From contig NZ_MDGT01000005.1 in NCBI RefSeq assembly GCF_001870515.1, forward strand, positions 62,001 to 126,000: a stretch of DNA of 64,000 bases, given 5' to 3'. The first letter of the stretch is position 1, and every line of letters begins with the position of its first letter. The position numbers and the translations under genes are program-made. The notes below the pieces were generated by a model. It was given only the letters and a program-made list of their open reading frames with translations, ran no database searches and had not been told where the DNA came from. This document shows positions 1 through 64,000 of the stretch, piece by piece. Source of the DNA: Idiomarina sp. MD25a (GTDB lineage Bacteria > Pseudomonadota > Gammaproteobacteria > Enterobacterales > Alteromonadaceae).

Positions 1-929
1 TCGTCAACTGGCACTGGCTTCACAGGCTGCCCGTCAGCGGCCACTACCGTCATCTCCAATCCAGGGATTCTTACGTCGAAGAAACTCATTGCCGAACCAT
101 TAATGATACGCAGGCGTACTTTTTCACCAGGCTTAAACAATGCTGACCAGTTCATCTGTGAATCGCGGCCATTCATCAGGTAGGTATAAGTACTGCCCGT
201 CACATCCGCAATATCACGGGGGCTCATTCGCATTTGCCCCCACATTTCTCGTTGCTTCCAGGTTTTCTCTAACCCTTGCTGTCGCACGTCCTCGAAGGTC
301 TCAAATATCGTACGTTTTTGATAGTTATAGTACCCCTCCGCAACTTTCAAGTTACGAAACACGGTATCCGGATCTTCGAATGTCCAGTCGCTGAGAATAA
401 TGGTATGTTCTCGATCAGCACCAATGTCTCCGTCTTTCGGTTCAATCACTAACGGCCCCAGGTGTCCCAATTGCTCCTGCAAACCGGAATGGCTGTGATA
501 CCAATAAGTTCCGTTTTGCTCGACATCGTAGCGGTATTTGAACGTTCGTCCTGGCTTTATCCCTTCGAAAGATACGCCAGGCACGCCATCCATATTCTCC
601 GGCAATATAATTCCGTGCCAGTGAATTGACGTGTCTTCCGACAACCGGTTAGTCACATTTAGCTTTGCTCGCTGCCCTTCTTTTAAACGAATCAAAGGGC
701 CCGGCATTTGGCCATTGATGGTTATTGGTGCTCCTACTTTATTTCCCACGAGCAGTGGGGACTTTGCAATGGTCAGATCAATCTCATCGTTTGTCAGGAT
801 CTGATCTTTAAAACTGCGTCCCTGAGGAGCAGCCCAAGTTGGGGCTACTTTGGCGATTGCTAAAGCAGACGCCACAGTGAATGCAGATTTAATAAACTTT
901 CGACGCCCTTTGTTAAACTCATTGCTCAT
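1..929 (-). CDS. copA: CopA-type multicopper oxidase (copper resistance), C-terminus outside window
   Basis: Periplasmic multicopper oxidase thought to oxidise Cu(I) to less toxic Cu(II). About 309 N-terminal residues are visible; the rest lies beyond the left edge. The N-terminus carries a twin-arginine signal ([10 protein letters not shown], then a hydrophobic stretch ending near AAP). The first cupredoxin domain shows the copper-ligand motifs SIHWHG and TYWYHSHSG, typical of trinuclear-centre oxidases. The ATG at 929 overlaps the stop of the upstream tatA by 11 bases, so the two are translationally coupled. It is the last visible gene of a copper operon (Cys/His-rich protein, DUF411, TatA, CopA). 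The name is shared with the unrelated copper ATPase at 46-48 kb. The family call is firm; the exact subfamily is less so without the C-terminal domain. Confidence 0.9.
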
Positions 930-1137
930 TATGACGCTCCTCTTTTGAGGTTAAATTTTGATAACGTTGAACGTCCTGTTCCTTATCAGACGGCTCATCA
1001 GAAACCGATGATTTAAACCCTTTAATCGCACTACCAAGATCGGAGCCCAGGGTTCGTAGCTTTTTACTACCAAAAAGAAGAATGACAATAACCAGTAAAA
1101 CTCCTAACTGAACCATACTCATGCCGCCAAATCCCAT
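919..1137 (-). CDS. tatA: TatA/TatE-like twin-arginine translocase subunit, dedicated to the copper operon
   Basis: A 72-residue single-pass membrane protein: a short periplasmic N-terminus, a transmembrane helix (about residues 8-22), the TatA hinge ([10 protein letters not shown]), and an amphipathic helix with LGSAIKGFK, followed by a charged tail. TatA oligomers form the pore that exports folded proteins with RR signals. The gene starts 2 bases after the DUF411 gene ends and overlaps the Tat-dependent CopA oxidase by 11 bases, so it probably supplies extra or cargo-specific pore subunits for that oxidase. No tatB or tatC is in the window; the housekeeping set must be elsewhere. TatB is a less likely identity given the length and hinge. 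Confidence 0.88.
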
Positions 1138-1139
1138 AG

Positions 1140-1631
1140 CTAAAGCCCTCCATTTGAGAGTGCTTGCTGCTGCTTTAAACTTGCTATCTGCTTACAAGGT
1201 GTAATTGAACCGTCCTTTTTGATTTCATAGACCGTATACGGTTGAAACCGAGTACCCATTTCCATACCAACAGACCCTACCGGCATGCCAGGAACAGTTA
1301 ATCCAATGCCATTGGCTGACTTTTTCCCAGCTAAATAATGAGAAACCAATGTAGGAGGAACGTGCCCCTCAAAGACATAGCCATTACTAGAAATAGCGGT
1401 ATGACAGGATTGGACCTCGGCACTAATACCGGAGTCACGTTTTCGTTGGGTCAGGTTGTTCGGATGTTGTACGGACACACTAAAGCTATCGGGTAAAGCT
1501 TGTAACCACTTTTCACAGCAACCGCAGTTGGGATCTTTTAGAACGGTTAGTTGCTGCTCTTCTACATCGGTTGCAGATACAGACACGGAAAACAGCATCG
1601 CCAAAACAGCGATATTGCGTTTGATAGACAT
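1140..1631 (-). CDS. DUF411 periplasmic metal-binding protein (copper-operon associated)
   Basis: 163 residues with an N-terminal signal peptide (cleavage near SVSA, residue 20). Then comes the DUF411 hallmark [10 protein letters not shown] (about residues 33-42), a thioredoxin-like Cys cluster expected to bind copper, and GHVPP further on. DUF411 proteins commonly sit in copper or silver resistance clusters and are thought to act in the periplasm as metal chaperones or sinks; that role is from family knowledge, not shown here. It lies between the Cys/His-rich gene upstream and tatA-copA downstream on the same strand. Confidence 0.85.
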
Positions 1632-1644
1632 AATTATTCACCGA

Positions 1645-1701
1645 TTAATAAGTTTTAAGGAAACACGCCGAGCGTGTGTTAAATTTCTAGTAACTTATTA
1701 A
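1645..1701. repeat. Nested inverted repeat between the copper-operon genes
   Basis: An outer perfect 10-base inverted repeat (1645-1654 and 1692-1701) encloses an inner perfect 6-base hairpin (1663-1668 / 1672-1677, loop CGA). It spans the stop of the Cys/His-rich gene and the gap before the DUF411 gene. No T-run follows in the minus direction, so it is not a clear intrinsic terminator. It could be an mRNA processing or stability structure, or a very short mobile-element remnant. Confidence 0.6.
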
Positions 1702-2048
1702 GCGGTAATTATTGGGGGACGGAATAAATTAGACGCGTGTTTAGCACGAATTGAGGTGTCGATGGGCGCATCGACTTTGGCAGAGAGGTTAACTGCAGCG
1801 GCATTAACCGAAGAAGACTGTCCGACAAATAAAACCGAGCCGCCGGAGCAATGCCGAATGGTCATGTCAGCACAGCACGAGTTGTGCTTTTGCGTCTCAT
1901 GCTCGCAATCGTTTGTGTCGGCTTCGTACATCATGCTGTGCTGCATTTGGCTGTTATCATGACATGCGTGAGCTTCTGCCGTTTGCGAAAACGACATCGA
2001 CACCAATAGCACTGTCATTAATAACAGAATTCGAATTAGCACGAGCAC
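1698..2048 (-). CDS. Small Cys/His-rich secreted protein, CopL-like, first gene of the copper operon
   Basis: 116 residues: a signal peptide (about 1-26, ending QTAEA), then a segment dense in His, Met and Cys (HACHDNSQMQH, CEHE, HNSCCADM, RHCSGG) suited to binding copper, and a C-terminus ending RPPIITA. Similar small Cys/His-rich ORFs with an RPPI ending precede copA operons in other Proteobacteria and have been called CopL, a copper-responsive element. It is assigned by composition and position only. It leads the operon, so copper-dependent promoter control is likely upstream of 2048, but no operator was recognised. Confidence 0.55.
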   Translation of the reverse strand: MLVLIRILLLMTVLLVSMSFSQTAEAHACHDNSQMQHSMMYEADTNDCEHETQKHNSCCADMTIRHCSGGSVLFVGQSSSVNAAAVNLSAKVDAPIDTSIRAKHASNLFRPPIITA

Positions 2049-2117
2049 CCTGCTTTTTGCAATTTAATAAACTTTAGTCTAACGTCATTTTAACGCATGT
2101 CAAATAAGGAGCAGATA

Positions 2118-2318
2118 ATGATGAATCACGAAATGTTCGCAGGTATGGGCTTTCTATGGATGCTGATTGTGGGAGCTATTTTTATTGTTCCCGCATGGCG
2201 TATCTGCCAACGAGTTGGCTACCCTGGTCCATTGGGTCTTCTGATTGTTATCCCTATCGCAAATATCATTCTTCTTTACTTTATAGCGTTCGGCCCATGG
2301 AAAAATGTTGATAAATAG
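2118..2318 (+). CDS. Short two-helix membrane protein
   Basis: 66 residues from the ATG at 2118, which has an ideal ribosome site (AAGGAG, 6 bases upstream); an in-frame ATG at 2097 lacks one. Two hydrophobic helices (FLWMLIVGAIFIV and LGLLIVIPIANIILLYF) flank the loop RICQRVGYPGP. The motif WRICQRVGYPGPLGLL resembles short membrane proteins found across Proteobacteria, with no known function. It is divergent from the copper operon, so a role in metal stress is possible but unsupported. Confidence 0.65.
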   Translation: MMNHEMFAGMGFLWMLIVGAIFIVPAWRICQRVGYPGPLGLLIVIPIANIILLYFIAFGPWKNVDK

Positions 2319-2601
2319 CTAATTCACTTTAACCAAAGCAACAAGTATAGCTTTTCATCTCTGATCAGAAGCACGAATTTATTTGCCACTACACGTTCAC
2401 AAGTTGCAGACCACTATAGCTATGTTCAACGTGTTAAGCGAGTATTGGGCATAGCCAAAAAGTTAAAAGATTCATTTGTGAAAAAGCTTTCAATCAAAAA
2501 ACTAAAGCTGAAGTTTTAGTAACAAGGTAAGTAACACGCTTGAATCTTAATATTTTTTATCCACTATAAAACAATAAGTTATTAGATCTTATCGATTCCG
2601 C
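2319..2601. other. Intergenic stretch with an open but start-less reading frame
   Basis: No standard gene is present. In frame with the preceding stop, codons stay open from about 2319 to 2519, giving a basic tail rich in K and L and ending KLKLKF, with no ATG and no ribosome site. It may be a decayed gene end or chance. The right part (2530-2601) holds AT-rich sequence downstream of acuI; no clear terminator was found. Confidence 0.3.
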
Positions 2602-2621
2602 CTCCAAAGCTAATCTCACAG

Positions 2622-3602
2622 CTAACCGACTTTAACGACAATACGCCCTCTAACTTTGCCTTCTATTAAGTGATTTGCGGTATCACAAACCTCAGATAAA
2701 GGTATTTCCGTAGCTACGTTTTCAAGCGTTTTGCTGTCTAAAATTTTAGACAGTCTACCCCATGCTTCTACTCGATCATCGAGGGGACGCATAACACTGT
2801 CAATTCCGGCTAAGGTTATACCTCTTAATATAAAGGGTGCGACTGTTCCCGGCAGGTCCATTCCTTGCGCTAAGCCACAAGCAGCCACTATGCCACCGTA
2901 TTTAGTGCTCGCGCATGCATTCACCAATGTATGACTCCCCACTGAGTCTATCACGCCGGCCCAACGTTCTTTGGCTAATGGACGTCCAGGCTCTGACAGT
3001 AAATGCCTATCGATAACATCGGCCACTCCAAGTGATTTCAGATAATCGGCTTCTTCAACTCTACCGGTGGCGGCCACGACGGTATAGCCTAGTTTAGCGA
3101 GTAGCGCGATAGCATAACTACCCACCCCTCCATTGGCACCTGTGACAAGGATTTCCCCAGAATCAGGAGTCACACCGTGTTTTTCGATAGCAATGATGCA
3201 TAACATGGCGGTATACCCTGCGGTACCAACAGCCATAGCCTGCTTCGCTGATAACGATTTGGGTAACGGAATTAACCAGTCACTGCTTAATTTTGCTTTC
3301 TCTGCCAATCCACCACAGTGCACTTCACCTACGCCAAAACCGTTAAGCAATACCTCTTCGCCAACATTAAACTTATCAGAAGTGCAGCTGACTACAGTTC
3401 CTACCAAATCAATCCCAGGGATCATGGGGAATTTTCTCACCACTGGTGATTTTCCGGTAATGGCAAGTGCATCTTTGTAATTAAGCGAACTGTAGGACAC
3501 GTTAACGAGCGTATCACCATCCATTAAAACACTTTCATCTAAGCCCTTGATAGTCGCCGTATACTTCTGCTCGTCCTTTTCAATTAATACCCCATTAAAC
3601 AT
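2622..3602 (-). CDS. acuI: Acrylyl-CoA reductase AcuI / YhdH-family quinone-oxidoreductase-like MDR
   Basis: 326-residue medium-chain dehydrogenase/reductase of the zinc-less YhdH/AcuI branch: GroES-like N-terminus (YSSLNYKDALAITG, PGIDLVGTV), then a Rossmann domain with VTGANGGVGSYAIALLAKLGY (NADPH binding, about residues 150-170). AcuI reduces toxic acryloyl-CoA to propionyl-CoA, a detoxification step in acrylate and DMSP metabolism. The ATG at 3602 is preferred to an upstream alternative because GGAGG lies just before it. Immediately upstream lies an AcuR-like repressor gene, and a TAGAC-N5-GTCTA palindrome sits between the two. No DMSP lyase gene is visible, so the acrylate is either imported or made elsewhere. 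Confidence 0.85.
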   Translation of the reverse strand: MFNGVLIEKDEQKYTATIKGLDESVLMDGDTLVNVSYSSLNYKDALAITGKSPVVRKFPMIPGIDLVGTVVSCTSDKFNVGEEVLLNGFGVGEVHCGGLAEKAKLSSDWLIPLPKSLSAKQAMAVGTAGYTAMLCIIAIEKHGVTPDSGEILVTGANGGVGSYAIALLAKLGYTVVAATGRVEEADYLKSLGVADVIDRHLLSEPGRPLAKERWAGVIDSVGSHTLVNACASTKYGGIVAACGLAQGMDLPGTVAPFILRGITLAGIDSVMRPLDDRVEAWGRLSKILDSKTLENVATEIPLSEVCDTANHLIEGKVRGRIVVKVG

Positions 3603-3615
3603 AACGCCTCCAATA

Positions 3616-3630
3616 TAGACCGACCGTCTA
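3616..3630. promoter_or_regulatory. Candidate AcuR operator upstream of acuI
   Basis: Palindrome TAGAC-CGACC-GTCTA, 13 bases before the acuI start. The same TAGAC-N5-GTCTA arms recur upstream of the repressor gene (4291-4305). Two copies placed at the two promoters of a TetR-target pair make repressor binding the natural reading. Confidence 0.75.
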
Positions 3631-3646
3631 CTAAATGACAAAAAAA

Positions 3647-4279
3647 TTACTTAGGTAAGCCCTGAGTAAAAAGTTCTAAATACTTATCTAGCGGCTGCGT
3701 ACTTTTCTCAAGCCGTGAACGGCTTACCGCGCCTTCCCATCCAATCCAGAAAAATTCAGCTAGAGCGTCACAATCAGCATCTTGTGATAACTCACCTGTT
3801 GCTTGCGCCTCACGAAGGCAACTTGCAATACGCTGCTGCCAGGTTGCGAAAATTTCTATTAGCACGGGTCGAAAGCTCTCCGGTATTGCATCGACTTCTT
3901 GCCCCAAGTTACCAACCAGGCAACCTCTTTTAAACTGATGCTTGGCAATACCTTGTTTAGCGTCTTCAACAAAGTTTCGAATTCGCTGTAACGGCGAAAA
4001 TGAAGTATCAAGTAAGCAACTATCTAATTTTTTCGCGAAATAGTTAGCGTAATTATTCAAGACTGCATGACCAAAAACTTCTTTGCTGGAGAAGTAAAAG
4101 TAAAACGATCCTTTGGGCACACCGACTTTTCTCAGGATTTTATCTAAGCCTGAGGCGGTAAAACCTATTTCGGTTAAATGCTCAAGACCACTTCTAATTA
4201 GAGCGGCTCTGGTATCTTGTTTTTTAACCGCTGCTTTTGGCGGTCTTCCTCTTCGAGGTTTAGCGATTAAATTTGTCAT
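3647..4279 (-). CDS. acuR: AcuR-like TetR-family transcriptional repressor
   Basis: 211 residues from the ATG at 4279. After a basic arm (KPRRGRPPK) comes a TetR helix-turn-helix (about residues 20-65: ALIRSGLEHLTEIGF, then VPKGSFYFYFSSKEVFG). The ligand domain contains RGCLVGNLGQE and FWIGWEGA, segments I recognise from AcuR of the DMSP/acrylate operon of Rhodobacter. The frame stays open further upstream but that part would run over the divergent promoter and operator, so 4279 is chosen. The gene is followed 44 bases later by acuI. Known AcuR is released from DNA by acrylate; the same inducer is inferred here. Confidence 0.85.
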   Translation of the reverse strand: MTNLIAKPRRGRPPKAAVKKQDTRAALIRSGLEHLTEIGFTASGLDKILRKVGVPKGSFYFYFSSKEVFGHAVLNNYANYFAKKLDSCLLDTSFSPLQRIRNFVEDAKQGIAKHQFKRGCLVGNLGQEVDAIPESFRPVLIEIFATWQQRIASCLREAQATGELSQDADCDALAEFFWIGWEGAVSRSRLEKSTQPLDKYLELFTQGLPK

Positions 4280-4290
4280 GTGAAGAACAC

Positions 4291-4305
4291 TAGACTGATC
4301 GTCTA
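4291..4305. promoter_or_regulatory. Candidate AcuR operator in the divergent promoter region
   Basis: TAGAC-TGATC-GTCTA, identical arms and spacing to the site before acuI. It lies 12 bases upstream of the repressor start and about 41 bases upstream of the divergent membrane-protein gene, so it could control both: autoregulation plus inclusion of the membrane protein in the regulon. Confidence 0.75.
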
Positions 4306-4346
4306 CAAAAAACAACTTAGACAAAAGTCGAATCCTATTGCCGCTG

Positions 4347-4865
4347 ATGCAAAACTTTATGGTGTTACTTGGAGTTTTGATACCAGGCGGCCCAATTGAA
4401 AACAGAGATTTTTCACATATACCTCCCCTGAAACTAGGGGCATTTAATGTGTTTCTGACCATTTTGGGCATTGCTAGCTTTGCGTTAGTCTATTTTTCAA
4501 TTGAAGGATCCACGTTTTCATTCATCGTAGCAGCGATTTGTGGCGTATCCTATTTCCTAGTGTATGCTCTGGATTTAGGAAAGATCTTTCCCGTATCTCC
4601 CACGAGAATGCCACGCGCATTATTCTGGATTGAAATTGTCGGACTCATCTTATCGATACCACTAACACTGCTGTCGCTTGTTTATGTATTTATATCGAAG
4701 GGTAGCGGCCACGCCACTGGCGTTCAATCGGACACAATGATTATGGCATTAATTGCCATCATGGCCTTAGGTATTGGGGTCGTCATATTTGCCACAAAAG
4801 CAGCAATGAGAAAGTCGCCTAGCAAGGCAAATTCAGACGATGCGAAAAAGCAAACGGATGATTAG
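4347..4865 (+). CDS. Four-helix membrane protein divergent from acuR
   Basis: 172 residues with four predicted transmembrane helices (about residues 28-48, 51-71, 90-113, 128-147) and a charged, Lys/Asp-rich C-terminal tail. The N-terminal GVLIPGGPIENRDFS recalls a family of uncharacterised membrane proteins. The start is uncertain: ATG codons at 4347 and 4359 and an upstream TTG all lack a good ribosome site. Sharing the acuR intergenic region suggests common control by the repressor, perhaps as an acrylate- or solvent-stress protein, but function is unknown. Confidence 0.65.
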   Translation: MQNFMVLLGVLIPGGPIENRDFSHIPPLKLGAFNVFLTILGIASFALVYFSIEGSTFSFIVAAICGVSYFLVYALDLGKIFPVSPTRMPRALFWIEIVGLILSIPLTLLSLVYVFISKGSGHATGVQSDTMIMALIAIMALGIGVVIFATKAAMRKSPSKANSDDAKKQTDD

Positions 4866-4987
4866 CAGCGAGCAGACACCAACACTCTCCGCTAGAGATA
4901 TAAAATTCCGAGATGAGCTTATAGATTACTTGAATAATCAAGCATGATTCAAAGCTACTTTTCAAAAGCTGCGGCTCTCGTATCGCA

Positions 4988-5772
<785 letters not shown>

Positions 5773-5866
5773 TTTGTTTCACTGCTTACAGTTTGTAACA
5801 AAGCAGATTCGCTTTTCGTCTCCACCGTGATTATTGTTTAATCAAAGTCAAAATGAGGGCGTTGAA

Positions 5867-6874
5867 ATGTACAGCGACAAAGATATTCGCGCGGCCGTCG
5901 AGGCAGGTGTCATGCCTAAACAAACGGCGAACGCGTTTCGTGATTTTATTCAACAACAGCGCGGTGGAGTCCTAAATCAGGACCAAGAGTATATTCCTCT
6001 AGTACACGGCTTTAACGACATTTTTGTCGTGATCGCCGCAGTGATTGCTTTGGCAGGTCTGTGGACGATTGGTAATACCATGTCGCCGCTGATCGGTGGC
6101 GGTTTAGTCGCGGTGGCAAGTTGGTTGTTGTCCGAGTACTTCACTCGCCGTCGACATATGGCGCTGCCATCGATCGTGCTATTGGTGACTGCATTGGGCG
6201 GTACCTTCGGTGGCGTGATTATGCAATTACTTGCCATGACGGTACGACCCGACATTGCTAGCGGTGTCGCATTTATTGCTGCTAGTGCCGTTGCAACAGC
6301 ACATTGGTTTCGGTTCCGTGTTCCTATCACGCTCGCGGCTGGGGTCGCTACGGTGATTGGTATCATTGTGTCGTTCTTAAGCACCACCTGGTTGCTAGAC
6401 AGCATCTTAATTGACGTAGTGATCATGACAGGGGGCTTAGTCACCTTTGGCATCGCCATGTATTGGGATGCTTCGGACGTCGATCGCACCAGTCGCCGTT
6501 CTGATGTCGCGTTTTGGCTTCATCTACTAGCGGCGCCGCTGATGATCCATCCATTGTTTAACGTCATTCTTGGCAGTGATTTTGAAATCGGTGTCACTCA
6601 AGCAGCCGCCACACTGGTGGTTTATGTTGTGTTGAGTATCGTATCTCTGATTATCGATCGTCGCGCCTTGATGGTATCTGCATTGGCTTACGTTATCTTT
6701 ATTTTCAGCCAAGTGCTGACAAGCGTTGGCTTGGTCGACTTAGGTAGCGCAGTGATGGGCTTAATCGTGGGGGCTGGCCTACTACTTGTATCGGTGTTCT
6801 GGCATCCGTTACGCAGTTCATTGGTATCTAAATTACCACCTGCGCTACTTAATAAATTACCTTCACTGCAATAA
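5867..6874 (+). CDS. Polytopic membrane protein, about ten helices, DUF2157/DUF4401-like
   Basis: 335 residues. A short soluble N-terminus (about 50 residues, helical, with QTANAFRDFIQQQRGG) is followed by about ten closely packed transmembrane helices to the C-terminus. The ATG at 5867 is chosen over an upstream alternative because GAGGG precedes it at proper distance. The layout, an N-terminal helix pair then a bundle of short hydrophobic helices, resembles uncharacterised DUF2157-type proteins; no catalytic motif is seen. It follows the truncated pump but appears to be an independent core gene. A weak GAGCG/CGCTC hairpin at 6881-6897 may end its transcript. Confidence 0.7.
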   Translation: MYSDKDIRAAVEAGVMPKQTANAFRDFIQQQRGGVLNQDQEYIPLVHGFNDIFVVIAAVIALAGLWTIGNTMSPLIGGGLVAVASWLLSEYFTRRRHMALPSIVLLVTALGGTFGGVIMQLLAMTVRPDIASGVAFIAASAVATAHWFRFRVPITLAAGVATVIGIIVSFLSTTWLLDSILIDVVIMTGGLVTFGIAMYWDASDVDRTSRRSDVAFWLHLLAAPLMIHPLFNVILGSDFEIGVTQAAATLVVYVVLSIVSLIIDRRALMVSALAYVIFIFSQVLTSVGLVDLGSAVMGLIVGAGLLLVSVFWHPLRSSLVSKLPPALLNKLPSLQ

Positions 6875-7012
6875 AGCATTGAGCGGCGCAAGTCGCTCTT
6901 TCTAACTTATTAGTTAAAAGTTGTATATATTTTGTAAAAATGAGCTTTGAAAAGCCGTCAAAGCGAGCCATAATTTAATAAATTAAACATTTAAATAACA
7001 TTTGGAGCCGCT

Positions 7013-7657
7013 ATGGCTGTGAAATTTGAAGACCGTCCTCTGGATAAAATCCGCGAAGAGGTGATAGACCAGCTGGTTATGAATTACAGTCATGGTGAAT
7101 TATCGCAAGAGGCTTTTGAGGCTCGGCTTGACCAAGCATTTGATGCGACTGCTCATCAGCAACTGGCCGACTTGGTTGAGGACTTACCCCTGCAAGTCGA
7201 TGCACAGTACGAACAAAGCAAAGCCGCGCGCTTTGAGGCACGCTCTACCAAAATATTTGCTGGTAGCGAGCATTCAGTTGTGGCAGTGCTTTCATCGCAG
7301 AGTATGAAAGGCGCTTGGCAAGTACCGGCTAAAATTAAAGCCTACAGCGTGTTGGGATCACTCAAGATCGACTTTACTGATGCACACTTCGAGAGCGATG
7401 AGATTCATGTTCAACTACTCGATCTGGTTGGCGACATTAAAATTTTTGTACCCGAGTTTGCCCGCGTGACCTGCAATGTTGCCAACATTATTAGCTCACT
7501 CGATAATCACCTCGAGGCGCCAATACAAGAGCCTAAAGTGCACATCCATATTTCCGGCTATTCCGTACTTTCTTCTATTGATATAAAAGTACGCCAAACG
7601 ATGCGCGAGCGTTTTATTGCGTTTGCTGATAAGTTAAAGCGTAACTGGACCACCTAA
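7013..7657 (+). CDS. DUF1707 (SHOCT-like) / LiaF-like C-terminal domain protein
   Basis: 214 residues. The N-terminal 55 residues (DRPLDKIREEVIDQLVMNYSHGELSQEAFEARLDQA) match the SHOCT-like DUF1707 helical hairpin. The C-terminal part (about 110-190; SVLGSLKIDF, VQLLDLVGDIKIFVP) resembles the beta-rich LiaF/YvqF domain of cell-envelope stress proteins. No signal peptide or membrane helix is visible, so it is probably cytosolic. TTGGAG lies 7 bases before the ATG. It probably senses or buffers envelope stress, which is inferred from the domain family. Confidence 0.7.
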   Translation: MAVKFEDRPLDKIREEVIDQLVMNYSHGELSQEAFEARLDQAFDATAHQQLADLVEDLPLQVDAQYEQSKAARFEARSTKIFAGSEHSVVAVLSSQSMKGAWQVPAKIKAYSVLGSLKIDFTDAHFESDEIHVQLLDLVGDIKIFVPEFARVTCNVANIISSLDNHLEAPIQEPKVHIHISGYSVLSSIDIKVRQTMRERFIAFADKLKRNWTT

Positions 7658-7681
7658 AAACAACAACCTGGAGTCTAATCA

Positions 7682-8299
7682 ATGAAGCTCTACGAAATGG
7701 CAAAGGCGCCTAATCCGCGTCGCGTACGTATGTTTCTCGCAGAAAAGGGATTACTTGAAAAAGTCGAACGGGTTGAAATCGATTTATCAAAAGGTGAAAA
7801 CCTCAGCGACTCTTTCAAAGCCAAAAACCCCATGCAAAAAGTCCCCGTACTTGAGCTCGATGACGGTACTTTTATCTGCGAAACCACGGCAATTTGCCAT
7901 TATTTTGAAAACCAATATTCCGACTCACCTAAACTACTTGGCGACAATGCCAACGACAAAGCCATTATTGAACAGTGGACGCGTTGGGTCGATTTTTATT
8001 TGTTCTATCCGATTGGCATGGGCTTTCAGCACACGACCGATTATTTCAAGCACCGCATGCAGCCAATCCGCGAATGGGGAGAGCACAATATCAAAGAGGC
8101 CGAGCGCTTTTTTGACTTCCTAAACGACCAACTCGAAGGTAAAGACTTTATTGCCTGCGGTAAGCTCACGGTCGCGGATATCAATGCCTTCTGCTCAGTC
8201 GACTTTGGCAAAGTCGTGAATCTACGCGTTGATGAAAGCCGTCCCAATTTATTCCGTTGGTATCAAGCGATGAAGCAACGCGCTTCTGCTAACGTTTAA
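7682..8299 (+). CDS. Glutathione S-transferase family protein
   Basis: 205 residues. N-terminal thioredoxin-like domain (KLYEMAKAPNPRRVRMFLAEKGL, then the cis-proline motif KVPVLEL and the ETTAI glutathione-gamma-Glu motif, about residues 50-70). The C-terminal all-helical domain ends with TVADINAF, the usual N-capping motif. Cytosolic detoxification or thiol transfer is expected; substrate unknown. It starts 24 bases after the preceding gene with GGAG upstream, and the MscS gene follows after 12 bases, so the three probably share a transcript. Confidence 0.88.
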   Translation: MKLYEMAKAPNPRRVRMFLAEKGLLEKVERVEIDLSKGENLSDSFKAKNPMQKVPVLELDDGTFICETTAICHYFENQYSDSPKLLGDNANDKAIIEQWTRWVDFYLFYPIGMGFQHTTDYFKHRMQPIREWGEHNIKEAERFFDFLNDQLEGKDFIACGKLTVADINAFCSVDFGKVVNLRVDESRPNLFRWYQAMKQRASANV

Positions 8300-8311
8300 T
8301 TCGAGCCTAAT

Positions 8312-9235
8312 ATGCAAGAAGAAGCATCGAGTTTATGGGCGGACTTTAGCTCCGCTTTTACAACCCTATGGCAGACACCACTTTACACCTCCGGCGATAC
8401 TAAAATTCATTTTAGCCAGGTGGTCATTGCACTGACCATTATCATCGTCGGTGTCATCGTTGTTCGCATTATAGGCCGCCAGTTACTGAACCGTGCACTA
8501 CTACGCAACGGCGCGTCGGAAAACACCCTATTTACCTTTCGTCGGCTATTTCAGTTTATAGCCTACTTGTTACTGGTTTTACTTGCTCTACCGTTAGCTG
8601 GTATTCCGATTACCATATTTGCAGTACTCGGTGGTGCGTTCGCCATTGGTGTGGGGTTTGGTGCGCAGAACTTGCTCAATAACCTGATATCGGGTTTTAT
8701 TCTATTAACCGAGAGTCCAATTCGTATTGGCGATATCGTTGAGCTCGAGAACGAGCAAGGTCGCATTGAAGAAATAGGTAATCGTTGCGTACGTATTCGC
8801 CGTTTTGATGGGATTCATGTACTTGTGCCAAACAGCTACTTTTTAGAGCAGCGCGTAGTGAACTGGACACTGGTTTCAAAAGATATCCGCAGCAATGTCA
8901 GTGTGGGTGTCGCTTATGGTTCGCCGACCGAAAAGGTACGTGACTTAATGCTGGAAGCGGCGAAAGAGCATAAAAAGATTAACACCGAATACCCCATCGA
9001 AGTGTTATTTGAAGACTTTGGTGATAACAGCCTTACCTTCAATTTGCTGTTCTGGACTTCGGTCAGTGCACCGATGGATTTACGTCGGGTGCAGTCAGAT
9101 TTGCGCTATAAGATCGACTCACTATTCGCCGAGAATGATATCGTTATCGCCTTCCCACAACGGGATGTGCACCTCGATACATTAAGACCTCTCGAAGTCT
9201 CTATTCAACGAGCAAAAAAAAGCGATGCTAATTAG
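8312..9235 (+). CDS. Small-conductance mechanosensitive channel, MscS family
   Basis: 307 residues. Two N-terminal transmembrane helices (about 28-50 and 70-95) and a glycine/alanine-rich pore helix (GGAFAIGVGFGAQNLLNNLISG, about 108-128 in two overlapping motifs) lead into the beta domain (RIGDIVELENEQGRIEEIG) and an alpha/beta C-terminal vestibule. It would open under membrane tension to release solutes in hypo-osmotic shock. It closes the run started by the DUF1707 gene; its stop codon lies inside a bidirectional terminator. Confidence 0.92.
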   Translation: MQEEASSLWADFSSAFTTLWQTPLYTSGDTKIHFSQVVIALTIIIVGVIVVRIIGRQLLNRALLRNGASENTLFTFRRLFQFIAYLLLVLLALPLAGIPITIFAVLGGAFAIGVGFGAQNLLNNLISGFILLTESPIRIGDIVELENEQGRIEEIGNRCVRIRRFDGIHVLVPNSYFLEQRVVNWTLVSKDIRSNVSVGVAYGSPTEKVRDLMLEAAKEHKKINTEYPIEVLFEDFGDNSLTFNLLFWTSVSAPMDLRRVQSDLRYKIDSLFAENDIVIAFPQRDVHLDTLRPLEVSIQRAKKSDAN

Positions 9236-9246
9236 CATCGCTTTTA
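9216..9246. terminator. Bidirectional intrinsic terminator between mscS and the TonB receptor gene
   Basis: Perfect AAAGCGATGC / GCATCGCTTT stem with a 6-base loop that includes the mscS stop codon. A-run on the left, T-run on the right. It serves the convergent genes on both sides. Confidence 0.9.
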
Positions 9247-9264
9247 TCAAAACTCTCCGCGTAT

Positions 9265-11931
9265 TTAGAATTCACGCTTATACGTTAGCGAGAAGCTAAC
9301 ACCACGCGTTTCTGAACGAAGCAACGTATCATCAAACTCAATCTCTTTATCTTGGTTCAAGATATTTTGTACCTTGAGCGTGATCTGAGAATTAAAGTCT
9401 GGATAGTAGCTATAAACCGCGTCTAAACTATGGAAAGGTTGCTCAAACGCATCGCCACGGCCTTCGATACCTGGAATGATAATGCGCTCGCCAAACACGT
9501 TGTAAACCAACGATGCAGAGTGCTTACCATTGTCAGAATCAAAGCCAAGTTGACTGTTTACAACCCATTTTGAGTGACCCGTTAAGCGACGTTCGGTATT
9601 GGTAATCGACGTCGAAACACCGGTTTGTTCAACGATATTTTGAGTATTCAATTGAATTTCTGAATCACTCAAAGTGACGTTGCCCGATGCGAAGAAGTTG
9701 TTGCTGATAGACTTCAACCACTCCATCTCAACACCGTATACTTCACCGGTCTCAGCGTTAGCAATACGTACTAATGGAGGACCATCTTGGGCGGGCGACT
9801 GAACAGATTCAATCGGGTCAGTCATGTCCTTGTAGAACATACCTAGTGACAAGGTATCGCCATTTTCTTGATACCACTCCCAACGTGCGTCATAGTTCTT
9901 GATCGACGTTGTCCGCAAGCCCGGTGTGCCGCCGACAGGGAACAAAGTCAACGGATCGAGGTACGTTGAACTAGAGACTTCACGCAAGTCAGGACGTACT
10001 ACCGTTTGTCCGTAACTGAAGCGCAACTGCTGCTCATCGGTTAAGAAGTAAGTTAGCGCCAGCGAGGGGTAGAAGTCATCCTCCTGGAATGCCAGGTCCG
10101 CTAAGTCGTTAGGTGTCGGGTTGGTTGGCAAGTCGATTTCACCTGTTGTCGGTACCAGCGGTACCACAACTTGGCGGAAGTCTTCCCAACGTACACCCGC
10201 AGTGATACGCCACTGATCTTTCAAGAACACATCGCCTTCAAAATAGTAGGCATCAATGGTCTGTGCAGAGATGTAATCATCGCCCGCAACCGTAGTGTCA
10301 TTTAAAATCGGAGTGAAACTTAACTCAGTATTTGCCAGCAAGTCATCGTTTAGCACTTCACCTAACTGATAGCCCTGCAAAACGCTCGAGTCAGGGAACG
10401 CACGCGTATTGATATCAAAACGGCGGTTGGTAGCAAAACGCGTTTTCTGAACAAAATCCGCGCCCGCTTTTAAGGTAATATCCCAATCATCCAGCATGAT
10501 AGGAAGCGTCACATTCCCACCCCAGTTTTCAACTTCGTCATTGAGATCTTGGAATGAGTAACGCGCTGCTGTTGTGGCGTTGGTCAAGTTACTTTCATTC
10601 TCACGATCGAAAACACCGTCTTCATTGCGATCCGTGATGATGAAGCGCGTCTCTAAATTGCCTGGCGCGTAACGACTTGAACGAGACTTTGAGTATTTCC
10701 AATCAACACCCAAGAAGTTCCAATCAGTGAAGGTGTGCATCCCTTTAATTTGGTTTGCTACCATGCGACGCTCTTGGTAGTTCACGTCAAATTCGCGAAT
10801 GCGCTGATTTGAGCCAAAGTTAATATTGTTGTTATTACCTAATTTCTCGCGCAGGCGATCTTCGGTATCGTTCAAAATAACGTGGCTAAAATCGACTTTA
10901 TGGTTAGCACCGTAGTTCACACCAAAGGTAAACATCCCCGACCACGTCACTTGATGCTCAGTTGACTGAACATCATCCCAACCACGTACCAGCGTATAAG
11001 TATCGTCTGGGTTTAGGCGGAAGTTTTCCCCTAAAAACTGCTCTGATACTTGCCACTCATTATCGTATGCAGCCGTTGCCAAAAAACCCACCGCCCAATC
11101 ATCGGTCAAATCATAGCGGTTACCGTATGTAACATCTAAACCGTAGTCCGGGTCGATCGACTGCATCGTTGGATCGTAATCACGGTTCAGCGCTAGCGCG
11201 ACATCGCGGTTTTCTTCAATGCTGATTTCGTCAAGGAATGTGCGTTGTCCCCACAATGCCTGTAACATTTGAGGCGCAGCGCGGGTTCCGTCATCTTTAC
11301 CTTTCCAACTGCTACCACCGTCATACCAGTAGGCATCATCAAAGTTTTCTGAATTGCCACCCACTTTAACCGATGCATTAAATACTTCTTGCGTCGGTGC
11401 AGACTTCAAACGGATATCAACATTACCACCGCCGAAGTTAGCAGGCATTGAAGCCGAATAAGACTTCTGAACCGCCAAACTTGAAATGATATCGGCTGGG
11501 AACAAGTCGAGTGGAATGACAGCACGTGTTGGATCTGGACTCGGCACAGACATGCCATTGAGTTGTGTACTTGAGTAACGTTCACCCAATCCACGTACAT
11601 AAATGAACTTACCGTCAACTAACGTTAAGCCCGTAATACGGCGTAGTGCAGCGGCTGCATCAGAATCACCTGTGCGTGAAATTTGATCGGCACCCATGAT
11701 ATCTGCGACGAACGCCTGCTCTTTACGCTCTTGCACAACAGCTGCGGCACTGCCCTGTAAACGAGTACCTGTGGTAACCACTTCCTCGATGACTTGCTCA
11801 GGATTGCTTGCCTGCTGCGTTGCGTCAGTTTCGGTTTGCTCAGCATCTTGCCAAGCGAGGGCCGCAGGTGTTGCCAAACAGGCAAGCACTGCGAGAGAAA
11901 TATTTGCCAGAGGGAATCGGTTGGCACGCAT
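9265..11931 (-). CDS. TonB-dependent outer-membrane receptor
   Basis: 888 residues. A signal peptide (cleavage near TPAALA, about residue 26) is followed by a plug domain with EEVVTTGTRLQGS and GLGERYSSTQLNG. A 22-strand barrel ends in the aromatic YKREF typical of outer-membrane proteins. It imports a ligand using TonB energy; the ligand cannot be read from sequence. The upstream gene on the same strand, 91 bases away, is a large lipoprotein, forming a receptor/surface-lipoprotein pair common in Alteromonadales. A Pho-box-like site lies before that lipoprotein, so a phosphorus-containing ligand is a reasonable inference. AAGAGG precedes the ATG at a rather long distance. Confidence 0.92.
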   Translation of the reverse strand: MRANRFPLANISLAVLACLATPAALAWQDAEQTETDATQQASNPEQVIEEVVTTGTRLQGSAAAVVQERKEQAFVADIMGADQISRTGDSDAAAALRRITGLTLVDGKFIYVRGLGERYSSTQLNGMSVPSPDPTRAVIPLDLFPADIISSLAVQKSYSASMPANFGGGNVDIRLKSAPTQEVFNASVKVGGNSENFDDAYWYDGGSSWKGKDDGTRAAPQMLQALWGQRTFLDEISIEENRDVALALNRDYDPTMQSIDPDYGLDVTYGNRYDLTDDWAVGFLATAAYDNEWQVSEQFLGENFRLNPDDTYTLVRGWDDVQSTEHQVTWSGMFTFGVNYGANHKVDFSHVILNDTEDRLREKLGNNNNINFGSNQRIREFDVNYQERRMVANQIKGMHTFTDWNFLGVDWKYSKSRSSRYAPGNLETRFIITDRNEDGVFDRENESNLTNATTAARYSFQDLNDEVENWGGNVTLPIMLDDWDITLKAGADFVQKTRFATNRRFDINTRAFPDSSVLQGYQLGEVLNDDLLANTELSFTPILNDTTVAGDDYISAQTIDAYYFEGDVFLKDQWRITAGVRWEDFRQVVVPLVPTTGEIDLPTNPTPNDLADLAFQEDDFYPSLALTYFLTDEQQLRFSYGQTVVRPDLREVSSSTYLDPLTLFPVGGTPGLRTTSIKNYDARWEWYQENGDTLSLGMFYKDMTDPIESVQSPAQDGPPLVRIANAETGEVYGVEMEWLKSISNNFFASGNVTLSDSEIQLNTQNIVEQTGVSTSITNTERRLTGHSKWVVNSQLGFDSDNGKHSASLVYNVFGERIIIPGIEGRGDAFEQPFHSLDAVYSYYPDFNSQITLKVQNILNQDKEIEFDDTLLRSETRGVSFSLTYKREF

Positions 11932-11960
11932 GATATTAGTTACCTCTTGTTACTATGGAA

Positions 11961-11991
11961 GCCGGAGGTGTCCCGAAGGCCACCTCACGGC
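11961..11991. other. Hairpin in the lipoprotein-receptor intergenic gap
   Basis: GCCG-AGGTG arms pair with CACCT-CGGC around an 11-base loop, with one or two unpaired bases. There is no T-run in the direction of transcription (minus), so an RNA-stability or processing element that sets the receptor/lipoprotein ratio is more likely than a terminator. Confidence 0.55.
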
Positions 11992-12022
11992 TTTTAAAGA
12001 GCACGGTGTGCTACTTAAGGGG

Positions 12023-14779
12023 TTACTCTAATCCTACAGTCCAACCTGCAGTCCAATCGTTACCTTCCTCAACTGCACCTACGAAAGTTGCGTTGTCGAA
12101 GAATGTATCGCCGCTGAGGTCTGCTGCAGTTGCGTCAGTAATACTAAAGATACCGTTTAAAGTATCGGCTGCCGCCGCGATGCTATTGCCGTCCTGGTCA
12201 GTGAACCAAGTTTCGAGGTTGACGTCACCTGAACCAAACTTGAAGTTTTCACCGTTTTCACACGCCATAACCGAGTTGGTCATCGCGATGCCACCATCCT
12301 GCAAGTGCTGCTGGCTCACTGGGTTGCTTTCAACTTCAAAGCATTCACCCATGCCTGCTGGACCCGAAACAATCGTGTTGTAGAACGTTGCTTGAGTACC
12401 TTCACGGAGGTAGATACCCTCTGAAGAGTCTTCACCTTCGAACGTATTACCAATGATGGTCAAGTTAGCGATGGTCGGATTAGACATTGGCGTTGCCGCT
12501 GGGTTGCTACCGTCGTTATCGGCTTCGATACCGCGGTTTGTATCTGAATTGTCTGGGTTTTGGCGAACCAATACATACTGCATTTTGCCTTGATAGCCGT
12601 TATCCCAGTCGATGCTGTCATCTTGCATGTTAGTCAAAACAACATACTTAAAGTTAACCGCGCCGCCGAACATCTCGATACCGTCGTCTGAGTTGTTATG
12701 CACCTGCAAATACTCAACTGTCGTACCAGAGCCCACGCCACCAAAGGTGATGCCGTTCAGCTCATTGTCTGGTGCGATTTCAAAACCACCGTTCATGACA
12801 CGTACGTACTGCAATGTGCCTGAACTATCGGCCGCATCGGTACCACCGAATACAGCGCCTTCAGCGGCACCTTCAACTTGCAATGCACAGTCAGAACCGT
12901 CAGATGGGCATTTATTGCTTGGGGCGTTACCTAAGATAACTAAACCGCCCCACTGACCCGGTTGACCTTCGCCAGTCTCCACGTAGGCTGCTGAAGTGAA
13001 AGTGATAGGGTCAGCTGCTGTACCTTCAGCCATGATGTCTGAACCACGGCTAATCACTAAGTAGTCACCACCTGTACGGCCATAAACAGTTACGCCTGGC
13101 TCAATCGTCAATGTCATTGAGTCTGCATTATCGCCGCCCATAAATACTGGACCACTTAAGGCGTAGATATTGTCAGCCGTTAGCGTTAAATCACTAGTGT
13201 AAGAACCTTCGAGCTGACAAGTCGTCGTTGAACCGTCAACAGGAGTAATCGCTTCGGTTCCGTCTGGACAACCCGCTACTGGCGCTTCTGAACCGCCCGC
13301 AGTGACTTCACCGCCGCCAAAGCCAAATGCCCAACCCTGACGCCAATCGCTGTCCCCGGGTACTGCACCAACAAAATCAACTGATTCAAAGAAGCTACCA
13401 TCAACGGTGTTCGCAACGTCTTGACCTGCACCTAATAACGGTGAGTTTGCCATTGGCTGACCGTTAGCACCTAACATAATTGAAGTGCTCACTTGGTTGT
13501 TTTCTTGCTGATTTAAGAACCAATCCTCTAAGTCAACGTCGCTAGCGCCAAACTTGAAGTTCTCGCTGTTGTTACACGCCATGAAGGAGTTTTCCATGGT
13601 GATAGTGCCGTCACCCAGGTTAGCTTGTGATTGTGGGCTTCCTTCGACTTCCAAACACTCGCCCATTTCAGATGGACCTGTAACCACTACGTTGTAGAGT
13701 TGCGCACCTGTACCTTCACGCAGATAAATACCTTCCGATGAATCTTCACCTTGGAAGTTATTACCAATGATGGTTAAGTTAGCGATAGTCGGATTAGACA
13801 TCGGCGTTGCAGCAGGATCGCTGCCGTCGTTATCTGCTTCGATACCACGGTTGGCATCGCCGCCGTTTGGATCTTGCTCGACGTAAACAAACTGCATTTT
13901 ACCGCGGTAACCGTTATCCCAGTCGATACTGTCATCTTGCATGCTGGTTAGCACGACGTGCTTAAAGTTAACCGTACCACCAAACATTTCGATACCGTCA
14001 TCCGCGTTACCGTGAACTTGTAAGTAGTCAACTGTCGTGCCTGAACCAACACCGCCAAACGTGATACCGTTTAATTCGTTGTCAGGTGCGATTTCGAAAC
14101 CAGCGTGTTTAACGACAACGTAGCGTAAAGTACCTGAGTTATCGTCGTCTTGAGAGCCACCAAATACTGCGCCTTCTTCAGCACCTTCCACCTGCAGTGC
14201 ACAGTCAGAACCATCTGAAGGACACTTGTTACTTGAAGCGTTACCTAGGATAACCAAGCCACCCCATTGACCAGCGCCTGTCTCTTCGCCAACCACATCT
14301 TGTGATGAAGTAAAGATGATTGGTGAATCAGAGGTTCCATCTGCCATGATTTGTGAACCACGGCTAACAACAAGGTAGTCATTGCCTTGACGACCGAAGA
14401 CCACGGTACCCGGCTCGATAGTCAATGTTGCTGAATTTTCGTTATCACCACCGACAAACGTAGGCCCGTCGATAGCGTACATAACTGTTGTACCGTCATC
14501 TTTGCTGTTCACTAGCGTGGTGTCAGCAGTAATACGACCTGAGATGACTTGAACTTGTACTTCTTCGCCCAGCGCTTCTGACGCTGCTAACGAAAGTGAA
14601 CCACTCGTAGTACCCGGCAAATCAGCGCCTGTATCGCCGCCGTTGTCGCCGCCATTGTCACCACCATTATCTGGTTGCTGCACTTCAGCACCCGAATTGA
14701 TATTGATGTCGCCACCGCAACCAGCAAGCGCTAACGCTGCTGCAATCGCAGATGCTTTGAACAAAGAATTCAGATTCAT
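12023..14779 (-). CDS. Large outer-membrane lipoprotein with duplicated beta-helix-like domain
   Basis: 918 residues. A lipoprotein signal with lipobox LALAGC (Cys about residue 21) is followed by a low-complexity linker (repeats of GGDN, about 38-52). Two homologous halves of about 400 residues follow (about 80-490 and 520-918). Each repeats segments such as GGDN-S-TLTIEPG, KCPSDGSDCALQVEGA and LNGITFGGVGSGTTV. Short repeated strands with Gly/Asn/Asp turns suggest a right-handed parallel beta-helix. It is cotranscribed with, and upstream of, the TonB receptor, so it probably binds ligand at the cell surface, like a SusD-type partner but unrelated in sequence. GGGAG before the ATG supports this start. 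Confidence 0.8.
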   Translation of the reverse strand: MNLNSLFKASAIAAALALAGCGGDININSGAEVQQPDNGGDNGGDNGGDTGADLPGTTSGSLSLAASEALGEEVQVQVISGRITADTTLVNSKDDGTTVMYAIDGPTFVGGDNENSATLTIEPGTVVFGRQGNDYLVVSRGSQIMADGTSDSPIIFTSSQDVVGEETGAGQWGGLVILGNASSNKCPSDGSDCALQVEGAEEGAVFGGSQDDDNSGTLRYVVVKHAGFEIAPDNELNGITFGGVGSGTTVDYLQVHGNADDGIEMFGGTVNFKHVVLTSMQDDSIDWDNGYRGKMQFVYVEQDPNGGDANRGIEADNDGSDPAATPMSNPTIANLTIIGNNFQGEDSSEGIYLREGTGAQLYNVVVTGPSEMGECLEVEGSPQSQANLGDGTITMENSFMACNNSENFKFGASDVDLEDWFLNQQENNQVSTSIMLGANGQPMANSPLLGAGQDVANTVDGSFFESVDFVGAVPGDSDWRQGWAFGFGGGEVTAGGSEAPVAGCPDGTEAITPVDGSTTTCQLEGSYTSDLTLTADNIYALSGPVFMGGDNADSMTLTIEPGVTVYGRTGGDYLVISRGSDIMAEGTAADPITFTSAAYVETGEGQPGQWGGLVILGNAPSNKCPSDGSDCALQVEGAAEGAVFGGTDAADSSGTLQYVRVMNGGFEIAPDNELNGITFGGVGSGTTVEYLQVHNNSDDGIEMFGGAVNFKYVVLTNMQDDSIDWDNGYQGKMQYVLVRQNPDNSDTNRGIEADNDGSNPAATPMSNPTIANLTIIGNTFEGEDSSEGIYLREGTQATFYNTIVSGPAGMGECFEVESNPVSQQHLQDGGIAMTNSVMACENGENFKFGSGDVNLETWFTDQDGNSIAAAADTLNGIFSITDATAADLSGDTFFDNATFVGAVEEGNDWTAGWTVGLE

Positions 14780-14843
14780 TGGGTTCTCCCGACTTGGATG
14801 TTATCCATAGGTTAAAAGTCGAGGAGAATCTTAGGGAGCTAGC

Positions 14844-14886
14844 GTGACAAATTTGTGACAATCACAAACTGTCATCAAATCTTCAT
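14844..14886. promoter_or_regulatory. Pho-box-like repeats upstream of the lipoprotein/receptor operon
   Basis: On the minus strand TGTCAC-AAATT-TGTCAC repeats with an 11-base period (14844-14860), the spacing of PhoB half-sites. On the plus strand CTGTCAT-CAAA-TCTTCAT (14869-14886) has the same 11-base period with a weaker second half. They lie 65-107 bases upstream of the lipoprotein start. Control by PhoB is inferred from pattern alone. Confidence 0.5.
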
Positions 14887-14935
14887 ATTAGAGTAACGCA
14901 ACTGCAACGTACGAAATTAATTTGATGAGCTGCTT

Positions 14936-16765
14936 TCACAGCCCATACTCCATCGCAATTTCATCGCAACAGTGTTTCTTAGGACACAACTCACAGTCTT
15001 TCATTACCTTTTCTGGTAACTGTGCTTTGTCGCACAGCGTAAAGCCTTGCTGTTTAAAAAAGTCAGGCACACGGGTCAACACAATCACGCGCTTTAAACG
15101 TATTTGACGCGCTTTGTGGCACAAATGTTCAACCAGCATACGACCTTGCCCTCGTACCTGGCTTTGTGGATTAACACCCAACGAACGTATCTCAGCTAAG
15201 CCTGTGGTGTAGATATAAAGCGAAGCGCACCCAGTGACTTTGCCATCGACTTCAGACACGGCAAATTCATTGATTGAGTGCACAATGTCATCTTTCGCTC
15301 GTGGCAGGTTTTCGCCTGCACCTGCCCAGTGACCAACCAAGCCGACAATCGCATCAATATCATCCAACGTAGCATCACGAACCTTAATACGCAGACCTTG
15401 CTGAAGCTTCTTAAGCGCAGCTTGTGTCTGTTCAATGCTGGTGCCCCCGAGTGCATTTCGTTTTGCCAATAGCGCCTCAATGCTCAACCATTCATAAACG
15501 TCAGGCATAATCACCGAATGCACTGCTTGCAAAGTACTGAGAGGCAAATCTTCGAGCGGTTGCTGGTGCTGAAGCGCTATCTGCACGCATTCTCCCACCA
15601 CTTCATGCGCGGTTCGAAATGGAACGCCTTTGCTAACCAAATAATCGGCAAGCTCAGTCGCATTTGAGTAGCCGCCTTTCGCTGCTTGTAACGCCCGGGG
15701 CTGATTGACAGTAAGACCATTCACGCATTGCTGTGCAATATCGATAGAGGCTCCCCACTGGGTATAGCTGGCAAACAAGCCCTCTTTGTCTTCTTGCATG
15801 TCTTTGTTGTACGCCAACGGGAGTGCTTTCAATGTCATCAACAGTCCCACTTGCGCGCCAACTACACGTCCCGACTTGCCGCGAATTAGCTCAAGCGCAT
15901 CGGGATTCTTTTTCTGGGGCATCAGTGACGAGCCACTGCTCACATCATCGGCTAATTCAACAAACCCCGCTTCACCACTGGCATAAAAAATTAAATCTTC
16001 AGCCATACGAGAGAGATGAATCATCGACAGTGAAGCCACCGATAGCAGTTCGACAATAAAATCGCGATCGGATACGGCATCTAAACTGTTCGTCGCCGGC
16101 GCGCTAAACCCCAAACGAAGCGCTAATTCCGTTCGATCGACCGGATAAGCCGTACCGGCTAGAGCGCCCGCTCCGAGTGGGCACACATTGATACGCGCTA
16201 ACGCATCTTTTAACCGTGCCTGGTCGCGCTTAAACATCTCAACATAGGCTAAGCACCAGTGCGAAAATAGTACCGGTTGTGCGCGTTGCAAATGTGTATA
16301 GCCAGGAATCACCGTTGTTGCTTCGCGCTCAGCTAAATTAGCCAGCGCTGCAATTAGTTGCTCGAGTCGCTGCCATTGGGTCTCGACCTGCGCTCGGCAC
16401 CACAGTCGAATATCGGTGGCGACTTGGTCATTACGGCTACGACCTGTATGCAGTTTTTTACCCAGATCGCCAATGCGTTCGATCAGCTGACGTTCAATAA
16501 AGGCGTGAATGTCCTCATCACCGGCCACCGCGACATCACCTAAACACCCACTCCAGTGCTGTAAAATGTCATGCAATGCATGCTGTATATGGCTGTACTC
16601 ATCGGTCGTTAACACGCCCACCTGTTGCAGCGATTGCGCCCAAGCAATACTGCCCCGAATATCAAACTCAAGTAGTACACAGTCAAATGGCAGAGAGTCA
16701 TTAAACTGCTGAAAAGCTTGGCTGGGAGGCGCACTAAACCGGCCTCCCCAGAGTCCCTTGGTCAT
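14936..16765 (-). CDS. argH: ArgH(A): argininosuccinate lyase fused to N-acetylglutamate synthase-type GNAT domain
   Basis: 609 residues. Residues about 1-460 are argininosuccinate lyase, starting WGGRF and carrying the family signature [12 protein letters not shown] near residue 280, which cleaves argininosuccinate to arginine and fumarate. Residues about 465-609 form a GNAT acetyltransferase (acetyl-CoA loop QVRGQG) that can make N-acetylglutamate, the first step of the same pathway. This fusion is known from Moritella and related Alteromonadales/Vibrionales. The tail adds a Cys cluster ([10 protein letters not shown]), possibly metal binding. AGGAGG sits 5 bases before the ATG at 16765, preferred to a GTG two codons earlier. 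It ends the argCBFGH operon. Confidence 0.95.
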
Positions 16766-16774
16766 ATTCACCTC

Positions 16775-17977
16775 CTACACTTTTGCCGTTTGTTTTAACG
16801 CGCGGATACGGCTCGACAGTGAATAGAGGCGAATAAAGCCTGCGGCATGCTTTTGGTCATAAACATTATCGGCACCGAAGGTGGCAAACGCCTCGCTGTA
16901 AAGTGAATAAGGAGAACACTTTTGCGTGACAGTAACATTACCTTTATAGAGCTTAATCACGACTTCACCGGTTGCCACTCGGTTCAGACTTTCGGCGGCG
17001 GCTAACACCGATGCTTGGTTAGGGGTAAACCAACGTCCATCGTAAAGCAACTGAGCAAACTGCTCGCTTAGCTGTGTTTTCCATGAGCGCGTCATTTTAT
17101 CGAGAACCAACTCATCGATGCCACGTAAAGCGTGCATCATGATGGTCCCTCCCGGCGTTTCATAACAACCACGGCTTTTCATACCCACTAGACGATTCTC
17201 GACAATATCAACGCGACCAATGCCATGCTTGGCACCCAGTTTATTCAGTTGCTCGAGGCATTTAAGAGGCGACAACGCTTCACCGTTAACACTCACCACA
17301 GCGCCCTGCTCAATCGCTAGACTGATATATTCAGGTTTATCGGGTGCCTGTTCAGGTGAGCAAGTCAATGTCCACACTTCGTCACTCGGTTCACACCAAG
17401 GATCTTCAAGCTCGCCTCCCTCATGTGAGATATGCCACGCGTTGGCATCGCGACTATAGATTTTCTTGAGTGACGCAGAGCAGGGAATATTACGCTCTGC
17501 AAGATACGCAAGTAAGCTCTCCCGACTACTTAAATCCCATTCTCGCCACGGCGCAATCACCGTCAGTTCAGGCGCCAGCGCGGCATAGCATGATTCAAAA
17601 CGTATCTGGTCATTACCTTTACCCGTGCAGCCATGCGCTAAGGCATCCGCATTGACTTTACGCGCCAATTCTACTTGCGCTTTGGCAATTACCGGACGAG
17701 CCATCGCCGTGCCAAGTAAATAGCTCTGCTCGTAAACAGCACCGGTTTTCAAACTTGGATAAATGTAATCAGCTGCAAACTCATCTTTAAGATCGACAAT
17801 ATGACACTCACTAGCGCCCGAGGCTTTTGCTTTTGCTTCCACGCCTTCGAGTTCTTCTGCCCCCTGCCCTACGTCGGCCACAAAAGCCACCACTTCACAG
17901 CCGTAGTTTTCACGCAACCAAGGCACAATGACGGATGTATCTAAACCACCAGAATAAGCCAATACTACTTTGTTCAT
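16775..17977 (-). CDS. argG: Argininosuccinate synthase
   Basis: 400 residues, the usual length of the short (class I) form. The N-terminal ATP pyrophosphatase loop [10 protein letters not shown] (residues 7-16) is present, and [13 protein letters not shown] lies near residue 115. It joins citrulline and aspartate using ATP to give argininosuccinate, the substrate of the following argH. AAGGAG precedes the ATG. It sits 9 bases upstream of argH and 10 bases after argF, so all are in one operon. Confidence 0.96.
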
Positions 17978-17987
17978 TGTTTGCTCC

Positions 17988-18920
17988 TTAGCTCGCGTGT
18001 TGCTGGGTCAGTGTGTTTTTGGGGTTAAGTAAAAGATGAAGCAGCGCATTTTGTGCAAATAGCCGATTTTCTGCCTGCTTAAGACACAGTGAATCGTCGC
18101 TATCCATCACTTCAGAGGTGATCTCGTAATCACGATGGGCGGGTTGGCAGTGCATCACCGCACTCGCTCCAAGCCGTTTAATGAGGGCGGCGTTCACCTG
18201 ATAAGGCATAAAGGTGGCTTTAACCTCATCGAGACTTTGCTGTTGTCCCATCGAAACCCAAGTATCGGTATAAACAACATCGCTCTGCTCACAGGCCTCA
18301 GGATCATGAATTTGTTTGACCGAGCCGAACCCTGCTTGGTTGAGTTGGTCGATATCAGCCACACTGAGACCATGTTCAACAGGGGTTACTAAAGTGACAT
18401 GCATGCCGAGTAGACAACCATAAAGTGCCAGCGAACGCGCCACGTTGTTACCGTCTCCCCAATAGCTCAACGCTTTACCACTCACATCGCCATAGTGCTC
18501 GACCAATGTAAGACAGTCAGCCAGGGCTTGGCACGGATGAAACTGATCGCAAAGGCTATTAATCACAGGCACAGAAGCATGCTTAGCCAATTCTTGTAAA
18601 GTTGCATGCTGATTCACCCGTGCCACAATAGCGTCGCACCAACATGACAGGTTTTTGGCGTAATCAGCGATGGTTTCGCGTTGCCCGAGTTGGCCGTTTT
18701 GCTCGTCGAGGTAAACACAATGACCACCTAAGCGTTGGATGCCCACATCAAGGGATAGCCGTGTACGCAAACTAGGCTTCTCAAACAACGTCACGATGCT
18801 TTTTCCAGCTAGACTCTGAGTAAATTTTTGCGGCTGTGACTTTTGCTCAATAGCCGTATTGATTAACTGTAACAGTTGGCTTTGGGTAAGCTCATTACCC
18901 GTTAAAAAATGTGTGTTCAT
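17988..18920 (-). CDS. argF: Ornithine carbamoyltransferase
   Basis: 310 residues. The carbamoyl-phosphate site appears as [10 protein letters not shown] (about residue 52), followed by the FHPCQALAD motif (about 137) and HCQPAHRD near residue 260, where most family members have HCLPA; the Gln variant is, from memory, common in Alteromonadales. It makes citrulline from ornithine and carbamoyl phosphate in the cytosol. It lies between argB (22 bases) and argG (10 bases) in the arginine operon. Confidence 0.93.
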
Positions 18921-18942
18921 ACGAATCTCGAATATTAAAAAA

Positions 18943-19686
18943 CTAAGGATTAATCAATGTGCCGGAGTGATGACGGGTGTCGCACGAACACCCGCAGATT
19001 CGCACTTGCTTTTGTAGGAATTGAGCAACGTTTAGCGCCTGCTCTACTTTGAGTCGCATGCCCCCCATGAGGGTGCCCGATTGGATAAGCTGTTCGATAC
19101 TATCACTATCGAGTTGCGCGATAGGTTGTTGTTGGTCGTCAAGCACCGCAGGTACATCGCTGACAAAGGTAAGGGTCGCGGAAAGCGCTTTAGCGAGTCC
19201 TGCTGCCGCCTCATCAGCGTTTACATTGAGCCACTGGCCTTGGCTATCAAACCCGACACAGCTCACGATAGGTAGGTGCTTCTGCTCTAATAACGTCAGT
19301 AATAACTCACTCACTTCAAAGGGCTCAATACAATGACCCGTCATACCCAATTCGGGCTGCCCTTGATGGACGCGCAAACCCGTTTCAAATAACGTCAGCC
19401 CGACCGGCTTGAGTGTTTGTTTAATTGCCATGCCCAGTAGCTGCTTGTTAACGGTGCCGGCGAGTGCCCCCACAATCAGCGGCATTTGCTCTGCCATACT
19501 CACACGTAAACCGTGATACTTAACAACTGACAGATTCAACTTGGCAAACAAGTCGTCAACCTGCTGGCCACCGCCATGAACGATAAGCGTGGGCTCTAAG
19601 TTTTGTTGCTGAGCAATATGTTGAAACAGCGTCGTTAAACCTTGCGGATCATCAAGTACACGCCCACCGAGTTTGATGACATTCAT
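18943..19686 (-). CDS. argB: Acetylglutamate kinase
   Basis: 247 residues of the amino-acid kinase fold. It shows KLGG near residue 5, the HGGGQQVD substrate loop (about 38-45), NVNADEAA (about 160) and a C-terminal GGMRLKVEQAL. It phosphorylates N-acetylglutamate, the second arginine-pathway step. The short form without an N-terminal extension matches the E. coli type, which is usually not arginine-inhibited. Its ATG overlaps the argC stop by 4 bases (ATGA), coupling translation. Confidence 0.95.
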   Translation of the reverse strand: MNVIKLGGRVLDDPQGLTTLFQHIAQQQNLEPTLIVHGGGQQVDDLFAKLNLSVVKYHGLRVSMAEQMPLIVGALAGTVNKQLLGMAIKQTLKPVGLTLFETGLRVHQGQPELGMTGHCIEPFEVSELLLTLLEQKHLPIVSCVGFDSQGQWLNVNADEAAAGLAKALSATLTFVSDVPAVLDDQQQPIAQLDSDSIEQLIQSGTLMGGMRLKVEQALNVAQFLQKQVRICGCSCDTRHHSGTLINP

Positions 19687-20720
19687 AGCGGTACGCCCTC
19701 CTCACTCGGTAAACCCAACTTTAAGTTGAAGCATTGCAGAGCCTGACTAGCAGCGCCTTTGAGCAAGTTATCAATGGCACTGAAGATCACCAACACGTTG
19801 CCATTCAAATGCCAGCCGATATGACACCGGCCGCTATTAACCACATCGTTCAGTGCCGGGTATTCACCCTCGGCTATGTGAACGAGGGCGCTGGCTTGAT
19901 ACACGTCGAAAACTGTTTTTAATTGCGCCTGAGAAGGTGCTTCACTGAAGTGAATTGTAATGGTCGCAAGTATGCCCCGCTTAAAGTCACCTAAGTGAGG
20001 CAAAAACAACGTATTCAGTCCACTGTAGTAATCAATTTCTGGCTGATGACGGTGAACACCAGCATTGTAGCCTTGTAGCGATAACTCCGCGGCTTGGGTT
20101 TTGAGGCTTACGGAACGACCCGCGCCGGTCACGCCTGACACCGCGTTAATGACGGTATGATTTATTTGGTGGTTAAACACTGCAAGCGGTTTGAGCGCCA
20201 GCAGACTAGCGGTGGGATAACAACCCGGCACGGCTATCCAGCGGGCATTATCAAACCCTTCATCTAGCCATTCCGCTAGTCCATAGACTGCTTTGGCTAA
20301 TGCCTCAGTTGCTGGGTGTTCAAAGCCATAAAAGCGCGGATATAAATCTGCAGTGGGCAACCGGAAGCCGCCTGACAAGTCAAACACTGTCGCCGTTAAC
20401 TGACTCAGTTGGGCATACCATTGGCAACTCACCTCGTGCGAGGTACATAAAAACACAGCATCGGCATTTGCCAAAGCATCCGTAACCGTGCCTACGGTCA
20501 AACCGAGTAAAGGTAGATCAACACGCCCCTTAAAACGCGGGTAAAGCTGAGCAATAAACTTATCACGATCATGACTCTGCTCAGATACATATAGCGTCAG
20601 CTCACCGACAAGCGGGTGATCATTTAACAATGACACCAATTCGGCGCCCGCGTAACCACTGGCACCGATGACCACCACATTCTGGAGTGAATATTTTTTT
20701 GCTGACTGCTTTCTTTCCAT
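19683..20720 (-). CDS. argC: N-acetyl-gamma-glutamyl-phosphate reductase
   Basis: 345 residues. N-terminal NADP loop VIGASGYAGAELV (about 17-29), catalytic cysteine in PGCYPTASLLAL (about residue 165), and the conserved His in HRHQPEID. It reduces N-acetylglutamyl phosphate to the semialdehyde. First gene of argCBFGH(A), divergent from argE across a 92-base region that carries two ARG boxes. The ATG at 20720 has a weak ribosome site but no better in-frame start lies before the NADP loop. Confidence 0.95.
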   Translation of the reverse strand: MERKQSAKKYSLQNVVVIGASGYAGAELVSLLNDHPLVGELTLYVSEQSHDRDKFIAQLYPRFKGRVDLPLLGLTVGTVTDALANADAVFLCTSHEVSCQWYAQLSQLTATVFDLSGGFRLPTADLYPRFYGFEHPATEALAKAVYGLAEWLDEGFDNARWIAVPGCYPTASLLALKPLAVFNHQINHTVINAVSGVTGAGRSVSLKTQAAELSLQGYNAGVHRHQPEIDYYSGLNTLFLPHLGDFKRGILATITIHFSEAPSQAQLKTVFDVYQASALVHIAEGEYPALNDVVNSGRCHIGWHLNGNVLVIFSAIDNLLKGAASQALQCFNLKLGLPSEEGVPL

Positions 20721-20749
20721 CTCAAAGTCTGCTTACTTATTTGCATCTA

Positions 20750-20788
20750 GCTGAATTTATATGCAGACTAACTGAATAAATATATTTA
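20750..20788. promoter_or_regulatory. Tandem ARG boxes (ArgR operator) in the argC-argE promoter region
   Basis: Two 18-base sites (20750-20767 and 20771-20788) separated by 3 bases, the classic ArgR architecture. Each starts with CTGAAT, matching the ARG-box half TGAAT; the second halves (ATGCA, ATATT) are degenerate relative to ATTCA. Placement between divergent argC and argE implies joint repression by arginine-bound ArgR. No argR gene lies in the window. Confidence 0.8.
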
Positions 20789-20812
20789 TGCAACTTTTAT
20801 GGATAATTATCT

Positions 20813-21958
20813 ATGTCGATTCCATCCTTTTTTAATATGTACCAAGCGCTGATAGCCCGCCCATCCATCAGCTCCCTCGATCCAAGCTGGGATCATTCCA
20901 ATAAAGCAGTTATCGAGTTACTGGCAGACTGGTTGGAACAATTAGCTTTCGATGTCGAAATTCAACCGCTAAACAATAAGCCAAATAAGTTTAACCTCTT
21001 GGCTACTAGAGGCGTTGGCTCAGGCGGACTGTTGCTCTCTGGACACACCGACACGGTGCCTTATGACCAGCAACGTTGGAATTTTGACCCTTTCAAGCTT
21101 ACTGAAAAGGATAACCGCTGGTATGGCTTAGGTGCCATTGACATGAAAGGGTTCTTCGCATTTATCATCGAAGCACTGCGTGATTTACCGGCTAACCAGC
21201 AAACCAAGCCGATTCAGATTCTCGCCACTGCCGACGAGGAAACAACCATGGACGGCGCGCGTCAGCTTAATCGTTTTAATCAGCTCAAGCCCGATTACTG
21301 TATCATTGGAGAACCGACTGAAATGCGCCCTATTCGAGCTCATAAAGGCCATCTCACAGAGTCGATACGAGTTACTGGCCGCTCTGGACACAGCTCGAAT
21401 CCTGCCCTAGGCATTAACGCAATTGAGATCATGCATCAGGTTATCAGTAAGTTATTAGAATTCCGCAATGGGATTTCGCATAAGTATTCAAATAAGTTGT
21501 TTGAAATTCCGTACCCTACTTTGAATCTGGGAGCCATTCATGGTGGCGATAACGCTAACCGCATTTGCGGTTGTTGTGAGTTGCATATCGATATTCGTCC
21601 ATTGCCAGGGATGTCACTCACCGATCTTTACAGCGAACTCAATACTGCACTCAATCAACTGATGCTGTCATCAGCGGGGACAATAGAGCTAACGTCGATG
21701 CATCCACCCATTCCAGGGTTTGAACAAGCTGAAAACTCAAAATTTGTGCAGCTAACGGAACAAATTTCCGGTGTTCAAGCAGAATCAGTTAATTACTGCA
21801 CCGAGGCCCCGTTTATTCAACAACTAGGCTGCGACACGTTGGTGCTCGGCCCCGGGTCAATTAAACAAGCTCATCAGCCCGATGAGTTTTTAGATTTAAG
21901 CACCGTTAATCACAGTCAGCAGGCCATAAATAATCTCATTCGACGCTTATGTTTTTAG
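20813..21958 (+). CDS. argE: Acetylornithine deacetylase
   Basis: 381 residues of the M20 metallopeptidase family. Metal and catalytic residues are seen in SGHTDTVP (about residue 77-84), AIDMKGF (about 110), ADEETTMDGAR (about 143) and IGEPTEMRP (about 168). It releases ornithine and acetate from N-acetylornithine. Because acetate is discarded here, the cell needs a separate N-acetylglutamate synthase, consistent with the GNAT domain on ArgH. It is divergent from argC and shares the ARG boxes. Confidence 0.95.
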   Translation: MSIPSFFNMYQALIARPSISSLDPSWDHSNKAVIELLADWLEQLAFDVEIQPLNNKPNKFNLLATRGVGSGGLLLSGHTDTVPYDQQRWNFDPFKLTEKDNRWYGLGAIDMKGFFAFIIEALRDLPANQQTKPIQILATADEETTMDGARQLNRFNQLKPDYCIIGEPTEMRPIRAHKGHLTESIRVTGRSGHSSNPALGINAIEIMHQVISKLLEFRNGISHKYSNKLFEIPYPTLNLGAIHGGDNANRICGCCELHIDIRPLPGMSLTDLYSELNTALNQLMLSSAGTIELTSMHPPIPGFEQAENSKFVQLTEQISGVQAESVNYCTEAPFIQQLGCDTLVLGPGSIKQAHQPDEFLDLSTVNHSQQAINNLIRRLCF

Positions 21959-22014
21959 CATTTGCTGCCGATACGACTGTATTAATTTTTGATTAGGTTT
22001 TGAGAGGTTATTCC

Positions 22015-23640
22015 ATGATTCGACAATATTCGGTGGGGGTGCGTGCCGCAGGTGCGTTTGGCTTAATTGGCCTACTTCTGCTTGCACTCGGTTTATTCGC
22101 ACTCGACCGCTTGTCGAGCGTCGTTGAGCAAATGGATTTCATTACTGATGAGCAAGTCCCTGCTATTGATAACGTCAATGACCTCGACCGCGAGTTCTTG
22201 CGCGTCCGCGTTCATTCAGCCAACGTCGCGGCGTATATCAATGACGAACAGCGGAAACAGGCCTATATAGAACGTTTAGACGATGCGAACCAAAGTTTAG
22301 AACGTAACCTTGATGAGTATGAGGCTTTACTCAACGATACTGAGAGCAAAAGGCTTTTCAAGGAACTCAAAGCTAACTTAAACGAATATTGGCAACTCAA
22401 CGATCAGTTTATGCAACTGGTTAATGCCAAGTTAGTCGAGCCTATTGCGTCCCTGCGTGAATCGACGATTCTGCCATTGACCAGTAAGATATCGACAAAC
22501 TTAGATAAGCTACTTGCTCATGAAATGGAGCTCATTAATACAGCAACTGATACCGCGGGTGACGTATCAAGTGCCGCATTCACAGGTATTGTTATCGCTT
22601 TGGTGGTGGTATTGGCATTAACTGTACTGTTCGCTTGGGTATTGACTCAAAGTATCGTCAAACCGATACAACAAGCCGTCGATTTCTCAAAAACGATTGC
22701 GGAACGTGACCTCACTCATAGTATTGAAATTGATGGTAAAGACGAGCCTGCGCAGCTGCTCAAACAATTGCGTAAGACCCAAGAAGAGCTACGCCAATCC
22801 ATCGGTCACATTGCTCAGTCTTCGCAACAACTCGCTTCGACTTCGGAGGAACTCAGTTCCGTTACCGAAGATTCGACACGCACAATCCAGCAACAAACCG
22901 AAGAACTCGAGCAAGCGGCGACTGCAGTCAATGAGCTCACCACAGCGGTTGAAAACGTAGCGCAAGATGCGCAAAGCGCTTCTGAAGCTTCAGAGGCAGC
23001 CGATGAGCAAGCCCAATTTGGTAACGACCGAGTGGCTAAGACAGTCACCGCTATTGAAGAGTTGTCACAAGAAATTGGCGACTCATCAAGCAATGTTACA
23101 GAACTGGCTGAAAAAGTTACCGGGATCACCAAAGTACTTGAAGTTATTCGAGGCATTGCCGAGCAAACTAACTTACTCGCACTCAATGCCGCTATCGAGG
23201 CCGCCCGTGCCGGTGAGTCGGGTCGTGGTTTTGCGGTAGTTGCTGACGAAGTGCGGTCATTGGCCCATAAGACTCAACAGTCAACGGTCGAAATTGAAGA
23301 AATGGTGTCGGCCATTAACGAGTCCAGTGACCGTTCAGTTTCTACTATGAAGCAGAGTCTAGAACGCGCTGCCAAAACACTCGATATCGCTCGTGAGGCT
23401 GGGACTGCGTTGAAGCAAATAGCGACCGCCGTGAGCGAGATCAATACACACAATACGTCGATTGCGAGTGCATCAGAAGAACAAGCAAACGTAGCGCGTG
23501 ATGTTGATAAGAACTTAGTCAGTATCCGCGACTTATCTAATTCCACCGCCTCAGGTGCTGAGCAAACCAGTGCTTCGAGCCAAGAACTATCGCGGTTAGC
23601 GGTTGAGTTGAATAATTTAGTCGAGCGTTTCAAAGTATAA
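22015..23640 (+). CDS. Methyl-accepting chemotaxis protein
   Basis: 541 residues from the ATG at 22015 (GAGAGG 6-8 bases upstream; a TTG five codons earlier is less likely). First membrane helix about 10-28; a periplasmic four-helix-type sensor region (about 30-185); a second helix (about 188-212), HAMP (about 213-265), then a long coiled-coil signalling domain with the hairpin tip [19 protein letters not shown] and [15 protein letters not shown]. It reports ligand or redox cues to CheA/CheW; ligand unknown. It stands alone, between argE and a strong terminator. Confidence 0.94.
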
Positions 23641-23648
23641 GATGGAAG

Positions 23649-23679
23649 TGCGGGGATGCATGTCCCCGCACAATTTTTA
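23649..23679 (+). terminator. Intrinsic terminator after the chemoreceptor gene
   Basis: Perfect 8-base GC-rich stem (TGCGGGGA / TCCCCGCA) with a 6-base loop, followed by CAATTTTT. It isolates the chemoreceptor from aceB. Confidence 0.9.
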
Positions 23680-23807
23680 ATCGCCTAGAGACAATAAGTA
23701 AAATAAGTATAGAAAATAGCCATCATCATCCGTATAAATTAGACGAATATCACACCCCACTCTAAGCTGAATCTGTGTTAACAAACTACTAACATCAGGT
23801 TCAGATT

Positions 23808-25391
23808 ATGACATCTCGACTTTCATTTAATGCGAAATCAGTGCCCCATCAAGCGCGCTTATTTACGCCACAGTTTATGTCCTATTTTGTCGACTTGTGC
23901 GAACGCTTCATGCCACGTCACGCACAATTGCTAGATACTCGGTCAAAAAGACAACAGCGTATCGATGCGGGCGAACTACCTGACTTTGATCCGAGCACGA
24001 AAACCATTCGCGAGGGCGATTGGCATATTCGTCCATTACCCAAAGACCTGACTCGTCGTCGCATAGAAATTACCGGTCCAGTTGATCGTAAAATGGTTAT
24101 TAATGCACTCAACGCCAATGTTGACTGCTACATGGCAGACTTCGAGGACTCCCAATCACCCACTTGGGATGGATTGCTCGACGGTCAAGTTAATTTAATT
24201 GACGCTAATCGCGACACGCTGAGCTATCAAGACCCAAAGAGCGGCAAAGCGTATAACGTTAATCCCAACCCGGCGCTGTTAATTGCGCGAGTACGTGGAT
24301 TACATCTGCCAGAAAAGCATTTGTGCTTTGAAGACACGCCTGTGCCGGGCGCCCTGCTCGACTTTGCGCTGTACTTTTACCACAACTATCGCGTCCGATT
24401 AGATGAAGGTACTGGGGTTTATTTCTATTTACCCAAATTAGAACACAGCAGCGAAGCACAGTGGTGGAGCGACGTGTTTCACTACTCGGAACAACGTTTT
24501 CAGCTCAAGCCGGGTACCATTCGCGCCACTGTACTTATCGAAACACTACCGGCCGTTTTTCAGATGCATGAAATTTTGCATGCACTTCGTGACCATATCG
24601 CCGCACTCAACTGCGGTCGTTGGGATTATATTTTTAGTTATATAAAAACCCTGAAAAACCACTCCGATCGTGTGCTTCCCGATCGCCAGCAAGTCACGAT
24701 GTCGCAGCCGTTCCTTAACGCTTATTCGCGTCTACTGGTACATACCTGCCACAAACGGGGGGCGCTCGCGATGGGCGGTATGGCAGCGTTTATTCCGAGT
24801 AAAGATGCCAGCGAAAATGAACAAATTCTTGCTAAAGTCGCCAAGGACAAGCAGCTCGAGTTTGATAATGGCCACGATGGTACTTGGATTGCTCATCCTG
24901 GGCTTGCCGACACCGTTAGCGCGATATTTGTTGACCAGCTCAGCGGCGATAATCAACTACATGTCTTGCGTGAGCAAGATCATGCCATCACTGCATCACA
25001 ATTACTCACCCCATGTGACGGTGAGCGTACTGAGACAGGCATGCGCACCAATATCCGAGTTGCATTGCAATACATCAGTGCGTGGCTCGATGGTCGCGGT
25101 TGCGTGCCTATATACGGATTGATGGAAGACGCAGCTACCGCAGAAATTTCGCGGGCATCAATTTGGCAGTGGATAAAGCACGAAAAATCCCTCAGTAACG
25201 GGACTTCTGTCACTAAGGCTCTATTCAAACAATTCCTCGCCGAAGAAGCAGCGAAAGTGAAACAAGAAGTGGGCGAATCGATGTGGCAACAGCAGCCTTT
25301 TGATAAAGCCGTCGCGTTACTCGAAGACATTACAACTGCCGATGAGTTAGTGGAGTTCCTCACACTGCCCGGCTACCAACAACTTGATTAA
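23808..25391 (+). CDS. aceB: Malate synthase A
   Basis: 527 residues, the length of the AceB (A) isoform. DFEDSQSPTWDG (about residue 108) and the family signature around TLKNHSDRVLPDRQQVTMS (about 285-303) are present. It condenses glyoxylate and acetyl-CoA to malate, the second glyoxylate-shunt step, in the cytosol. aceA follows after 24 bases. The 167-base upstream region is AT-rich and probably holds the operon promoter. Confidence 0.96.
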   Translation: MTSRLSFNAKSVPHQARLFTPQFMSYFVDLCERFMPRHAQLLDTRSKRQQRIDAGELPDFDPSTKTIREGDWHIRPLPKDLTRRRIEITGPVDRKMVINALNANVDCYMADFEDSQSPTWDGLLDGQVNLIDANRDTLSYQDPKSGKAYNVNPNPALLIARVRGLHLPEKHLCFEDTPVPGALLDFALYFYHNYRVRLDEGTGVYFYLPKLEHSSEAQWWSDVFHYSEQRFQLKPGTIRATVLIETLPAVFQMHEILHALRDHIAALNCGRWDYIFSYIKTLKNHSDRVLPDRQQVTMSQPFLNAYSRLLVHTCHKRGALAMGGMAAFIPSKDASENEQILAKVAKDKQLEFDNGHDGTWIAHPGLADTVSAIFVDQLSGDNQLHVLREQDHAITASQLLTPCDGERTETGMRTNIRVALQYISAWLDGRGCVPIYGLMEDAATAEISRASIWQWIKHEKSLSNGTSVTKALFKQFLAEEAAKVKQEVGESMWQQQPFDKAVALLEDITTADELVEFLTLPGYQQLD

Positions 25392-25415
25392 TTAACCAGA
25401 CAACAGGACAACATC

Positions 25416-26750
25416 ATGACTTTATCAACACAACAAGCAGAACAAGCTAAAGCGCTCGAACAAAGCTGGAAAAGCGATGCCCGTTGGGCACAGGTTAAAC
25501 GCCCCTATAGCGCCGAAGAAGTGGTAAAACTTAGAGGCTCATTGCAAGTGCAACATACATACGCGCAACACGGTGCCGACAAACTATGGCGCTTGATTAA
25601 CGGTGAAGCTCAGCAAAAATTTGGCAAAGATTACGTCAATGCACTTGGCGCTTTGACTGGTGGACAAGCGGTTCAACAAGTAAAAGCGGGGTTACAGGCG
25701 ATTTATCTCTCGGGCTGGCAGGTTGCGGCAGACAATAACTCGTCACGCAATATGTATCCAGATCAGTCGCTTTATCCCGTCGATTCTGTACCAACCGTTG
25801 TTGAGCGCATCAACAACTCGTTTGCTCGTGCTGACCAAATTCAATGGTCAAAAGGTATCAGCCCAGATGATGAGCAATACATTGACTATTTTGCACCTAT
25901 CGTCGCAGATGCCGAGGCAGGCTTTGGCGGTGTATTAAACGCCTATGAATTAATGAAGCGCATGATTCAATGTGGTGCGGCGGGCGTGCACTTTGAAGAT
26001 CAGTTAGCGTCAGTTAAAAAGTGCGGCCATATGGGCGGTAAGGTTCTAGTGCCTACCCAAGAGGCGGTACAAAAACTCATAGCAGCGCGTTTTGCGGCCG
26101 ATGTTGAGGGCGTACCCACCTTGATCGTAGCACGCACCGACGCCAATGCCGCCGACCTGCTAACCTCGGACTTCGACGATAACGATAAACCATTCGTTAC
26201 CGGTGAACGCACGGCTGAAGGTTTTTACCGTGTTAAACCAGGTATTGAGCAAGCTATTTCGCGCGGTCTTGCTTATGCGCCATATGCGGATTTAATTTGG
26301 TGTGAAACTGCCAAGCCTGACCTCGACGAGGCACGTCAATTTGCCGAGGCCGTGCATGCTAAGTATCCGGGTAAACTATTAGCCTACAACTGTTCACCTT
26401 CGTTTAACTGGAAGCGCAATCTCGACGATGCCACTATCGCTAAGTTCCAACGCGAACTGGCTGCCATGGGCTATAAGTTCCAGTTCATTACCTTAGCGGG
26501 TGTTCACAACATGTGGTATCACATGTTTGAGCTTGCGCACGACTACGCTCGTAACGATATGTCAGCGTACGTTCGTCTGCAACAACAAGAATTTGATGCC
26601 GCAGAAAAAGGTTATACGTTTGTCGCTCACCAGCAAGAAGTCGGTACTGGCTACTTTGATTCACTCACTAATGCGATTCAAGGCGGCAGTTCATCTGTCA
26701 CCGCATTAACCGGTTCAACTGAAGAAGACCAGTTTAAAACGACCGCGTAA
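25416..26750 (+). CDS. aceA: Isocitrate lyase
   Basis: 444 residues. The catalytic loop [11 protein letters not shown] (about residue 205-215) holds the active Cys; the ADAEAGFGG and SPSFNWK motifs are typical. It splits isocitrate into succinate and glyoxylate, allowing growth on acetate and fatty acids. Cotranscribed with aceB. Its last 17 bases overlap the 3' end of aceK on the other strand. Confidence 0.96.
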
Positions 26751-28434
26751 AGCGTAAATCGGCAGCGTACGGGAAGATATCTTTAATTACCCCCGCCTTG
26801 ATATCTTGCTGGCGCTGCCGCCAATACGTTGGGTCGATCAACTCGGGGTGAGCACTTAACAGGAGTTCGCGGTAGCGTGGTTGTGGCACCGCGAATATGG
26901 CCAACTGTTCGGGAAACACATCGTCCGGCGCAAAAGACACCTCATGATCGGCTTTAGCCAGTGACTTAAAATTCATGTCAGTGAGGTAACGCACCTCGTC
27001 ATAATCGTAGAAAACCACGCGCTTGTGGCGTGTCACGCCAAAGTTCTTCAGTAGCATATCGCCGGGAAAGATATTCGCCGCGATCATATCTTTAATAGCA
27101 CGACCATAGTCATCAATAGCCGCTGCCTGTTCAGCCTCACTGGCATACTCTAAATACATGTTGAGCGGGATCATGCGACGCTCAACGAAACATTGGCTGA
27201 TGACTAGCAAATCGCCTTCGAAACGAATACTGCTGCCAACGGTCGCTAACAGCTCATCCATTAAGTCATCGGCAATACGGTGCTTAGGGATTGCCACGTC
27301 AGAGAACTCGAGGGTATCTGCCATACGTCCCACACGATCGTGTTGTTTAACCATGCGATAGCGTTCGACCACCGTACTGCGACCGAAGCCTTTGGTATCG
27401 CCTAGCTCGTCCTTAATAACTTTAAACACGTAAGGGAACGATGGCAGTGTAAATACCGTCATCACCATTCCTTTTACCCCAGGTGCTGCGCTAAGTTGCT
27501 CATTTGAGTTGGCAAGTTGCTTTAAAAAGTCGCGATAAAACTCGGTCTTAGCCTGCTTATGAAAGCCAATTGAAGAATAGAGCTCGGAAAACGTCTTGCG
27601 CGGCATGAGTTGTTTCAGAAAGCGTACTAACGCCGATGGAGCCTCGGTTTGCACCATAAAATACGAACGCGCAAAACCAAATATCGCCGCCATTCTGTCC
27701 GACTGAGTAATAAAGGCATCCACATACAACCGTCCCTCGGGATTAATCAAAATAGGTACAATAAACGGATAGCTGTGTTGCTGAGTGACTATGCGGCCAA
27801 CTACGTAGGCCGCTTTATTTCGATAAAAGGGCGTTTTCAGTACGTCGATACGTACTTCGTGTGGCTCAACTTCGTCTTCTATAGCACGTTGCAAAAACGT
27901 CGCGCGCAGTTGTTCAACATCGTGTTTAAGGTTCTCGAAGGTATCCCCTAAGCCTAAATCTAAAAATAACTGTTCTAATGTTTGGGTGAATCCTTGATAG
28001 ACAGGGAAATAAGACTGATAAACGTGCTCAATAGGAACCGGGGTACGTTCCTCTAAAGTCGACTCAACAAAAATAAAAGCATTGTGAAAGTACTGACGCT
28101 CAAACGCACGACAGAACACCGAATTATAAAAAGTTTCGGCTAAATCCGCTTGCGGATGAAACTGCAACAGCGACTGATAACGTTGCCGAACGCTCAACCA
28201 TAACTTCTCATCAAATTGCGTTTGATACTGCAGCAACTCATCGCTGGTTAGCGCCACTTGTTTGTCATAGTAACTTATCCGCTCTGCCGCCGCGCCAATA
28301 ACGTCCTGCCAACGTTGCGCTAAAAAGCGTTCAGCAGCGCCCTGCGTAAGCAATTGAAAGCGACTAAAGTGGCTGTGAAAGCCCGCTAAGATAAGTCGCG
28401 CAAGTTCATCGGCTCGGTTTAAATCAGTGCTCAT
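26734..28434 (-). CDS. aceK: Isocitrate dehydrogenase kinase/phosphatase
   Basis: 566 residues, normal AceK length. Contains [24 protein letters not shown] (here spanning about residues 305-330), the AceK ATP-binding region, and DYDEVRYL. It phosphorylates isocitrate dehydrogenase to push isocitrate into the shunt, and reverses this when carbon is plentiful. In E. coli it is the third gene of aceBAK; here it is convergent with aceA and so must have its own promoter. Confidence 0.95.
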
Positions 28435-28545
28435 TCAGCTTTTTCTCGCGGTTGATATATCTGCTTACATTCTTACACACATCAAAATACAACCCTTTTC
28501 TCTCTTATAGCGACTTATTAATCAAGTTAAATCAGAGGGAACCTT

Positions 28546-29817
28546 ATGACTAAGATATCAGACACCAGCGGACAAGACGTTGTTCGCGCACCTAAAAAAA
28601 CACCTTGGCTCAAATGGGGGGTGGGCGGTATTGCCGCTGCGGCCCTTATCGCTGTGAGCATTCCGATGCTCACCACCTGGTCTTCAGCCGAGGCTGCTGT
28701 GGAGTCAAGTGAGCTACGCTATGCCACCGTAGAGCAAGGCAACTTTACGCGAGATGTATCAATTCAGGGCAAAGTGGTGGCAGCTGTAAGCCCCACTTTA
28801 TATGCGCCAGCGGAAGGGGTGATTACTTATCACGTTGGAGCAGGCGACGCGGTGGAGCAAGGCCAAGCGCTGGCAACCATCGAAAGTCCAGAGTTAAAAA
28901 GTAAACTCGAGCAAGAACAAGCGAGTTTAGCCAGCTTAAAAATGGAACTGGACCGCCAGCGCATCAACTCCAAAAAAGCGGCTTTAGAAAATCAAAAATT
29001 GGTTGATTTAGCACACGTCACCCTGACAGCCGCAGATCGCGAAAAGCGCCGTGCTGACAGAGCTTGGGAAAAGCAAGCGATCAGCGAAATCGATTATGAA
29101 AAAGCGCAAGACGAATTGGATAACGCCCAAGTCGTATACAAGCACGCGGTACAAGATGCCAAACTCAACAGCGAGAGCTTGGCTTTCGATATTCAGTCAC
29201 TGCAACTTAAAGTGGACCGTCAACAATTACTCGTGAACGAATTGCAACGCCAGGTCGATGGTTTGACTATCGCTTCGCCAGTTAACGGTATTGTCGGTAA
29301 CTTAGAAGTCGATCAAAAGAATCAAGTCGCCAAAAACCAAGCTGTGTTGGGTGTTGTCGACTTATCCGAGTTTGAGGTAGAGCTCGGTATTCCAGAAAGC
29401 TACGCCGATGACCTCGCCATTGGTATGGCGGCTGAAATCAACTACAACGGCCAGCTCCATAAAGCTACTCTCGTCGCGGTTTCGCCGGAAATTCGCAATA
29501 ACGAAGTTATCGGTACATTGCGTTTCAGCGAAGATACACCTGCGGGTCTGCGCCAAAACCAGCGTTTGACGAGCCGCATTATTCTTGACCAAAAAGACGA
29601 TGTGATGACTCTGCAACGAGGCCCTTTCCTGCAGAATCAAGGTGGTCGTGTTGCCTACGTGGTCAACGACGGTATCGCACTAAAAACCCCCATTCAAACA
29701 GGCGCTAGTAGCCTATCAAAAGTGGAAATCATTTCCGGTCTAAAGGTCGGCGATCGCGTCATCATTTCTGATACTCAATCTTTCAACGGTGCCGAAAGCG
29801 TCGTTATCAATCAATAA
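28546..29817 (+). CDS. Periplasmic adaptor (HlyD/RND-MFP type) of a MacB-like ABC exporter
   Basis: 423 residues. A cytosolic N-terminus and one membrane helix (about 22-46) are followed by a lipoyl-type region (VSPTLYAPAEGVITYHVGAGDAVEQG), a long alpha-helical hairpin rich in charged residues (about 120-230), and beta-barrel and membrane-proximal domains. It would bridge the inner-membrane ABC parts to an outer-membrane channel. The ATPase and two permease genes follow at spacings of 10, 9 and 14 bases: one operon. No TolC gene is here. Confidence 0.9.
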   Translation: MTKISDTSGQDVVRAPKKTPWLKWGVGGIAAAALIAVSIPMLTTWSSAEAAVESSELRYATVEQGNFTRDVSIQGKVVAAVSPTLYAPAEGVITYHVGAGDAVEQGQALATIESPELKSKLEQEQASLASLKMELDRQRINSKKAALENQKLVDLAHVTLTAADREKRRADRAWEKQAISEIDYEKAQDELDNAQVVYKHAVQDAKLNSESLAFDIQSLQLKVDRQQLLVNELQRQVDGLTIASPVNGIVGNLEVDQKNQVAKNQAVLGVVDLSEFEVELGIPESYADDLAIGMAAEINYNGQLHKATLVAVSPEIRNNEVIGTLRFSEDTPAGLRQNQRLTSRIILDQKDDVMTLQRGPFLQNQGGRVAYVVNDGIALKTPIQTGASSLSKVEIISGLKVGDRVIISDTQSFNGAESVVINQ

Positions 29818-29827
29818 GGAATACATC

Positions 29828-30529
29828 ATGCTTGCAATGAACAACATCACTAAAGTGTTTCGTACAGAAACTGTTGAAACCCACGCACTTAAGCAATTTA
29901 GTCTCACCGTTAATGAGGGCGATTTCGTTGCGGTCACCGGCCCTTCAGGCTCTGGCAAGACCACATTTTTAAATATCGCCGGTTTGCTCGAGTCGTTTGA
30001 TGACGGCGAGTACACGCTTGACGGGCGCTCAGTTAAGAACCTTAACGATAAGCAACTCTCGCAACTGCGGAATGAAAAAATTGGCTTTATCTTTCAAAGC
30101 TTCAATCTCATCCCAGATCTCAATTTATTTGATAACGTCGACGTGCCACTGCGCTATCGCAAACTGAGTAAAGCTGAGCGAAAAGAGCGTATCGAACATA
30201 GCTTGGATGTCGTGGGTCTCGCCAACCGTATGCGTCACCTACCGTCACAACTTTCTGGAGGACAACAACAGCGCGTTGCGATCGCTCGCGCGTTAGCGGG
30301 TAACCCGTTGTTTCTACTCGCCGATGAGCCCACCGGTAACCTCGACAGCAAAATGGCAGACAGTGTCATGAGTTTGCTCGAGGAAATTAATCAGTCTGGG
30401 ACGACGATTGTCATGGTCACCCATGATTTATCACAAGCGGAACGCGCCCACCGCCATATTCAAGTGTTGGATGGGCAAGTCACTGAGCAAAAGCGCGTTG
30501 CGCCTGAACTCTCCACAGTGAACGCATAG
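29828..30529 (+). CDS. ABC transporter ATPase, MacB/LolD type
   Basis: 233 residues. Walker [10 protein letters not shown] (about 38-46), Q-loop [12 protein letters not shown], signature [15 protein letters not shown] (about 142-156), Walker [13 protein letters not shown] and the H-loop VTHD are all intact. The ATG at 29828 has AAGGA just upstream; an earlier in-frame start would overlap the adaptor gene. It powers the two following FtsX-type permeases. Confidence 0.94.
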
Positions 30530-30538
30530 GAGGCGCTT

Positions 30539-31852
30539 ATGTGGCTATATTATACTCGGCTTGCTTGGCTCAGCTTAAAGCGTCATCCACTGTTATCACT
30601 ACTCATGAGCGGTGCTATTGCCTTGGGCATTGGTGCTGCCATGACGACGATTACTATCAATTACTTAATGTCGGCGGATCCTATCCCAGAAAAAAGTGAT
30701 CGTTTGTTTTATGTACAGTTAGATAATTGGTCACCTAATGAACCCTATGACGAGCCCAATGAGCCACCCGATCAGTTAACGTACACCGACGCAACCGCAC
30801 TAAAAGCGCAAGCGCCCGCTCAACTGCAAACGGCTTTAGCACAGTCGGGTGGTGTTATTGAACCACAAGGCTTAGGTAAAGAACCGTTCTTGGCACGCTT
30901 GCGCCTCACCCACAACGACTTTTTTACCATGTTTAATTCGCCGTTTTTATATGGTCAAGGCTGGAGCGATAGCGCAGATGAAGCGGGTGACAGAAGCATC
31001 GTGCTGAGCAAAAGCGCCAATGAGGAGATCTTTGCTGGCGAAAATTCAGTGGGTCGGACGGTCAGGTTAGAGGGTAAAGAATTTCGTGTGGTCGGCGTGC
31101 TCGATGAATGGGTGCTTAAACCCCGCTTTTATGATGTCACGACCGGTGCGTTTAACGAAATGGAAGATGCTTACTTACCCTTCAAGCTAAAAGAAACCAT
31201 GGAGCTTCCTAACAGCGGCAATACGAACTGCTGGAAGATGCCCGAGGGAGAAGGCTTTAAATCATTTTTGACCTCTGAATGCGTGAACTTTCAGTTCTGG
31301 GTACAGCTCGACAGCGCGCAAGAACAACAAGAGTACATGAGTTTTCTCAACGCGTATGTCGAAGAGCAAAAGAAACTCGGTCGCTTCCCACGTCCTTTGA
31401 ACAATCGACTTACCGATGTCATGGGGTGGATGGAGCATGAGAATGTGGTTGATGACGATGCTGAAGTGATGATGTATCTGTCGCTCATGTTCTTAGCCGT
31501 ATGTTTGCTGAATACTATCGGGCTTTTACTAACCAAGTTTAGCTTTAAAACCGGTGAAATTGCCCTACGTCGTGCCGTGGGTGCAACTCGCATGCAGCTC
31601 TATCAGCAACAGTTGGTAGAAACCGTATTCATTGGCGTTGCCGGCGGTATCGGTGGTCTTATTTTGGCTGCGTTAGGCCTGCTAGGGATCGAATATTTAT
31701 ACGGTGATCAGGTTAAAGATCTTGCCTCACTCAACCTGCCGCTGCTGGGTATCGGTATTTTGCTCGCGATCATAAGCAGTGTATTGGCCGGTGCCTACCC
31801 AACGTGGCGCACATGCCGTATTCCGCCTGCTTCACAACTTAAATCAGAGTAA
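30539..31852 (+). CDS. ABC transporter permease, FtsX/MacB family (first of pair)
   Basis: 437 residues. An N-terminal helix (about 20-42) is followed by a large periplasmic MacB-like core domain (about 45-310) and three C-terminal helices (about 322-342, 370-392, 400-420) with the FtsX motif ALRRAVGATRMQL. AGGAGG precedes the ATG. It forms a mechanotransmission exporter with the second permease; substrate (peptide, lipid or macrolide-like) cannot be told. Confidence 0.9.
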   Translation: MWLYYTRLAWLSLKRHPLLSLLMSGAIALGIGAAMTTITINYLMSADPIPEKSDRLFYVQLDNWSPNEPYDEPNEPPDQLTYTDATALKAQAPAQLQTALAQSGGVIEPQGLGKEPFLARLRLTHNDFFTMFNSPFLYGQGWSDSADEAGDRSIVLSKSANEEIFAGENSVGRTVRLEGKEFRVVGVLDEWVLKPRFYDVTTGAFNEMEDAYLPFKLKETMELPNSGNTNCWKMPEGEGFKSFLTSECVNFQFWVQLDSAQEQQEYMSFLNAYVEEQKKLGRFPRPLNNRLTDVMGWMEHENVVDDDAEVMMYLSLMFLAVCLLNTIGLLLTKFSFKTGEIALRRAVGATRMQLYQQQLVETVFIGVAGGIGGLILAALGLLGIEYLYGDQVKDLASLNLPLLGIGILLAIISSVLAGAYPTWRTCRIPPASQLKSE

Positions 31853-31866
31853 CTAAGGAGATAATC

Positions 31867-33084
31867 ATGAGTCAGATAGGACCCATTTTCAGAGCTCTGA
31901 TGCGCAATAAAGTCGGTGCCCTGCTCATCGCGCTACAAGTGGCTGTGACCATGACCATTATTGTCAACGCTATACACCTTATCAACGCCCGAGGCGACCT
32001 CATGGGTCGTTCATCAGGCCTTGATGAAGCCAACCAGTTTTACGTGACTAGTGTCGGCTATGCCAATGATTTTGATGCGCCGTACGTGATCGATACCGAC
32101 TTGGGCGGCATACGCCAACTCCCGAGTGTGGATGATGCGGTACAGATTAATGCGATCCCGATGAGCAACGGTGGCTGGTCAATGGGCTTACAAACCAAAG
32201 CCGGTGAAGGCGAAAACTCGGTGCCAACGGCGCTCTATATGACCGATGAACACGGACTCAATACGCTCGATGTTGAGTTGATCGCTGGTGAGAACTTTAA
32301 AGCCACCGAAATCAGTTATCGCGATCGCAACACTCGGGATTGGCCGCAGTCGGTAATACTGACCGAAGCGTTAGCAAAGAGTCTGTTTCCTGACTTGAGC
32401 CCAACAGAAATCGTTGGCCAAACGGTTTACATTCAAAGTAACGAGCCGTTGACCATAATCGGTATTATGGATCATTTACAGGCTCCGTGGACAGGCTGGA
32501 CAACCGTCAATCACTCGATGCTAGTACCGAACAAATTCGACTCGCCGTACTCGCGGTATCTGGTGCGAGCTAAGCCTGGACAACGTGAACAAGCCATCGA
32601 GCAAGTTGAACAGTTTATGAAACAGCGCGAAGTGGGGCGTATGGTCAGAGAAACTGAAACCATGACACAGGTGCGTATGGATAGCTATCGCGGTGACTCT
32701 GCGTTACAAGCCATTCTGTGGACCATCATTGTAGTACTCTGCATCATCACAGCTTTAGGTATTGTCGGCTTAGTCAGCTTTTCGATTAACCGTCGCCGTC
32801 GCCAAATTGGCACACGTCGGGCACTCGGCGCTCAAAAGGCTGACATCATGAGCTATTTCCTAACCGAGAACGTGATGATTACCAGTGTTGGTGTGATACT
32901 GGGCATCGCTGGCAGTATTGCGCTCAACATGTGGCTTGTTTCGAGTTTTAACTTACCAAGATTGAGCTATATCTACTTACCTATCGCTATGATAGCCATG
33001 TGGACAATAGGCTTGTTCGCAGTATGGGGGCCTGCCTTGCGCGCTGCACAAATATCGCCCGCTATCGCAACTCGTAACGTATAA
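31867..33084 (+). CDS. ABC transporter permease, FtsX/MacB family (second of pair)
   Basis: 405 residues, same architecture: N-terminal helix about 15-37, a periplasmic core, and three C-terminal helices with RRQIGTRRALGAQKADI. It is distinct in sequence from the first permease, so the pump is a heterodimer. AAGGAG before the ATG. Last gene of the exporter operon, closed by a strong hairpin. Confidence 0.9.
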   Translation: MSQIGPIFRALMRNKVGALLIALQVAVTMTIIVNAIHLINARGDLMGRSSGLDEANQFYVTSVGYANDFDAPYVIDTDLGGIRQLPSVDDAVQINAIPMSNGGWSMGLQTKAGEGENSVPTALYMTDEHGLNTLDVELIAGENFKATEISYRDRNTRDWPQSVILTEALAKSLFPDLSPTEIVGQTVYIQSNEPLTIIGIMDHLQAPWTGWTTVNHSMLVPNKFDSPYSRYLVRAKPGQREQAIEQVEQFMKQREVGRMVRETETMTQVRMDSYRGDSALQAILWTIIVVLCIITALGIVGLVSFSINRRRRQIGTRRALGAQKADIMSYFLTENVMITSVGVILGIAGSIALNMWLVSSFNLPRLSYIYLPIAMIAMWTIGLFAVWGPALRAAQISPAIATRNV

Positions 33085-33111
33085 CACTAGCGTTACACAT
33101 TCATAACATTT

Positions 33112-33144
33112 ATAATCCCGATACATGCTTTGTATCGGGATTAT
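33112..33144. terminator. Strong hairpin terminator after the ABC exporter operon
   Basis: A perfect 14-base stem (ATAATCCCGATACA with its complement) and a 5-base loop. Only a short T-rich tail follows. It ends 8 bases before the LysR start, so it also lies in that gene's leader and could influence its expression. Confidence 0.75.
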
Positions 33145-33152
33145 TGCGTTTT

Positions 33153-34094
33153 ATGAACACCATCAAGGACATCGACCTAAATCTTTTAGTCTATCTAGAC
33201 GTGCTGTTGCGAGAACGCAACGTCACCCGCGCGGCGGCACAATTAAATATTACGCAACCGGCCATGAGTAATGGGCTAAAACGTCTACGTAACCTCCTCA
33301 ACGATCCGATTTTAGTAAGAACATCCGATGGCATGACACCCACTCAAAGGGCTTTAGACATGCAGGAGTCCTTGCGCACAGTGCTCTACTCTGTGGAAGA
33401 AATGATCCAGCCCGTACGTGAGTTTGATGCCCCCACCAGCAAGCGCGTTTTTCGTATCATGGCATCAGATTACGCAGCTTCAACGTTGATGCCTCGTTTA
33501 CTAAGTCAGCTTGAAGAGCAGGCACCTCATGTATCCTTAGATATCATGACACCCAGCGATATCAGTTTTCACGACGTTGAAAATGGTAAAGTCGACTTAG
33601 CCATCAATCGCTTTGAAAAGCTACCGCAGTCGTTTCATCAAAAAGTACTTTGGCAGGATGAATTCTCTTGTCTCATCCATCGTGAGCATCCGCTACTAAA
33701 TAGCTACACGTTAGACGAGTATTTAAAAGCCCAGCACGTATGGGTATCAAAAACAGGCTTTGGCGTGGGCGTTGGTATGGACCCTCAAGACGTACAGAAG
33801 CTGGGTTGGGTTGACGAAGCTTTAGCAGAGCTGGGTAAACGTCGACAAATTAAAGTATTTACCCGCAACTACCACGTTGCTATGTACCTTGCTCGACAGG
33901 GGCTGATTGCCACACTGCCGACTCGAGCTGCGGCGCTATATAAAGATGACGACCACTTAGTGACAAAGGAGCCACCGTTTCGCATTCCTGGGCTGACCTT
34001 AACCATGATCTGGAGTCCTCTACTCCAGCATGATGCTGGGCATCGCTGGTTCCGCCAACTGGTCGCCGATACAGCAGCAAACGAAGCCTTTTGA
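33153..34094 (+). CDS. LysR-family transcriptional regulator
   Basis: 313 residues. N-terminal winged helix (LNLLVYLDVLLRERNVTRAAAQLNITQPAMSNGLKRLR in two motifs, residues about 8-42) and a C-terminal periplasmic-binding-like effector domain. It resembles the NodD/LeuO-like subgroup with a recognisable KDIDLNLL start. The ATG at 33153 is chosen over a TTG three codons upstream. It may regulate the exporter operon behind it or the kinase group ahead; LysR genes are usually divergent from their targets, which is not the case here. Confidence 0.9.
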   Translation: MNTIKDIDLNLLVYLDVLLRERNVTRAAAQLNITQPAMSNGLKRLRNLLNDPILVRTSDGMTPTQRALDMQESLRTVLYSVEEMIQPVREFDAPTSKRVFRIMASDYAASTLMPRLLSQLEEQAPHVSLDIMTPSDISFHDVENGKVDLAINRFEKLPQSFHQKVLWQDEFSCLIHREHPLLNSYTLDEYLKAQHVWVSKTGFGVGVGMDPQDVQKLGWVDEALAELGKRRQIKVFTRNYHVAMYLARQGLIATLPTRAAALYKDDDHLVTKEPPFRIPGLTLTMIWSPLLQHDAGHRWFRQLVADTAANEAF

Positions 34095-34159
34095 TGAAGG
34101 ATTCGACAATAAGCTCGACTGTTGTATAGTGGAGCTACAAGCAATCGATAAATAATGTC

Positions 34160-35524
34160 ATGGTCGAGAAACTCGAGAATATCCTCTTGCAGGTTTCTAA
34201 GTCGCCTATTATCGACGAAGGAAAACTCGAACAAGCAACTCAACTGATTATAAAATCAGTCATTGAAGGACTTGATATTAGTCGTGTTGGCGTCTGGTTG
34301 TACGATGATGAAAGCGCCTGCATTACCAGTCAGTATTTGCTAGATGCAAATAAAGGTGAGCAGTCGTCAGCTACCATTTGTGCCACCGACTTCCCCAATT
34401 ACTTTAATGCGCTCAAGCAAGAGCGCACAATTATCGCTAATCGCGCGAGTGAGCATCCTGCGACCTCGGAACTCAAAGCTTACCTGGAACAGTTTGGTAT
34501 CGTAGCGATGCTTGATGTACCACTACGCCATAAAGGTAAAATGATAGGCGTAATGTGTTGTGAAAGCACCCAACCCGAGCGTCAATGGACCGGTGATGAA
34601 GTCGCATTCGTGGGCATCCTCGCCGATATCTACGGTCGTGCCGTCAGTGCAGCAGAACGCGTAAGATATGAGCAGCTTCTCATCAAACACAATGAAGACC
34701 TCGAACAACGTGTAGCCGAACGTACCAAGTCGTTAGAAGACGCGCTCAGTAACTTTAAACAAGCCCAAGATCGCCTCGTTGAAACGGAAAAAATGGCGGC
34801 TTTAGGAAAGCTGGTGGCCGGCGTTGCTCACGAGGTCAATACGCCATTAGGCATTGCAGTTACAGCCACGACACACTGCGAGCACCGCCTCAAAAAACTC
34901 AAACAAAGCTTTGATGAGGGCAAAATATCCCGCAACACGCTCACGCAATATATTCATGATACTTTAGACGCCTACGCGCTAATGAACAGCAACCTAGAGC
35001 GCGCGGCTAGCCTCATACAGAACTTTAAGAAAACCGCTGTAGACCAGTCGAGCTTTGAACTCGTTGAGTGTTCATTAGGTGACTACATTAGTTCACTTGT
35101 GATCAGCCTACGCCCCATGGTGAAGAAGAAGAAAGTCACTATCCAAACGCACTGCGAGGAAGAGCTAACCATAAAAACATACCGCGGTGCACTCGCTCAA
35201 GTGATCACTAACTTAATCAGTAACTGTGCTGAGCATGCGTTTAAGACCCCCGATGAAAACCATCAAATTGATATTTTCGTAGAAAAAGAAAATGCCGACG
35301 CGGTGGTGCGGATTACCGATAATGGTGCAGGAATCGAGCCCGATATTCAGCATAAAATATTTGAACCGTTTTATACCACGGCTAGGGATGATGGTGGTTC
35401 GGGCTTGGGTTTATCAATAGTCTATAACCTAGTACAACGTAAGTTAAATGGAACCATTGATGTGCAATCGCAACTAAATAAAGGAACCACCTTTACTGTG
35501 CGTTTGCCTAATATCATTGACTGA
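34160..35524 (+). CDS. Soluble GAF-domain sensor histidine kinase
   Basis: 454 residues without membrane helices. An N-terminal GAF domain (about 20-165) is followed by a short coiled-coil linker (about 170-215), a dimerisation domain with phospho-acceptor His in GVAHEVNTPLG (about 226), and a complete ATPase domain (N-box NLISNCAEHA, ITDNGAGI, GSGLGLSIV). It would sense a small ligand or redox state in the cytosol. No response regulator gene is adjacent, so its partner is elsewhere. The next gene starts 22 bases later. Confidence 0.9.
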   Translation: MVEKLENILLQVSKSPIIDEGKLEQATQLIIKSVIEGLDISRVGVWLYDDESACITSQYLLDANKGEQSSATICATDFPNYFNALKQERTIIANRASEHPATSELKAYLEQFGIVAMLDVPLRHKGKMIGVMCCESTQPERQWTGDEVAFVGILADIYGRAVSAAERVRYEQLLIKHNEDLEQRVAERTKSLEDALSNFKQAQDRLVETEKMAALGKLVAGVAHEVNTPLGIAVTATTHCEHRLKKLKQSFDEGKISRNTLTQYIHDTLDAYALMNSNLERAASLIQNFKKTAVDQSSFELVECSLGDYISSLVISLRPMVKKKKVTIQTHCEEELTIKTYRGALAQVITNLISNCAEHAFKTPDENHQIDIFVEKENADAVVRITDNGAGIEPDIQHKIFEPFYTTARDDGGSGLGLSIVYNLVQRKLNGTIDVQSQLNKGTTFTVRLPNIID

Positions 35525-35546
35525 ACATGAGAGTGAAAGAAGTATC

Positions 35547-36008
35547 ATGCTACAAAAATTAAAAACTTGGTTGAGTACCCGTGTCGCGGATGAAAGCGAT
35601 ACTCGTCCACATTTCGGCAGTTTAGATGCGAACGAGACACTGAGTGTTATCTTAATGATGGAAATTGCGCTCGCTGATGGCAAGTTCGAACAAAGCGAAC
35701 ATGACTACTTAGTCCATGAGCTGAAACGTGACTTCGACCAAGCTAAAGAAGCTGCAGACGAAATCATCACCCACGCTAAAATGCATGTTCGCGATGCAGC
35801 CTCACTGCAAGAATCAACAGCCCCGCTCAAAGCACTCGCCTACGCAGATAAGGTCGTACTGCTCGAGTCACTATGGGAAGTTGCCTATGCCGATGGTGAG
35901 CTCGACCCGTTAGAGGAAAGCATGTTGCGCAAGCTTGCCGATTTACTGTATGTCGACCATTCAGATTATATTCGTTGTAAGTTAGCGGCCCAAGAGTCGA
36001 TTGGATGA
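35547..36008 (+). CDS. TerB-like (tellurite-resistance family) cytosolic protein
   Basis: 153 residues, all helical. Repeats the TerB/DjlA-type acidic motif: MEIALADGKFEQSEHDYL (about 32-49) and VAYADGELDPLEESML (about 112-127), which probably bind metal ions. Function of this family is poorly known; links to tellurite and phage resistance or membrane stress are only family-level. The ATG at 35547 has GAAAGAAG upstream. Its stop overlaps the next start (ATGA). Confidence 0.8.
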   Translation: MLQKLKTWLSTRVADESDTRPHFGSLDANETLSVILMMEIALADGKFEQSEHDYLVHELKRDFDQAKEAADEIITHAKMHVRDAASLQESTAPLKALAYADKVVLLESLWEVAYADGELDPLEESMLRKLADLLYVDHSDYIRCKLAAQESIG

Positions 36009-36754
36009 GAACTTATCAATGGCTTTTACTTGTCGGCGTAACGGCCTTTGGATTGCCTACAGCGAATTCAAAGGAAGTACTCACCGTTGGTTTAGCCAAA
36101 GGCTACGAACCCTATCAGTTTGTTGATAACAAAGGCGTCGCAAGCGGCTTTGATATTGATGTAGCAAAAGCCGTTTTTGATAAGCTAAAAGTCAATTACC
36201 AGTTTAGTGCGTACAGCTGGGATGATGTCATGAGCCTACTACGCCACAATGCGATTGACGCCGCGGTAGGCGCTGAAATAAGCGCAGCCCGAATGCCGTA
36301 TTTTTTATTTACTGAGAGCTATTATACTCGGCAACCCGCATTACTCACGTTAGCAGATAACACGCAAATACAGCGCGTAAAGGATTTAATCGGTCAGCAT
36401 ATCACTGGCGATCGTCACTCCTCCTTGGAAGCATACCTTAGCCAACTGGGTCTGAAAACTCAGTTCCGTATCGAACAAATGGAATCGAAAGAAGACGCAA
36501 TAACTGCTTTAGCCAAGGGCAATGTGAAGGCTGTGATCATGCCCAAGCGCGTTGCGTTGTACCTTGCCGATAAGATAGGGATCAAGCTAAAAGTGCTGTG
36601 GCAGTCACCGCAACCCACGCAAGTAGCTTTTGGTGTTTCGAACAATAACCCCGAATTGGTCAACCAGATTAATAATGCCCTTGATGCACTGCGCGCCGAC
36701 GGCACATTGCAACGCATCAAAGGCAAATGGTCGATTAATGACCCTGTTGATTAG
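36005..36754 (+). CDS. Periplasmic solute-binding protein family 3 (amino-acid-binding type)
   Basis: 249 residues with a short signal peptide (to about residue 22). SBP_bac_3 landmarks: LAKGYEPYQFVD, SGFDIDVAKAVFDKL, and a hinge with GVSNNNPELVNQIN near the C-terminus. It has no adjacent permease or ATPase genes, so it may act as a periplasmic sensor rather than in transport. Translation is coupled to the TerB-like gene by a 4-base overlap. Its end overlaps the convergent RND gene by 20 bases. Confidence 0.85.
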   Translation: MRTYQWLLLVGVTAFGLPTANSKEVLTVGLAKGYEPYQFVDNKGVASGFDIDVAKAVFDKLKVNYQFSAYSWDDVMSLLRHNAIDAAVGAEISAARMPYFLFTESYYTRQPALLTLADNTQIQRVKDLIGQHITGDRHSSLEAYLSQLGLKTQFRIEQMESKEDAITALAKGNVKAVIMPKRVALYLADKIGIKLKVLWQSPQPTQVAFGVSNNNPELVNQINNALDALRADGTLQRIKGKWSINDPVD

Positions 36755-39700
36755 CCGCTTCTAATTCGTCGTGCAAACGCTGGGCTTCATCTGCACGCGG
36801 TTTGGTAAAGCGTGCTAGCCAAAGATATAAAACAGGCGTCAGGTACAACGTAAACACCGTCGCCAAACCTAAGCCGCCGAATACAACCCAACCAATTGAG
36901 TTACGCGCTTCTGCACCCGCACCGGTTGATAGAATCAGTGGCAACCCACCTAAAATAGTTGAGACTAAGGTCATCATGATAGGACGCAAGCGGATAGATG
37001 CAGCTTGCTCCACCGCATCACGCACCGAAAGTCCGCGGTCACGTAATTGGTCAGCGAATTCGACCAACAATACCGAGTTTTTCGCCAAAAGACCTATCAA
37101 CATCACTAAGCCGATTTGCGAGTAGATGTTAAGTGAAATGCCTGTGAGCGCCAAAGCATAAATCGCTGCTGCGATACCGAAAGGTACCGTCAACATCACC
37201 ACAAAGGCACTATTTACACTCTCGAACTGGGCGGCAAGTACTAATAACACAATCAAAAATGCCAAGATGTAAGTCATTGCTACTTCGCGATTGGTGTCTT
37301 CGAATGTTTGTGCTTCGCCCAAGAAAATAAGTCCCATACTATCGGGCAACACATCCTGAGCGATGGCACGTAATTCGTCAGTCGCCTCAGATAATGGATA
37401 CTCTGGCGGAATTTCAACTTCAACCTCAATGGCGCGCCGTTGAGCATGTCGCTCGAGCTCTGCAGACACGCCTTCCTCGACAATTTCCGCTACACTCGAG
37501 ATAGGCACTAACTCACCTGATGTCGATGACACATAAAGGTTCTGCATGTCCTGTGGCGACTTGATCGAGCTTAAGCGAGTCTGCAAAATCACTGGGATTT
37601 GTTGATCGCCTACATTCAGATCCGCCACGTCATCGCCGTTGATAGCCGCACGTAACGTCGAAGAAACATCATTTAATGATACGCCTAGCTCAGCGGCTCG
37701 GCGTCGGTCGATTTTAAAGCGCAGCTGCGGCTGCGTTGGTTGATACGAAATATTGGGATTGGTGTACGTTTCAGAGCGTTCTTGAATCGCCGCAGTGAAC
37801 TTACGTGCAGCTTGGAAAATATCGCCATAGCTTTCACCCGTAATCGCCATCTGCACAGCACCGCCGCCTTGGCCACCGCGAACATTGAGTGAGTTGCTAC
37901 CAAAGGCTCGACCGGGCGCACCAGGATTTTGTCCAAGCGGTCCACGTATTTCGTTGATCACTTCCTGCTGAGTGATATCGCGTTCTTCCCACGGATACAT
38001 GTTGGCCGTGATAAAGACGATGTTCGGATCCCATTGCCCCACCACGGTATAAAGCGTCTCGAACGCGCCCTCCTGTTGATAGGGAATGAGGACTTCCTCA
38101 AGTGCGCGTGCCTGGCGATCCATAAAGTTAAGGCCAACACCATCAGGACCCCGTGCAAAAATGCGCACAACACCGCGGTCCTCATTCGGTAGTAGCTCAC
38201 TGGCAACTTTATCGTAGACAAACACAGCGCCGGTAGCCGCCACCAAAGATAGCGCAACAATCAACCATGATGTGTTCAACGCTACTTTAAGCGTACGCTC
38301 ATAGCCCGTTTTGAACCAGTGGCCTACAGGTCCGAAAATGTTATTTTTTCCAGCATTTTTCGGTAATCTCGCAGTAAACGCGGGCACAAGTGATAAGGCT
38401 ACAAATGAGGATATGACAACAGCGACCGCTAACACGCCGCCAAACTCTCGGAATAAGCGTCCCGCAGTCGAAGGAAGAAACGCGATAGGTACAAAAACCG
38501 CTGCCAACACGGCCGTTGTTGCGACAACGGCGAAGAACACCTCACGCGTCGCCAAAACCGCTGCTGCTCTGCTTCCCAAGCCCATTGAACGACGTCGCTG
38601 AATATTTTCAGCAACCACGATGGCATCATCGACAATGAGTCCAGTGGCAAGCACCAGTGCTAACAACGTAAGAATATTGATAGAAAAGCCCATCAACCAT
38701 ATGGCAGCAACTGCGCCGAATAACGCAACCGGTATCGATAATGCGGGTACGATAGTGGCACGAAACGAGCCAATAAAGACCCACAGCGTTGCGACTACCA
38801 ACGCGATGGTTATTGCCAAAGTTGTTACCACTTCAGCAACCGACTTGCGAATAAATAATGCGTCGTCGTTAGTGACGGTCATTTCCATATCCGGGAAACG
38901 ATCACGTAAACGTTCGAGCATCGCCAGCGCTTGATCAGAGATTTCAATGGTATTTGAGCCCGCTTGGCGAATCACACCCACGCCGACCACAGGTTTTCCG
39001 TTTAAGCGAACAAAGCTATCCGCATCGGCAGGACTAAAATAGGCTTGCGCTACATCACCGATACGGGTATCACCAGAGATAATAATATTTTCAACTTGTT
39101 CGGCATTAATCGACGTTGCATCGGCACGAATAATAATACGTTGATCCGTTGAGCGTAAGCTACCTGCAGGCACGTCAAAAGGTGCCTGACGCAATGCATC
39201 GGCGACATCCGTTACCGATAGCCCGAAACTCGTCAAACGCAGCGGGTCGAGCGCAACGCGCAGCACACGCTCACGAGCGCCGTTAAGGCGAACATCCGCC
39301 ACGCCCTCGATAGACAAAAACTCGGGCGCGAAATCTGTCTCTAATCGACGAGTTAATTCCTCTAAGCTTAAACTTTCACTCGATACGGCAATATCTAATA
39401 CTGCGCGCGCATCGTCATCTGCTTTTACGACGTTTACTTGTTCAACGTCTTCGGGTAGTTCTCGTCGGACTTGGTTAACTGCTTCACGAACTTCGGCAGC
39501 CACAACATCAAGGTCGACACTCGGCTGGAACTCAACCACGGTGCGAGCCGAGTTTTCTTCTGACTGCGAACGAATCGATTTCACTCCAGACACACGGGCT
39601 GCAGCACCCTCTAAAATGCTCGTCACTTCAGCGTCAACAGTCTCGGGAGCACCACCGGGCAATGTTGCGCGAACAGTGACTACGGGTTGGTCGACATCCG

Positions 39701-39848
39701 GCAATTCACGCACTTCAACACCCATCAGAGCCGCGATGCCTGCAAGCGCAATTAAAATATTAAGTACAACAATGAGGACGGGTCGACGTATTGAAACAGA
39801 AGGTAAGTCATTACCCTCATGTGCGGGCAATTGTTGTTTATCAGACAT
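36735..39848 (-). CDS. RND efflux pump, inner-membrane transporter (HAE1 type)
   Basis: 1037 residues, standard AcrB/MexF length, with 12 membrane helices and two large periplasmic loops. The proton-relay Asp pair lies in LVLATGLIVDDAIVVAENI (helix 4, about residue 400), and the C-terminal half keeps GLLAKNSVLLVEFA. It would export drugs, detergents or organic acids via a TolC-type channel. Its start overlaps the adaptor gene's stop (TAATG). No outer-membrane factor gene is adjacent. Confidence 0.95.
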   Translation of the reverse strand: MSDKQQLPAHEGNDLPSVSIRRPVLIVVLNILIALAGIAALMGVEVRELPDVDQPVVTVRATLPGGAPETVDAEVTSILEGAAARVSGVKSIRSQSEENSARTVVEFQPSVDLDVVAAEVREAVNQVRRELPEDVEQVNVVKADDDARAVLDIAVSSESLSLEELTRRLETDFAPEFLSIEGVADVRLNGARERVLRVALDPLRLTSFGLSVTDVADALRQAPFDVPAGSLRSTDQRIIIRADATSINAEQVENIIISGDTRIGDVAQAYFSPADADSFVRLNGKPVVGVGVIRQAGSNTIEISDQALAMLERLRDRFPDMEMTVTNDDALFIRKSVAEVVTTLAITIALVVATLWVFIGSFRATIVPALSIPVALFGAVAAIWLMGFSINILTLLALVLATGLIVDDAIVVAENIQRRRSMGLGSRAAAVLATREVFFAVVATTAVLAAVFVPIAFLPSTAGRLFREFGGVLAVAVVISSFVALSLVPAFTARLPKNAGKNNIFGPVGHWFKTGYERTLKVALNTSWLIVALSLVAATGAVFVYDKVASELLPNEDRGVVRIFARGPDGVGLNFMDRQARALEEVLIPYQQEGAFETLYTVVGQWDPNIVFITANMYPWEERDITQQEVINEIRGPLGQNPGAPGRAFGSNSLNVRGGQGGGAVQMAITGESYGDIFQAARKFTAAIQERSETYTNPNISYQPTQPQLRFKIDRRRAAELGVSLNDVSSTLRAAINGDDVADLNVGDQQIPVILQTRLSSIKSPQDMQNLYVSSTSGELVPISSVAEIVEEGVSAELERHAQRRAIEVEVEIPPEYPLSEATDELRAIAQDVLPDSMGLIFLGEAQTFEDTNREVAMTYILAFLIVLLVLAAQFESVNSAFVVMLTVPFGIAAAIYALALTGISLNIYSQIGLVMLIGLLAKNSVLLVEFADQLRDRGLSVRDAVEQAASIRLRPIMMTLVSTILGGLPLILSTGAGAEARNSIGWVVFGGLGLATVFTLYLTPVLYLWLARFTKPRADEAQRLHDELEAANQQGH

Positions 39849-40909
39849 TACTCGACTACCTCTTCAGTGCCTGTATCCAACTCGCTCATCTCATACTTAA
39901 TAGGCTGACCATTACGAAGACTTTGAACACCTTCGACAATCAACGTGTCGTCGCGGTTAATATCGCCAGAAACAAGAACGCGTCCTTCTAAACGTTGTTC
40001 GATCTGGACCTCAATACGTTTTGCCTTACTATCTTCTGCAATCCATATGTAAGGATTATCTGCGCCCCACGAGAGCGCAACTTCTGGAATTGAAGCGAAC
40101 TCTTCGCCTGCGAGTTCTATCGCTGTGCGAAAACTAGTGCCCGGCAGGAAGTCATCATTTTTGTTATCAACTTTCGCACGCGCTCTAAACATCCGCGTCG
40201 TAGGGTTAATACGAGAATCGAGTTCTACAATTTCGGCATTAACAGGCTGTCCTGAATAGCGCCAAGGTTCGACTTCCAGTGTCACGCCCGGCTTGAGTAA
40301 ATAAACTGCTGCTTCAGGAATTTGGAAATTAATGAGCAACGTATCGCGGTCATCAATCGTCACGATTTGCGTCTGCTCATTGATACGATCCCCTTCTTCG
40401 ACATCAGTGATACCCACGATACCATCAAAGGGTGCAATAATTTTTCGATCAGCTATCTCGGTCTCTACGCGATCGACTTCCACTTCTGCCAAGTCACGCA
40501 ACAAAATGGCATTATCAAGCTCCGATTGTGGTACCGCACCTTGTTCGAAGCTTTGCTTTAAACGTTCTACTGTGCGCTCGGCATCTTTTAGACTGATTTG
40601 CGCTTGTCGCAAAGCGACCTGCTCACGTCGATCGTCCAGTTGCACCAGTAAGTCGCCGGCTTGCACACGATCACCCGGTTCGAAGTTAACCTGAGTAACA
40701 CGTTCACTGACCGGTGAAAATAGCGTAACAGCACGCTGCGCTTCGGCCGTGCCGACAGCTTCAACGCGATTTTTTTCATTTTCAAATTGAACCGGCGCAA
40801 CATTAACAAGCGCTTCACGCGCACCATAGCTCTGAGCCGTTGCTCCAGCCGATGCAACCAATAATGAGACTAACGCAGTAACCTGCAAACACCATGTAAA
40901 ACGTTTCAT
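39848..40909 (-). CDS. RND efflux periplasmic adaptor
   Basis: 353 residues. Signal peptide to about residue 26 (AGATAQS), then a lipoyl domain (VNFEPGDRVQAGDLLVQLDD), an alpha hairpin (about 95-150), IIAPFDGIVGI, and beta-barrel and membrane-proximal domains. It links the following transporter to an outer-membrane channel. It lacks a lipobox, so it is probably anchored by its signal or free in the periplasm. Preceded by the azurin terminator. Confidence 0.93.
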   Translation of the reverse strand: MKRFTWCLQVTALVSLLVASAGATAQSYGAREALVNVAPVQFENEKNRVEAVGTAEAQRAVTLFSPVSERVTQVNFEPGDRVQAGDLLVQLDDRREQVALRQAQISLKDAERTVERLKQSFEQGAVPQSELDNAILLRDLAEVEVDRVETEIADRKIIAPFDGIVGITDVEEGDRINEQTQIVTIDDRDTLLINFQIPEAAVYLLKPGVTLEVEPWRYSGQPVNAEIVELDSRINPTTRMFRARAKVDNKNDDFLPGTSFRTAIELAGEEFASIPEVALSWGADNPYIWIAEDSKAKRIEVQIEQRLEGRVLVSGDINRDDTLIVEGVQSLRNGQPIKYEMSELDTGTEEVVE

Positions 40910-40920
40910 AATTCCCTATA

Positions 40921-40954
40921 AAAACCCGCGGGTGCAGAGCAGCCGCGGGCTTTT
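40921..40954. terminator. Intrinsic terminator after azurin
   Basis: CCCGCGG / CCGCGGG stem with an 11-base loop and T-rich runs on both sides. In the minus direction it follows azurin and precedes the RND adaptor, so the two are separate transcripts or joined only by read-through. Confidence 0.85.
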
Positions 40955-40974
40955 CTAACTCGCTTGGATTCAGA

Positions 40975-41424
40975 TTATTGAGTCAGTTTAAACTGACCTT
41001 TCATGATCGCCGAGTGACCTGGGAATGTGCAGTAGAACATATAGTCTCCATCTGCGCTCATTCCTTCAGTAGAAAAAGTCACACTCGTTGATTCACCGCC
41101 ACCGATAACATCAGTTGCAGCAATCACTTTATCCGAGTCAGGCACGTATTGGTTATCTAGGCCTGCCGACATACCTTGTTGCACCACTGACTGCATATCG
41201 CTTGATTTGCTCAACACCCAGTTGTGACCCATTACTTTCTTACCCATTTTGCCTGAGTGCTCTAAAGTAAGGGTTACTTCAGAACAGCTAGCAGGTACAG
41301 AAAGTTCACTTTTATCATAACGCATGTTATCCGTACCAGTGATTGTAAGTTCACATTCGTTAGCAAGTGCTGAGTTTGCGACTAACAACACCGAACCCGC
41401 GATTAAAGCTTTTAACAAACGCAT
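40975..41424 (-). CDS. Azurin, blue-copper electron carrier
   Basis: 149 residues from the ATG at 41424 (GAGAGG upstream; an earlier in-frame start would lack a signal-like N-terminus). Signal peptide to about residue 21 (SALA). The mature protein begins ECELTITGTDNM. Type-1 copper ligands are visible: His in VMGHNWV and Cys, His and Met in YCTFPGHSAIMKG. It carries electrons in the periplasm, for instance to peroxidases or oxidases. Confidence 0.95.
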   Translation of the reverse strand: MRLLKALIAGSVLLVANSALANECELTITGTDNMRYDKSELSVPASCSEVTLTLEHSGKMGKKVMGHNWVLSKSSDMQSVVQQGMSAGLDNQYVPDSDKVIAATDVIGGGESTSVTFSTEGMSADGDYMFYCTFPGHSAIMKGQFKLTQ

Positions 41425-41506
41425 TGCATTACCTCTCGTTTTGAGACCAAAATACACTCAGATCATACGCAATTGAGCTAAATTAGATTACTGAGTAAGC
41501 GATTTT

Positions 41507-42658
41507 ATGACAAAAAAGATAGATGACAGTTTTCAAACATCTCTCGCACAAGGGGGAGAGAACATTACACAACCTTTCAAGCCGATTATCCCGGGTATTT
41601 TTACATCAACGACCTATCAAAGAGATGAGGATAATCAATATCGTAGCGGAAGAGTCTATTCTCGCGCCGATAATCCGACTTACGATGCGCCGGAACAATT
41701 AATTGCTCAACTTGAGCATGCTGCCGACGCTAAATTATTTGCCTCGGGCATGGCCGCAGCAACCGCTGTATTTCAAGCACTCAAGCCCGGCGACACTGTG
41801 TTGGCACCCGACATCATGTATTGGGCACTACGTAATTGGTTAAAGGGTTTAGCAACCGATGCTGGACTTAACGTTCACTTTGTCGATATGACACAACTCG
41901 ATCAGGTGAAAAATAAAGTCGCGCAGCTCCAACCCAAACTGATTTGGCTCGAAACGCCCGGCAACCCGATGTGGACCGTGAGCGACATTCGCGCCATTGC
42001 CGATATTGCCAAGCAACACAACGCGCGCGTTGCAGTCGATTCAACCGTAGCCACACCGATACTAACACGTCCACTCGAGCTGGGCGCTGATATCGTTATG
42101 CATTCCGCGACTAAGTATCTAAACGGCCACTCTGACGTTATCGCCGGCGCACTGGCCACACGAGAAAACGATGATTTCTGGCAGCGTATTTTGGCAATAC
42201 GCGCACAAGGAGGCGCAGTACCGTCCCCTATGGATGCAGCTCAGCTATTACGCGGCATGCGTACTTTATTTTTGCGCGTGCGCGAAAGCTGTGACTCGGC
42301 CATGTTTCTCGCCCAACAACTGGAGCAACACCCCATGGTCAGTGAAGTGCTCTACCCAGGACTCCCCTCCTTTGCAGGTTATGAAATCGCCTGCAAACAG
42401 ATGGAAGGCGGCTTTGGCGGCATGCTGTCAATTCGGTTAGTTGGAGGCGAGCAACAAGCCGTCGGCACCGCAGCCAAAACACGTCTATGGCACCGCGCAA
42501 CTTCGCTTGGCGGTGTTGAGAGCCTCATTGAGCATCGTGCCAGTATTGAAGGGTCGGGCACGCCTGTACCCAACGACTTACTAAGATTGTCCGTCGGCAT
42601 TGAGCGTAAAGAAGATCTACTCGCCGATTTAGTTCATGCTATCGAGGCGTCAGCTTAA
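41507..42658 (+). CDS. PLP-dependent trans-sulfuration enzyme (cystathionine gamma-synthase/beta-lyase family)
   Basis: 383 residues of the Cys/Met metabolism PLP family. The cofactor Lys is in [13 protein letters not shown] (about residue 205), with [13 protein letters not shown] (about 50-62) and LETPGNP (about 147) also present. Family members make or split cystathionine, or work on homocysteine/methionine; motifs alone do not settle which. It has no methionine-pathway neighbours. It is divergent from azurin with 82 bases between. Confidence 0.88.
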
Positions 42659-44346
42659 ATGCTGACGCGCTTGTAATGACGGTACTCAGGTGACCAGAAG
42701 TTTTTCTCAATACGTTGCTTGAGTACCTCATCGTCGATTTCGAGCGCAACGCCCTCTTCTTGTGCCACTTTCGCAACCGCAAAGGCAATGTCTTTACTCA
42801 ATTGAGCCAGCTCGGTGAAACCGGGTAATAAGTTCTTATTCTTACCGTTGGCACTCGGTGAGGCTTTCGCCAGCGTCTTACTTGCCACTCGGAACATCTC
42901 GTCACTGACACGCGTCGCCTTCACCGCGATAACACCTAAACCAATGCCCGGAAAGATATAGCTGTTATTACATTGCGCTATCGGATACGTGGTGCCTTCC
43001 CACTCAACTTCGCCGAATGGGCTGCCCGTTGCGACAATCGCTTTGCCCTGTGTCCACTTAATAACGTCATGAGGATGCGCTTCGACATGCTTCGACGGGT
43101 TCGATAGTGGGAAAATAATTGGCTGCTCAACGTAGCGTGCCATCGTGGTAATCACTTGTTCAGTGAATAACCCCGCCTGACCCGAAACACCAATCAATAC
43201 GTCTGGTTCAGCACAATGAATCACATCCAGTAGCGATGGATAATCACCACTATATTGCCACTCTTTCAGGCTATCAATCGGTTGCGCTAACGCCTGCTGG
43301 AAGTCACGTAAATCACTCATGCTATCAACCACTAAGCCATAGCGATCGACCATGAAAATCTGCTTTTTAGCTTGTTCTTCGCTCAGCCCTTCAGCAACCA
43401 TCTGAATCATCACTTGTTCAGCGATACCACAACCGGCCGACCCGGCGCCAACAAACACGACTTTCTGCTCACTCAGCTTTTTGCCTTTCTGGCGACACGC
43501 AGCGAGCAACGTACCGACTGTGACGGACGCCGTGCCTTGAATATCATCGTTGAAACAACACACTTCATCACGATAGCGACGAAGCAATGGCATTGCATTG
43601 GGCTGTGCGAAATCCTCAAACTGCAGCATCACACCCGGCCAACGCCGTGTCACCGCTTTAATGAATTTCTCTAAAAACTCATCGTACTGCTCTTGATTAA
43701 TGCGTTTGTGACGTGCGCCCATATACATTGGGTCATTCAGCAATTTTTCATTATTCGTGCCGACATCAAGCATCACTGGCAGCGTATAGGCTGGACTGAT
43801 ACCGCCACAGGCAGTGTATAGCGACAGCTTACCAATGGGGATCCCCATACCACCAATGCCTTGGTCACCCAAACCAAGAATACGTTCACCGTCGGTGACG
43901 ACGATAACTTTAACTTTTTGCTTAGTCGCATTGCGTAAAATGTCATCGAGCTGATCGCGTTCGGAATAGGAAATAAACAAGCCACGTGAACTGCGATAAA
44001 TATCAGAGAATTTTTCGCACGCATCGCCCACTGTAGGGGTATAAATGATCGGCATCATTTCTTCTAAATGATCGGTCAGCAAGCGATAAAATAAGGTTTC
44101 GTTGTTATCTTGAATGGCGCGCAAATAGATATGCTTATTAAGTGGAGTCTCAAAGCTTTTATACTGCATATAAGCACGTTCGGCCTGTTCTTCAATCGAT
44201 TCATAACGGGGCGGTAACAAGCCCGTTAGGTTAAATGCCGCTCGCTCTTCTTTACTAAACGCGCTGCCTTTATTCAGCAACGGAGTTTCTAACAACGATG
44301 GTCCCGCATAGGGAATATACAAAGGACGTTTTTGTTCGTCAGACAT
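42655..44346 (-). CDS. maeA: NAD-dependent malic enzyme
   Basis: 563 residues, the length of the SfcA/MaeA type. Contains [13 protein letters not shown] (about 100-112), [11 protein letters not shown], the catalytic region around [17 protein letters not shown], and the nucleotide loop [12 protein letters not shown]. It decarboxylates malate to pyruvate, useful when growing on acetate together with the glyoxylate shunt in this window. Its stop overlaps that of the PLP enzyme by 4 bases. Confidence 0.94.
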
Positions 44347-44544
44347 GCGCTCGGACTCCTAAACCAAGATAAATTGACTGCCGAGATGATAGCAGAAAAT
44401 CAAGCGGTTAGGTTGAACGAAACGCACGCTCTAAAAACAGGACTGACCAGATGCGGCTAATCCCCTATAAAAATAGATGAACTTATTCGACAATAAACCA
44501 GTATCTGATGCACAATAGATTAAATTTTTTAGAACTTAAGAGTT

Positions 44545-44952
44545 ATGGATAACCGTTCACTATCAGACGATGGCTTTTTAGAGTCCATCGCGCAGGGTCA
44601 GTTCAGCAGAGGTGATACTGATCATAATTGGCATTTAAGACTTGCTTGGATACATCTCAAGCGAGCCCCTTGGCCTATTGCCTTAGCTGAAGTAGTGTCC
44701 ACTTTGCGCGCTAATCAACACATCATGTCGCTCAATGAGCGTTATCACCACACCATCACGGTGGCAACGTTACGTATCATGAGTCAACGATTAAAAGAGC
44801 AGTCAAACTCAGACTTTGCAGATTTCGAACGCCAAAACGCCGACTTGGTTGCCAATTTGGCCGGAGTTCTAGCAGAGCATTACAAACCTGAAACACTGGA
44901 CTCACCGGCTGCTAGACGCACCTTTGTGAGCCCGGATAAGAAACCCCTTTAG
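44545..44952 (+). CDS. Conserved small cytosolic protein of unknown function
   Basis: 135 residues, helical, without signal or membrane segment. The DTDHNWHLRLAWIHLKR stretch (about 24-40) and a conserved-looking YHHTITVA (about 66-73) give two His/Trp-rich motifs that could bind metal or a cofactor, but I do not recognise the family with certainty. Convergent with the MAPEG gene (2 bases apart). Confidence 0.65.
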   Translation: MDNRSLSDDGFLESIAQGQFSRGDTDHNWHLRLAWIHLKRAPWPIALAEVVSTLRANQHIMSLNERYHHTITVATLRIMSQRLKEQSNSDFADFERQNADLVANLAGVLAEHYKPETLDSPAARRTFVSPDKKPL

Positions 44953-44954
44953 CC

Positions 44955-45377
44955 TTACTTCGTCACTAAGTGAACAAGCGTAAACACTAATAAAGCTACG
45001 TTAGCTACCCAACCCAACATAAAAAAGTAGCTACGCGGGCTCGGATTTTTGTTTGTCGCTATCACATAATAAAGAATCATGTGAAGAATACGCGCGACCG
45101 CAAAAAAGCCCGTCAGTAACGCGGTCCAAAACGGGTTGGCACCACTTAATACAGCTAAAAATACCGTGCCTAACATGACACTGAGGTTTTCGATACTGTT
45201 TTGGTGCGTGCGCCACGCTCTAAAGGTAAAACTTTCATGGCCTTGTTGCTGAGGCGGCTTGCCTGGAATAGCACCGTCTTCTTTTGCTTTCCTACCACTG
45301 GCAATCAACCATTGTAGTAGGACCGTTGCCAAGATCACTGCAAGGGCAATAAAGGTTCCATTGTACGCTTCAAACAT
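44955..45377 (-). CDS. MAPEG-family membrane protein
   Basis: 140 residues with four helices. The segment FRAWRTHQNSIENLSVML (about 52-69) is the MAPEG hallmark (RA..NxxE). Family members are glutathione-dependent membrane enzymes in eukaryotes; bacterial roles are unclear. GGAAGAG precedes the ATG. It lies 9 bases after murI, same strand, so it may be the distal gene of copA-murI-MAPEG. Confidence 0.87.
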   Translation of the reverse strand: MFEAYNGTFIALAVILATVLLQWLIASGRKAKEDGAIPGKPPQQQGHESFTFRAWRTHQNSIENLSVMLGTVFLAVLSGANPFWTALLTGFFAVARILHMILYYVIATNKNPSPRSYFFMLGWVANVALLVFTLVHLVTK

Positions 45378-45386
45378 GGCTCTTCC

Positions 45387-46133
45387 TTATAAGTTAAGTT
45401 GCCACCGTTTTGCCACCCGACGCACCGCTTCGACATTTTCTGAAGCGTGGATGGTTATCGGTGTTTCGTCAAACTGACGTTTTAAATCTAAATGCTGACT
45501 TAACCACTGTACCATTGCTTCGCCCGAATGGATCGTTTTTGCGCCACTGAAATATTCACTAATCGCATCGCTAATCAGTGGGAAGTGAGTACATCCTAAC
45601 AGCACAACGTCTGGGCGCTCTAGCGCGCTAAAGTAATGATCAAAGGTGGCATGTAAAATCGCGCCCTCGTAAAGTTCCTCCTCGACAATCGGCACAAACA
45701 ACGGCGTCGCCATCGCCGTGGCATGCTCAAAACCAAGCTGCTTTATACGCCGTTGGTATTCGCCCGATTGAATCGTCGAACGTGTTGCAATCACCAGTAC
45801 CTGGCTGTCATGGTTGACTTCAGTTGCTTGTTCAAGCGCCATTACGCCGGGTTCTAACACCCCATACACCGGTTTATTAGAAAACTTCTGCATGGTTTCC
45901 AGCGCCACTACACTGACCGTATTACAAGCAACGATTAAGGCATCGACATCGGTACCGTTAAAAAACTCGACCGCCTCGAGTGCGTAGCGAGTCACCGTAT
46001 TACTGTCCTTACTGCCGTAAGGTACGCGCGCCGTGTCACCAAAATAGAGCAACTCGGAAAAATACCGGCTCCGTTGCAGTGAGCGAGCGACAGTCAGACC
46101 GCCCACCCCGCTATCAAAAACGCCTAACTTCAC
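45387..46133 (-). CDS. murI: Glutamate racemase
   Basis: 248 residues with both catalytic cysteines in context: ACNTVSV (about residue 70) and GCTHFPLI (about 180), plus the N-terminal DSGVGGLTVA. It provides D-glutamate for peptidoglycan. The start is GTG at 46133, with AAGGAG 5 bases upstream. It follows the copper ATPase after 9 bases. Confidence 0.94.
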   Translation of the reverse strand: MKLGVFDSGVGGLTVARSLQRSRYFSELLYFGDTARVPYGSKDSNTVTRYALEAVEFFNGTDVDALIVACNTVSVVALETMQKFSNKPVYGVLEPGVMALEQATEVNHDSQVLVIATRSTIQSGEYQRRIKQLGFEHATAMATPLFVPIVEEELYEGAILHATFDHYFSALERPDVVLLGCTHFPLISDAISEYFSGAKTIHSGEAMVQWLSQHLDLKRQFDETPITIHASENVEAVRRVAKRWQLNL

Positions 46134-46142
46134 TGAGGCTCC

Positions 46143-48386
46143 TTACAAAGTAATACGTTTAAGACGTAACGCATTAGAAATAACAAAGACACTTGAGAGC
46201 GCCATAGCGCCTGCGGCTAGCATCGGTGACAGAGTAATCCCCCAAAACGGGTACAATAAGCCCGCCGCCACTGGAATCAACGCCGTATTGTAGGCGAACG
46301 CCCAGAATAAATTTTGACGGATATTGCGCATGGTCTGACGCGAGAGACTGAATGCATTACGCACGCCGTTCAAATCATCAGACATCATCACTACATCGGC
46401 ACTTTCGATCGCCACGTCTGTACCTGTTCCAACGGCAATACCAATGTCGGCGGACGCCAGTGCGGGCGCATCATTAATACCGTCGCCAACGAAAATTAAC
46501 TTACCATACTGAGCTTGCAGCTTTTCTACCGCAGCCACTTTGCCATCGGGCTTAACTCCGGCTACCACGTCACTGATACCGAGTTCTTTTGCCACTCTTT
46601 GCGCGGTCGCCTCGGCATCGCCCGTAACCATCGCGGTGCGTATGTTCTGTTCCGCTAAATGCTCAATCAAAGCCTTGGCCGAAGGTCGAATAGGATCAGC
46701 GACCGAGAACACCGCGGCTAACTGACCATCAATGGCTACATACAGCGGCGTTTGCCCATTACGTTCAATGGTTTGAGTTTGTTGCCGGGTACTGTCGACT
46801 GCAACCGATTGCTCATCCATTAAGGTACGTGAGCCGACCAATAACGTACGACCATCAACCTTACCCTCAACGCCAAGCCCCGCTAGGGCATTAAAACTCT
46901 CCGGCTGGGTCAACGGCTTGTTTTGTGCTTCAGCGTAATTAACTAACGCCTGAGCCGTTGGGTGCTCTGAGCGTTGCTCTAGACTCGCCGCTAGCATTAA
47001 CGCATCATCATCATCACCTTGTATTGCTTCCCAGGTCACCACCTCTGGGTGTCCTGCGGTCAGCGTTCCAGTCTTATCAAATACTACAATACGCGCGTTC
47101 TCAATTTGCTGTAACGCACTGCCTTGTCGAAACAACACGCCCTCATCGGCACCTCGCCCGGTGCCAACCATGATCGAAGTCGGTGTGGCAAGCCCCATGG
47201 CACAAGGGCAGGCAATGATGAGTACCGCGACTGCGTTAATTAAGGCAAACGTGAGCGCGTTGTCGCCTTTAGCAAAGAACCACACCAAAAAGGTTAATGC
47301 CGCCGCCGCCATAACCGCTGGGACAAACCACAGCGTGATGCGGTTAACGGTATCTTGAATAGGTAGCTTCGCGCCTTGTGCTTGTTCAACCATGCGGATA
47401 ATTTGCGCCAGCACCGTGGTTTCACCTATCGCAGTCGCCTTAAAGCGAAAACTCCCCTGCTGATTAATGGTTCCGCCAACCACCTTATCGCCCGTTTCTT
47501 TTGCCACCGGCTCGGCCTCGCCGGTAATCATCGACTCATTCACATAACTGTCGCCACTCACGATGGTGCCATCGACAGGCACCTGCTCGCCCGGACGTAC
47601 TTCGATAATATCGCCTTTACTCAGTGACTTAATATCAACAGTCTCGCTGCTCTCGTCGTCACTGACACGACGCGCCGTTTTGCTTTGTAAGTTCAATAAG
47701 CGTTTAATCGCATCGGACGTGTGACTTTTCGCTCGCGCTTCTAAAAAGCGCCCAGCCAAAATCAACGTCACTATCACTGCGGAGGCTTCAAAGTAGACAT
47801 TCACCGCATGCGCAGGAAGCCACTGCGGCATTAGCGTGGCAACGACGGAGTAACCCCAGGCAGCCGTCGCACCCAGCACGACAAGTGAATTCATATCAGG
47901 GGCACGACGCAACAGCGCTGGAATACCTATTTGATAAAAGCGACGACCGGGCCATGCCAACACCACCGTTGTCAGCAACATTTGTATCCAAAAATTGGTG
48001 GTTTGGCCTAAGCTGGAATCAACCCACTCACCAAATGCTGGGATCAAATGGCTACCCATCGCAATAACAAAAACGGGCAAGGTAAACAGCACAGCAATGA
48101 CCAGATCGCGTTTTAGTTGTTTAAATTCGTTCGCCTTTTGCTGCTCTTGTCGCGCCATTTCCGCCTCACGATCGACAATCGCATGAGCGTCATAGCCTGC
48201 GTCCCTTATCGCCTGAATCGCATCCTCTTGCGACGCTGTGACTAGCGTCATTTCCGCGGCATCAGAGGCTAAGTTAACACTGACATCCTCAATACCTTTG
48301 ACACCATTTAACGCCTTATCGACGCGACTCGCACAGGAGCCGCAGTTCATTCCTTCGACCGATAAACGTATTTGTGTGCGTGCCAT
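46143..48386 (-). CDS. copA: Cu(I)-exporting P-type ATPase
   Basis: 747 residues. One N-terminal heavy-metal domain ([15 protein letters not shown], Cys pair about 15-18), eight helices, the copper channel CPC in [11 protein letters not shown], phosphorylation site DKTGTLT, and [10 protein letters not shown]. It pumps Cu(I) from cytosol to periplasm, complementing the periplasmic CopA oxidase and DUF411 protein at the window start. Only one metal-binding domain where many relatives have two. GAGGGC upstream supports the ATG. No CueR-type regulator is adjacent. Confidence 0.95.
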
Positions 48387-48394
48387 ACTGCCCT

Positions 48395-49030
48395 CTATTC
48401 GTTCGAGGAGTGTTTACGGGTGATTCCAAGTAGTAGCCAGAATACAGCTAACTGGGCAATTTCGAGGTACCGTTGAATTGCGCCTCGAACGGGCTCGAGG
48501 TTTTCGGTTGGCATGATGAAAAAGCCTAATCCGATAATGATCGCCAATAACACAAAAACAATTCGCAACGCCCAATGCGCGCGAGGGGTAAAGGCGAGCA
48601 ACAACGTACCGGCGGCAAAGCCCAAGTAACTTAGAATACCGATCCAATTGTGAATCGTCTGCGATGCCGAACCGTCAATCGGACAACCGGCATCGCAAGG
48701 CGCAAGCGCTGCGCCCAAATAAGCAAAGGGGTAAAAGAACAGTAATGCGTAGCCGAGTGCACTGATACCCTCAACACGTACTCGGCTACGCGCAGACACC
48801 AAGAAACTTAACACCACAATCGCAAAGGGTACAAAGCCGACCCAGCCCAGCACGCCAGCTGCCGTTGTGCCGGTGGCATTAATTTCGCTGATGTACTGGC
48901 TCATGTGGCTGTAATCGGGCTTAACCCAGCTTGCCACCAACAATAATCCCAGCCAAAAAATCGATACCACCACCAGTTGTGGCATCATCGCTTGGTTTGC
49001 GGACGTGTGATCGGGTGTTGATGTCTGCAC
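48395..49030 (-). CDS. DUF998-family membrane protein
   Basis: 211 residues with about six helices. [18 protein letters not shown] after the first helix is the DUF998 hallmark, and CDAGCPI lies in a loop. Function unknown. The start is GTG at 49030, preceded by AAGGAG. It sits 8 bases before copA and 9 after ybjQ, apparently in one operon. Confidence 0.85.
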
Positions 49031-49039
49031 TATTGCTCC

Positions 49040-49363
49040 TTATTTTTTAAGTTTAACGGCGGTACCGCTGACGCTGACCATCATCATAGCACCTTTTTGA
49101 CCAACCACTTCATAGTCGATATCAATGCCAATCACCGCATCAGCGCCTAATAACTTGGCTTTTTCTTCAACCTCTGCAAACGCAATTTCGCGCGCGCGAG
49201 TCATTTCACGTTCATAAGCGCCAGCGCGTCCGCCGACGATATCGCGTACCGCACCAAAAATATCTTTGAATACATTGGCACCTAAGATCGCCTCACCTAC
49301 CACAATATCGAGATACTGTTCTACTTCATGACCTTGGATAGTTGCGGTTGTTGTTTTTATCAT
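49040..49363 (-). CDS. YbjQ/UPF0145-family protein
   Basis: 107 residues with the family core [30 protein letters not shown] and [16 protein letters not shown]. The fold is a small pentameric alpha/beta domain sometimes called heavy-metal-binding, though metal binding is unproved. GGAG 7 bases upstream. It leads the ybjQ-DUF998-copA-murI run; copper context is suggestive. Confidence 0.88.
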
Positions 49364-49477
49364 GTCATTCTCCTTCGAGTTGTCTGGAATAATCCTAACG
49401 AATCCTATTTCGAACTGACAATTAAATCGATACTATAGTTGTAACGATAAGTGTCCTCTTTTTATAACAGGTGTGCA

Positions 49478-50224
49478 ATGTTTCGAGTGCTAGGCAGTAG
49501 CGGTGGGCTCAGCGGTAACCCGCAAAAAGGCTCAACCTGCATCCAATTAAACGGTGAAACGCTCATCGATGCCGGAACTGGCTTATCGTCGTTACAACTC
49601 AGCGAGATGAAAGCCATTCGCCATATCTTTTTGACCCATGCCCACATGGATCATATAGCGGCGCTCCCCACCTTCGTAAGTAACCTGTTTGACCAAAGTC
49701 GTTTACCGCTCAAAGTGTATGGCCTCTCCCATAGCTTAGAGCGCCTTAAACAGCATATTTTTAATAATGATATTTGGCCCGACTTTACTCAGGTGCAAGA
49801 TAATGGCACGCCCATGCTCGAGTTAGTGGAGATTAAGCCAGGCCAGGTCATTGAGCATCAAGGCATGACGCTCACCGCGTTCGAAGTGCCACACGCCATA
49901 CCCACCATTGGGTACGCAGTACAACAACCCAAAGTCAGTGAACACTCACATTTTGTGTTTTGTGCCGACTGCATCGTGACCGACGCCCTTGTCTCAAAGC
50001 TCAACGAATTCCCCCCCATTAGCACACTGATGGTGGAATGTTCGTTCCCTGACAGGCTCGAAGAAGTGGCAATCAAAACCCAGCACATGACCCCGTCATT
50101 AGTTAGCCGCCTATTAGAGCAACTCGAAAAGCCGCCACACAGCGTCTGGATAACACATCTCAAACCCAGCTATGAGGAAGAGCTCCGCGACGTTTTGCGC
50201 GCAGAGCCCTGGCATGTGCTTTAG
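49478..50224 (+). CDS. Metallo-beta-lactamase-fold hydrolase (cAMP phosphodiesterase class II/RNase Z-like)
   Basis: 248 residues. The metal motif THAHMDHIAALP (about residue 55-66), EVPHAIPTIGY and CADC give the ligand set of MBL hydrolases. The layout, an N-terminal FRVLGSSGG then an all-domain MBL, resembles class II 3',5'-cyclic-nucleotide phosphodiesterases. The ATG at 49478 is chosen since the fold starts at once there. Adjoins the RlpA gene tail to tail. Confidence 0.82.
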   Translation: MFRVLGSSGGLSGNPQKGSTCIQLNGETLIDAGTGLSSLQLSEMKAIRHIFLTHAHMDHIAALPTFVSNLFDQSRLPLKVYGLSHSLERLKQHIFNNDIWPDFTQVQDNGTPMLELVEIKPGQVIEHQGMTLTAFEVPHAIPTIGYAVQQPKVSEHSHFVFCADCIVTDALVSKLNEFPPISTLMVECSFPDRLEEVAIKTQHMTPSLVSRLLEQLEKPPHSVWITHLKPSYEEELRDVLRAEPWHVL

Positions 50225-50605
50225 TTAGTCAGTAATCACTTGCATTTTTACATCAATGATACCGACATCGAGGTCAGCGATTTCGCCAAAAGCGGAACGT
50301 GAAAGATCAATAATACGTCCTTTGATAAAGGGGCCCCGGTCATTGATCTTCACCACCACTGACTCACCATTAGCGAGATTGGTCACACGCACCAAGGCGC
50401 CGAACGGCAAGGTTTTATGCGCCGCGGTATCGTCAAAATGGCTGTAACGCTCGCCACTGGCGGTGGTGCGAAATTGATACTTCATCGCATAATAAGACGC
50501 CTTACCAGTCTCTACCTGACCCACCAAATGCGCTGGGCTATGCTTTGGAATAGAACTACACGCCGACATCAATAGCGACACCATACCAAGCCATACGTAT
50601 TTCAT
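50225..50605 (-). CDS. RlpA-like septal-ring lipoprotein (DPBB domain)
   Basis: 126 residues from the ATG at 50605 (GGAG 7 bases upstream). Lipobox near LLMSAC (Cys about residue 16) and a double-psi beta-barrel with GKASYYA, ASGERY and VKINDRGPF, including the catalytic-type Asp. RlpA proteins are septal lytic transglycosylases. No SPOR domain, so it is a short form. Last core gene before the island. Confidence 0.88.
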   Translation of the reverse strand: MKYVWLGMVSLLMSACSSIPKHSPAHLVGQVETGKASYYAMKYQFRTTASGERYSHFDDTAAHKTLPFGALVRVTNLANGESVVVKINDRGPFIKGRIIDLSRSAFGEIADLDVGIIDVKMQVITD

Positions 50606-50708
50606 TATTATCTCCACTTAATTGAACCGCACGTAGCATACGCGATTCCATCAACGGCTTCTGTAAAGGCCCGGTAAGGTTTATGCAAAGCTCTGCGTCC
50701 GGCATAAG

Positions 50709-50736
50709 AAAAGCGAACCCGGAGGTTCGCTTTTTT
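50709..50736. terminator. Strong terminator at the core/island border
   Basis: Perfect 11-base stem (AAAAGCGAACC / GGTTCGCTTTT), loop CGGA, then more T. It works in either direction and sits upstream of rlpA and downstream of the HNH gene. Confidence 0.88.
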
Positions 50737-50766
50737 GGTTGATTGGAACAAAAATTTATTGTTATG

Positions 50767-50837
50767 AAATAAGTCGTTTAATCACACTCTTTGATTTTAA
50801 ACTCTTCAAGAGACTTCGATATTAAATAAGTCGTTTA
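50767..50837. repeat. Direct repeat of 14 bases at the left island edge
   Basis: AAATAAGTCGTTTA occurs at 50767-50780 and 50824-50837. Its 11-base core (TAAGTCGTTTA) recurs at 59596-59606. It could be a partial attachment site, a duplicated promoter element or chance; no integrase gene is visible. Confidence 0.5.
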
Positions 50838-50876
50838 TAGAGTTTCTTGTTCTTCTCGCAGTCGAAAAACCTTAGC

Positions 50877-51611
50877 TTATGATTTTTCTAATTGTTCCTT
50901 TATTTCGTCGACACTATAGGCAGGTTTTCTCCGATGTATCATCGAATGGCAATTTGGACATACTGGCTTGAGATCGCGAACAGGATCTATAACGTACTCT
51001 CTCCCAATGATCGATAACTCCAACTCATGATGAACGTGAATGAAGTCTCTTCCAATTTCCCCATAGATACTTAGAAAGTCGAATCCGCAAATAAAGCAGT
51101 AACAGCCATAGTGCTCAATACATTGTGCCCTAGCAACCGGGTTCCTCTCGTAAATGTTGACATGTACGCTTCGTACCTTACCCTCGCGAAGCTCTACAGT
51201 TTCATTAACTTCATCAGGAAAGATGTAATCATCATTTGTAGAGACTTGAGCTTGTCGAGACAACTCCTCATAAATTTCTTTGCCTTTGATTACGCTAGAA
51301 TTACCAACCGTCTCGTAATAGTCAATGTGCTGCCGAAGGGAGGACAACGCATTTAGTAGCTTGTCCCTCCCGTTTTCTTTAAATATCATTTCCAAATAGT
51401 AACGAGTCGCAGCCGCGTTCGTTGTTCGAGTAAATCGCTTACCCTCGATCAAGTTCCGATAACTATATATGTAATCGACAGCCGAATTTGGATTCATACC
51501 ATTACACGTTTCAAGGATTTCTATCCCTCGCGTCATTGAGATGTATCCTCTATGAACGCGCTTTGCGACATCGTATGCAGCCTCTATTGTTTTTCTGTCT
51601 ATTTTAGGCAT
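50877..51611 (-). CDS. HNH endonuclease (McrA-like, anti-phage type)
   Basis: 244 residues. The helical N-terminus (about 1-100) is uncharacterised; the C-terminus (about 170-235) is an HNH nuclease with the zinc Cys pairs CFICG and CPNC, and HVHHELE...DPVRDLKPVCPNCHSMIH carrying the catalytic His. It is likely a DNA-cleaving, modification-dependent restriction protein, inferred from the family. It lies 62 bases after the DUF4917 gene on the same strand and ends the four-gene run. No clear ribosome site before the ATG. Confidence 0.85.
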   Translation of the reverse strand: MPKIDRKTIEAAYDVAKRVHRGYISMTRGIEILETCNGMNPNSAVDYIYSYRNLIEGKRFTRTTNAAATRYYLEMIFKENGRDKLLNALSSLRQHIDYYETVGNSSVIKGKEIYEELSRQAQVSTNDDYIFPDEVNETVELREGKVRSVHVNIYERNPVARAQCIEHYGCYCFICGFDFLSIYGEIGRDFIHVHHELELSIIGREYVIDPVRDLKPVCPNCHSMIHRRKPAYSVDEIKEQLEKS

Positions 51612-51673
51612 ATAGATACACTCAACGATTGATGGGAGTAGATAAGGTCAATAATACCCATGTTGAGCACCTG

Positions 51674-52699
51674 CTATGGGTTGACCCAACAATTAGGACT
51701 TCTTGCATCAAAAAACAAAACCTCACATTGTTCGTTGAAATTGTCTCTAATAAGCTGAGTAACCCTATTACAATATGCTTGATCATTATCAACTACTGAG
51801 AATGCGATTCTATCAATGCCTGACTTTGCAACTCTGTCTAGGATGTGCTGGTCATGTTCTCCTACACCCCAACCATAGACGACTAAGCTATCCTGAACCG
51901 AAGTAAGAACCTCACGATAAACCGTATTCAAATAGTAACTACTCTGGATCGATTTCTGCTTTTGTTGCTCGGTTCCTTCGCTAACAAAAAGTGGGACGTA
52001 GCTGCCTCGTTGCCACTTTTCCAAAATGTTCTCCAGCAGCCTATTACTGCCCTGTGAACTTATCTTCCTCTCGTTTTCAATTTTATCTCGCGCCAAAATG
52101 AGATTTCCATGAGGATAAAAGACTAAAGAACAACTGTCGATGTCTCCATATACCTCACGAAACCTTGACCAATCATCGTCAAATTCAGACCTTACAAAGC
52201 AATCTTTGAAGATATGTCTATTATCCAAGTCGTTCCCGTGCATCATCGCCCAATACACGATTAAGTCATAATTGAGCGAAATTACGTTATCGAATCCTTT
52301 CATGTAGGCGGCAATCGAAGGTAATTTTTGAGCAACTTCATTATGCTCTGGATGAATATCTCTAACAGCAGCAATTAAACAATCCCGAACGTGCCTGTAT
52401 GCGGCTTTTGTCTTTTCATCCTCTATCTCGAGAGCCTTATTAACATTTGTTGCTTGCCATACAATCCTCAAAACTAATTCAAAATCTTCAGTATGGAAGT
52501 AATCAAACAAGCTTTGAACCTCTTCATTGAGAAGGCCGTCTTCAATTGCATGTTGCTTTAGAGATTCATAATGAAACCGTTCATCTACTGCGATACTGGC
52601 TCCATTCCCTAGCAGTAACGTGTCAGTAAACCTATCGGAAATCTCCGTCCAAGAATGAATTTCAAAAGGCAAACTCAGTCCCCTCTCCGCTGCCAACAT
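51674..52699 (-). CDS. DUF4917 protein, SIR2-like fold
   Basis: 341 residues. Matches DUF4917: LLLGNGASIAVDERF (about 27-41) occupies the place of the SIR2 nucleotide loop, with VISLNYDLIVYW (about 140-151), YPHGNL (about 198) and VVYGWGVGEHDQHI (about 277-290). SIR2-like proteins in defence clusters deplete NAD+ on infection; that activity is inferred. The start is ambiguous: ATG at 52699 has no ribosome site, whereas TTG at 52672 follows GAGAGGGG closely. Cotranscribed with the membrane gene upstream and HNH gene downstream. Confidence 0.8.
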   Translation of the reverse strand: MLAAERGLSLPFEIHSWTEISDRFTDTLLLGNGASIAVDERFHYESLKQHAIEDGLLNEEVQSLFDYFHTEDFELVLRIVWQATNVNKALEIEDEKTKAAYRHVRDCLIAAVRDIHPEHNEVAQKLPSIAAYMKGFDNVISLNYDLIVYWAMMHGNDLDNRHIFKDCFVRSEFDDDWSRFREVYGDIDSCSLVFYPHGNLILARDKIENERKISSQGSNRLLENILEKWQRGSYVPLFVSEGTEQQKQKSIQSSYYLNTVYREVLTSVQDSLVVYGWGVGEHDQHILDRVAKSGIDRIAFSVVDNDQAYCNRVTQLIRDNFNEQCEVLFFDARSPNCWVNP

Positions 52700-52728
52700 T
52701 CACTGAAAACACTCATTCCGAAAGCCTA

Positions 52729-53220
52729 CTACTTAACGTGGTTATCATAATTATTGTCATCATCTAGCCTAATCAAAGCACTTCTTAAACTTATTCTTGC
52801 AGCGTAGAAGCTGAAAGCGTTTATTGATAGAGCGCCAGCAAAACCAGCAAATATCCAAGCCCCAGCCAAAGTACTTAGTGCGTCCAGAAGCCAAACAATG
52901 ATGCATGGAATTGTGAAAAAGATACTGTTTGATATACCGACATCAAAGTGAATTTTAAGCTTCCAGTAATCGGGCCACTCATGCAGTATCTTCTCCTTTT
53001 TTTCACTTGGGAAAAGAACTCCCACTCCCTCCTTTAAAGTCCATACAGTTATTCCTATGGGAAAGAGCATCACCCATTGAATTGCCTCGTCATTCAGTGA
53101 AGACAAAGGAAAATACTGCGCGAAAAAGTCGTGTGAAACCATATAGACAGTCAAACATAAGACAAGGAATGCGAACTCGAAGCTAAAGAAAAAAACTTTT
53201 AAATAATATAAAATTTTCAT
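52729..53220 (-). CDS. Four-helix membrane protein, unknown
   Basis: 163 residues with four predicted helices (about 10-30, 45-62, 85-110, 115-140) and short cytosolic ends. Its ATG overlaps the previous stop as TGATG, so it is translated with the upstream cytosolic protein. DUF4917 follows after 29 bases. I do not recognise the family. Small membrane proteins coupled to cytosolic sensors often act as abortive effectors in defence modules; that is only a hypothesis. Confidence 0.75.
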   Translation of the reverse strand: MKILYYLKVFFFSFEFAFLVLCLTVYMVSHDFFAQYFPLSSLNDEAIQWVMLFPIGITVWTLKEGVGVLFPSEKKEKILHEWPDYWKLKIHFDVGISNSIFFTIPCIIVWLLDALSTLAGAWIFAGFAGALSINAFSFYAARISLRSALIRLDDDNNYDNHVK

Positions 53221-54098
53221 CAGTGCTTCATATCCCGCTCATTAGAGACCTTTTCAAAATGAATTTTAGCTTTTGCCGCAAGTTCTTCGGGAGTTGGCTC
53301 TTTGTCATGAAGGAAACTCTTCTGTGTATCACTAGTTTTGATAACGACTTCATCTCCATTTTCCATCCCAACGACTTTCCCTCTACCATAACCATCGGCA
53401 GCCATTAAAATAGCGGCATCCCCAATGGCAGGAGGTTCATCTGGTTCATAGTCCGGAGAGTCCATTATTCGATCCATAAGCTCTATGATTTTAGACTTCA
53501 AACCTTCTGCCTTAGAAGTTTGTTCCTTAACTGCCACTTCGGAAGCATTTCGGTGCTCAATATATTGATTGAGGCTGCCCCATAGCCTTCCAAAAAGGGG
53601 GTTGGGGGGATGCACTGTTGCCGAAAACTCGGTGAAATAGCTCAGTTTTTTGAGGCGGGACGTAAAAGCACGATAGTCGGACACAGGTTCAACATCACAA
53701 GCCACAAAAAAGCCATCAAATGTTGCTTCTATAATAGATTTAAACCGTCTCGGAAAGACATCTTCTTGAATGCCGTTCCAAACTTGTAAGAATGCTATAC
53801 CCGAGTACTCAGGCAGATATATAAATGAAGAGCTAGCTTCAAGAAGATTTGGTACATCGGCATCAACCTGCAAACGACTGGCTTCATCAATTACCGTAGC
53901 ATGACCCTCCTTTGCATACTTTGACAGCTTTCCAAAGACATAAGGAGTATCTTCACTTCTGTTATCGACTACATCTGTTATCGTCCAGTCAAACTTACCG
54001 ATTGAAACTGTCGGCGCATTGGCTATAGCGTCCATTATACGTTTTTGATCAAGATTTATCTTAACAACCCGGCCAAGATAGTATCTTCCTCTTCTCAT
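53220..54098 (-). CDS. Cytosolic protein of unknown family, first gene of the four-gene run
   Basis: 292 residues without signal or membrane helix. The N-terminal half is alpha/beta-like (YYLGRVVKINLD start; IYLPEYSGIAFLQVWNG near 95). A charged helical stretch (about 185-210) follows, then an acidic, Pro-rich segment (SPDYEPDEPPA) and a short beta unit (IGDAAILMAADGYGRGKVVG) resembling an SH3- or KOW-like fold. Not recognised. GGGAG precedes the ATG. The following gene overlaps it by 1-4 bases. Confidence 0.75.
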   Translation of the reverse strand: MRRGRYYLGRVVKINLDQKRIMDAIANAPTVSIGKFDWTITDVVDNRSEDTPYVFGKLSKYAKEGHATVIDEASRLQVDADVPNLLEASSSFIYLPEYSGIAFLQVWNGIQEDVFPRRFKSIIEATFDGFFVACDVEPVSDYRAFTSRLKKLSYFTEFSATVHPPNPLFGRLWGSLNQYIEHRNASEVAVKEQTSKAEGLKSKIIELMDRIMDSPDYEPDEPPAIGDAAILMAADGYGRGKVVGMENGDEVVIKTSDTQKSFLHDKEPTPEELAAKAKIHFEKVSNERDMKH

Positions 54099-54233
54099 TA
54101 GGTTCTCCCTGTACCCTCTGAAATTCTTACGCCTTAGTTGACGCGTTTGTAAGTTATTTTTCGGGGCAAATGATCCACATTACGCGATGAAAGGAACCAA
54201 GAGTTGTACCGCTGTACCTGCGATTATTAGGTT

Positions 54234-54494
54234 TCAGCTGAACGTGTACTCTTGCCACGGAATCTGGGATGGGTGGACATTGGCAAGAAAATTAACGATA
54301 TCTGTGCGACCTCTATATTCAGGAATACCTCGAGAACCCTGTGCCATTAATACAACCGGCATACCCGGAAACAAAGGCATGAAAGTCGAAATTGCTTCCT
54401 CACTTTGGTGGGGCGAGTCTAAAATATGCTTCTTAACCACAACAATCGCGAACGTAACCCCCTGTTCTTTAATAACTGCGCCTTGAAATTTCAT
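54234..54494 (-). CDS. Small conserved protein of mobile regions
   Basis: 86 residues. FQGAVIKEQGVTFAIVVVK and MPVVLMAQGSRGIPEY resemble a small protein seen in integrated elements across Gammaproteobacteria; no function is known. A TTGGAG ribosome site 6 bases before the ATG supports this strand over the overlapping plus-strand frame. It lies 136 bases upstream of the four-gene run. Confidence 0.72.
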   Translation of the reverse strand: MKFQGAVIKEQGVTFAIVVVKKHILDSPHQSEEAISTFMPLFPGMPVVLMAQGSRGIPEYRGRTDIVNFLANVHPSQIPWQEYTFS

Positions 54495-54598
54495 AGTAAC
54501 TCCAATCTAGGTGTAGAGAAACGTAACACAAAATACCGAGGCAACTAGTCGAGCCAAGGTTTAAAATCACGAGTGATACGCCTTGCTAAGTGAATTAT

Positions 54599-55144
54599 TC
54601 ACTTTAAAGTACTGTCCCACTTCTTTGCATAATATTCAAAGTTTTCGAACGTTCCTGCATGAGTATGAATCTGCATATGCTTAATTACGTCAGAACATCG
54701 ATACCATTGATTACTAAAAACTTTTAAGAAGAAGGCTTTACATACTGATTCACTTAGATCTTTCTGCTTTATCCCAATAGAAATAAACTCGAGAAAATTG
54801 AGAACATTTATAACACCATAACGAGCGCTTTCATTTTTTGAATCGATGAATTTTTCATAAGTTAATTTTTGACCAGACGGAAATACTTCTTGAAATGACT
54901 GCACCTGCTTTAAGTATGATTCGCTCAATCTCGACTGTGCAATAATTGAAACTGTAGACTGACGTTGCGCGATGTAAAGTGAAACCCACCAACCCAAAGT
55001 AATAGCCGACAAAGACGCGAAACAAGAAATCAGTATGAACAGACCATTACCAGCCGAATCAATTCCGATACAATAGATCCATCCGCCAATACAAAGGCTC
55101 AACGCACAGAACAGCCCTGACATAATTAATAGTAGTATTCTCAA
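54599..55144 (-). CDS. DUF4760-like membrane protein
   Basis: 181 residues. Two N-terminal helices (about 3-22 and 28-55) anchor a cytosolic helical domain. VLNFLEFISIGIKQKDLSES (about 113-132) is the DUF4760 hallmark. Function unknown; such proteins are frequent in genomic islands. It stands alone, with 97 bases to the next upstream gene. Confidence 0.75.
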   Translation of the reverse strand: MRILLLIMSGLFCALSLCIGGWIYCIGIDSAGNGLFILISCFASLSAITLGWWVSLYIAQRQSTVSIIAQSRLSESYLKQVQSFQEVFPSGQKLTYEKFIDSKNESARYGVINVLNFLEFISIGIKQKDLSESVCKAFFLKVFSNQWYRCSDVIKHMQIHTHAGTFENFEYYAKKWDSTLK

Positions 55145-55241
55145 CTATTCCTCCGAGCAACTTAACATCTAGCGTAAACGGTATGAATGACTCGCTTCCG
55201 ACGACCGCATCGAGCGAATTTAATGGCGTTATTACATGATT

Positions 55242-55634
55242 TCACGCTACAAGATCGCCATATCCCCAAATCAAAGTGCCCAAAAGAATGAAACACAAGG
55301 TTACGTATTCCAAGACTTTTCTGCGTTTAGGTATGCTCCAATCTTGAGGTGACCCACCAATATACCCCGCAGCAGACTGCCTGCAATCATTCATGCGTTG
55401 CTGAGCTGAATAATTTCTTGTCTCAACCCAGACAGATAAAAGCACTACGACTGCTCCCGACCGACCAAACCAGTGCGCCTCGCCAGTAGCATGGCTTAAA
55501 ATGTATGATGCGACAGCAAAACAGCACCCAGAGAACAAGATAAGGATTTCCGCAAAAATTTTTCCCGCCTTTCGCTCTTCTTCCTCTTTATTTGGCATTC
55601 TATTGCTGTTTGTCAATTCTACTGACTCCCTCAT
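55242..55634 (-). CDS. Small membrane protein, unknown
   Basis: 130 residues with three predicted helices (about 27-46, 52-70, 102-123) between polar ends; a basic and acidic N-terminus (NKEEEERKAGK). No family recognised. Same strand as the DUF4760 gene. Confidence 0.6.
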   Translation of the reverse strand: MRESVELTNSNRMPNKEEEERKAGKIFAEILILFSGCCFAVASYILSHATGEAHWFGRSGAVVVLLSVWVETRNYSAQQRMNDCRQSAAGYIGGSPQDWSIPKRRKVLEYVTLCFILLGTLIWGYGDLVA

Positions 55635-56015
55635 TCAAACAACATATTGATACTAGACGTACGTCATTTCTACGACAGGTCACGTCTGCGAACAGTAACC
55701 GAAACTACTTTAAGGAGACCTAACCCCTAAGAAAACTTGCCTCACCCCATATCCATCACTATTGCTAGTAACTTTAATTCGCCAAACATCATGGTTACAA
55801 GTAATTTCTTAACCAAATCAACTTATACGATTGTATTAAACTCGACAACCAAAGGCAGAAATGCTTCAATTTTCTCGGAGGTGCTATTCGAACTTAAGGC
55901 TTAAGCCGCACACAAATGCGAGAAAACTTAACTGCTAGTAATTAATTCTTACATCGGTACAATTTTATCCTTTAATTGACTCTGCAAATTAAGAGACTAT
56001 TGGCAAGGAGCCATA
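55635..56015. other. Intergenic, divergent promoter region
   Basis: 380 bases, AT-rich, between the minus-strand membrane gene and the plus-strand PemK-like gene. No ORF, tRNA or strong hairpin seen. TGCTAGTAA occurs twice (around 55767 and 55935). The AAGGAG before the PemK-like gene lies at the right end. Confidence 0.4.
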
Positions 56016-56933
56016 TTGGAAGTTAAATTCATAAACGAGGAAAACGGTGTTCAGCTCGGCTGTCGAACTTACAGTGGGATCACACACACGATCATTCCTG
56101 CTTTCAGTGCGTCAGATCACGACATCTACTTTACGAACACCTTTGCAAAAGAGCCTCTCTACAAATCGTGGCTGATCAAGTCCATCGATATCACAGAGGG
56201 TGGTGTTGAAATTTATATCAGCGGAAATGACATTCCAGACTCGGTTTATACACATGCTACGAAGCAGCGCAAAAACTTTAACTCATTGATCAGAAAACAT
56301 AACATCGTCGAAGTAGATTTTGGACATCAATCTTCTATTTTCAGTCTGTCGTCTGGTGAAGAAAAAAACACATTACGAACAGACTCTCTAATGCCTGGCG
56401 AAATGCATAAAAAGCGACCATGTATAGTCATGGGAACTCGAGCTGACTCCGTGACCGTAATTCCTTTAACGACAAGGGATTACCATAACCCTAAACATAT
56501 CTCAATATCGAGTGACTCTTTTCATAACTTGCATTCAAGGTACTCTGAAAAAACATCTTTCGCTGCGTTAGATATGGTTCAGACAGTGTCTGTACATAGA
56601 GTTTTCCCGCCAAGAGAGGCCTCTACTGGTCGATATAGGCACCAATACTTCAAATACAAGTTAACAAAGACGGACGGGGAAGCTATTGATACCGCACTTG
56701 CTGACATATATAACGATGACGTCACAACGCAACTCAAAATTGCCCAAACTGCTCTAACCGGAGTTAGAAAGGAAAAATCTCTGATTTTAGATAAATATAA
56801 CGCCGTTACTAACGAGTTAAAGATTATAGAATCAAATAATGAAGAACTGAGAGAAGTAGTTGATCACTTAGCGAACGCATTTGACATTGACGGGGAGTTA
56901 CAGCAGGTATTAGAGCAACTCAAAGCGATTTAA
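56016..56933 (+). CDS. PemK/MazF-like protein with N-terminal extension and C-terminal coiled coil
   Basis: 305 residues. An N-terminal domain of about 95 residues precedes a PemK/MazF-like barrel (about 100-215): MHKKRPCIVMGTRADSVTVIPLTT and SFAALDMVQTVSVHRVF keep the toxin's strand pattern. The last 70 residues form a coiled coil rich in E/K/L. MazF toxins cut mRNA. No antitoxin gene is adjacent on the plus strand. The start is TTG at 56016: AAGGAG lies 8 bases upstream and no in-frame ATG occurs before about residue 125. Either a fused toxin system or a repurposed domain. Confidence 0.75.
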   Translation: MEVKFINEENGVQLGCRTYSGITHTIIPAFSASDHDIYFTNTFAKEPLYKSWLIKSIDITEGGVEIYISGNDIPDSVYTHATKQRKNFNSLIRKHNIVEVDFGHQSSIFSLSSGEEKNTLRTDSLMPGEMHKKRPCIVMGTRADSVTVIPLTTRDYHNPKHISISSDSFHNLHSRYSEKTSFAALDMVQTVSVHRVFPPREASTGRYRHQYFKYKLTKTDGEAIDTALADIYNDDVTTQLKIAQTALTGVRKEKSLILDKYNAVTNELKIIESNNEELREVVDHLANAFDIDGELQQVLEQLKAI

Positions 56934-57226
56934 CAACAAAAATGTTGACTTCTCTTTATTTATTTGCAACCCTATCAACGGGTCTTGGGACTGGGAGTAT
57001 CGACCTACCAAGGCGACTAGTGGAACCGTATACTCTTTAGTTTACGCGGAAACTACCGATACAAAAAAAGTTTTGAAAGGCCAGCTTTGCTGGCCTTTTC
57101 ATTTTCCAACTATAAAAATGACTCTCCCTCGGCAAGCTGACATCGGATAAGCCAGTGGCTTACTGGTTCGGCTTTTTGTGCTTGATATATCAAGCTTTAC
57201 ACAAATCACGGTATCCTAATTCACTT
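56934..57226. other. Intergenic region after the PemK-like gene
   Basis: 293 bases with no supported gene. A strong terminator lies at 57076-57098; the rest is AT-rich with no recognised element. Confidence 0.4.
57076..57098 (+). terminator. Intrinsic terminator after the PemK-like gene
   Basis: AAAGGCCAGC / GCTGGCCTTT stem, 3-base loop, then T-rich sequence. Located 143 bases past the stop; bidirectional in form, so it may also end the antitoxin transcript. Confidence 0.88.
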
Positions 57227-57445
57227 CTAATCTTCAGATACCCCAACTCGAACCGAGCCAGTTCCCGCCATAACCAGCAACTGTTCGTCCTCATTGAGCT
57301 GTTTAGCCACTGCCCGACCCAAATAGATCCACTTTTCGAGCATTTCCTCAGCCGTCTTGGGCAACTTCTCTAACTCAACCTCGGCTGCGTTAATCAAATC
57401 GGCATCAATGTTTAGCTCTACTTTCTTTTCTTCTGAATGTGACAT
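57227..57445 (-). CDS. Orphan ParD/TacA-like antitoxin
   Basis: 72 residues from the ATG at 57445 with GAGAGGAAAA upstream. VELNIDADLINAAEVELEKLPKTAEEMLEKWIYLGR is a ribbon-helix-helix-like DNA-binding unit of type II antitoxins (two overlapping motifs); the tail is acidic. No toxin ORF was recognised next to it. The longer in-frame ORF upstream lacks support. It may be a solitary antitoxin left by loss of the toxin. Confidence 0.72.
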   Translation of the reverse strand: MSHSEEKKVELNIDADLINAAEVELEKLPKTAEEMLEKWIYLGRAVAKQLNEDEQLLVMAGTGSVRVGVSED

Positions 57446-57458
57446 TTGTCTTTTCCTC

Positions 57459-57674
57459 TCAGTGTGAAAATTTCTTCGTGACTCTTCGGTAAAAGCGGCT
57501 GCAAATTGGCAACTTGTCTTGTGCTCTATTGAACCAGTTGTGTCCGCCAAGTGCTTGGTCGATTTCATATTGCGATGGTAAGCCTCCGTTATCCTGAAGA
57601 GCTAGACGAATGACTCCTTTCAGCTGAGGTAGCAGCTTTTTATCTCTCTGCGACCATAACTTATGCCCATGATA
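57459..57674 (-). pseudogene. Start-less open frame ahead of the antitoxin, probable gene remnant
   Basis: About 70 codons open between in-frame stops on the minus strand, coding HKLWSQRDKKLLPQL, then IRLALQDNGGLPSQYEIDQAL and GGHNWFNRAQDKL. The composition is protein-like, but there is no ATG, GTG or TTG near the left end. It ends 14 bases before the antitoxin start. It may be the tail of a lost partner gene; not recognised. Confidence 0.45.
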
Positions 57675-57848
57675 TTACTGACAAATATCTCCCCCGTTGG
57701 GTATGTAAATTTGATGATTTGAATCATTTCCGTTTAAACCGCCTTTATGGCACGATATCGAAAGAATTTTTAATATATCTCACGAAGCTCGCACTAGCAT
57801 GAATCAACACGGCAACACTCACATGCGTTGATACTAAGGATTAGTAAA
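57675..57848. other. Intergenic region, AT-rich
   Basis: Divergent stretch between the antitoxin remnant and the next plus-strand gene. No RNA gene or strong hairpin seen. Contains the AAGGA before 57849. Confidence 0.35.
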
Positions 57849-58229
57849 ATGATAAACAAGAAGCACCCGGAGGTACTGAGAGTGGTTGAATACGTCTTAG
57901 ACAAGGCTTCAAAGAATGAAGAATTCAGCGTGCAAACAGCGACTAAAAGCAAAGAGCTAAATGGATTGAATCGACATAAATTGGCTCGAATCATGCGAGA
58001 TATCTGCCTTGACCCAGAAGACGATGGCAGCCTTGCGAGATATACCACGGTCGACAATAACCATACCGATAATATTTCTTGTCATTGGCAGTTAAATGCC
58101 AATGCCTACTTTAGTTATTTATCATATAAATCAGTGCAAACCGCCAAGAGAGCTTTGTGGATCTCATCAGCTGCTTTAGCGTTTACAATCATGGGGTTAA
58201 TTTTCAGTGGCATGGACGTATTTAGCTGA
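57849..58229 (+). CDS. Small protein, helical N-terminus plus C-terminal membrane anchor
   Basis: 126 residues from the ATG at 57849 (AAGGA upstream). N-terminal 75 residues are helical and basic (VVEYVLDKASKNEEF, KLARIMRDICLD), perhaps a winged helix. One membrane helix lies at the C-terminus (about 103-121). A minus-strand frame overlapping it is a shadow. Family not recognised; a membrane-anchored regulator is possible. Confidence 0.6.
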   Translation: MINKKHPEVLRVVEYVLDKASKNEEFSVQTATKSKELNGLNRHKLARIMRDICLDPEDDGSLARYTTVDNNHTDNISCHWQLNANAYFSYLSYKSVQTAKRALWISSAALAFTIMGLIFSGMDVFS

Positions 58230-58356
58230 AAGTATGCTTTGGGCATTAAAACTGAACTCCTTAACACGCACTAGCTAATACATGACCTGACACTTTTCCT
58301 GAAAAGTTAAGACTTAAACCAACAGGCAGCGAAGAGCGGACCATCTGCTGCCTATT

Positions 58357-59496
58357 CTATTCATCTTCTAAATCGTTTATGTCAGGTAATTCCTTAATCA
58401 AGACTGTAGACTTACCGTGATTAATCTCTACAAACCCAAAAGATTCGAGACGTACAAGTTGTTCTCTTATTACCGTCCTGTTACAACCGAAAGCTTCCGA
58501 AAGCTCTCTCTCAGCGGGTAACTTAGAACCTACGGATAGGCCCAATATTCTTAAGTACACAACGAGGTCATGCAAAGAACGGTATTTTTTTAATGCAGAG
58601 AGGATACTCTTATCTAAACGAACTTGAGTTATTTCTTCTACTGTCTCTGGAGATATATCTCTGTCTAAAAACTCAGCAGCGTAATTGAGGAAAGTATCAG
58701 CGCGATACATTTGAAATTTTTGGCTAGTTTTCTCAATAAACTCCTTTGTAAGTTCTGGTCTTGGCCCTATAGTTTTGCCATTAGACTTTTTCCACCAATC
58801 TTCCTTAGTATCGTCAGTCACCAAAATCACACCTGCTTTCCTGCTTTGAGCCATTTCTATTGTTTGCTGCCAAACAATAAAGTCTCCAAACTTACGCCTT
58901 TGACTTTGCAAGTCATCCGACCCTTCTGATTTCTTTGCGTCTTTGAAGCCGGGAGGTATTCCTTGCTTATATCTTTCGCTTCCTTCTTTGCAAAGCTCTC
59001 CTAAGCGTTCGTCTGAGTATGGTGAGCCGACTTTTCCATCAAAGAGCTGGGCAAGTTTCTCTTTTATGGGATCTTCGTTAATTCTGTCAGAGTGAATTTT
59101 TTTGCTATCTTTTAACTCCCGTTCGATTTCTATAAATAATTCTTTAAGCTGTTTAGCAAGTTCTTGGCTTACGAACGGATGTTGACGATTACTTTCAAAT
59201 TTTTGATGTAGCGCATCCATCTCATTGATTGTTTTGTCATAAGAGGATTCTTGGTCGTTAATCACGTTCAATCGGTTTTCAAAATACTCGTCGGCTGCTT
59301 GGTGAGGAATCCAAATTCTATCCTGAATCTCGCCCAGTAAACCGAAGAAGTCTTTACGAGTGCTCTCAGAATAACGATACATATTTAACAAAATATTCGC
59401 ATCAAAAACAAAAACCGCTTTACCCCATATTTCCCTTAAATCGTCGTCAGACTCTTTAAAGTAGCCGGGAAACAACGCCTTCATATTGTTGCTCAT
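58357..59496 (-). CDS. PIN_8-like nuclease fused to a GntR/FadR-type winged helix
   Basis: 379 residues. The N-terminal region (about 28-265) is a PIN-like domain: VFDANILLNMYRYSE carries the first acidic residue, a middle coiled insertion follows, and VILVTDDTKEDWW bears the later Asp pair, together able to bind metal for RNA cleavage. The C-terminus (about 305-370) is a GntR-type winged helix with LPAERELSEAFGCNRTVIREQLVRLE, specific for DNA binding. The fusion of a toxin-type nuclease to a transcription factor is unusual. GAGG before the ATG. A palindrome 76-98 bases upstream may be its operator. Confidence 0.8.
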   Translation of the reverse strand: MSNNMKALFPGYFKESDDDLREIWGKAVFVFDANILLNMYRYSESTRKDFFGLLGEIQDRIWIPHQAADEYFENRLNVINDQESSYDKTINEMDALHQKFESNRQHPFVSQELAKQLKELFIEIERELKDSKKIHSDRINEDPIKEKLAQLFDGKVGSPYSDERLGELCKEGSERYKQGIPPGFKDAKKSEGSDDLQSQRRKFGDFIVWQQTIEMAQSRKAGVILVTDDTKEDWWKKSNGKTIGPRPELTKEFIEKTSQKFQMYRADTFLNYAAEFLDRDISPETVEEITQVRLDKSILSALKKYRSLHDLVVYLRILGLSVGSKLPAERELSEAFGCNRTVIREQLVRLESFGFVEINHGKSTVLIKELPDINDLEDE

Positions 59497-59506
59497 GGCC
59501 TATTCC

Positions 59507-59551
59507 TCACATCGGCGTTTTGTTCGAGACTACCACATTCACTCGCGGCAT
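59507..59551 (-). CDS. Possible leader peptide of the PIN-GntR gene
   Basis: 14-codon ORF (MPRVNVVVSNKTPM) with a strong AGGAG 7 bases upstream, ending 10 bases before the PIN-GntR start, better initiated than that gene itself. It could couple translation or be chance. Confidence 0.35.
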   Translation of the reverse strand: MPRVNVVVSNKTPM

Positions 59552-59571
59552 GCTCACTCTCCTAATATTGT

Positions 59572-59594
59572 ATGCTTACTATTGTGCTAAGCAT
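59572..59594. promoter_or_regulatory. Candidate operator of the PIN-GntR protein
   Basis: Perfect inverted repeat ATGCTTA-N9-TAAGCAT, next to a -10-like TACAAT on the minus strand. Placement upstream of a gene whose product has a GntR winged helix suggests autoregulation. Confidence 0.55.
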
Positions 59595-59834
59595 TTAAGT
59601 CGTTTACTGTCAATAACATAAATAAAAGTCAAAGTTGGACCTCGTGTACCCGTTAGAGTGAAACTGAGCATACTCAAATTGCTTTAATATATTCTGTACG
59701 TTTTAGGCTCGGAATTTTGGTTAACTCAGTAACTTCAGAGTCAGTACCTACTAATCGTACGAGTCACAAAATGCGCAGACGCAATATGCAAATGTTAAGT
59801 TCTTGCAGCCCCCAAAGTTATCAAGGATTCGAAA
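59595..59834. other. Divergent intergenic region before the PD-(D/E)xK gene
   Basis: 240 bases, AT-rich. Contains the core of the 14-base repeat (59596-59606). No RNA gene recognised. The ATG at 59835 is preceded by AAGGATTCGAAA. Confidence 0.4.
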
Positions 59835-61274
59835 ATGGGAAAAATTAAAAATCCAGCCACGATTTCAAGTGAATTTGGTATAGATGTTGCGGTTTTGGAC
59901 AAGCTTGGGGTTGTAAATGTACTACTGAATACAGATACCTTGGTCTTTATAGATCCAATGTTATTGGAAGGAAGTGCTCACAAGGAGATTAGTGATGGGG
60001 CTTACCAATCATATAGAGATCGCTTTGAAAAAATCATCAAACTTTTGTCCTTATCTAAAGCTGTAAATGATGTTCCATGGCGTAATGCAAAAAGACTTTT
60101 CCGTTTCTCAGAAATTAGCTGGACTTGTTTGGGCTACGGTACAACTGTTAAAGGATCTGGATTTGGAAAGGATTTAATCTCTAGCACACTCGATACTGCT
60201 TCTCAGATTGTCTCTCTTGGCGTGGATGATATAGATCTTTTTATGGCTTTAGCTTTATTCGAGGAGGGTATTGGGCCTGATCGGATCAGCGATATGACCA
60301 CAAACATTATTTTGCCGGATTTGATTTCTTTTTCTGAGCGAGTCAATCAAACACTTAAAGTACCTACTAAACAGTTTAAGATCGGAGCCAATAACTATAA
60401 TTTGGTAGTTAATCCGTACTCAGATCAACCATTAATCTTTGTGCCAAAAGATATAGTGCGTGATTTACCGATTGCTTCCGATTGGAGTGATATATCGAGA
60501 GTTGTCAGGGAAAATGAAGACCTTAGAGAGCGGGTCAATGGTCACGTTGGTGAAATCTGGGCAACAATGACTAAAAAGGATAAGCAGAGACTCAAAAAAT
60601 CTGCTCTCAGGAGCAAAGAAGCTTTCCAACAGGTTATGAATATGATTCGTGAGGTGGAACCCAAGTCATATGACTTCAAAAGTGACAGAAACGGTGAGTC
60701 ATTTTGGACTGAGTTACTGAAACAAATTCCCAAGGACTATCCCTACGACCTTTCTAATTATTCTGGTAGAAAACTAAGCGCAGATGAAGTTGTCGAGTTA
60801 GTTAATAAAATACTAAGCCAGTTCCAAGATTTGATTGAGAACAAGGGCTTATGGAAAGAGCTTTGGGATGAAAATGGAAAACCCAGAAAGGAGAAAGCGT
60901 CACAACGACTTTTATTTGCAGTTGCTTATAGTTATTGCAAGGCTAACAATATTGATTTAACACCTGAAGCAGATTCCGGCAATGGGCCTGTAGACTTCAA
61001 GATCTCTCAGGGCTTTGACTCAAAATTGGTGGTCGAAGTTAAATTATCTAATAATAGCAGTCTGGTCCATGGCTATGAAAAGCAATTAGAAACTTATAAG
61101 AAAGCTGACGACACAGATTTAGGTGTATTTCTAATTATCGACATTGGCGGTATTGGGAAAAAATACAGTCGAGTACAGAAGATAAGGAATGACTTCATAA
61201 AGGAACATGGTAAAGCATCCGATATTTGGTACGTCGATGGAAATCAAAAACCGTCTGCCAGCAAAAGAAACTAA
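59835..61274 (+). CDS. PD-(D/E)xK-type nuclease with uncharacterised N-terminal domains
   Basis: 479 residues. The C-terminal part (about 345-450) shows a restriction-like nuclease core: GNGPVDFKIS (catalytic Asp), VVEVKLS (E-x-K) and the following helix with QLETYKK. The N-terminal 340 residues do not match a family I know; they include FRFSEISWTCLGYGTTVKGSG and a helical middle. It starts a plus-strand run with Shedu 87 bases downstream. Most likely a DNA-cleaving defence protein; the partner and trigger are unknown. Confidence 0.75.
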   Translation: MGKIKNPATISSEFGIDVAVLDKLGVVNVLLNTDTLVFIDPMLLEGSAHKEISDGAYQSYRDRFEKIIKLLSLSKAVNDVPWRNAKRLFRFSEISWTCLGYGTTVKGSGFGKDLISSTLDTASQIVSLGVDDIDLFMALALFEEGIGPDRISDMTTNIILPDLISFSERVNQTLKVPTKQFKIGANNYNLVVNPYSDQPLIFVPKDIVRDLPIASDWSDISRVVRENEDLRERVNGHVGEIWATMTKKDKQRLKKSALRSKEAFQQVMNMIREVEPKSYDFKSDRNGESFWTELLKQIPKDYPYDLSNYSGRKLSADEVVELVNKILSQFQDLIENKGLWKELWDENGKPRKEKASQRLLFAVAYSYCKANNIDLTPEADSGNGPVDFKISQGFDSKLVVEVKLSNNSSLVHGYEKQLETYKKADDTDLGVFLIIDIGGIGKKYSRVQKIRNDFIKEHGKASDIWYVDGNQKPSASKRN

Positions 61275-61361
61275 AAATCGCCGCACACGGAAAAAGTTAC
61301 TCCCTGTGCTTCTAACTTTCAGGTCAGCAAGGTGTTAACTTCAAGAATAAGGTCCTAGGCA

Positions 61362-62594
61362 ATGGAACACGTTGAACCAAATTCTGAAGCCATTCATCGA
61401 GAAACAGACAAGAAGATTGAATGGCAGTATTTTGATGAAAACAGTAACCCTGTACATCTAAGCAAAGTTGTCCACAAAGACAAACCTCTGATCTATATCT
61501 ATCCATTTGGTTATAGTCGTGAGAGAGGTGTAACTAAGAAAAAGGTACATACAGTAGAGCTTAGGGGGTGGGAAGAAATAAAGAATATTCCTACATCTCT
61601 CAGATCCGGTTCCACCGTGAAGCTTACAGTAGGGAAACTGAAGCTGCTCATGAATTTCATATACCAGCCCTTTCCGGAAGTTGAGAAGGTAATAGTGGAT
61701 AAAAACGGCAGTAGTCGTTTCTCAGCAAAGACTATCACCTTCAACTTCCAAGACCTTGAGAGAGTATTGAAAGCTATCTCGAAAGAGACTAGGACCTATG
61801 AGACTAGGAAGAAAACCGCTATAGCAAATGAGTTGGCAAAGGTTACACAAAAAGTATCTCCCCGAGCAACGAAGCTATCGAAAGGCGCACTTTCACATCA
61901 TTTAAGCTTCTACTCCGATGACGTTAGCCTCTCTGAAGCAGATGTGGACGCAGTTTTATCGCTCATATCTCTTACTCCATCTCTAAATGTTTCGGTCACA
62001 GAGAATTTCATCCAAACAAAAGATAAAATAAATGTAGCTTATTTGGATGATGTTATTAAAAAATTTAAAGAGCTGATGAAAGTCAAAAATGACAACGAAA
62101 AGAACTGGCAGTCATTCTTTGAAAGTCATGGTTGGATATTGGCAAACATATTCCCTTTTCAAGTTGTTTTGAAAGGGCGTGAGGCATACGTCGGTGGGAA
62201 GACGATAGAGAATAAAGAAGGCAGAGTCGTTGATTTTCTATATCAAAATGGCTTTAAAGACAATTATGCATTATTGGAAATAAAAACGCATAACAAAACT
62301 CTAATTCGGAAAAAGCCATATCGTGCTCCGGATACGTTTTCGGCTCACGAAGACCTATCAGGTGCAATAAGTCAGTGTCTTGACCAAAAGAGCACGTTTT
62401 TGACCGATATGGGGCAAAAGTATAAGGCGCTTGATCCGAAAGTCATACTAGTTGTGGGTCAGAAATCCAGCCTAGACGAAAACCAAGCCAGTTGTTTTGA
62501 ACTTCTCCGATCTAATCAAAAAAACGTAGATATCGTAACGTTCGATGAATTACTCGAGAAGATTAAAGGCCTAAAAGATGTGTTGCAGACCTAA
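61362..62594 (+). CDS. sduA: Shedu anti-phage nuclease (SduA, DUF4263)
   Basis: 410 residues. C-terminal DUF4263 (about 245-400): NWQSFFESHGWIL, VVDFLYQNG (Asp), YALLEIKTHN (E-x-K) and a following Gln/Ser helix form the PD-(D/E)xK nuclease of Shedu. Residues 1-240 are a divergent N-terminal domain, probably the sensor, which varies between Shedu types. Shedu is a known single-gene defence system that nicks DNA. The ATG at 61362 lacks a clear ribosome site. 76 bases to the HNH-type gene. Confidence 0.88.
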   Translation: MEHVEPNSEAIHRETDKKIEWQYFDENSNPVHLSKVVHKDKPLIYIYPFGYSRERGVTKKKVHTVELRGWEEIKNIPTSLRSGSTVKLTVGKLKLLMNFIYQPFPEVEKVIVDKNGSSRFSAKTITFNFQDLERVLKAISKETRTYETRKKTAIANELAKVTQKVSPRATKLSKGALSHHLSFYSDDVSLSEADVDAVLSLISLTPSLNVSVTENFIQTKDKINVAYLDDVIKKFKELMKVKNDNEKNWQSFFESHGWILANIFPFQVVLKGREAYVGGKTIENKEGRVVDFLYQNGFKDNYALLEIKTHNKTLIRKKPYRAPDTFSAHEDLSGAISQCLDQKSTFLTDMGQKYKALDPKVILVVGQKSSLDENQASCFELLRSNQKNVDIVTFDELLEKIKGLKDVLQT

Positions 62595-62670
62595 CCATGT
62601 AGTTAAAAAATTGCGACATTCGGACACACCGCAGTGCGCTGATGCGCTTTGGCGTTAGTAAAGGGGCAGC

Positions 62671-63492
62671 ATGTCAATTTGCGCTTATTGCGATAACGAA
62701 TGCTCACCTTCGCGGGAGCATATAATTCCCGACTTCTTATACCGCTATCAAAAGAGAGATGGTGGACATCTTGGGTGGAACGAAAGCGCACAGAAGATCG
62801 TTGGTGGTGAAGCCAAAATAAAGGACGTTTGCGAACCATGCAACAATGGGCCTTTAAGCGATCTTGACGGCTACGGAAAGAGGTTTCTTACGAACGCTGG
62901 TGTTTTTGTTGAGAACTTTTTATTAGAGAGAAAAACTGTTCATTATGAATACTCCTCACTCTTAAGGTGGCTCTTGAAGATTTCCTTCAATTCTGCGCGA
63001 GCTTCCAGAAATAAACCCAAATTGTTAGAACGTTATAAAGCATTTATCTTGAATGGTGAGGACGAAGCTCAAGTTTTCAACGAGATTTTCCTATTTGTTG
63101 GCTTAGTAAAACCGGCTAGGCTCTCCAATAAAGAGGTGGAAGACTATTCCGATAAGCTACCCATTTCGGAAGATGGGTTATCAAATCCGTTCTTTGTAAG
63201 GTTATCTTGGGTTCCCGAATCCTCGGAAAGTTATATTATAAGATCTGTAGTTATCGGTGGGCTAGTTTTCCATTTAATGGTATTCGAAAGTGAACTGAAG
63301 ATCGGCTTCAGACATGTGCATTCAAGACGTTGGTTGAAAACGAATAAAGGCATGAAGCTTATGAGTTCTTCTAAGAGAGTTATCACTCTGAACCAAACGA
63401 ATAGGAGTTTTCTGGATTACACCAGTATGCAGCTCATGCGGGAAAACCATCTTGAGGCTGCAAATAAGCTACTAACGAGTGGTTCCAAGTGA
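62671..63492 (+). CDS. HNH-type nuclease, uncharacterised C-terminus
   Basis: 273 residues. The N-terminal 60 residues hold CAYCDNECSPSREHIIP and VCEPCNNGPLSDLD: two Cys pairs and a His, a McrA/HNH-like zinc-bound nuclease core. The rest (about 70-273) is mixed alpha/beta without recognised motif. GGGGC lies before the ATG. Followed by the next gene after 60 bases with a small CACTTG/CAAGTG hairpin between. Likely a defence nuclease. Confidence 0.75.
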   Translation: MSICAYCDNECSPSREHIIPDFLYRYQKRDGGHLGWNESAQKIVGGEAKIKDVCEPCNNGPLSDLDGYGKRFLTNAGVFVENFLLERKTVHYEYSSLLRWLLKISFNSARASRNKPKLLERYKAFILNGEDEAQVFNEIFLFVGLVKPARLSNKEVEDYSDKLPISEDGLSNPFFVRLSWVPESSESYIIRSVVIGGLVFHLMVFESELKIGFRHVHSRRWLKTNKGMKLMSSSKRVITLNQTNRSFLDYTSMQLMRENHLEAANKLLTSGSK

Positions 63493-63552
63493 AACCTTCG
63501 ATGCACTTGAACCAAGTGTTATCAAAACATGGATTTGACTTAAGGGAACAGA

Positions 63553-64000
63553 ATGACCAAGAACATTAATTCCGCCTCACGGATTTTAAGCATCATTGAT
63601 AGCGTTAAGGCGGAGAGTGATGCAACGCCCGCACATGACGTATGGGGGAAAGTATTCGAAATTGAAAATGAAGATAAAAGCCGTAAGACATTTGCAATAT
63701 CTCGTTGTCTAGCCGATCTTCATGACGAGGTGGAATCTGTTAGGTCAGAAATGAAGAAACTTGGCTATTCCGAAAACCTTTATAACACTACATTGAACAA
63801 GTGCAATACGCTTTTTGCAGTTCAGACTCTCATGTCAAAATGGCAATCGATGAAGCAGCAGATAACGCCAGAGGTTCCTGTCGCATTGGGCTTCTGCTCG
63901 GAAATATTACCCAACGAAGAGGACCTCATTGACAAAGATAGTCTTGACGACCTAAAAAGGATGGCAGCCGATCTAAGAGGTACATTGTCTAGTTCAAAGC
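63553..64000 (+). CDS. Unknown helical protein, cut by window end
   Basis: About 149 residues visible from the ATG at 63553 (AAGGGAAC upstream). Largely helical: RCLADLHDEVESVRSEMKKL and a later acidic segment (EILPNEEDLIDKD). No family recognised. It lies 60 bases after the HNH-type gene and could be its partner. Confidence 0.65.
   Translation, partial: MTKNINSASRILSIIDSVKAESDATPAHDVWGKVFEIENEDKSRKTFAISRCLADLHDEVESVRSEMKKLGYSENLYNTTLNKCNTLFAVQTLMSKWQSMKQQITPEVPVALGFCSEILPNEEDLIDKDSLDDLKRMAADLRGTLSSSK

Follow-up and report, generated by a model that had tools for sequence, protein, structure and literature searches.

In the window, by which we mean the whole 64,000-nucleotide stretch of Idiomarina DNA analysed, two adjacent genes probably form a self-contained abortive-infection pair of the RexAB-like type (we put the probability of this reading at roughly 55%), which would have been cassette-borne before it became cargo of a Tn7-like insertion beside two independent defence-type genes. 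The pairing of the two genes, their mobility, their cassette and transposon context and the topology pattern of the second protein are seen directly in the genomes compared. The features of the locus are:

50751..50759, no strand: 9-bp direct repeat AAAATTTAT, left copy flanking the insertion
50768..50780, plus strand: outer of the two left-end copies of the transposon-end motif AATAAGTCGTTTA
50825..50837, plus strand: inner of the two left-end copies of the transposon-end motif
50877..51611, minus strand: gene 4, HNH protein with a McrA-like C-terminal domain, 244 aa
51674..52699, minus strand: gene 3, DUF4917 protein, PADLOC candidate PDC-S21, with SIR2/AbiH-like motifs, 341 aa
52729..53220, minus strand: gene 2, RexB-like candidate membrane effector with four hydrophobic segments, 163 aa
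53220..54098, minus strand: gene 1, candidate sensor of RexA-like type, 292 aa (conserved in 17 complete loci)
54120..54130, minus strand: remnant of the 5' cassette boundary, decayed to GTAAGAATTTC (cassette copies read GTTAGAATTT), placed by alignment only

The stop codon of gene 1 overlaps the ATG of gene 2; 29 bases lie between gene 2 and the DUF4917 gene, and 62 bases between the latter and the HNH gene. An earlier note on this DNA had described these four minus-strand ORFs with their overlap and gaps, and all of this was confirmed; the defence context, the small membrane protein and the HNH nuclease domain that it proposed were borne out, and its SIR2-like DUF4917 protein does contain SIR2-type motifs. 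The sensor and membrane protein, which it left unnamed, now have a candidate identity as a RexAB-like pair. The four ORFs are real genes: genes 1 and 2 have full-length homologues in other genera, and gene 3 has them on plasmids and elsewhere in the family. Their GC content is 0.38-0.43, versus 0.48-0.52 in the three chromosomal genes to their left. A scan for promoters and terminators gave no more matches than in shuffled sequences.

A small membrane-protein ORF lies directly downstream of gene 1 in all 17 loci with a complete gene 1 (two of them identical). The gene 2 partner was found by tblastn in 15 of these loci, and by position and hydropathy in L039 and L021.

Gene 1 belongs to no Pfam, PADLOC, NCBIfam or PHROG family, and at an E limit of 1 it matched neither PF15969 nor the PADLOC RexA model, both of which are matched by lambda RexA, our positive control. 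When its AF2 model (pLDDT 68.3, pTM 0.52) was compared with the PDB, ranks 1 to 3 were occupied by RdgC (2owl_A, 2owl_B and 2owy_A, with probabilities of 0.90, 0.75 and 0.75 but a low TM-score of about 0.3), and the next 20 matches included five inner-kinetochore chains (8ow1_N, 8ow1_NN, 6qld_N, 4kr1, which is Iml3, and 7pkn_N). The RexA fold is, as summarised in PMC11077077, common to RdgC, IML3 and CHL4. No PDB match had an E of 1e-3 or less, and RexA was absent among the best 50 matches listed. A second model, that of the Ferrimonas orthologue, was poor (pLDDT 47.7); it did not recover RdgC, and only 7pkn_N recurred, at rank 10. We consider that the modelling supports, but does not prove, a RexA/RdgC-type fold for gene 1. 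Profile alignments with hhalign gave probabilities of 0.4-0.5% for genes 1 and 2 against RexA and RexB; this test has little power, because RexA against RdgC, known to have the same fold, also fails (0.07%). An hhalign comparison with Butters gp30 gave 0.5%. As a curiosity, a PNPxF-type stretch is common to gene 1 (165-169) and RexA (about 208-213), and constitutes the sole colinear hhalign match (0.4%).

The four hydrophobic segments of gene 2 (9-27, 52-70, 100-118 and 123-141) sit nearly where those of lambda RexB do. Lysine and arginine are confined to the N-terminus, TM2, the TM2-TM3 loop and the C-tail, a positive-charge pattern that puts both ends and the central loop inside. Conservation is highest in the TM2-TM3 loop, where 13 of 29 columns reach at least 0.9. 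The four-segment hydropathy threshold was passed by three of eight partner proteins, the other five showing three segments. Gene 2 matched neither PF15968 nor the PADLOC RexB model, whereas lambda RexB, again as positive control, matched both, and PADLOC returned no family for it at E ≤ 1. From its sequence, gene 2 of the window is predicted to span the membrane four times, with both ends in the cytoplasm and a conserved central loop, which, adjoining gene 1, fits a RexAB-type partner.

Lambda RexA and RexB have 279 and 144 residues, compared with 292 and 163 in the window, with the sensor first in both cases, and the likeness extends to the RdgC-type fold suggested for protein 1 and the four-helix topology of protein 2. 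The window pair differs in giving no HMM or profile match to Rex and in its acidic gene 1, whose pI of 5.3 (8.6 for lambda RexA) speaks mildly against a non-specific DNA-binding dimer. RexABpp of P. putida (PP_5643/PP_5644) was itself recognised by its fold and four TM helices (PMC12894663), and the Sbash paper names DUF4747 in both RexA and gp30 (PMC6426596). Like the window pair, RexABpp and Sbash gp30/gp31 owe their place in the Rex type to a match in fold or domain together with a four-TM partner, and not to overall sequence identity; they are phage or prophage genes and are likened to the window pair by description only. Our own DUF4747 search is uninformative, because it matched 0 of 14 controls as well as 0 of 185 genomes. 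In Sbash gp31, PMC6426596 reports invariant residues in the TM2-TM3 loop, where R70A or D73A abolishes defence; this loop is also conserved in gene 2.

By analogy with the described Rex systems, gene 1 would be a cytosolic sensor of DNA-clamp type with a RexA/RdgC fold, triggered by phage DNA-protein complexes or by a phage protein during phage replication. The sensing protein would dock on gene 2 at its TM2-TM3 loop, which is conserved and cytoplasmic, and this four-helix protein of the inner membrane would then open or damage the membrane, so that growth would stop and the infection would be aborted. RexABpp causes membrane leakage with no measurable depolarisation (PMC12894663).

It is also conceivable, if unlikely, that genes 1 and 2 make up a membrane-effector system of another kind (similar to Kiwa, a membrane toxin plus regulator, or a so far undescribed one), the RdgC match being an accident of modelling. 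The silence of the RexA and RexB HMMs, the fold match that the second model did not reproduce, and the fact that the strongest structural matches of gene 1 are six phage proteins of BFVD (E ≤ 1e-3, with names uninformative in the output) are in line with such a system. However, several independent proteins of a single fold family (RdgC, Iml3 and CENP-N chains) came up repeatedly in the first search, and the topology and conserved loop of gene 2 fit Rex-like partners. A Kiwa identity was rejected, because PADLOC gave no family at all, Kiwa included, for either protein at E ≤ 1.

The setting of the pair speaks against the RexAB-like reading. Rex systems of the cited literature sit in phages or prophages, lambda RexAB being found in a prophage beside the CI repressor, whereas window-type pairs do not; these are carried by integron-like cassettes and by a Tn7-like transposon. 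A phage origin of gene 1 was rejected, with no match in annotated phages (E 1e-5) or in four scans of viral contigs, yet the six BFVD proteins of like predicted fold are from phages. The relative in L039 likewise had no match in annotated phages at E 10; it matched phrog_10040 of PHROG at E 0.006, a trail that was dropped as none was found in the 114 genomes searched. E. coli genomes gave no match at the DNA level. Five RexAB-like systems are counted as described in PMC12894663, and according to PMC11077077 and PMC12894663 both the trigger of lambda RexA and the question of whether it really serves for exclusion have been open since Benzer. We tentatively suggest that RexAB may be more than a by-product of phage lysogeny, and that the pair may belong to a sequence-divergent RexAB branch outside phages. 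This branch would be a bacterial defence module spread as a two-gene integron cassette and as Tn7-like cargo, its range reaching from Gammaproteobacteria of marine origin to a dnd plasmid of a cyanobacterium, and lambda RexAB would be a phage-borne branch of the wider sensor-plus-membrane-effector kind. If true, the maintenance and spread of a Rex-like pair outside phages would suggest that selection acts on defence, and such pairs would supply many natural variants for the search for the trigger.

Gene 3 belongs fully to Pfam DUF4917 (PF16263; 398.7 bits for a cut-off of 28, E 2.6e-119) and to PADLOC PDC-S21 (E 7e-125), a family with SIR2_2 and AbiH; DUF4917 was thus already a listed defence candidate. 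The GNGxS, NYD and HG motifs are invariant in 10 of 10 DUF4917 proteins, four of which match AbiH weakly and two SIR2_2. The SIR2-like domain protein 8j4u matches DUF4917 only at E 0.047, a single-sequence search with the DUF4917 protein found no SIR2-like match, and DUF4917 was not found in viral contigs. Concerning gene 4, its HNH Pfam match is just below the cut-off (20.1 versus 21.4 bits), it matches mREase_IV (E 1.4e-6), and its HNH region (residues 132-234) matches the 5-methylcytosine-specific restriction enzyme A (6ghc, E 1.4e-5), a McrA-type enzyme; its first about 115 residues are covered by no solved relative. The two genes are separate defence-type genes adjoining the pair.

That all four genes form one system, gene 1 sensing and the membrane protein, a DUF4917 NADase and the HNH nuclease acting as linked effectors, had been proposed from their common strand, overlap and gaps, and we now regard it as improbable. 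DUF4917 and HNH genes follow the pair in 3 of the 17 complete loci (the window, L003 and L004), all from the Idiomarina group and about 90-98% identical, while the 14 other pair copies lack them. Conversely, gene 1, the membrane gene and this HNH gene are absent from all eight further DUF4917 loci inspected (of 10), four of which lie inside type I restriction-modification operons, whereas the window copy stands behind the RexAB-like pair. Among 295 genomes of the family, gene 1 was found in 4 and DUF4917 in 12, and both together only in the window's genome and in G806, the genome of L004. In favour of a link, the set is kept at two different insertion sites (the window and L003), and has therefore moved as a block. 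By co-occurrence, which had been set beforehand as the refuting test, the four genes were rejected as a general system; genes 1 and 2 are the conserved unit. The HNH gene of L004 reaches the end of its contig. Finally, that the genes are mere passengers of integrons and transposon is very improbable: gene 2 is interrupted in two loci (L010 and L011), as if not always kept, but the gene 1 proteins of different genera are 73-89% identical where the DNA is about 68-80% identical, which suggests selection, and defence-type genes stand nearby, namely a DRT4 reverse transcriptase (L014), an OLD/AriA-like ATPase (L005) and PDC-S15 (L009) among 10 chosen neighbours scanned, and dndD/dndE adjoining the cyanobacterial relative.

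Several marine hosts carry the pair as what looks like an integron cassette of two genes, and it probably spreads in this form among marine Gammaproteobacteria. The 5' cassette start GTTAGAA is found in seven loci (L006-L012) and TTCTAAC follows the pair in five of them (L006, L008, L009, L011 and L012); this agrees with the pattern of integron cassettes, a 5' GTTRRRY start with a complementary R'' core and an attC behind the gene. Two further attC-like sites were detected in L009 (model R1). Folding energies did not single out a cassette hairpin. In the window copy, where model R1 found no attC at E ≤ 10, only the decayed 5' remnant of the cassette boundaries is kept.

In the window, the pair is carried as cargo by a Tn7-like insertion of 14.5 kb, and relatives have the empty site; an Idiomarina-group transposon would have acquired the pair and stacked it before the DUF4917 and HNH genes. 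The right copy of the 9-bp repeat lies at 65260-65268 in the same numbering, outside the window, and the empty site in L062 holds one copy. The right end, also outside the window, contains three inverted motif copies, at 65197, 65215 and 65237. The argument for transposon ends rests on the five exact motif copies of the two ends, beside which 104 kb hold no other even with one mismatch allowed, and not on the looser search (2 mismatches), which gave 4 matches against 2.0 expected, no better than chance. The target repeat of Tn7 is 5 bp, whereas the direct repeat of this insertion is 9 bp. Arrays of short inverted end motifs are shared with a Tn7-like transposon carrying defence cargo (PMC8649781). 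The window insertion has no recognised transposition gene; the related element in L037, with the same cargo, encodes a TniB/TnsC-type ATPase and two TniQ/TnsD proteins.

The earlier note had claimed that four minus-strand genes make up one candidate defence operon. On contig C5 (320 kb, within a 2.68-Mb genome), the four open reading frames are indeed present where it placed them.

53220-54098, minus strand: gene 1, 292 aa, RexA-like candidate
52729-53220, minus strand: gene 2, 163 aa, RexB-like candidate membrane protein
51674-52699, minus strand: DUF4917 gene, 341 aa
50877-51611, minus strand: HNH gene, 244 aa

With gene 1 as query, 15 loci were retrieved from 84,980 species genomes. Gene 1 was also found in 2 of 369 class genomes (adding G263), in 4 of 295 family genomes (adding G950) and in 1 of 398 phylum genomes, the window's own. 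Other matches repeat known loci (G806 is L004, G927 is L010), and G1140 looks like the same locus as L016. A plasmid search returned one cyanobacterial record at 22% identity. Gene 1 is complete in 17 loci (the window, L002/L040, L003-L015, L039 and L021), of which L014 and L015 are identical in DNA across 3.8 kb; L016 and L017 stop within the gene. Among named relatives, Pseudidiomarina halophila (L003) and Idiomarina fontislapidosi (L004) are closest at this locus, each with a gene 1 that is 97% identical.

A small membrane-protein ORF lies directly 3' of gene 1 in all 17 complete loci, and in 15 of them tblastn recognised a gene-2 counterpart; the ORF at this position encodes 156 aa in L039 and 182 aa in L021, and in L010 and L011 gene 2 is interrupted. 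The window, L003 and L004 (where a contig end truncates the HNH gene) are the only 3 of the 17 loci in which the DUF4917 and HNH genes follow the pair, so that the four genes do not hold as a general system and their grouping is a local stack. Directly upstream of the pair, the window encodes a DUF4760 protein and a small SLATT-like membrane protein (weak match) at 54599-55634, both kept in L004. In L014 (4222-5916), and alike in L015, a DRT4 reverse transcriptase precedes the pair by about 60 bases. On a Picosynechococcus plasmid (L021, 4992-6391), dndD/dndE and an HNH gene adjoin a very distant relative of the pair.

Gene 1 matched no family in Pfam, PADLOC, NCBIfam or PHROG. Its AF2 model was built from an alignment of 16 sequences (pLDDT 68.3), and when it was compared with the PDB, before Rex was considered, RdgC occupied ranks 1-3 and inner-kinetochore chains ranks 8, 11, 15 and 16 (Iml3) and 23 (CCAN chain N, which is Chl4/CENP-N). 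These RdgC matches are weak, with TM-scores of about 0.3 and no PDB match at E <= 1e-3, and RexA is absent among the PDB matches listed. The same fold family is given for RexA in the paper on its structure (PMC11077077). Among predicted structures of viral proteins (BFVD), six phage proteins have a fold like that of gene 1 at E <= 1e-3 (best 1.1e-11, TM-score up to 0.53). The model of a Ferrimonas orthologue was poor (pLDDT 47.7) and RdgC was not among its matches. Sequence comparison of gene 1 with RexA gave no match, and neither did the control comparison of RexA with RdgC.

Gene 2 has four hydrophobic segments (9-27, 52-70, 100-118 and 123-141), to be compared with 8-26, 48-66, 84-102 and 116-134 in lambda RexB; the second falls below the hydropathy threshold used in 5 of 8 partners. 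Of the Lys/Arg residues, 5 lie in the TM2-TM3 loop, 4 in the C-tail, 2 at the N-terminus and 1 in TM2; loops 1 and 3 have none. The TM2-TM3 loop is the most conserved part (13 of 29 columns at >= 0.9), followed by TM2 (5 of 19). Sbash gp31 is alike in plan, and its loop mutants R70A and D73A abolish defence (PMC6426596).

By analogy with lambda RexAB, Sbash gp30/gp31 and RexABpp of Pseudomonas putida, gene 1 would sense a protein of the phage or its DNA-protein complexes and then activate gene 2, which would impair the inner membrane and stop growth. For RexABpp, membrane leakage was seen with no measurable depolarisation (PMC12894663). In the literature searched, which barely covered subscription journals and preprints, neither integrons nor Tn7-like elements were found to carry a RexAB-like system; the pair is therefore a new RexAB-like variant, if the fold holds.

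The DUF4917 protein corresponds to PADLOC PDC-S21. GNGxS, NYD and HG are invariant in 10 of 10 sequences, weak matches to AbiH (4 of 10) and SIR2_2 (2 of 10) were obtained, and the alignment with the SIR2-like domain protein 8j4u is colinear but weak (E 0.047). These motifs and weak matches are compatible with, though short of proof for, a putative SIR2-type NADase. In 4 of 8 other family loci fetched, the gene sits within a type I restriction operon (L042 and L043 with M, S and R genes confirmed, L044 with M and R, L045 with M and S), directly between S and R in L042 and L043. The HNH domain is McrA-like. DUF4917, by NAD depletion, and HNH, by cleavage of modified DNA, may each provide a further layer, acting alone. 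HNH proteins similar by eye adjoin the pair in L013 (7378-7950) and DUF4917 in L047 (8357-8971).

DNA similarity among L005-L012 reaches from about -35 to +1400 around the pair and no further. The first bases of the unit are GTTAGAA in seven loci (L006-L012) and GTCAGAA in L005, and the complement TTCTAAC stands right behind gene 2 in L006, L008, L009, L011 and L012. A 60-base attC-like site follows gene 2 in L006, L008, L009 and L010. These loci appear to carry the pair as an integron gene cassette. With a covariance model of five attC-like sites, two further matches were detected in L009 (E 1.6e-4 and 0.0083), each directly 3' of another ORF, so that L009 looks like a cassette array. One ORF of this array (2856-7413) encodes an FRG-domain PDC-S15 protein. 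Speaking against a cassette, two of the four sites fold as single strands no better than shuffles (z -0.22, -1.66, -1.89 and 0.17 for the four), and the minimum-energy structure is not the attC hairpin, of whose 19 pairs 18, 17 and 16 form. The window gave no attC match to the model at E <= 10, and its copy has only the 5' cassette boundary, in decayed form.

In the window the pair lies within a probably Tn7-like insertion of about 14.5 kb, which spans 50760-64000 and continues past the window to about 65259 (L019). The motif AATAAGTCGTTTA occurs in five exact copies, two forward (50768, 50825) and three inverted (65197-65249), that flank this low-GC stretch. The relatives G1258 and G1260 represent the empty site, with both flanks joined and the insertion absent (97% and 95-96% identity); the 9-bp direct repeat AAAATTTAT is single in G1258 and present here on both sides (50751, 65260). 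The right repeat stops 6 bases short of the stop codon of the flanking gene, presumably gcvP as recognised by eye, and this side is a possible attachment site. An identical end motif stands behind the same HNH gene in L003, where the flanking DNA differs, and in the L004 genome (L037) a TniB/TnsC-type ATPase and two TniQ/TnsD-type proteins adjoin the same cargo. Defence genes on Tn7-like elements are already known (PMC8649781). The window cargo also includes a PemK-like domain and the following features.

58357-59496: PIN_8 domain fused to a GntR-type DNA-binding domain
59835-61274: 479-aa protein, resembling both PADLOC PDC-M36A and antiphage EruA (its C-terminal part)
61362-62594: Shedu SduA_C protein (E 2.2e-23)

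The 479-aa protein is matched across its full length by the phage family phrog_30194.
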